Of a stretch of DNA of 26,075 nt, positions 1 to 26,075 are shown in pieces (position 1 is the stretch's first letter; each line of letters begins with the position of its first letter). A model generated the notes under the pieces. That model saw only the letters and a list, made by a program, of their open reading frames with translations, was not told the origin of the DNA and did no database searches. A program made the position numbers and the translations under genes. Origin of the DNA: a virus. The stretch is from positions 1 through 26,075 of IMG/VR virus record IMGVR_UViG_3300032294_002519, one strand, 5' to 3'.

Positions 1-1
1 A

Positions 2-226
2 AACTATTGGTCTCCTACACCTAAAAAATGGAGAAAAATAGGAGATGCATTATTAGCAGCATCAACTATTACTTCAGTTAGTGGGATGTGGCAATTTGAA
101 AATTTAAAAGAAGTATTCACAATTGATCAAATTAGATGGTTGATTATTAGTCCAATGATATTAGGAGTTATAGGAAAATTTTTAACTAATTTTTTTACTA
201 CATCTCGAAATAACTCTCAACCATGA
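2..226 (+). CDS. Holin-like membrane protein, C-terminal part (5' end outside window)
   Basis: Open frame entering from the left edge and ending at TGA 224-226; 74 residues are visible. The visible part begins with a polar, aromatic stretch (NYWSPTPKKWRKIGD), followed by two hydrophobic segments at about visible residues 16-30 and 46-65 separated by a short polar linker, and a polar tail. This two-segment layout, directly upstream of an endolysin and overlapping its start by 4 nt (ATGA), fits a small phage holin that permeabilises the inner membrane for lysis. Holins are too divergent to assign by motif, so the role rests on topology and on the neighbour. The start codon is not in the window. 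Confidence 0.6.
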   Translation, partial: NYWSPTPKKWRKIGDALLAASTITSVSGMWQFENLKEVFTIDQIRWLIISPMILGVIGKFLTNFFTTSRNNSQP

Positions 227-840
227 GTCTAAAAAATCTACAAGCCAAAATAGGAGTTTCAGCTGATGGGGCATTTGGACCTAAAACATTTAAAGTTGCA
301 ATGCAATATTTTAAAATGAATCCATTTCGTGCAGCTCAATTTTTTGGACAAACATCTCATGAAACTGGAGATTTTTTGACTTTTGTAGAAAATCTAAACT
401 ATTCAGTCGGTGGTTTAAAAAATACTTTTAAAAAATATTTTCCTGGGGATTTAGCCGAACAATATGCTCGTCAACCTGAAAAAATAGCAAACAGAGTTTA
501 TGCAAATAGAATGGGGAATGGAGGAGAAGCATCAGGGGATGGATGGAGATATAGAGGAAGAGGTGCTATTCAATTAACAGGTAGAGAAAACTACTCCGCA
601 TTTTCTAGATATTTAAACAAACCCGAAATCCTTACAAACCCAGATTTAGTAGCAACCGAATATGCTTTTGAATCTGCTATATTTTTCTTTGATAGAAATA
701 GATTATGGGATATTTGTGATAAAGGAGTAGATAAAAATACTATTTTATTATTGACTAAACGTATTAATGGTGGAACTAACGGTTTAGCAGATCGTGAATC
801 AAAAACCTTAAAATATTATAGATACAATATCTTAAGTTAA
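223..840 (+). CDS. GH19-type endolysin (peptidoglycan-degrading lysozyme/chitinase fold)
   Basis: 205 aa. The GH19 core is clear: SHETGDF (residues 45-51), YANRMGNGGE (93-102) and the block YRGRGAIQLTGRENY (110-124). By family knowledge the catalytic acid is the Glu of the HET motif, here E47. E56 and T119 sit where the Salmonella phage SPN1S endolysin, of almost the same length, has its second Glu and Thr. The first 25 residues (LQAKIGVSADGAFGPKT) resemble half of a PG_binding_1 repeat. No signal peptide is visible, so export would depend on the holin encoded just upstream, with which it shares an ATGA overlap. The protein would cleave host peptidoglycan glycan strands at the end of infection. 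The family is certain; the exact bond cleaved is inferred. Confidence 0.92.
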   Translation: MSLKNLQAKIGVSADGAFGPKTFKVAMQYFKMNPFRAAQFFGQTSHETGDFLTFVENLNYSVGGLKNTFKKYFPGDLAEQYARQPEKIANRVYANRMGNGGEASGDGWRYRGRGAIQLTGRENYSAFSRYLNKPEILTNPDLVATEYAFESAIFFFDRNRLWDICDKGVDKNTILLLTKRINGGTNGLADRESKTLKYYRYNILS

Positions 841-843
841 AAG

Positions 844-873
844 TTGGGAATTTAAAATTTATTTTATATATTA
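844..873 (+). promoter_or_regulatory. Weak candidate promoter upstream of the MazG-like gene
   Basis: TTGGGAAT (844-851) and TATATTA (867-873) resemble the four strong promoter-like copies elsewhere in the window (TTAGGAYT then TATATTT), but box-to-box spacing is 23 rather than 24 nt and both boxes carry mismatches. It lies in the short gap between the endolysin and the next gene, whose start has the familiar GTTATG context. Confidence 0.35.
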
Positions 874-878
874 TAGTT

Positions 879-1355
879 ATGAAAACAGACAATTACGTAC
901 CATTTGTCTCTGAGGTAGAGACATTTAATGAAACAATGGGGAAACCCAATACCTATACTCCAAATATTCCTGAACGTAAGGAATGGGAGTTTGTATACAA
1001 CTTTATTCTTGAAGAACTAGAAGAATACAAACACGCTTGTGAAACAGGAGATATTGTAGAAGTACTAGATGCACTTTGTGATATTACTTATGTTGCTACA
1101 GGAAATGGAGTTATGTTACATGGTTTAAAAGACAAATTTGTAGATGCTTATAATGAAGTTCAAGCATCAAATATGTCTAAAGCTTGCCAAACCGAAGAAG
1201 AAGCAATTGCTACTTGTAAAAGTGAAGCAGATCGAATTGGTGAAGCTACCCACTATGAAAAAGTAGGAGAATATTATATTGTTTATAGAACCCGAGATAA
1301 AAAAGTACTTAAATCAATAAATTATTTTAAACCAAATCTTAAGAAGTTTTTCTAA
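879..1355 (+). CDS. MazG-like all-alpha NTP pyrophosphohydrolase
   Basis: 158 aa. Residues 40-75 carry the metal-binding pattern of the MazG/phosphoribosyl-ATP pyrophosphohydrolase superfamily: EELEE (45-49), then ExxD (E61-D64) and D68 on the following helix. Such enzymes hydrolyse NTPs or dNTPs to the monophosphate and pyrophosphate. Phage versions are thought to adjust nucleotide or alarmone pools during infection. The C-terminal 50 residues (from about GEATHYEKVG, ending in KKFF) are typical of phage members and may help bind the substrate. The gene directly precedes the DNA polymerase gene with a 17-nt gap, which fits a job in nucleotide supply. The true substrate cannot be told. Confidence 0.8.
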   Translation: MKTDNYVPFVSEVETFNETMGKPNTYTPNIPERKEWEFVYNFILEELEEYKHACETGDIVEVLDALCDITYVATGNGVMLHGLKDKFVDAYNEVQASNMSKACQTEEEAIATCKSEADRIGEATHYEKVGEYYIVYRTRDKKVLKSINYFKPNLKKFF

Positions 1356-1372
1356 TTCATTGAATAAAGGTT

Positions 1373-3955
1373 ATGTATCAAGCAATTTATTACGATCACC
1401 AAACGTATACTTATCATCTTAGAGATGATAATATGGGATGGAGTGAATTTCAATATCAACCTACATTTTGGAAACGAGTAGATGATTGGTGTGAAAAAGC
1501 TCAACCTATACTAACTGGAGGATGGGCTGTACCTACTAAAAAATATTCTAAAGATGATCCTGATTTATTAGAAAAGGACATATCTAAAGAGTTATTAGTA
1601 TTAAGGGAACTTTATTACAAATATGATGATGTTGTTCCTTCATTCCATAACATAGTTTATCTTGATATCGAGATTGAAATGGGAGGAGCACTTACACCTG
1701 AATATATTAAGGCTGCTCCTATGCCTCTTACTTCGATTGCTTTGAGAGATATGACCACAAAACAATATATTTGTTTTATTATAGATAAAAGTGGTGAAAT
1801 TCAAGAAACAAACCAAGATAATAAACTCATCATTCCTTGCAATTCAGAAAAAGAATTGATTAAACGATTTTTATCTAAACTAGAAGAACTCGATCCCACT
1901 ATCATTTGCGGATACAATTCAGAATACTTTGATATGCCTTATCTATATTTCAGAATTAAGCAAGTATTAGGTGAAGATGAAGTATTACGTTTATCTCCAA
2001 TTCGTAAAGTTAATTATACTGAATATGCTGGTCAAATGCAATTAACTATAGGAGGTGTTAATCACTTAGATTACATGTTATTGCATAAAAAATACATTAT
2101 GAAGGAAGAACCTTCATATAAATTAGGTGATATTGGAGAAAAATATGTTAAGTTAGGAAAGATTGAATATGAAGGAAATTTAAATATTTTATTTAAAACC
2201 GACATAAACAAATTTATAGATTATAACTTACGAGATGTTGAAATCATTGAAAAATTAGAAGAAAAACTTAAATTCATTGAGTTAACTATCATGATTTCTC
2301 ATATCTGTAATATACCTTATGAAAGTATTTATTACAATACTGTAATGAATGAGGGTGCTATATTAAAGTATCTTAAACGTGAAGGTATTATTTCACCAAA
2401 TAAACCTACTACTCATAATCCAATATTAAAAAATATTAAAGAAAGTTATGCTGGTGGTTATTTATTAGAACCTATTCCTGGTTTATACTTTGATGTGATT
2501 GACTTAGACTTTACATCCCTATATCCTTCAATCATTAAATCACTTAATTTAGGTATCGAAACATTAATAGGTAGAATTAAAGTGCCTTACAATGCTACTT
2601 ATGAGCAAAACCATTCATTAGAAAAACTTAAAGAACGTGATCCTGAGGAGCAAATTGTTGTTGAAAAATTAAATAAAACTAATTATACTCTTAAAGCAGC
2701 TAAAATTAAAATAGGTGATCTAATTAATCTAATTGAAAAAAATAATTATACTATAGCTGCATCCGGAGCCATATTTGATACCTCAGAACAGAGTGTTTGT
2801 TCTAAAATTTTACAAGGTTGGTTTGAAAAACGAGAACATTATCGAGCACTAAAGAAAACAGCCGGTAAAGCAGAGGATTGGGTTAATTATAAATTATATG
2901 ATTTATTTCAACATGCATTTAAAATTTTGCAAAATGCAATGTATGGTACTTATGCTATTAATGGTTGGAGATATACTGATGGGCATTTAATTTGCAGCGC
3001 AGGCATTACAAATAGCGGACAACGTTTAACTCAAGAATCAATTGAATTTGTAAATAATAAAATCAATACTGAAATAAAGCAAGAAAAACAAAACATATGC
3101 ATTTCAGATACAGATTCGCTTTATATAGTATTAGGAGACTTATTAAACTATAGGTATCCAAATTGTTCGCCTGATGAAAAAAATGATAAAATATTACTGC
3201 TCGCTCAGGAAATACAAAATGAATCCAATCACTATCTAGATAAATTAAGCAAACGTTTATTCAATACTGATTCTCATTATTTCCAATTAAAACAAGAGGT
3301 AATTTGCGCTGGAGTACTCACAACAGGTAAACGTCGTTATGCAATGTATGTTACTAATAAGGAAGGTGTTAATGTTGAAGAATTAGACATGAAGGGACTT
3401 GAATTAATGAAGTCCAACATGAATAAATTATTTAAGAAATTTGGAGAGAATTTTATTAAAAATATATTATTTGGTAAACCTAAACCTGATATAGATAAAG
3501 ATATAGTTGATTTTTATAAAACATTAAAAACATTAGACCCTAGACAACTAGGTAAACCTACAGGAGTAAAACAAATATCATCATACCATATACCTGCTCG
3601 AGCAGGAGAAATGTTTAGTTCATTTAGGTTAAAAGCACCATCAAATACAAAGGCTGCTGTTCGTTATAATGATTTACTTAGATTTAAAAAATTAGATAAA
3701 AAATATGAATCTATCATTGAAGGTGATAAAATATTTATTATTAATCTAAAGAAAAATCCATATCACCTAGAAACAATAGGCTTACCAAATGCTCAGGTAC
3801 CACCAGAAATTGAAGAATTTGTTAAACAATATATTGATGTTGAAGAAATATTTGATTCGTTATTGGCAAATAAATTAAAATCACTTTATACTGATCTTTC
3901 TTGGGAATTTCCACCATTAAATCCTAATGTTAATAAATTCTTTAGCTTTAATTAG
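1373..3955 (+). CDS. 43: DNA polymerase, family B, T4 gp43-like with 3'-5' exonuclease
   Basis: 860 aa, close to the roughly 900 aa of T4/RB69 gp43. All signature motifs are present in order. Exonuclease: Exo I LDIEIEMGG (D98, E100), Exo II GYNSEYFDMPY, Exo III YNLRDVEII. Polymerase: motif A DLDFTSLYPSII (D377, D379; catalytic metal ligand in DFTSLYP), motif B KILQNAMYGTYAING (K517-G525 region), motif C SDTDSLY (D579, D581) and the KKRY-like TTGKRRYAMYV. Both activities should be intact, and I see no intein or intron. The extreme C-terminus ends FFSFN, resembling the clamp-binding tail of gp43-type enzymes. This is the replicative polymerase; it partners with the clamp encoded immediately downstream. 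The start at 1373 follows GGTTATG, in keeping with neighbouring starts. Confidence 0.97.
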   Translation: MYQAIYYDHQTYTYHLRDDNMGWSEFQYQPTFWKRVDDWCEKAQPILTGGWAVPTKKYSKDDPDLLEKDISKELLVLRELYYKYDDVVPSFHNIVYLDIEIEMGGALTPEYIKAAPMPLTSIALRDMTTKQYICFIIDKSGEIQETNQDNKLIIPCNSEKELIKRFLSKLEELDPTIICGYNSEYFDMPYLYFRIKQVLGEDEVLRLSPIRKVNYTEYAGQMQLTIGGVNHLDYMLLHKKYIMKEEPSYKLGDIGEKYVKLGKIEYEGNLNILFKTDINKFIDYNLRDVEIIEKLEEKLKFIELTIMISHICNIPYESIYYNTVMNEGAILKYLKREGIISPNKPTTHNPILKNIKESYAGGYLLEPIPGLYFDVIDLDFTSLYPSIIKSLNLGIETLIGRIKVPYNATYEQNHSLEKLKERDPEEQIVVEKLNKTNYTLKAAKIKIGDLINLIEKNNYTIAASGAIFDTSEQSVCSKILQGWFEKREHYRALKKTAGKAEDWVNYKLYDLFQHAFKILQNAMYGTYAINGWRYTDGHLICSAGITNSGQRLTQESIEFVNNKINTEIKQEKQNICISDTDSLYIVLGDLLNYRYPNCSPDEKNDKILLLAQEIQNESNHYLDKLSKRLFNTDSHYFQLKQEVICAGVLTTGKRRYAMYVTNKEGVNVEELDMKGLELMKSNMNKLFKKFGENFIKNILFGKPKPDIDKDIVDFYKTLKTLDPRQLGKPTGVKQISSYHIPARAGEMFSSFRLKAPSNTKAAVRYNDLLRFKKLDKKYESIIEGDKIFIINLKKNPYHLETIGLPNAQVPPEIEEFVKQYIDVEEIFDSLLANKLKSLYTDLSWEFPPLNPNVNKFFSFN

Positions 3956-3982
3956 GACTACAAAATCATCTTTTTTATATTT
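3952..3982 (+). promoter_or_regulatory. Promoter-like element P1 (TTAGGACT-N16-TATATTT)
   Basis: TTAGGACT at 3952-3959, overlapping the polymerase stop codon, and TATATTT at 3976-3982, start-to-start distance 24 nt. The same two boxes with the same distance recur at 7196, 14407 and 23587. The layout resembles the Bacteroidota housekeeping promoter (TTTG, 19-21 nt, TAnnTTTG). The sliding-clamp start lies 18 nt beyond the second box. No experimental support. Confidence 0.7.
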
Positions 3983-4000
3983 AAATAAAATAAAAGTTAT

Positions 4001-4768
4001 ATGTTTCTGATTAAGAAATTTGAATTACAAGCAGTTATCAATAAATACTACATTGGTGGTATGATTGAAGCAGTTAAATGGGAAATTCAAGATAAACAAC
4101 TCTCCGTTAAACTAACCTCCCCAACTCGAGAAATGATTGGTGAAGTAATTCACTCTAAATTTAATCTCCCAGATTCAAATATTGGTATTTCTAATACCAC
4201 TCAATTACTTAAACTGATCAATATTACAAATGGAGATGTGATTTTAGATTTTTCAAAACAAGGTAAAATCTTTAATAAACTTCTTATTTCAGATAATCAA
4301 TTCAATGTTAACTATACATTAGCCGATACATTAACTATTCCTAAATCAGGAAAATATAACGGTTCTGAATTTTATCATATAGAGGCACCTCTAGATAAAG
4401 ATATGATTGTTGCTCTAATTAAAGCAAAATCAGCATTAGATGATAGTTCAACAGTAATGATTCAATCAAACACTAGTTTAGATGGTGAGTTTCGATTAGA
4501 ATTGATATTTGGAGGTGATATAGAATATTCAAATAAAGTATCTTATTATATTCCTAATATTACTCAACAAGATGTTCCATCTGATTTTATAAATTCATTT
4601 AGTGAATTTAAATTAGGGTTTAATTCTGATTTGATGAAAGATATTTTAAATGTAAATAAAGATGCTGACGAGGCTCAACTATCTATCAATTTAGATGGTT
4701 TAATGAAATTGCAATTCAAAACAGACGATATTACAAGTATTTACTATATAGTTAAAAAAGATGTTTAA
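4001..4768 (+). CDS. 45: Sliding clamp, T4 gp45-like DNA polymerase processivity factor
   Basis: 255 aa, slightly longer than T4 gp45 (228 aa). Clamp-like features are the N-terminal helix (KKFELQAVINKYYIGG), the strand run LLKLINITNGDVILDF, KLLISDNQFNVNYTLAD, and the C-terminal strand KTDDITSIYYIVKK, which matches the typical end of phage gp45-type clamps. Known role: a trimeric ring that tethers the polymerase to DNA and, in T4, also activates late transcription. It lies directly after the polymerase and upstream of both clamp-loader subunits, supporting the call. A promoter-like element sits just upstream, so its transcription may be separable from that of the polymerase. Low primary-sequence conservation in this family keeps the confidence below that of the polymerase. 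Confidence 0.87.
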   Translation: MFLIKKFELQAVINKYYIGGMIEAVKWEIQDKQLSVKLTSPTREMIGEVIHSKFNLPDSNIGISNTTQLLKLINITNGDVILDFSKQGKIFNKLLISDNQFNVNYTLADTLTIPKSGKYNGSEFYHIEAPLDKDMIVALIKAKSALDDSSTVMIQSNTSLDGEFRLELIFGGDIEYSNKVSYYIPNITQQDVPSDFINSFSEFKLGFNSDLMKDILNVNKDADEAQLSINLDGLMKLQFKTDDITSIYYIVKKDV

Positions 4769-4991
4769 TATAACCACTCCTGTTCTCAATTTTAACGATA
4801 CGCTTTATATTCTAAAACGTACTATTAAAGAATCCACTATACCTGAAGATCAGGTACAAAGTTATAAAAATTATTTAGGTTGTGATACAGTACTGAAAAA
4901 AGATGGAATATATTATTTTGCAAACAAAATAGAAGAAGCCCAATTAGTAAAAGAAACCCACGTACAACTTGAATTACCCCTAGAATTTTAG
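4761..4991 (+). CDS. 76-aa protein of unknown fold ending in a clamp-binding-like peptide (QLELPLEF)
   Basis: 76 aa, overlapping the clamp gene by 8 nt and so probably translationally coupled to it. I do not recognise the body, a small mixed protein with KYYFANKI-like strand segments. The last eight residues, Q69-L-E-L-P-L-E-F76, match the shape of the bacterial beta-clamp binding peptide (QLxLPL, as at the N-terminus of Hda). That suggests, as inference only, that it contacts a sliding clamp: either the phage ring encoded next to it or the host DnaN. No catalytic motif is visible. Confidence 0.7.
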   Translation: MFNITTPVLNFNDTLYILKRTIKESTIPEDQVQSYKNYLGCDTVLKKDGIYYFANKIEEAQLVKETHVQLELPLEF

Positions 4992-4998
4992 TATATTT
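4969..4998 (+). promoter_or_regulatory. Weak candidate promoter upstream of groES
   Basis: TTGAATTA (4969-4976, inside the preceding gene) and TATATTT (4992-4998), start-to-start distance 23 nt. The second box is perfect, but the first matches the strong copies poorly. The groES start follows in the context AAAAGTTATATG, identical to the ending before the clamp gene. It could give the chaperonin pair its own transcript. Confidence 0.35.
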
Positions 4999-5017
4999 AT
5001 CAATAAACAAAAGTTAT

Positions 5018-5308
5018 ATGTCATTAGAAGCAGTTTTTAATTCAATTATTGTAAAACCTCAAGAAGAGGAAGAAACCACTTATGGTTCAATTGTAGTACC
5101 TGATTTAGGAAAAGAAAAAGGATTACGAGGCACTATTGTATCTGTTGGAGAAGGCTCCTACACAGTTACAGGAACATTTATTCCACCAACACTTAAAATA
5201 GGTCAAAAAGTCATTTTACCTGCAATTGGTGCCTCTAAAATAGAACATGATGGACAAGAATATTGGAGTTGTCCTGAAACACAAGTATTAGCAATTATAA
5301 CCGAATAA
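5018..5308 (+). CDS. groES: Co-chaperonin GroES-like (phage Cpn10)
   Basis: 96 aa, the same size as bacterial GroES. The beta-barrel core shows FNSIIVKP near the N-terminus, GLRGTIVSVGEG at 35-46 and KIGQKVILPA, followed by the C-terminal strand VLAIITE. The mobile loop between about residues 16 and 33 carries I25-V26-V27, at the position of the Ile-Val-Leu tripeptide that docks onto GroEL, so it should be able to cap a chaperonin. The gene is separated by only 7 nt from groEL, as in bacterial groESL operons. T4 gp31 is a functional analogue, but this protein looks closer to true GroES. It would cap the GroEL cavity during folding of phage or host proteins. Confidence 0.93.
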   Translation: MSLEAVFNSIIVKPQEEEETTYGSIVVPDLGKEKGLRGTIVSVGEGSYTVTGTFIPPTLKIGQKVILPAIGASKIEHDGQEYWSCPETQVLAIITE

Positions 5309-5315
5309 AATCTAT

Positions 5316-6947
5316 ATGAATAAAGTTGTCAAGTTTGGGCCTGAAGCCCGAAAGAAAATTGTTTCCGGTATTAATACAGTATCGGATGCTGTAACTGCTA
5401 CATTAGGTCCAAATGGACGAAATGTTATCTACACTGAATACGGTGAAGTTCGCAGTACAAAAGATGGAGTAACTGTTGCAAAACAAATCTCAAATTTAGA
5501 AGATCCGCTTGAAGAACTAGGTGCTCAAATGGTTAAACAAGCATCTATTAAAACAGCTAATAATGCTGGTGATGGAACTACTACATCTACACTTTTAGCT
5601 CAACACATGATTAATCAAGGTATCTCATATCTTGATAGAGGAGCAAATGCTGTAGAAATTAAACGTGGGATTGATTCTGCAGTTAAAGAAATAGTAACAT
5701 GTCTTAGAAGAGAAATATCCGAAGACATTACATCAGAAACTCAACTCGAACAAATTGCAACAATCTCAGCAAATAATGATCCAGCAATCGGAACATTAAT
5801 TGCCACAGCAATGGAAAAAGTAGGTCGCGAAGGTGTAGTTACAATTGAAGAATCAAAAACAGGAGAAACATATCTCGAAACAGTAGAAGGTATGCAATTT
5901 GATAGAGGATATAAGTCACATTACTTTGTTACTAATAACTCAGACATGACCTGTACCTTAGAAGATCCATTTATTTTGATTGCAGATCGTAAATTCAATC
6001 AAGTAAAAGATTTACTTCCAATCCTAGAAGGTGTTTCAGGAACAGGCAAATCATTACTTATTATTGCTGAGGATATTGATGGTGAAACATTATCTACTCT
6101 TATTGTAAATAAGATGAGAGGTACAATTAAAGTAGCAGCTGTTAAAGCTCCTGATTTTGGAGATCGCAGAAAACTTCTAATGGAAGACATGGCGGTTCTA
6201 ACTGGCGGCCAGGTATTCTCAAATGAAAAAGGAATGAAACTAGATAAGTTTTCTTGGGAGTGGTTTGGTAAAGCACGTTTAGTTACTATTACTAAAGATC
6301 AAACCACTATTGTTGATGGAAAAGGAGATACAAGCGCTATTGAAGCACGAATTGATGAACTACAAACTCAAATCGATAAATCTAATGTACCATTTGAAAA
6401 AGAAAAACTACAGGAACGTTTAGCAAAATTTATTGGTGGTGTAGCTATCATTCACGTAGGTGGAAATAGTGAATTAGAAATGAAAGAAACTAAAGATAGA
6501 GTTGATGATGCATTACATGCAACTAAAGCCGCTATCGAAGAAGGAATTGTTCCTGGTGGTGGTGCTGCTCTATTATACGCTCGAGAAGCAATCACTAGAT
6601 CACGCTCAGAATTAGATTCAGATGTTTATATTGGTAAACAAATTGTTTATAAAGCATGTGCTGCTCCATTTATGAAAATTTTAACAAATGCCGGATATAG
6701 TGAAGGTGAATGTTATGGGTTAATTAATGGATTAGAAGGAGACGATAATTGGAAAGGATATAATATCAAAACAGAAGCATATGAAAATATGAAAGATGCA
6801 GGTATTATTGATCCATCTAAAGTAACTCGTAATGCAATTGAAAATGCAGCTTCTATTGCTGGAACAGTATTATTGACTGAATCTGCTATTGTAGAAATTA
6901 ATTTAGATAAAGAATCCGAAGCATCAGGAATGCCAGGAATGTACTAA
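5316..6947 (+). CDS. groEL: Chaperonin GroEL (phage Cpn60)
   Basis: 543 aa, essentially full length (E. coli 548). ATP-site motifs are intact: [10 protein letters not shown] (28-37), TKDGVTVAK (D50), [13 protein letters not shown] (D86, equivalent to E. coli D87) and [15 protein letters not shown] with D398, the ATP-hydrolysis Asp, in register with E. coli. The apical domain holds LLPILEGV and [14 protein letters not shown], the hydrophobic face that binds substrate and GroES, and [11 protein letters not shown]. The C-terminus is SGMPGMY instead of a GGM-repeat tail, so the cavity floor may differ. It should form the double-ring folding chamber with the GroES encoded just upstream. It sits between the clamp and clamp-loader genes, hinting that its clients include phage replication or structural proteins (inference). 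Confidence 0.97.
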
Positions 6948-6950
6948 TAA

Positions 6951-7199
6951 ATGGAAACTAAAGAATCAAACATATTGATTGCCAGGAGAGTACCTCCTGG
7001 TGATCAATGGTGTTTGGTTGATGATGAAAAACAAATTGTTCATAAATCATTAACTGAAACACTTGAAGCATACTTTCAAAAAGTAAATAAACCATATGAG
7101 TTTAGACTTGCGCCTTTAAAAGGAGAGCTATATATTATTACTACTGAAGAAGTAGCGCCTACTCCTCCTAAAAGGTTTAATATATATGGAGATTATTAG
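6951..7199 (+). CDS. Unknown 82-aa protein downstream of groEL
   Basis: 82 aa, starting 4 nt after the groEL stop codon (TAATAAATG) and therefore presumably co-transcribed with groESL. I do not recognise a family. It is a mixed acidic/basic protein with predicted strands (NILIARRV, QWCLVDD, ELYIITTEE), no membrane segment, no cysteine pairs and a Pro-rich tail (APTPPKRFN). Its stop codon overlaps the next promoter-like element, so it is the last gene of this block. A role as an accessory to the chaperonin cannot be shown. Confidence 0.65.
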   Translation: METKESNILIARRVPPGDQWCLVDDEKQIVHKSLTETLEAYFQKVNKPYEFRLAPLKGELYIITTEEVAPTPPKRFNIYGDY

Positions 7200-7226
7200 G
7201 ATTTCTAAATTTAGGATTGTATATTT
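7196..7226 (+). promoter_or_regulatory. Promoter-like element P2 (TTAGGATT-N16-TATATTT)
   Basis: TTAGGATT at 7196-7203, overlapping the upstream stop codon, and TATATTT at 7220-7226; distance 24 nt, exactly as in P1, P3 and P4. A second TTAGGATT at 7211 lies between the boxes. The clamp-loader ATG is only 12 nt past the second box, so if transcription starts about 7 nt after that box the leader would be very short. Confidence 0.7.
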
Positions 7227-7238
7227 AAAATAAAAGTT

Positions 7239-8159
7239 ATGTCAAAAAGGTTACACACAATACTTAATGAGAAGTATAGGCCCGATACTTTAGAAGGATA
7301 TATCTGTAAAGACGAAATTAAGTCTAAATTCGAAGAATTTATTCAACAACAAGATATCCCACATCTTCTATTTGCAGGTAAACCAGGTGCAGGTAAAACA
7401 ACAATCGCTAAAATATTAGTTAAAAATATTGATTGTGATTATCTATATATTAATGCAACTGATGAACGTTCAATTGATGTGATGAGAGATAAAGTAGGAG
7501 CATTTGCTGCTGCTGGTTCATTTAAGCCACTTAAAATAGTGATTCTAGATGAAGCAACCCATATTCTACAAGCATCACAAGTTATCTTGTTAAACATGAT
7601 GGAAACATATAGTTTAACTACTCGTTTCATTTTAACAGGTAATTACCCAGAACGTTTAATTGAACCACTTAGAAGTAGATGTCAGGAATTTGATTTATCT
7701 CCTCCTACTAAAAAAGTTGTAGCCCAACATATTAGCACTATTCTAGATAAAGAAGAAATTGAGTACGAAATAGAAGATTTAGTTACTATTGTAAATAAGT
7801 TTTATCCTGATTTTAGAAAAATTATCAATAACTGTCAAAAATATACAGTTGATGGAGTATTAAAGTTAGGTAAACTATCAAATACTGATGATAATTATAA
7901 AGAATCTATTTTAGAAGAACTTAAAAAACCATCAAATAAATCATTTAATAATATTAGACAAATTATAGCAAATGCTGATGTAAATGATTTTGATGATTTA
8001 TATAGATTTTTATACGATCAACTAAATGAATATGCTAAAGGAAATGAAGGTATTATCATTTGCTATTTAGAAGAATATATATACCATGCTACATTTAGAC
8101 TTGATAAAGAAATCAATATTATGGCCTGTATATCAAAAATTTTAGAAACAATTAAATAA
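7239..8159 (+). CDS. 44: Clamp loader AAA+ ATPase, T4 gp44-like large subunit
   Basis: 306 aa (T4 gp44 is 319 aa). The AAA+ signatures are Walker A GKPGAGKT (47-54), Walker B IVILDEATH (D104, E105), sensor 1 around LTGNYPERL (133-140) and the arginine-finger motif SRC (146-148) typical of replication factor C and gp44 subunits. The N-terminus LNEKYRPDTLEGYI is also classic for this family. The subunit uses ATP to open the gp45-type ring and place it on primed DNA. Its gene follows its own promoter-like element and precedes the probable small loader subunit. Nothing appears truncated. Confidence 0.95.
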   Translation: MSKRLHTILNEKYRPDTLEGYICKDEIKSKFEEFIQQQDIPHLLFAGKPGAGKTTIAKILVKNIDCDYLYINATDERSIDVMRDKVGAFAAAGSFKPLKIVILDEATHILQASQVILLNMMETYSLTTRFILTGNYPERLIEPLRSRCQEFDLSPPTKKVVAQHISTILDKEEIEYEIEDLVTIVNKFYPDFRKIINNCQKYTVDGVLKLGKLSNTDDNYKESILEELKKPSNKSFNNIRQIIANADVNDFDDLYRFLYDQLNEYAKGNEGIIICYLEEYIYHATFRLDKEINIMACISKILETIK

Positions 8160-8164
8160 TAAAT

Positions 8165-8419
8165 ATGAATAAACAAACAGAACAATTCCAAATGAATGTG
8201 GATATTACACAAACCACACCTATTACATCTGATGATGGTAATCAAGTATTCCAAGAAGCAGTAATTCTACGTAAAGCAAGTAAGTTTTTAGTAGGTACGC
8301 AAGAAGACGCCATCATTCCTATCCCAGTATTTGTTGATGTAAAAACAAATAAAATTTTAACTGAACTGCTTCCTAAAGAACTACGTGCAGAGTATGAAGA
8401 ATACAACAAAACAGTCTAA
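8165..8419 (+). CDS. Unknown 84-aa protein between the clamp-loader subunits
   Basis: 84 aa; starts 5 nt after the loader ATPase and its 3' end is overlapped by the next gene. The sequence starts with a Gln/Thr-rich segment, then FQEAVILRKASKFLVG, a strand-like VFVDVKTNKI and an acidic helical end (KELRAEYEEYN). I recognise no family, catalytic motif or membrane segment. The position between two subunits of one complex suggests a replication-linked role, but nothing in the sequence proves it. Confidence 0.65.
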   Translation: MNKQTEQFQMNVDITQTTPITSDDGNQVFQEAVILRKASKFLVGTQEDAIIPIPVFVDVKTNKILTELLPKELRAEYEEYNKTV

Positions 8420-8837
8420 ACAATTTAATGTATTTGATTTCATTAAAGCAATCATTGACACTAAACCTGATTGGAAATCATTTACTCCTGAGCAACGAAA
8501 AGTATTTAATGGATTTATGATTAATAAAATATTAAGTATGAATCCAAAATATATTGACATTGTGAATTATGTTCAAGGATTAGATATTAAGGATGGACAA
8601 CGACTATATGAAGTATATTGTTTTATGATTCCACAATCTAAAAACACATATTCATCTTATATTAGATCTAATGTTAAAAAATCTAAACCTGAAATAGTAT
8701 CACATGTTGCTCAATATTTTGAATGCTCTCTTAAAGAAGCAGAAGAATATATTAGTTTAACTGATGATAAGTGGCTAGAAAATATTTTAGTTGCTAAAGG
8801 TATTGACGAGAAAGAACTAAAACAATTAATTAAATGA
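8394..8837 (+). CDS. Probable clamp loader small subunit, T4 gp62-like
   Basis: 147 aa from the ATG at 8394; an upstream in-frame GTG at 8385 is possible but less likely. The protein is nearly all alpha-helical: FDFIKAIIDTK, FNGFMINKILSMNP, LYEVYCFMIPQSK, and a C-terminal helix-rich part around SLKEAEEYISLTD. The order of these blocks resembles gp62-type loader proteins of T4-like phages (FVNK-like block, then a size-limited central part, then a C-terminal tail). The position two genes after the gp44-like ATPase supports it. gp62 has no ATPase motif of its own and completes the five-subunit loader. The family is highly divergent, so the call remains moderate. It overlaps the preceding gene by 26 nt and the following gene by 4 nt. 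Confidence 0.6.
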   Translation: MKNTTKQSKQFNVFDFIKAIIDTKPDWKSFTPEQRKVFNGFMINKILSMNPKYIDIVNYVQGLDIKDGQRLYEVYCFMIPQSKNTYSSYIRSNVKKSKPEIVSHVAQYFECSLKEAEEYISLTDDKWLENILVAKGIDEKELKQLIK

Positions 8838-9061
8838 GCAAAGTAACCTATAACAACTACACACCAGATTCAATTGTTCAAACAATTGTAGATAAATTTA
8901 TCACTCGAGCCGAATTTGGTGAGAAAAAATATGGTGTTACTTTAGATAGAGATGATCTCTCAATTGAGGATTTTATTAACCATGCTTTAGAAGAACACAT
9001 GGATGCTATCCTATATCTTCAAAAAGTAAAATCTATGCTTGAACAACAAAGAAATGGTTAA
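8834..9061 (+). CDS. Small MazG-like helical phage protein
   Basis: 75 aa with an ATGA overlap to the preceding gene. The centre reads RAEFGEKKYGVTLDRDDLS (25-43) followed by HALEEHMDAILYLQKVK (50-66). The second block has the EE-x2-D arrangement (E53, E54, D57) seen in the metal-binding helix of MazG/dUTPase-like pyrophosphohydrolases, and this KYG-x-L...EE-x-MDA-x-YL pattern recurs in many phage proteins. At 75 aa it holds only one half of the usual four-helix bundle and would need to oligomerise to act as an enzyme. A role in nucleotide metabolism is plausible but unproven. Confidence 0.6.
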   Translation: MSKVTYNNYTPDSIVQTIVDKFITRAEFGEKKYGVTLDRDDLSIEDFINHALEEHMDAILYLQKVKSMLEQQRNG

Positions 9062-10001
9062 ACAAGTTCCTTCTATAATTAAGCAAATACGTAATTTTAA
9101 ACCTCAAGAAATCAATTACGCATTTCAGAAGAGCATTTCTTACTCACAAATGTCTATGTATTGGTCGTGCCCTAAAAAATGGGCACTCCAATACAAAGAA
9201 GGACATAAGACATTTACATCTACTATTCATACTGTTTTTGGAACTGCAATTCATGAAACCATTCAAAATTATCTTAGTGTTCTATATGAACAAACAGGTG
9301 CAGCCGCAGATGAAATTAATTTAGAAGAATACTTTGAAGAACGTTTTAGAGAAAACTACAGTCAACAATATAAAAATAACAATAAAATTCATTTTTCTTC
9401 TTCTGAGGAAATGAGAGAATTTTATGAGGATGGAATAGCTATTTTAGAATTTATTAAGAAAAAACGAAATAGTTATTTTTCCAAGAAAGGATATTTTCTA
9501 GCAGGAATAGAAATACCTATAGTGATGTCTCCTGATAAGCGCTATAATAATGTATTATTTAATGGGTTTATTGATTTAGTTTTATATCATGAACCAACAA
9601 ATACTTTTACTATATACGATATAAAGACATCAAGTAGAGGATGGACAGATAAAGAAAAAAAAGATGAATACAAACAATTTCAAGTATTGTTTTATAAATC
9701 TTTCTTTAGTGAACAATTTGGTGTACCTGAGGATAATATTGAGGTTCAATTCCTAATATTAAAACGAAAACTTTGGGAAAATTCAGACTTTGCTCAAAAA
9801 CGAATCCAAGAATTTATTCCTGCTCAAGGAAAAATTAAATTAAAAAAAGCAAAATCTGCAATTATTTCATTTATAGAAAACACATTTGATATAGATGGAA
9901 CATATAAGAATGTAGATCATCCTGCTCAACCAGAAAAAAATAAATGTAAATATTGTCCATTTAAGGATAAAAAGGAACTTTGCTCTCAAGCAATCTCTTA
10001 G
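9054..10001 (+). CDS. PD-(D/E)XK nuclease, RecB/Cas4-like, with putative Fe-S cysteines
   Basis: 315 aa from the ATG at 9054; an earlier in-frame TTG (9039) is less likely. Nuclease core: FGTAIHETIQNYL with an HET helix (H67), IEIP with E153, FNGFIDLVL (D174) and TIYDIKTS (D189, K191), then a QFQVLFYKSFF helix, the order of RecB-family exonucleases. One cysteine near the N-terminus (SCPKKW, C39) and three near the C-terminus (CKYC...C; C298, C301, C310) reproduce the 1+3 pattern that holds a 4Fe-4S cluster in Cas4, AddB and Dna2. It probably trims or resects DNA ends in recombination or host-DNA breakdown. It has no helicase domain and overlaps the preceding gene by 8 nt. Confidence 0.87.
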   Translation: MVKQVPSIIKQIRNFKPQEINYAFQKSISYSQMSMYWSCPKKWALQYKEGHKTFTSTIHTVFGTAIHETIQNYLSVLYEQTGAAADEINLEEYFEERFRENYSQQYKNNNKIHFSSSEEMREFYEDGIAILEFIKKKRNSYFSKKGYFLAGIEIPIVMSPDKRYNNVLFNGFIDLVLYHEPTNTFTIYDIKTSSRGWTDKEKKDEYKQFQVLFYKSFFSEQFGVPEDNIEVQFLILKRKLWENSDFAQKRIQEFIPAQGKIKLKKAKSAIISFIENTFDIDGTYKNVDHPAQPEKNKCKYCPFKDKKELCSQAIS

Positions 10002-10024
10002 TATATCCGTATATATGTATATAT
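10001..10024 (+). repeat. Three tandem 8-bp GTATATNN units upstream of the RHH gene
   Basis: Three head-to-tail octamers: GTATATCC (10001-10008), GTATATAT (10009-10016) and GTATATAT (10017-10024), starting on the last base of the nuclease stop codon and ending 16 nt before the likely start of the ribbon-helix-helix gene. Ribbon-helix-helix repressors such as MetJ bind tandem 8-bp boxes, so this could be an autoregulatory operator. AT-rich chance repetition is the alternative. Confidence 0.5.
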
Positions 10025-10040
10025 GATAAAAAATAATGTT

Positions 10041-10235
10041 ATGGCAAAGGAACCAGGCACTCAGCTAACCTCAGTGAAAGTAGATAAAGACCTGTTTGAT
10101 GTCTTTAAAATAGAGTGCGTAAAGCGAAAATTTACTTTAAATAAGCTTGTCAATCGAACAATAGATTTATATCTTACCGATCCGGAATTTAGAAAACAAT
10201 TAACAAATCATATTAACCCAAACATTAAAGAATAA
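10041..10235 (+). CDS. Ribbon-helix-helix (Arc/MetJ-type) DNA-binding protein
   Basis: 64 aa from the ATG at 10041, chosen because it has the GTTATG context of other starts; an in-frame ATG at 10023 lies inside the octamer repeats. LTSVKVDKDLFDVFKI (9-24) is a strand followed by a helix, and FTLNKLVNRTIDLYL (31-45) is the second helix, the classic layout of ribbon-helix-helix dimers, with the strand TSVKV inserted into the DNA major groove. It is probably a transcriptional regulator, possibly of its own gene through the repeats just upstream. The stop codon overlaps the next start by 1 nt (TAATG), so the glycosyltransferase gene may be co-translated. Confidence 0.78.
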   Translation: MAKEPGTQLTSVKVDKDLFDVFKIECVKRKFTLNKLVNRTIDLYLTDPEFRKQLTNHINPNIKE

Positions 10236-11680
10236 TGAATTCAAGTTTTGCTTATTTACCTCAAAAAGAGAGGAAAAAAATCTTATTAATTTGCGATGAT
10301 CTCCGAGTACATTCAGGAGTAGCAACTGTTGCCCGCGAAATGGTACTCAATACATGTCAACATTTTAACTGGGTACAAGTTGCAGGAGCAATTAATCATC
10401 CTGAAAAAGGTAAAAGATTAGATCTATCTCAGGACACTAACACAAATACAGGTCTAACAGATTCATCTGTTCAGATTTATCCTGTAGATGGTTATGGAGA
10501 TCCTAATTTTATTCGTCAGCTAATTAAAATTGAAAAACCTGACGCTATCTTCCTTATTACAGATCCAAGATATTTTATGTGGCTATTTCAAATCGAAAAT
10601 GAAATTCGCCGTAAAATGCCTATTATTTATTTAAATATTTGGGATGACTATCCAGCACCTATGTATAATCGTCCATATTATGAAGCATGTGATGCGCTGT
10701 TAGGTATCTCAAAACAAACAGTCAACATTAATAAGTTAGTATTAGGTGATAAAGCAAAGGATAAATTAATTAAATATGTTCCTCATGGTTTAAATGAAGA
10801 TATTTTTAAACCAATTAAATCAACTGATGCTGAATATGGAGAATTAGTTAAATTTAAAAATCAAATCTTTAATGGAAAAGAATATGATTTTGTATTGTTC
10901 TTTAACTCAAGAAATATCCGTCGTAAACAAATTCCAGATACACTTTTAGCATATAAATACTTTATTGATTCATTACCTGAGGAAAAAGCTAAAAAATGTG
11001 CTTTCCTACTTCATACTCAACGTGTTGATGATAATGGAACAGATTTAAATGCAGTTTGTGAATTTTTATTTGATAATGATCCAAAATACAATATTGTATT
11101 TTCTGAAAAACCACTTCCGCCTCACCAAATGAATTATTTGTATAATATGTCTGATGCTCAGATTTTATTAACATCAAATGAAGGATGGGGTCTATCATTA
11201 ACAGAAGCATTATTAACTGGAAAATTAATTATTGCTAATGTTACAGGTGGAATGCAAGATCAAATGCGTTTTGTTAGAGATGGTAAGTGGATGGAAGTAG
11301 ATGCTGATTTTCCTTCAAACCATAATGGTACCTATAAAGAACATGGTGAGTGGGCTTTACCAGTTTATCCAACAAATAGATCAATTCAAGGTTCTCCAGT
11401 CACACCATATATTTGGGATGACCGCTGTACATCAGAAGATGCAGCTGCTCGAATTACTGAAGCATATAATATGTCAAAAGCAGAACGTGTAGAAAGAGGA
11501 TTAAAAGGTAGAGAATGGGCATTAAGTGATGAAGCAGGATTTACAGGTGAAAAGATGGGTCAACGTATAATCAATTATATAGATGAATTATTTTTAACTT
11601 GGAAACCTAGAAAAAACTTTGAACTTATCAATACTAAAAATACAGAAAAACGAGTTTTAAACCATAAATTAATTTACTAA
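10235..11680 (+). CDS. GT-B fold glycosyltransferase, GT4-like
   Basis: 481 aa. The N-terminal Rossmann half begins KILLICDDLRVHSGVATVA, an acceptor-loop pattern (SGVA). The C-terminal half carries VPHGLNEDIF (182-191), NSRNIRRKQ (224-232) and the nucleotide-sugar motif SNEGWGLSLTEALLTG with the E-x7-E pair (E316, E324) of GT4-type transferases. It should transfer a sugar from a nucleotide donor with retention of configuration. An extra segment around 358-398 contains an aromatic, Pro-rich loop. It is followed 1 nt later by a second GT-B enzyme, so the two probably act in series. No membrane anchor is visible; donor and acceptor are unknown. Confidence 0.9.
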   Translation: MNSSFAYLPQKERKKILLICDDLRVHSGVATVAREMVLNTCQHFNWVQVAGAINHPEKGKRLDLSQDTNTNTGLTDSSVQIYPVDGYGDPNFIRQLIKIEKPDAIFLITDPRYFMWLFQIENEIRRKMPIIYLNIWDDYPAPMYNRPYYEACDALLGISKQTVNINKLVLGDKAKDKLIKYVPHGLNEDIFKPIKSTDAEYGELVKFKNQIFNGKEYDFVLFFNSRNIRRKQIPDTLLAYKYFIDSLPEEKAKKCAFLLHTQRVDDNGTDLNAVCEFLFDNDPKYNIVFSEKPLPPHQMNYLYNMSDAQILLTSNEGWGLSLTEALLTGKLIIANVTGGMQDQMRFVRDGKWMEVDADFPSNHNGTYKEHGEWALPVYPTNRSIQGSPVTPYIWDDRCTSEDAAARITEAYNMSKAERVERGLKGREWALSDEAGFTGEKMGQRIINYIDELFLTWKPRKNFELINTKNTEKRVLNHKLIY

Positions 11681-11681
11681 T

Positions 11682-12986
11682 ATGAGCAAAAATAGTTGTG
11701 TAATCTACGCTCCTGTAGATACTCTAAGCGGATATGGCGCCCTAAGTAGAGATGTAGCCAAATCGATTATCGAATTGAAAAAAGAAGAATGGGATATTAA
11801 AATTATCCCATGCAATTGGGGAAATACAGCTTTAGGGTTTACAGATGAAAACCCAGAATGGAATTTCCTAAAACAATATTTTATCACAGGACAACTTACC
11901 TCTCAACCAGATATTTTTATTTGGATTACAGTACCAAATGAATTCCAAAAAGTAGGTAAATACAATATTGGTATTACTGCAGGATTAGAAACAGATCTAG
12001 TACCAGCCGATTGGGTTCAGGGTTGTAATAAAATGGATTTAGTATTAGTATCCTCAGAACATGGAAAAACAGGATTTGTAAATTCTAAATTTCAACAAGT
12101 TAATAATCAAACTCAACAAGTTGAAGCTAATATCGAATTAACAACTCCAGTTGAAGTATTATTTGCAGGTATGGATACTAATATCTATAAGTATTTAGAT
12201 AATCCTAATAAAGAAATTGGAGCATTAAATACTATTCCTGAAGATTTCGCTTATCTATTTGTAGGACATTGGCTACCAGGTGATGTAGGAGAAGATCGTA
12301 AAAATGTAGGTTTATTAATTAAAGCGTTTTTAGAAACATTTAAAAATAAAAAGAAAAAACCAGCATTGGTATTAAAAGTTAGTGTTGTAAGTCCATCTTA
12401 TATGGATAGAGATGAAATTCTTAAACGTATCAATATGATTCGTTCAACAGTAAATTCAACTGATTTACCAAATATCTATCTACTTCATGGTGAATTTACA
12501 AATGAAGAAATGAATGAAATTTATAATCATCCTAAAATTAAAGCTATGATTAGTTTAACTAAGGGTGAAGGATTTGGTTTACCATTACTTGAATTTACTC
12601 AAAGTAAAAAACCAGTTATTACAACAAATTGGAGTGGACATATTGATTTCCTTAAAAAAGAATTTACTCCACTAGTTGAAGGTACATTAACAAATGTACA
12701 TCCAAGTGCTGCTAATAGTATGTTATTGAAAGAATTTAAATGGTTCTCTCCTGATTTAGGTCAAGTAGGATTTTATTTAAAGGATGTGTTTGAAAATTAT
12801 AAAAATTATATTGACGGAGCAAAACGTCAAGCATATTTTGCTAGAACAAATTTCTCATTTGAAAAAATGACTGAAAAAATAGCTGAATATTTTACTCGTA
12901 TTCCTGAATTTCCTAAACAAGTTCAATTAAAACTTCCACAATTGAAGAAAATTGAATTACCTAAATTAAAGAAAGTAGAATCATGA
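11682..12986 (+). CDS. GT-B fold glycosyltransferase, GT4-like, with a repetitive Lys-rich tail
   Basis: 434 aa. The N-terminus has PVDTLSGYGALSRD (11-24), the glycine-rich acceptor loop, then CNWGN and a central VGHW (194-197). The C-terminal donor site is TKGEGFGLPLLEF (293-305) with the E296-x7-E304 pair. DRKNVGLLIKAF (205-216) matches the RKN segment of this family. The last 20 residues repeat LPxLKKxE twice, a basic tail that may bind a membrane, nucleic acid or partner. It overlaps the next gene by 4 nt (ATGA). The substrate cannot be read from the sequence; together with the preceding gene it starts the glycan block. Confidence 0.88.
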   Translation: MSKNSCVIYAPVDTLSGYGALSRDVAKSIIELKKEEWDIKIIPCNWGNTALGFTDENPEWNFLKQYFITGQLTSQPDIFIWITVPNEFQKVGKYNIGITAGLETDLVPADWVQGCNKMDLVLVSSEHGKTGFVNSKFQQVNNQTQQVEANIELTTPVEVLFAGMDTNIYKYLDNPNKEIGALNTIPEDFAYLFVGHWLPGDVGEDRKNVGLLIKAFLETFKNKKKKPALVLKVSVVSPSYMDRDEILKRINMIRSTVNSTDLPNIYLLHGEFTNEEMNEIYNHPKIKAMISLTKGEGFGLPLLEFTQSKKPVITTNWSGHIDFLKKEFTPLVEGTLTNVHPSAANSMLLKEFKWFSPDLGQVGFYLKDVFENYKNYIDGAKRQAYFARTNFSFEKMTEKIAEYFTRIPEFPKQVQLKLPQLKKIELPKLKKVES

Positions 12987-13951
12987 AAACAGCCCTAATT
13001 ACGGGTATCAATGGTATGGATGGAAGTCACCTAGCTGACTTCCTCCTCACCAAAGGATACAAAGTATATGGAATGGAACGAAGAAGTTCTTCCAAAAATC
13101 GTACTAATACTGCTCATTTAGAAGGAAAAATAACTTTTGTAGATGGAGATCTAACTGATCAAAATAGTTTACTTCGGATCTTAAAAGAATCTAATCCTGA
13201 TGAAGTATATAATTTAGCAGCTCAATCATTTGTAGGACAAAGTTGGCAAACTCCTGAACATACCTCAGAAGTAACCGGATTAGGTGTATTACGAATGCTA
13301 GAAGCGATTCGAGAATACAATAAAAATATTAGATTTTATCAAGCATCTTCATCTGAAATGTTTGGTCGAATGGTTGAAAACCCAGCAAATGAAAATACTC
13401 CATTTTATCCTAGATCTCCATATGGTGTAGCTAAATTATATGGACATTGGATTACTAAAAATTACCGTGAATCATATAATATGTTTGCTTGTAGTGGTAT
13501 CTTATTTAATCACGAAAGTGAAAGAAGAGGTATTGAATTTGTTACTCGAAAAATTACAGATGGAGTAGCTAAAATTCATCTTGGTTTAGCAGATCATATT
13601 TCATTAGGAAATCTAGAAGCTAAAAGAGATTGGGGATATGCTCCTGATTATGTAGAAGCAATGTGGTTAATGTTACAGCAAGAAACAGCAGATGATTATG
13701 TGATTGCAACTGGTGAAACTAGATCAATTAAAGATTTTTTAGATGAAGCTTTTAATCAAATTGGAATCCCAGATTGGTCTTCGTATATTAAACAAGATCC
13801 TAAATTCATGAGACCAGCAGAAGTTGATGTATTAAGAGGAGATTATAGTAAAGCTAAATCTCAACTTAATTGGATACCAAAAACTAGTTTTAGTGAAATG
13901 GTTAAAAAAATGGTTACAAACGATATTGAATTAATAAAAAATCAATTATGA
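12983..13951 (+). CDS. gmd: GDP-mannose 4,6-dehydratase
   Basis: 322 aa, an extended short-chain dehydrogenase. NADP-binding TGINGMDGSHL (7-17; Gly 8, 11, 14), MERRSSSKNRT (31-41), DGDLTDQNSL, YNLAAQSFVGQSW (76-88), the ASSSEMFG motif (catalytic Ser/Glu; S123/S124, E125), SPYGVAKLYGHW with Y147 and K151, and the diagnostic FNHESERRGIEFVTRKI, all typical of Gmd. The enzyme converts GDP-mannose to GDP-4-keto-6-deoxy-mannose, the precursor of GDP-fucose, GDP-rhamnose and GDP-perosamine. I see no GDP-fucose synthase nearby, so a host enzyme or one of the downstream epimerases must act next. It is somewhat shorter than most bacterial Gmd (about 350-370 aa), mainly at the C-terminus. ATGA overlaps both sides. 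Confidence 0.95.
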   Translation: MKTALITGINGMDGSHLADFLLTKGYKVYGMERRSSSKNRTNTAHLEGKITFVDGDLTDQNSLLRILKESNPDEVYNLAAQSFVGQSWQTPEHTSEVTGLGVLRMLEAIREYNKNIRFYQASSSEMFGRMVENPANENTPFYPRSPYGVAKLYGHWITKNYRESYNMFACSGILFNHESERRGIEFVTRKITDGVAKIHLGLADHISLGNLEAKRDWGYAPDYVEAMWLMLQQETADDYVIATGETRSIKDFLDEAFNQIGIPDWSSYIKQDPKFMRPAEVDVLRGDYSKAKSQLNWIPKTSFSEMVKKMVTNDIELIKNQL

Positions 13952-14406
13952 CTGATAATTTAACAACCTGTCCTCATTGCGGGTCTGATGCCTGTTATGT
14001 AGTGGAAAATTCTTCTGAAATTAAAACATACTCATGTTTTGGATGTGGTTTTACAACTAATTCACTAATGAAAGAAGGTGAAGAATTTTATGAACAACAA
14101 CTAGAAGTACTGCCTGAACTTTACAAAGATGTAATGTTTGAAGATGAAAATGGTTTGAAATGGATGCCTACCACCATTAATATCCCTACTAAAGGAATGA
14201 TATTCTATAATGGTACAAATCCACAAGATGCTAAATGGGCAGGAGTATTAGCTGTAGAAGTATTAGAAGAAGAAAAAGAAAAATATCCTATCAAAAATAA
14301 ACCTGGTCAATATTATACCCACAGAATGGATATGACTTCCATGAAACCATTTGAAATGAAAGAATTTATGGATGCTCTAACTTATATTGGAGTTTTACCA
14401 GAGTAA
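13948..14406 (+). CDS. Zinc-ribbon protein of unknown function
   Basis: 152 aa. The N-terminus holds a four-cysteine zinc ribbon: CPHC (C8, C11) and CFGC (C30, C33), followed by GF. The remaining 115 residues are acidic and mixed, with WMPTTINIPTKGMIFYNG, WAGVLAVEVLEEEKEK and a helical end (MKEFMDALTYIGVLP). I do not recognise the C-terminal domain. It overlaps gmd by 4 nt and is the last gene before a promoter-like element, so it belongs to the first glycan block. A zinc ribbon often binds nucleic acid or mediates protein contacts; nothing shows which applies here. Confidence 0.7.
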   Translation: MTDNLTTCPHCGSDACYVVENSSEIKTYSCFGCGFTTNSLMKEGEEFYEQQLEVLPELYKDVMFEDENGLKWMPTTINIPTKGMIFYNGTNPQDAKWAGVLAVEVLEEEKEKYPIKNKPGQYYTHRMDMTSMKPFEMKEFMDALTYIGVLPE

Positions 14407-14437
14407 TTAGGATTACAAAAAGAATTTTTTTATATTT
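14407..14437 (+). promoter_or_regulatory. Promoter-like element P3 (TTAGGATT-N16-TATATTT)
   Basis: TTAGGATT (14407-14414) begins right after the stop codon of the zinc-ribbon gene, and TATATTT lies at 14431-14437, 24 nt start to start. This is one of the cleanest copies in the window. The next ATG (14455) is 17 nt beyond the second box. It would drive the AT-rich sugar module. Confidence 0.75.
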
Positions 14438-14454
14438 AAAATAAAAAATAAGTT

Positions 14455-15096
14455 ATGAAAATTAGCTATGCTATTTTAACTCATAATGAAGGAGAATACA
14501 TACAAAATTTAATCCCATTCCTTCTAAAAAACAAACAATCTATAGACGAAATTGTAGTAGTTGATGATTTCTCAGATGATTATTTAACTAAAGAAATTTT
14601 AGATAAATATAAAGATCAAATTATTTTAAAGTATAGAGAATTTGACGGAGATCATACTCAAAAAAACTATTTAAATAGTTTATGCTCAGGAGATTATATA
14701 GTACAACTAGATGCTGATGAATTAATAACTGAAGAATTAATAGAAATTCTTCCTGGATTTTTAGAAGATAATTCTAATGTTGATTTATTCATTACACCTC
14801 GTATTAATACTGTATTAAATTTAACTAAAGAATGGATTGATAGATGGGGATGGAAAGTTAATGAAAAAGGATGGGTAAATTATCCTGATTGGCAGATGCG
14901 TATTTATAGAAATTGCGATTGGATAAAATGGGAAGGTTTACTTCATTCTAAAATAAAAGGATATAAAACATATGCTAATTTACCTATGGATGAAATGTAT
15001 TCTATAATTCATTGTAAACAATTAGATAGACAAATTGAACAAAATGAATTATATGATAAAATTGAAGCTAATGGGCGTAAAAAATATAAAGTTTAA
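14455..15096 (+). CDS. GT-A fold glycosyltransferase, GT2-like
   Basis: 213 aa. The N-terminus ISYAILTHNEGEYI (3-16) and IVVVDDFSDD (33-42) are the nucleotide-binding start of GT2 enzymes. The DXD metal motif is QLDADELIT (D86, D88). The pattern HTQKNYLNSLCSGDYIVQLDADE resembles WaaE/KdtX-like transferases of lipopolysaccharide core synthesis, but the protein is shorter than WaaE and lacks its C-terminal extension. First gene after promoter-like element P3. Acceptor unknown. Confidence 0.88.
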   Translation: MKISYAILTHNEGEYIQNLIPFLLKNKQSIDEIVVVDDFSDDYLTKEILDKYKDQIILKYREFDGDHTQKNYLNSLCSGDYIVQLDADELITEELIEILPGFLEDNSNVDLFITPRINTVLNLTKEWIDRWGWKVNEKGWVNYPDWQMRIYRNCDWIKWEGLLHSKIKGYKTYANLPMDEMYSIIHCKQLDRQIEQNELYDKIEANGRKKYKV

Positions 15097-15098
15097 AT

Positions 15099-15773
15099 AT
15101 GAATAAATTTTTAATTATAACTGCTAATTTGGGTGGAAAAGATAATCTGATTGATCCTCCTAAAAAATTTGATAATTGTGATTATATAGCTATTGTTGAT
15201 AAAAAATATAATGTTAATATTTGGGAACAATTTGGATGTTTTGATTTTTCAAATATAGATAATTTTAAATTTAGAAGAAATGCTAAATTATATAAAGTAC
15301 TAACTACATTAATATTTCCCCAATATGAATATATTATTTGGCATGATGCTAACCATCAATTAAAAGTAAATCCTGAAGAAATATTAGAAGAATATGGTGA
15401 GTTTGATTTATTATTATTTAACCATCCTCATAGAAACTGTTGCTACAAAGAAATGGAATTAGTAGCAGGAAGATTAGATAACCAACAAAACATAACCCAG
15501 CAATATAATTACTACTTAGAACAGGGAATGCCAAGAGAATTTGGATTATATGAAATGACTTCTTATATTAAAAAAAATAGTAGCATAATTACTAATCTTG
15601 AACTAATGTGGTGGGAGCAAATATGTAAGTTTAGTTCCAGAGATCAATGTAGCTTTACTTATTGTTTATGGAAATTAGGAAATACTTTAAATGTTAAAAC
15701 TTTTGAGGGATATGCTAATTTGTATGCTGGAGGTAATAAGTATCTTAATGAGCAAGAAGGACATTTAAACTAA
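15099..15773 (+). CDS. DUF616/TOD1-like putative glycosyltransferase
   Basis: 224 aa. The motif LYKVLTTLIFPQYEYIIWHD followed by ANHQL (D83, with WHDANHQL at 81-88) matches the core of DUF616/TOD1/MUCI70-type proteins, where a K-x3-I/L-x-P...W-x-D segment resembles a GT-A metal site. LLLFNHPHRNCCYKEM and SFTYCLWKLG are further conserved-looking blocks. Members of this group are linked to polysaccharide synthesis, so a sugar transferase role is likely but less sure than for its neighbours. It begins 2 nt after the preceding gene and is followed 5 nt later by the amidotransferase gene. Confidence 0.6.
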   Translation: MNKFLIITANLGGKDNLIDPPKKFDNCDYIAIVDKKYNVNIWEQFGCFDFSNIDNFKFRRNAKLYKVLTTLIFPQYEYIIWHDANHQLKVNPEEILEEYGEFDLLLFNHPHRNCCYKEMELVAGRLDNQQNITQQYNYYLEQGMPREFGLYEMTSYIKKNSSIITNLELMWWEQICKFSSRDQCSFTYCLWKLGNTLNVKTFEGYANLYAGGNKYLNEQEGHLN

Positions 15774-15778
15774 TAAAT

Positions 15779-17107
15779 ATGTGTAGTATTCTATTTTCCA
15801 CTAAAACCTCAGATAATATAGAAGATTTAAATTATTATTTAAAATTCAGAGGTCCAGACTATACAGAATCAAAAATTATAAATAATAATTTATTTATTCA
15901 TAATTTATTATCCATTACAGGTGAATTTACACCACAACCTTATCAAGAAGATAATATTGTTTTAATATATAATGGGGAAATTTATAATTATAAAGAATTT
16001 GGAAATTATAAATCTGATGGAGAATGTTTAATTCCTCTTTATAAACAATATGGATCTGATTTTATAAGAAAATTAGATGGAGAATTTGCTATATGCTTAG
16101 TTGATTTTAATACTAATCAAGCAATAATTAGTTCAGATATTTTTAGAACTAAACCATTATTTTTAGGTATAGATAATGATAAAATAGGTTGTGCTAGTTA
16201 TAAGACACCTTTAGAAAAATTAGGATATAAAAATATTGAAAAAACTAAACCCAATACTATTTATACTATTTGTTTAAAAACAAATCAAATACTCAAACAA
16301 GAAATTATTTATGAGTTTGATTTAAAACAACATAAAACATCATATGATGATTGGGTTATAGCTTTTGAAAATTCTATTAAAAAACGAATTAAAAATACTG
16401 ATAAGAATATTTTTATAGGATTAAGCAGCGGATATGATAGCGGATTAATATTTTCAGAATTAATAAAAAATAAACATCATTTTTTCTCATTTAGTTTAAT
16501 GGGAAGTGAAAATGAAAAAATAATATATGATAGAATAGCTTTAAAAAACTCAGAAGCAGAATGTTATACTTTAAATAAAAACAACTATGATTATGAGTAT
16601 TCCCATCAATTAATCCATCAAAATACAGAACCATTTTATTATACTATATACTCGAGTACTAGTGGTTATAATGAATTTCATACATTATTAATTAATGATG
16701 CTGGGTCAAATAATTTTGCCACAGTATGTAGAGCAGCTAAAACATTTGACTGCAAAATATGCTTATCAGGAACTGGAGCAGATGAAATAATATCTGATTA
16801 TGGGTTTAATGGAGTAAAAATGTTTAATCATAGTAATTTTGGAGGAAAATTTCCAGAAGATTTAAGTACTATATTTCCGTGGGCTAGTTTTTATGGGTCA
16901 ACTTTAGAATCATATATAGCTAAAGAAGAATATGTTGGTGGTAGTTTTGGAATTGAAATGAGATACCCATTTTTAGATAAAGATTTAGTACAAGAATTTT
17001 TATGGTTACATCAAGATTTAAAAAATAAAGAATATAAAGCACCAATAGATAACTATTTTCTTAAAAATAATTATCCATTTGAAAAACAAATTAAACGAGG
17101 ATTTTAA
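15779..17107 (+). CDS. asnB: Asparagine synthase-like glutamine amidotransferase (short form)
   Basis: 442 aa, versus about 550 for standard AsnB. The N-terminal glutaminase domain starts with the nucleophile Cys2 (MCSILFST), RGPD (24-27) and YNGEIYN (64-70). The C-terminal synthetase domain has the PP-loop LSSGYDSG (215-222), LSGTGADEIISDYG and MRYPFLDKDLVQEF, and ends in KRGF. The motif HNLLSITG (41-48) puts Leu43 where E. coli AsnB has Arg49, a residue that binds glutamine. Cys2, the Asn-Gly-Glu and the Asp after the NGE block are kept, so the glutaminase may still work, or the enzyme may use ammonia. AsnB relatives in surface-sugar clusters often amidate sugars instead of aspartate; the substrate here is unknown. 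Confidence 0.88.
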   Translation: MCSILFSTKTSDNIEDLNYYLKFRGPDYTESKIINNNLFIHNLLSITGEFTPQPYQEDNIVLIYNGEIYNYKEFGNYKSDGECLIPLYKQYGSDFIRKLDGEFAICLVDFNTNQAIISSDIFRTKPLFLGIDNDKIGCASYKTPLEKLGYKNIEKTKPNTIYTICLKTNQILKQEIIYEFDLKQHKTSYDDWVIAFENSIKKRIKNTDKNIFIGLSSGYDSGLIFSELIKNKHHFFSFSLMGSENEKIIYDRIALKNSEAECYTLNKNNYDYEYSHQLIHQNTEPFYYTIYSSTSGYNEFHTLLINDAGSNNFATVCRAAKTFDCKICLSGTGADEIISDYGFNGVKMFNHSNFGGKFPEDLSTIFPWASFYGSTLESYIAKEEYVGGSFGIEMRYPFLDKDLVQEFLWLHQDLKNKEYKAPIDNYFLKNNYPFEKQIKRGF

Positions 17108-17108
17108 T

Positions 17109-17696
17109 ATGAAAAAAAAGAATTTAATCCAAATTGGATGTAATGAAGGAAATGACCATGTTTTTGATTTTGTAAAAGATAATTATCAAGATTTAGATCA
17201 AATATTTTTAATTGATGCTAATGATAAATGTTATGATAAAATAAAAGATCAATATGGTAAATTTCCTATAAATTATGAATTTATACACTTAGCATTAGTC
17301 CCTGAATATGATATAAATGAAGTTATTTTTTATAGAGGAATATATGAATATTGCGCTCATGGATCTTTAAAGAAAAATCATTTAATAGAGCACCACCATG
17401 ATTTAGATAAAATTTTTGAATTTACAGTTCCTGCCAAAAATATAAATGTATTATTCAAAGAAAAAAATTTATCTATAATTGATTATTTATTTATAGATAT
17501 TGAAGGTATGGATGTAGATATAATAAATTCAATTAATTTTAATGAATTTGAAATAAATTATATTCAATTTGAACATGTTCATTCTGATGGAACACATTCT
17601 AATGGAGGAAATAAATTAAGAGAATGTCTTAATAAAATAAAAGATGTATATAATATTAATTTTAACGGAGGAGATTGTATTTTAATAAAAAAATAA
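17109..17696 (+). CDS. FkbM-type SAM-dependent methyltransferase (first of three)
   Basis: 195 aa from the ATG at 17109, one base after the preceding stop; a TTG upstream in the same frame is not favoured. SAM-binding motif I is LIQIGCNEG (6-14), and IDYLFIDIEGMDVDII (124-139) carries the Asp-Ile-Glu-Gly motif typical of FkbM-family methyltransferases, which O-methylate sugars and macrolides. EHVHSDGTHSNGG lies near the C-terminus. Two further FkbM-type genes follow directly. Coding sequence is conspicuously AT-rich. Confidence 0.8.
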   Translation: MKKKNLIQIGCNEGNDHVFDFVKDNYQDLDQIFLIDANDKCYDKIKDQYGKFPINYEFIHLALVPEYDINEVIFYRGIYEYCAHGSLKKNHLIEHHHDLDKIFEFTVPAKNINVLFKEKNLSIIDYLFIDIEGMDVDIINSINFNEFEINYIQFEHVHSDGTHSNGGNKLRECLNKIKDVYNINFNGGDCILIKK

Positions 17697-17708
17697 AAAA
17701 TTTTAATC

Positions 17709-18311
17709 ATGATAAAATATATTAATGAAATATCCAATATTAAAGGAATTATCCAAATAGGAGCAAATTCAGGACAAGAAGTAGGATATTTCTCCCAATT
17801 AACAAATAATATAATATTAATTGAGCCTATTCCTCAATTGGCTGAGTATTTAAAAAAAGCATATCCTAACTATACAGTGCTACAATATGGTTTAGGATCT
17901 ACTAATGAAACAATGGATCTACATATCGCTTCAAATAATGGAGAATCATCATCAGTACTTAAACCACTTAATCACCCTAAATACTATCCAGATATATTAT
18001 TTGGACAATCTATTCAAATTCCAATTAGGACATTTGAATCATTAATAGATGAACTTCATATTAATATAAATAATTTTAATATATTAGTATCAGATACTCA
18101 AGGGTATGATTTAGAAGCTATTAAAGGATTTAAACACCACATAAATAATTTTGAATTGATTATAGCAGAGTATATAAACTCAAATTTATACGAAAATGAT
18201 GCTTCATTAGATGATATGATTAATTATTTAACTCCTTTAGGATTTCAACTAATAGACACATTTGATGAAAATATAGGAGCAGGGAACGCAGTATTTAAAA
18301 AAATAATATGA
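17709..18311 (+). CDS. FkbM-type SAM-dependent methyltransferase (second of three)
   Basis: 200 aa. SAM motif I is GIIQIGANSGQEVGYF (13-28), the acidic strand is ILIEPIPQ (36-43), and the FkbM signature is LVSDTQGYDLEAIKG (126-140). The region with KYYPD resembles loop segments in other family members. It probably O-methylates a sugar of the glycan made by this block. It has an ATGA overlap with the following methyltransferase. Sequence similarity to the neighbouring two genes is limited to the motifs, so these look like diverged family members, not recent copies. Confidence 0.87.
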   Translation: MIKYINEISNIKGIIQIGANSGQEVGYFSQLTNNIILIEPIPQLAEYLKKAYPNYTVLQYGLGSTNETMDLHIASNNGESSSVLKPLNHPKYYPDILFGQSIQIPIRTFESLIDELHININNFNILVSDTQGYDLEAIKGFKHHINNFELIIAEYINSNLYENDASLDDMINYLTPLGFQLIDTFDENIGAGNAVFKKII

Positions 18312-18865
18312 AAAAAATTATATTAGATTGTGGATCACATTTAGGTGAATCTGTTAGAAAATTTAAGCAAGAACTAGGAAAAACAGACTATGAATTTCAT
18401 ATGTTTGAACCTAATATTTTCTTATTTGAACAAATTAACACCAACCCAGAATTTGAAAATTGTAAAAAATATAACAATGCTGTTTCAAATAAATATGAAA
18501 TAGTTAAATTTTGGGGATGTACTAAAAATAAAAATAGTGTTGGATCAACATTAGAAAAATCTAAAGCAAATTGGGATGGTATAACAGAAGATGATTATAT
18601 TGAAATACAAGCTATTAATTTATCTGAATTTATTCAAAATAATTTTTCTAAAGAAGACTATATTATTTTAAAATTAGATATTGAAGGAGCAGAATACGAT
18701 GTGTTAGATAAATTACTTGAAACTAACATAATAGAATACATTGATGAATTATATTGTGAATTTCACACTCAATGGTTATCTCCAGAATTTGCTCAAAGAG
18801 AAGATAATTTAAGAAAGAAATTAAAAGAAATTAATTTACAAATAAACTATTGGGATGCCTTATGA
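18308..18865 (+). CDS. FkbM-type SAM-dependent methyltransferase (third of three)
   Basis: 185 aa. SAM motif I is IILDCGSHLGESV (4-16), the acidic strand MFEPNIFLFEQI (32-43) and the signature KLDIEGAEYDVLDKLL (122-137) is a textbook FkbM block. The C-terminal helix is charged. ATGA overlaps with both neighbours imply tight co-expression. Likely sugar O-methylation; the target hydroxyl cannot be inferred. Confidence 0.88.
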   Translation: MKKIILDCGSHLGESVRKFKQELGKTDYEFHMFEPNIFLFEQINTNPEFENCKKYNNAVSNKYEIVKFWGCTKNKNSVGSTLEKSKANWDGITEDDYIEIQAINLSEFIQNNFSKEDYIILKLDIEGAEYDVLDKLLETNIIEYIDELYCEFHTQWLSPEFAQREDNLRKKLKEINLQINYWDAL

Positions 18866-19899
18866 AAATATTAATAACAGGAGCCGGTGGACTTATAGGA
18901 TCTGAAGCTGTAGAATATTATTGTATTCAAGGATATAAAACTTATGGAATTGAGAACAATCAACGTCAAATATTCTTTGGAGAAAAAGGAAGTACTTTAT
19001 CTCGTCTTAATCAATTAAAAAATAAATATTCTAATTTTACTAATTTTGAAATTGATATAAGAGATAAACAATCCATTTTAAATTTATTTAAACAAATAAA
19101 ATTTGATGTAGTAATTCATACCGCAGCTCAACCTTCTCATGATAAAGCAGCTTCTATTCCTTTTGATGATTTTGAAACAAACGCTAATGGTACATTGCAT
19201 TTATTGGAGGCAACTAGACAAACAAATAAAGATTGTATTTTTATCCATATGTCAACTAATAAAGTATATGGAGATAAACCAAATACTTTAAATTTAATTG
19301 AATTAAATACTAGATATGATTATACTGATTCTGAATATAGAAATGGGATTAATGAGGATTTCTCAATAGATCAATCTAAACATAGTTTATTCGGAGCTAG
19401 TAAAGTAGCAGCTGATATATTAGTTCAAGAATATGGTCAATATTTTGGGATACCTTCATGCGTTTTAAGAGGAGGATGTTTAACAGGAGAAAATCATAGT
19501 GGAGTAGAATTACATGGATTTTTAAATTATTTAGTTAAATGTAATATTCAAGAAACTAAATATAATATATTTGGTTATAAAGGTAAACAAGTAAGAGATA
19601 ATATTCATTCATCAGATGTTATTCAATTTATGGATTTATTTATAGCTAATCCTAGAATTGCTGAGGTCTACAATATAGGTGGAGGTAAAGAAAACTCATG
19701 TTCTATATTTGAGGCTTTTAATTTAACAGAACAGATAACAGGTAAAAAAATGATATATGAATATGTTGATGAGAATAGAATAGGAGATCATATTTGTTAT
19801 TATAGTGATTTATCTAAAATGAAAGAGCATTATCCTGAGTTTGGAATTACTAAAAATCTTAATTATATTATTGAAAATATTAGTAAAAAATTAATTTAA
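18862..19899 (+). CDS. CDP-paratose 2-epimerase-like NAD-dependent sugar epimerase
   Basis: 345 aa from the ATG at 18862 (ATGA overlap); the upstream TTG is not favoured. NAD-binding TGAGGLIGS (6-14), MSTNKVYGDKPN (130-141), SIDQSKHSLFGASKVAAD (168-185), LRGGCLTGENHSGVELHGF and FGYKGKQVRDNIHSSDV are typical of the CDP-paratose/tyvelose epimerase-like branch of short-chain dehydrogenases. F177 with K181 occupies the usual Tyr-x3-Lys position; by recollection, this branch commonly carries Phe there, unlike most epimerases. It acts on an activated sugar; whether a CDP-linked or another 6-deoxy or dideoxy sugar is not readable. Confidence 0.85.
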   Translation: MKILITGAGGLIGSEAVEYYCIQGYKTYGIENNQRQIFFGEKGSTLSRLNQLKNKYSNFTNFEIDIRDKQSILNLFKQIKFDVVIHTAAQPSHDKAASIPFDDFETNANGTLHLLEATRQTNKDCIFIHMSTNKVYGDKPNTLNLIELNTRYDYTDSEYRNGINEDFSIDQSKHSLFGASKVAADILVQEYGQYFGIPSCVLRGGCLTGENHSGVELHGFLNYLVKCNIQETKYNIFGYKGKQVRDNIHSSDVIQFMDLFIANPRIAEVYNIGGGKENSCSIFEAFNLTEQITGKKMIYEYVDENRIGDHICYYSDLSKMKEHYPEFGITKNLNYIIENISKKLI

Positions 19900-19900
19900 T

Positions 19901-20758
19901 ATGAGAAAAACAATTATATTTTGTGATGGTGGTTTAGGAAATAGATTAAATAGTTTATTAGGTGGTCTTTTTATAGCTGAACAAACTAAATCTACTCCTA
20001 TAATATGTTGGCCTGAAAATAATTGGTGTAGGTGTAGTTTTGAAGATTTATTTATTACTGATATTAAAATTATTAATAATAATATTAATGATATTTTTGA
20101 AAGTAATATTGATAACATATTTTTAATACATGAAAATCAAACTAAATTTGATTTAAATAAACAGTATAATCATACTTTAGAATCAATACATGATATTTTA
20201 AATAAAAATGAAGATATAATTTATTACCATAACATTTTACCTTCATACATCAATATAAGTTTTGTTTTAGATAAATTAAAAAATTTAAAAATTAAAACTA
20301 AAATATTAGATCAAGTACAAGCATTCATAAAAGAAAATAATATAAATAAAGATACACATGGTATCTTATTTAGAAAAACAGATTATTCTTCTAACCCCAA
20401 TATTAGTCTAAATGACAATGAAATATATAACCACATAAAATCAGATCTAAATCTAAAATATTATATATGCTCAGATGATAAAGATACTGAAGATAAATTT
20501 AATGAATTAGAAAATGTATTTGTTTATCCTAAGACTAGTTATGTTAAAAAATTTAAAGAAGGTGAATGGAATGATCTTATCACAGATAATGAGGGAAGAT
20601 TAAATAATTTTAATGTTGATAGACCCAGACAATCTGTTATTGAAGCATTTATAGGTTTATTAATATTATCTCAAACTAATATAATTGTAGATATACCTAG
20701 TACATTTTTACATTTTGCTAAGTATTATAGTTATACAAATATTTTAAATAATAAATAA
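19901..20758 (+). CDS. Fucosyltransferase-like protein (GT-B, GT11/GT23-type features)
   Basis: 285 aa. It begins FCDGGLGNRLNSLLGG (7-22), the glycine-rich donor loop typical of O-fucosyltransferase, NodZ and alpha-1,2-fucosyltransferase superfamilies. GILFRKTDY gives a basic Arg/Lys where those enzymes have HxRRxD, and a YICSDD motif and SVIEAFIGLLILSQT with a following Ser/Thr-rich segment match the C-terminal donor site. A fucosyltransferase would fit the GDP-mannose dehydratase encoded at 12983. The gene is extremely AT-rich. Substrate assignment is tentative. Confidence 0.68.
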   Translation: MRKTIIFCDGGLGNRLNSLLGGLFIAEQTKSTPIICWPENNWCRCSFEDLFITDIKIINNNINDIFESNIDNIFLIHENQTKFDLNKQYNHTLESIHDILNKNEDIIYYHNILPSYINISFVLDKLKNLKIKTKILDQVQAFIKENNINKDTHGILFRKTDYSSNPNISLNDNEIYNHIKSDLNLKYYICSDDKDTEDKFNELENVFVYPKTSYVKKFKEGEWNDLITDNEGRLNNFNVDRPRQSVIEAFIGLLILSQTNIIVDIPSTFLHFAKYYSYTNILNNK

Positions 20759-20763
20759 AAATT

Positions 20764-21297
20764 ATGATTAAAACAACTTTATCAAAAGAAGTACTATTGA
20801 AGTATTTAAACCCTTATTTTTTAGAAACAGGAACAGCTAATGGAGATTGTGTTCAATTAGCGTTAGAATTAGGATTTGAAAAAATATTTAGTATTGAGTT
20901 AGATGAAAGTCTACAAAAAGAAAATATTCAAAAATATCAATCTTTTGTTGACGAGCAAAAAATTAACCTAATAACAGGAGATTCATTATGGGAATTATCT
21001 AACATTATTTCATCTTTAGATAAACCAACCACATTTTGGTTAGACGCCCATCAAGATTATGGACCAGTTGGAACTAAAAGATGCCCACTATATGAAGAAC
21101 TCTCAGCTATAAAAACAAGCGATATTAAAACTCATACTATTCTAATTGATGATATGAGAATGTTAGGGCATTGGTGGGGAGAAGGAATTGATATAGATGG
21201 ATTAAAAAATAAAATTTTAGAGATTAACCCTAATTATAAATTTACTTTTGAAGACAATGAATTTGCTCAAAATGATATATTAGTAGCTTATTTATAA
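20764..21297 (+). CDS. Methyltransferase-like (class I SAM fold) protein
   Basis: 177 aa. FLETGTANGDCVQLALELG (19-37) is a motif I-like G-x-x-x-G loop, IFSIELDE (41-48) the following acidic strand, and FWLDAHQDYGPVG (91-103) and ILIDDMRML (127-135) carry the Asp residues seen in sugar O-methyltransferases of this fold. WGEG appears near the C-terminus. It is not an FkbM protein. Tight spacing to neighbours on both sides (5 and 4 nt) places it in the glycan operon. Confidence 0.68.
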   Translation: MIKTTLSKEVLLKYLNPYFLETGTANGDCVQLALELGFEKIFSIELDESLQKENIQKYQSFVDEQKINLITGDSLWELSNIISSLDKPTTFWLDAHQDYGPVGTKRCPLYEELSAIKTSDIKTHTILIDDMRMLGHWWGEGIDIDGLKNKILEINPNYKFTFEDNEFAQNDILVAYL

Positions 21298-21301
21298 AAA
21301 T

Positions 21302-22150
21302 ATGAACATATTAGTAACAGGCGGTGCAGGTTTTGTTGGTACAAATTTAATTAAATCATTATTAGAAAAAAACCATACTGTTTACTCTTTAGATGATTAC
21401 TCAACTGGGTTAAAAGAAAATGAAATCCCAAGATGTCATTATATAGTAGGTGATATTCAAAATATAAATAATATTTGGGAAAACATAGATATTGTTTACC
21501 ATCTAGCTGCTAGAGCTAGAATCCAACCTTCATTTGAACATCCAGAAGAGTACATCAGAACTAATTTTGAAGGTACTTATGCTGTTGTTAAATATTGCAT
21601 TAAAAAGAATATACCTTTAATATATGCTGGATCTTCTTCGAAGCATAGTGGTAAATTTAAGAATCCATATACTTTTAGTAAAGATCTAGGAGAAGAAATT
21701 ATTCAATTATATCAAGAACATTATGGTTTAAAAGCAACTATTACTAGATTTTATAATGTATATGGTCCTAATCAATTGCTAGAAGGAGGATATACTACAT
21801 TAATAGGTAGATGGCTTAACAATATTAAAAAAGGAGAACAATGCTATATATATGGGGATGGAGAACAACGAAGAGATTTTACCCATGTCTCAGATATAGT
21901 TAATGCTCTTATTTTAATAATGGAACAACAAACATATGGGTATGAGTTTGAATTAGGAAAAGGTAAAAATTACTCTGTTAATGAAGTAGCTCAAATGTTA
22001 AGTATTAAACCTATATACCAACCCGCTAAAAAAGGAGAAGCAGAAGTAACTTTAAATACAAGTACTTTAGCTCAAAATAAGCTAAATTGGATCCCAATTT
22101 GTGATTTAGAAGATTATATAAAAAACTTTTTAAATGAAAATAATTTATAG
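21302..22150 (+). CDS. NAD-dependent nucleotide-sugar epimerase/dehydratase (GalE-like)
   Basis: 282 aa, an extended short-chain dehydrogenase. ILVTGGAGFVGTNL (3-16; GxxGxxG 7/10/13), LDDYSTGLKEN (30-40), YHLAARARIQPS (66-77), AGSSSKHSG (S111-S113) and NPYTFSKDLGEE with Y123 and K127, the catalytic Tyr/Lys pair. RFYNVYGPNQ and RDFTHVSDIVNA match UDP-glucose 4-epimerase-type enzymes. It interconverts or dehydrates a nucleotide sugar and probably supplies a donor to the transferases nearby. It overlaps the next gene by 17 nt. The exact sugar is unknown. Confidence 0.88.
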   Translation: MNILVTGGAGFVGTNLIKSLLEKNHTVYSLDDYSTGLKENEIPRCHYIVGDIQNINNIWENIDIVYHLAARARIQPSFEHPEEYIRTNFEGTYAVVKYCIKKNIPLIYAGSSSKHSGKFKNPYTFSKDLGEEIIQLYQEHYGLKATITRFYNVYGPNQLLEGGYTTLIGRWLNNIKKGEQCYIYGDGEQRRDFTHVSDIVNALILIMEQQTYGYEFELGKGKNYSVNEVAQMLSIKPIYQPAKKGEAEVTLNTSTLAQNKLNWIPICDLEDYIKNFLNENNL

Positions 22151-22829
22151 AATAAGTGATGCCGGTTATAAAAAAGTAAAACCAAATTACATTAATAATG
22201 AAAATTGTTTAAAAAATGCTTTACAAGTATTTCCTTGGACAGAATATGATTGGTCTATTATAGCAGATAATATATCTGAAAGTACAAATAATATGATTCA
22301 AAAATATATCCCTAGAGATCATATTAATTATGTTTCTGTAGGACATGGAGCTGGAACATTTAATTTAGCATTAGATGAAGCACTTCAAAGTCCTGATAAT
22401 GAAATTATTTATTTTTTAGAAAATGACTATCTACATAAACCAGGAGCAGATAAAATAATACTTGAAGGATTTAATTTAGGGGCATCATTTGTATCACCTT
22501 ACGACCACCCAGATAAGTATATGATACCTGAAAATGGAGGTAATCCGTATTGTGAAGGTGGAGCTGAAGACACTAGAGTGTATCTAACTGATTCTTGTCA
22601 TTGGAAAATTACAAATTCAACTACAATGACATTTGCTTCTAAAGTATCAACTTTAAAAAAAATTGAACCCATTTTAAGAAAACATACAGTCGGAACTCAT
22701 CCGTATGATTTTCAGATGTTTTTAGAATTAAGAGAAAATAATGAATTATTGGTAACTCCAATACCAGGATACGCTACTCATGGAGAAACATATTGGTTAT
22801 CACCTCTAACAGATTGGAGCAAAATATGA
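22134..22829 (+). CDS. Putative glycosyltransferase-like protein
   Basis: 231 aa. IIYFLENDYLHKPGA (90-104) resembles the acidic metal site of GT-A enzymes, and the central stretch SPYDHPDKYM, then SCHWKITNSTTMTFASK and the end GYATHGETYW are distinctive blocks I associate with uncharacterised sugar-cluster proteins, but I cannot name a family. It overlaps the epimerase by 17 nt and the following GT2 by 4 nt, so it almost certainly functions with them. Confidence 0.55.
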   Translation: MKIIYRISDAGYKKVKPNYINNENCLKNALQVFPWTEYDWSIIADNISESTNNMIQKYIPRDHINYVSVGHGAGTFNLALDEALQSPDNEIIYFLENDYLHKPGADKIILEGFNLGASFVSPYDHPDKYMIPENGGNPYCEGGAEDTRVYLTDSCHWKITNSTTMTFASKVSTLKKIEPILRKHTVGTHPYDFQMFLELRENNELLVTPIPGYATHGETYWLSPLTDWSKI

Positions 22830-23578
22830 TTTCAGTAATTATACCAACATATAAAGAACCAGAAGTTCTTGATCTATGTCTTCAATCATGTATTGAAGGT
22901 CAACAAAATAAAAATCAAATTATTGTAGTTGTTGATGGATTTTATGATTTAAATAAAGAAGTACTTGAAAAATGGTCTGATTATATTGATATCTTAAATT
23001 TAGAGGAAAATGTTGGTTTAACTAAAGCTACTAATTTAGGAGTATATAATGCTCAATATGATAAAATTCTCATTGTGAATGATGATAATGTATTTCAAAA
23101 TAGATGGGATATCAGACTAGAAGAAATCTACCAACCCAATTCAGTTATAGCTCCTAATGAGATTGAACCTTATCCTTCTATGTTTAGACAAAAACATATT
23201 GAGGATTTAGGACGAGATCCTAAAACATTTGATTTAAAACAATTTTGGGAATTTTGTGATAAAATAGAAAAAAATGTTACTATTGAAGAAGGATCTACTT
23301 TACCTATTTTTATGTCTAAAATAGATTATTTAAAGGTAGGAGGATGGGATGAATACTATGATCAAGGTATGGTTGCAGATTGGGATTTCTTTTTAAAATG
23401 TCAACTCTCAAATTTTAAAATGCTTAGAACATACAATTGTCACTTCTGCCATTTCACCTCAATTTCAGTAAACGGAGAAAAAAGAAAACAAGCAGAAGCA
23501 AATGGTTTTGAATATTCTAAATATAAATGGGGTTCTTATATAAAACATAATCCTATAAATAATTTAAAATTTCTTTAA
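22826..23578 (+). CDS. GT-A fold glycosyltransferase, GT2 family
   Basis: 250 aa from the ATG at 22826 (ATGA overlap); an in-frame TTG upstream is not favoured. MISVIIPTYKEPEVLDLCL (1-19), IIVVVDGF (32-39), LNLEENVGLTKATNLG (57-72), the DXD site IVNDDNVF (D86, D87) and KVGGWDEYY followed by VADWDFFLKCQL are a full GT2 motif set. The ending CHFCHFTSIS has several cysteines and histidines of unknown purpose. Last gene of the AT-rich sugar block; its stop codon lies just before promoter-like element P4. Confidence 0.92.
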   Translation: MISVIIPTYKEPEVLDLCLQSCIEGQQNKNQIIVVVDGFYDLNKEVLEKWSDYIDILNLEENVGLTKATNLGVYNAQYDKILIVNDDNVFQNRWDIRLEEIYQPNSVIAPNEIEPYPSMFRQKHIEDLGRDPKTFDLKQFWEFCDKIEKNVTIEEGSTLPIFMSKIDYLKVGGWDEYYDQGMVADWDFFLKCQLSNFKMLRTYNCHFCHFTSISVNGEKRKQAEANGFEYSKYKWGSYIKHNPINNLKFL

Positions 23579-23586
23579 TTTTAAAA

Positions 23587-23617
23587 TTAGGATTTCAAAA
23601 ATTTTTATCTTATATTT
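23587..23617 (+). promoter_or_regulatory. Promoter-like element P4 (TTAGGATT-N16-TATATTT)
   Basis: TTAGGATT (23587-23594) and TATATTT (23611-23617), start-to-start 24 nt, the same as P1, P2 and P3, and preceded by a 14-nt AT-rich run after the last sugar gene. The small gene at 23635 begins 17 nt beyond the second box. It marks the far end of the sugar module. Confidence 0.75.
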
Positions 23618-23634
23618 ATAAAAAATTAAAAAAT

Positions 23635-23811
23635 ATGTTAGAAGCCAAAGATTTTAAATTATATTTTTTCTATGCTCGGACCGATCCCAATAAAGAAAAA
23701 ATTGACAGAATAGTATCATTATCTTTAGAATTAGCAATTGAATATTTTGCTGAACGTAAACAAATGGATAAATACGCATTTTTAAAAATATATGAAGTTG
23801 AATCTGAATAA
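23635..23811 (+). CDS. Unknown 58-aa protein
   Basis: 58 aa, ATG at 23635 directly downstream of promoter-like element P4 and TAA at 23809-23811. The sequence is mixed and soluble: KLYFFYARTDPNKEKIDRIV, then a helical LSLELAIEYFAERKQMDKYA and a strand-like FLKIYEVE. I recognise no family. Support is the promoter, the proper start context (AAATATG) and an overlap of 20 nt with the next gene. Confidence 0.6.
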   Translation: MLEAKDFKLYFFYARTDPNKEKIDRIVSLSLELAIEYFAERKQMDKYAFLKIYEVESE

Positions 23812-24202
23812 TTTTGGAAGGAATCTTAAATTTAAAAATAAATCTCCTAAAACTTCTGTCCCTACAGAAGAGGAATTATTCATTGAATTTACAGGAATAT
23901 TAGAGGCATGTTGGTTACAATCTAATCAATTATATGAAAATTTTGGAATTAATCTTTTAGAATTTGAAGAAAACTACCACCGTGTTATTGAAAATCTACT
24001 ATTAATTAAATATGGTCTTTGGAAAACAGAAGTTATTTTATGGTATATTTTTGGTCGTTTAGATGAAGAAAATGAAGTCCTTCCTTTAGTTGTAAAATAT
24101 GAGGAACAAAAAGACGAAGAAGTGTATCTAAACAACGCTAAAGAATTATGGGAATTTTTACTTAAAATGGAAGAACAAAAAAATAAAGATGGAGAAAAAT
24201 AA
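23792..24202 (+). CDS. Unknown 136-aa helical protein
   Basis: 136 aa. Mostly helical and acidic, with LFIEFTGILEACW, FEENYHRVIENLLLIKYG and LWKTEVILWYIFGRLDEE as the core, and a Lys/Glu-rich end. The first 20 residues are basic and Asn-rich and may be disordered. I do not recognise a family. The Tyr-His/Trp-rich core resembles small phage proteins of unknown function. Overlaps both neighbours (20 and 14 nt), so it is co-translated with the small ORF before and the zinc-finger gene after. Confidence 0.65.
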   Translation: MKLNLNNFGRNLKFKNKSPKTSVPTEEELFIEFTGILEACWLQSNQLYENFGINLLEFEENYHRVIENLLLIKYGLWKTEVILWYIFGRLDEENEVLPLVVKYEEQKDEEVYLNNAKELWEFLLKMEEQKNKDGEK

Positions 24203-24485
24203 GTTATGTATAGGATGTGGAGAACCAATTCATCCAAAACGTTTGGAAATTATCCCAACCGCAGTTAAATGCGTTGCTTGCTCTACTACAAGTAAAAAAG
24301 CAGCCATTACAGTTACTAAAGGAGAAGGAGATCATACATATAATGAAACAGTTATTATGGATCGTGATGAATTTGAACGTTTACAAGAATTAGAATTTAA
24401 AATTCATGGTAAACGAAAAGATGATATTTCACATCCTGATGATGATGATGGAGAAGATATAGTTGAACCTACTGAAGAAATATAA
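24189..24485 (+). CDS. DksA/TraR-like C4 zinc-finger protein
   Basis: 98 aa. CIGCGEPIHPKRLEIIP (7-23) with a second pair CVAC (C28, C31): C7-x2-C10...C28-x2-C31 and the intervening RLE-x2-P are typical of the DksA/TraR zinc finger, a family that can bind the RNA polymerase secondary channel. The usual long N-terminal coiled coil is missing, so it is more like the short TraR-type or a partial finger. The last 25 residues are very acidic (DDDDGED). Regulation of transcription is possible but not shown. Confidence 0.72.
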   Translation: MEKNKLCIGCGEPIHPKRLEIIPTAVKCVACSTTSKKAAITVTKGEGDHTYNETVIMDRDEFERLQELEFKIHGKRKDDISHPDDDDGEDIVEPTEEI

Positions 24486-24487
24486 TC

Positions 24488-25135
24488 ATGCCAGCGCCTA
24501 AACCATTAACTAAAGAACAGATTTTGATGGCAATGCGTAATACAAAATCAAATAAAGCTGCAGCCAGATTCTTAAATGTATCTTATATTCATTATAAGAC
24601 GTGGGCGAAACGTTATCATGAAGTAGAAGGAGGTAGATCGTTATTTGAAGCTCATAAAAATCAAAGTGGTAAAGGTATTCCTAAATTTTTAGCACAAGGA
24701 TTTAAAAAGAGTAATTGGAATGTAATTGACGTAATTGAAGGTAGAATTTCACCTAACCACTTTAAGCCTGATGAAATTAAGAAACGAATGATCCATGATG
24801 GATATTTGAAGGAAGAATGTGCTATGTGTGGATTTCATGAGCGTCGAGTAAATGATTATAAAATACCTCTTATATTAAATTTTAAAGATAATAATCCTAA
24901 TCATTATAATCTAGGTAATATTCGATTTTTATGTTATAATTGTTATTTTCTTAATATTGGAAATATCTTTAATAAACAAGATATCAAGCAACTTGAAACT
25001 CACAATCCAACAAACGGAACTAGTGAAGAAATAGATTTTCAATTAGATGATTTCCAAAAAGAACAATTAGCTAGATTAGGATTATATGATCCACCAAAAC
25101 CAGATGATGGTTCTGAACTTATATCTAGATGGTAA
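24488..25135 (+). CDS. HNH-like zinc protein with helix-turn-helix and degraded catalytic residues
   Basis: 215 aa. Residues 18-43 (KSNKAAARFLNVSYIHYKTW) form a helix-turn-helix-like unit. Residues 111-152 hold the HNH scaffold: CAMC (C111, C114), the LNFKDNNPNHYN stretch, NLGNIRFLCYNC (C149, C152). In active HNH nucleases a His stands in the DHID-like segment and another after the second CxxC (often NCH). Here the segment reads NFKDNN and the end reads NCYFLN, so key catalytic residues are missing while zinc ligands and the central Asn are retained. It may bind DNA without cutting. Acidic tail of 30 residues. No association with an intron or with a split gene is seen. Confidence 0.65.
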   Translation: MPAPKPLTKEQILMAMRNTKSNKAAARFLNVSYIHYKTWAKRYHEVEGGRSLFEAHKNQSGKGIPKFLAQGFKKSNWNVIDVIEGRISPNHFKPDEIKKRMIHDGYLKEECAMCGFHERRVNDYKIPLILNFKDNNPNHYNLGNIRFLCYNCYFLNIGNIFNKQDIKQLETHNPTNGTSEEIDFQLDDFQKEQLARLGLYDPPKPDDGSELISRW

Positions 25136-25152
25136 TATTTATAAATAAAACC

Positions 25153-25311
25153 ATGGCTAAAAATAAAAAGCATGAAGAATTGCTTAGAGACTATGAAGCT
25201 CAGAAAGCCAAACATCTGGAAAAACTTGCATCTCAGATATTGAAAAATGATGAAAAGATGCAAAAACTAAAAGAAAAAAAAATTAATAAAAATTTCCTAA
25301 AACATTTTTAA
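25153..25311 (+). CDS. Short Lys/Glu-rich helical protein, unknown function
   Basis: 52 aa from the ATG at 25153, preferred over an in-frame ATG at 25129 that would overlap the preceding gene. The sequence is highly charged (KHEELLRDYEAQKAKHLEKL; KMQKLKEKKINK) and predicted to be one long coiled-coil-like helix. No cysteine or enzyme motif. An AT-rich element TATTTATAAATAAAA lies immediately upstream. Unknown role; small basic helical phage proteins often act as structural or assembly partners. Confidence 0.55.
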   Translation: MAKNKKHEELLRDYEAQKAKHLEKLASQILKNDEKMQKLKEKKINKNFLKHF

Positions 25312-25313
25312 TT

Positions 25314-25619
25314 ATGAAACCCATTGTACTCCAAGTTCAGTCACAAAGTGATTTTCAAGATATGATCAATGAAAAAGATTTTGATATATCTAAAGCGGTA
25401 GTAGATTCTATTTTAGGAAATTTAAAAACCCGTAAAAAAACCATATGTGTACTTTCAGTAAAATGTATGGAAGAAAATCAAGTACTTGATATAACACTTG
25501 ATAAAACTCATTTTGTGGATACATTAAAAACAAATCTACCATATTTTGAAAAACGCGAAATGTATGAAGATTGTGTCCGCATAAATGAAGCAATTGCTCA
25601 CCTTAGCAAGAGTAAATAA
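25314..25619 (+). CDS. Unknown 101-aa protein with UVR-like end
   Basis: 101 aa; starts 2 nt after the preceding stop. Beta-strand-rich first half (IVLQVQSQSDF, TICVLSVKCMEEN, LDITLDK), then KREMYEDCVRINEAIAHL, whose Tyr-Glu-x-Cys-x-x-Ile/Arg-x-x-x-Ala/Ile-x-x-Leu spacing resembles the UVR helical hairpin of UvrB and McsA. The resemblance is short and may be coincidence. No family can be named. Confidence 0.55.
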   Translation: MKPIVLQVQSQSDFQDMINEKDFDISKAVVDSILGNLKTRKKTICVLSVKCMEENQVLDITLDKTHFVDTLKTNLPYFEKREMYEDCVRINEAIAHLSKSK

Positions 25620-25639
25620 CTTGCCGTATTTATTATAAA

Positions 25640-25780
25640 ATGGCAAAATTAAAAGATAGCTCAACTCGTTTCGCAGAAAAACCTCATGTTAAACGCCCTG
25701 GTGTTCATAGTAAAAAGAAAACTAGTGTTTTGAAATCAAGTAAAAATTATAGAAAACTTTACCGAGGACAAGGAAAATGA
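25640..25780 (+). CDS. 46-aa basic protein, unknown
   Basis: 46 aa, ATG at 25640, TGA at 25778-25780, sharing an ATGA overlap with the next start. Very Lys/Arg/Ser-rich, e.g. HVKRPGVHSKKKTSVLKSSK, ending LYRGQGK. It has no hydrophobic core and probably binds nucleic acid or an acidic partner, or is disordered. It sits in the same block as two tag-bearing proteins and is preceded by TATTTATTATAAAA (25627-25640). I recall similar tiny basic proteins in large Bacteroidota phages but cannot verify it. Confidence 0.6.
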   Translation: MAKLKDSSTRFAEKPHVKRPGVHSKKKTSVLKSSKNYRKLYRGQGK

Positions 25781-25983
25781 AAAAATCAGATTTGCAGCAA
25801 ATAATCAAAGAGGAAATTCAAAAGATACTGCAAGAGGAAGAAAAAATGTCTTCTGAAGAATGGAGCAGTATGACACCTGAGAGAAGAATAAAATTTTTAT
25901 GGAATAAATACCATGTAGTTAATGCTTATGACTATAAAGACAAGAGTTGGGAAGAGGTAAAAAAAGAACTAAAGATAAAATAA
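25777..25983 (+). CDS. Short protein with N-terminal LQQIIKEEIQK tag (first of two)
   Basis: 68 aa. The first 21 residues (MKKSDLQQIIKEEIQKILQE followed by E) form an amphipathic helix. The remainder has WSSMTPERRIKFLWNKY and a C-terminal VKKELKIK helix. The next gene repeats the same N-terminal peptide with 16 of 21 residues identical, but the bodies differ as far as can be seen. The tag ends L-x-E, which is the T4 prohead-protease consensus ((L/I)xE), so it could be a capsid-targeting peptide that is cut off after packaging. That is inference from pattern only. Confidence 0.6.
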   Translation: MKKSDLQQIIKEEIQKILQEEEKMSSEEWSSMTPERRIKFLWNKYHVVNAYDYKDKSWEEVKKELKIK

Positions 25984-25988
25984 CAGAA

Positions 25989-26075
25989 ATGAAAAAAGTA
26001 CAATTGCAACAAATCATTAGAGAGGAAATCCAAAAAGTACTCAACGAAGAGAATCAATACAAACACTATCAAGTC
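25989..26075 (+). CDS. Protein with N-terminal LQQIIREEIQK tag, C-terminus outside window (second of two)
   Basis: The first 29 codons are visible; the gene runs off the right edge. The start MKKVQLQQIIREEIQKVLNE matches the previous gene's tag (16 of 21 identical), and codons differ at several synonymous positions, so this is an old duplication or a shared module, not a recent copy. The visible part beyond the tag is NQYKHYQV. Function unknown. Confidence 0.55.
   Translation, partial: MKKVQLQQIIREEIQKVLNEENQYKHYQV

Follow-up and report, generated by a model that had tools for sequence, protein, structure and literature searches.

Two adjacent genes at the end of the window, the whole 26,075-base stretch of phage DNA analysed here, start with a common 20-residue peptide and then run into different sequences. 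We propose, with a probability of about 85%, that this peptide (tag A) is a capsid-targeting propeptide on hypervariable internal-head cargo, its packaging and cleavage being predicted from sequence comparison. A propeptide of this kind, cut after LxE, had been suggested by an earlier sequence-only reading, and the comparative evidence supports it: unrelated bodies behind the tag, a sharp boundary after Glu20, a retained (L/I)xE, a gp21-type protease in relatives, exchange of cargo between tags at the predicted cut or close to it, and a further tag (tag B) whose sequence reproduces the scaffold C-terminus.

The window tags follow the consensus MKK..LQQII(K/R)EEIQK(I/V)L(Q/N)E (Table 1). The 16 of 21 shared residues reported earlier for these adjacent genes were confirmed, as were the divergence of the bodies after the tag and the LxE ending of both tags, which lies at residues 18-20. 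Comparison of the 21 codons revealed 8 identical, 8 synonymous and 5 non-synonymous pairs; the eight synonymous differences indicate that selection has kept the peptide rather than the DNA, and that the pair is not a fresh duplication.

Table 1. Coordinates of the tagged genes, their parts and related features (window positions unless a locus is named)
Feature	Position	Strand	Remarks
Tagged gene 1	25777-25983	+	68 aa; starts MKKSDLQQIIKEEIQKILQEE
Tagged gene 2	25989 onward, contig end cuts ORF	+	Starts MKKVQLQQIIREEIQKVLNEE
Tag A, copy 1: MKKSDLQQIIKEEIQKILQE	25777..25836	+	Predicted cut after E20
Body (cargo) of tagged gene 1	25837..25983	+	48 aa plus stop; orphan sequence
Tag A, copy 2: MKKVQLQQIIREEIQKVLNE	25989..26048	+	Predicted cut after E20
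Body 2 start, ENQYKHYQV, cut by contig end	26049..26075	+	
46-aa gene ending YRGQGK	25640..25780	+	Conserved in relatives, where it marks the left edge of the variable slot for tagged genes
HNH-type gene	24488..25135	+	Syntenic anchor; 51-79% identity to relatives
(S/G/A)KQVG.LYHFT...SFTRNKN...EERI family	L047:3033-3707, L057:481-1122, L074:6442-6978, L075:17159-17665		Leader ends in LxE in each of the nine aligned members

A search for further tag genes was also suggested earlier. Within this phage it covers the length of the window record, where none of the approximately 38 other genes (e.g. polymerase, GroEL, glycosyltransferases) has a tag A start. In IMG/VR, a degenerate DNA pattern for tag A matched 72 further stretches, all at ORF starts with differing continuations; the same pattern had no match in 84,980 prokaryote species genomes. 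A tblastn search of the phage collection with the tag had no hits, probably because so short and low-complexity a query is filtered. The tag is hosted by uncultivated T4-like phage contigs, and each of 22 larger ones has between 1 and 14 matches, frequently in small genes that follow one another in tandem. With a looser pattern, tag A heads 121 mutually unrelated body clusters; this pattern imposed no LxE requirement, while part of the set came via a seed pattern that includes LxE. As the pattern recurs in IMG/VR and 121 body clusters carry it, the similarity of the two window tags is not due to chance. Pfam and PHROGs gave almost solely weak single hits for the cargo, and nearly all bodies are orphans.

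Ten relatives of the tagged locus were retrieved via the window HNH gene. In L255-L258, L260 and L261 the HNH protein is 72-79% identical and the gene order around it is the same as in the window. A slot following a 45-48 aa gene that ends in QG(K/R) holds 1-5 tag-A genes in the six syntenic relatives, with mostly phage-specific bodies. No tag A was found at this slot in three more distant relatives (HNH 51%), and the remaining relative (L259) stops short of it. The slot that the window tagged genes occupy is hypervariable: the tag stays constant, and the cargo genes behind it are exchanged between phages. Elsewhere in the window, consecutive genes of sugar/surface-modification type (glycosyltransferases, epimerases, FkbM-like; roles assigned by eye from translations) occupy positions 10235-23578, between the replication genes and the tagged locus. 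The phage has GroES and GroEL genes of its own at 5018-6947, as does the phage immuto at 40295-42237.

Alignment of 117 tags in strict register revealed a column entropy that stays low through residue 20 and is about 4 bits at residue 22 and beyond. Leu18 and Glu20 are strongly conserved (96/117 and 100/117), residues 15-16 and 19 vary, and (L/I)xE occupies residues 18-20 in 96 of the 117 tags. Since LxE belonged to the seed pattern used for part of the set, the count was repeated on the 70 tags outside that pattern, which gave Glu20 in 53 and (L/I)xE at residues 18-20 in 49. Among the 21 tags with no LxE at this position, 12 have an (L/I)xE within residues 15-36, more than the 5.5 ± 1.9 of shuffled sequences (p = 0.0014); examples are ILAQPLNE^N, KQQLRE^G, QQLTE^S and FKKLTE^S (^, predicted cut). 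Nine of the 117 tags (about 8%) have no (L/I)xE in residues 15-36. Tag A also contains an internal I-x-E at residues 10-12, so the cut could fall there instead.

A protease suited to such a site is encoded by relatives. The head cluster of one contig (G002) has Pfam matches to a T4-type terminase (TerL), Portal_T4 (1.1e-68), Peptidase_S77 (1.8e-29) and Gp23 (2.6e-72). Peptidase_S77 was found in 9 of the 22 tag-bearing contigs, in G023 and G024, the two large contigs that share synteny with the window, and also in immuto, Mel-JY01, RM378 and T4. This gp21-type (S77) protease is encoded by the tag-bearing contigs that extend into the head cluster; those with no match are mostly short and may stop before the head genes. 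The window is a fragment with no head genes, so that the protease of its own phage is inferred from these relatives. Alignment to T4 revealed a glutamate at the position of the T4 maturation site E65 in every gp23 of the clade, mostly within [I/V/L]xE, with the contexts LISE, LITE, IVSE, LVSE, LVTE, LVME, LVVE and HLME. The P3 residue of the gp23 site is often valine, not leucine or isoleucine, which suggests that valine is tolerated there, as in a few tags.

Homologous cargo was found behind tags A and B and behind tag C, a leader of 10 residues (MIKLIDLLNE), with the junction at the predicted scissile bond or close to it. A script listed 13 cargo families with differing leaders, three of which retain an A-like partner as judged by eye (L149, L142 and L151). 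In nine of the other ten families, at least one partner has [LIV]xE no more than two residues from the extrapolated junction, whereas comparable windows further into the proteins contain it at a rate of 5.6% each; in several families the junctions coincide to no better than two residues. The EKIPFF cargo stands directly after LNE^ whether the leader is tag A (L108) or tag B (L177, L240). The immuto gene at 24569 has tag C (LLTE^) and its homologue L036 has tag A. Two untagged homologues, L174 and L147, begin with methionine at the junction. The cargo domain D(I/L)D(V/I/L)GH.D(N/D)EP.M(L/I), which follows tag A in L032:2747-3211, is also internal to larger ORFs in L206, L225, L171, L069 and L248, often directly after x-x-E.

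The clearest junction occurs in the (S/G/A)KQVG.LYHFT family, whose leader is tag A in L057, tag C in L047 and L074, and a longer variant in other members. The glutamate preceding the cargo is invariant in 9/9 aligned members and the junction is exact in 8/8 partners. Five of the nine members match Tox-ART-HYD1 (best 1.3e-6) and one matches KptA, all weak matches, and comparison with a PDB sequence profile gave a weak match to DarT (E = 0.98); the AlphaFold2 model has a pLDDT of 72.9. We tentatively regard the family as ADP-ribosyltransferase-like, and by analogy with T4 Alt it is a candidate injected effector.

Tag B is common in tag A phages among the matches listed, at ORF starts of the form M(x)nLxE^xFxRMQKLAG(I/L)ITE^. 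Its core, RMQKLAGIITE, is the motif found at the extreme C-terminus of the gp22 scaffold, encoded by the ORF immediately upstream of gp23, with tails such as ...PIVESNEAYLRMQKLAGII and ...EIISEVSEQVSRWQKLAGIIK. The LAG is kept in 11 of 12 gp22 sequences. Comparison of tag B with the gp22 tail by hhalign yielded E = 2.4e-10 (96.8%). The tag B HMM, run against whole genomes, independently recovered the gp22 tail in immuto, G001, G002, G003 and Mel-JY01. In a 128-aa ORF on the - strand (L014), tag B (RMQKLAGI) is continued by the latter half of tag A (MSKQILNEEFYRMQKLAGILIKEEIKKVLKE), a hybrid leader that suggests one pathway for both tags; the tag A part of this leader reads LIKEEIKKVLKE. The idea that tag A itself copies the N-terminal helix of gp22 was rejected, with an hhalign probability of 1.2% over 5 columns. 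Another shared N-terminus, M(E/A)(N/D).F(D/N)L(K/R).FL.EN(K/R)LT.N..L(L/I)xE, is present on at least four immuto proteins (L248, L249, L251; immuto genes at 1803, 103806, 117631 and 118632) and is probably a further tag family.

Tag A might instead be a permanent, uncleaved helix for docking or coiled-coil formation, serving oligomerisation or binding to a phage or host hub. Its hydrophobic positions 6, 9, 10, 14, 17 and 18 do fit an amphipathic helix, and cleavage is a prediction. However, Glu20 is conserved as well as the hydrophobic core while the other polar positions vary across the 117 tags, and (L/I)xE survives when the tag end is rearranged, which points to a protease site, since a bare helix has no such need. 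The meeting of differing tags with the same cargo at or near LxE, and the copying of the scaffold C-terminus by tag B, also argue against a permanent helix, and we consider it quite improbable. Far more remote is the view that the tandem genes are plain duplicates, diverged except for a functionless N-terminus. It would account for the tandem layout and for the similar tags within one genome, but homologous cargo is found with other tags or none, and the unrelated bodies in 121 clusters, together with the synonymous codon differences that show selection on the peptide, led us to reject simple gene duplication.

A different question is whether the tagged proteins are core or scaffold components that aid head building and are retained or degraded, rather than ejected effectors. 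Tag-like leaders do occur within the head cluster, one between protease and scaffold (G003, 101483) and one adjoining the terminase (G004, 5534), and T4 gp67 provides the precedent of a core protein that is cleaved (PMC9026906). Most tagged genes, however, are small, strain-variable and arranged in tandem islands that differ between near relatives, so that accessory cargo fits better than assembly parts; we judge a core or scaffold role unlikely, with some chance of holding.

Under the propeptide reading, a newly made cargo protein would dock through its amphipathic N-terminal helix on the prohead core or the inner shell during head assembly. The gp21-type prohead protease would then cut after (L/I)xE at residues 18-20 and free the mature cargo inside the head, from where it would probably enter the next host together with the DNA and act there. 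As nearly all bodies are orphans, an effector role is guesswork, save for the ADP-ribosyltransferase-like family with its weak Pfam match. We lean slightly towards a broader proposal of a modular encapsidation code, in which N-terminal zip codes of several interchangeable kinds, among them a copy of the scaffold C-terminal tail flanked by protease sites, would mimic scaffold docking and load a large, fast-exchanged arsenal that the head protease frees for injection. The scaffold-tail tag is the least expected part of the finding; it suggests a binding partner for such tags and makes the question of docking during head assembly testable. The tags could provide a sequence handle for injected proteins, candidate anti-defence or takeover effectors that are otherwise orphan ORFs, in many uncultivated T4-like phages, and could be used to load proteins into phage heads.

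The nearest named relatives by gp23 are immuto (Immutovirus, a Flavobacterium phage; 56%), Microcystis phage Mel-JY01 (50%) and Rhodothermus phage RM378 (35%). In all three gp22 ends in an LAG(I/L) tail. Immuto has tag B genes plus A-like leaders, the latter degenerate, whereas Mel-JY01 has at best one marginal match to tag A and RM378 has none. Literature searches on the tag strings and on virion proteomics or N-terminal sequencing of the clade, of incomplete coverage, found nothing relevant.

In T4, the capsid-targeting sequence (CTS) is 10-19 residues long and is cleaved at L/I-x-E, and the IPs and Alt are ejected (PMC9026906, PMC12373910). The protein docks on the core through its leader, gp21 cuts it, and the mature form is injected together with the DNA; Alt is an ADP-ribosyltransferase located in the T4 head (PMC9026906). 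Similar to the CTS of IPI, IPII, IPIII and Alt, tag A is a short N-terminal peptide, the predicted propeptide, on unrelated small proteins and ends in (L/I)xE, with a gp21 protease in the phages (here in relatives), hypervariable cargo, and one ADP-ribosyltransferase-like family as a putative counterpart of Alt. The T-even ip genes encode unrelated inhibitors that have in common the N-terminal capsid-packaging leader alone and lie in a genomic hotspot (PMC12373910); the window slot likewise has varied bodies behind a shared leader. Unlike the T4 CTS, tag A has 20 residues, more than 100 bodies and up to 14 matches per contig, and occurs alongside tag B, the copy of the scaffold tail. The earlier claim that the tag is unlike any T4 sequence was borne out at the HMM level: the tag HMM had no match to T4 at E <= 1, and homology to the IPI/IPII/IPIII CTS family was not found. 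In the giant phages phiKZ, 201phi2-1 and SPN3US, a gp21-related protease likewise cleaves N-terminal propeptides from head proteins, cutting at x-x-E (PMC5694885, PMC9026906), but these are mostly long (more than 100 residues in SPN3US) with A/S-x-E specificity, whereas the tags described here have 10-20 residues and end in (L/I/V)-x-E. In the best reading, tag A resembles the T4 CTS in function, as it has the features tested, bears no sequence relation to it, and would represent a new family of propeptides.
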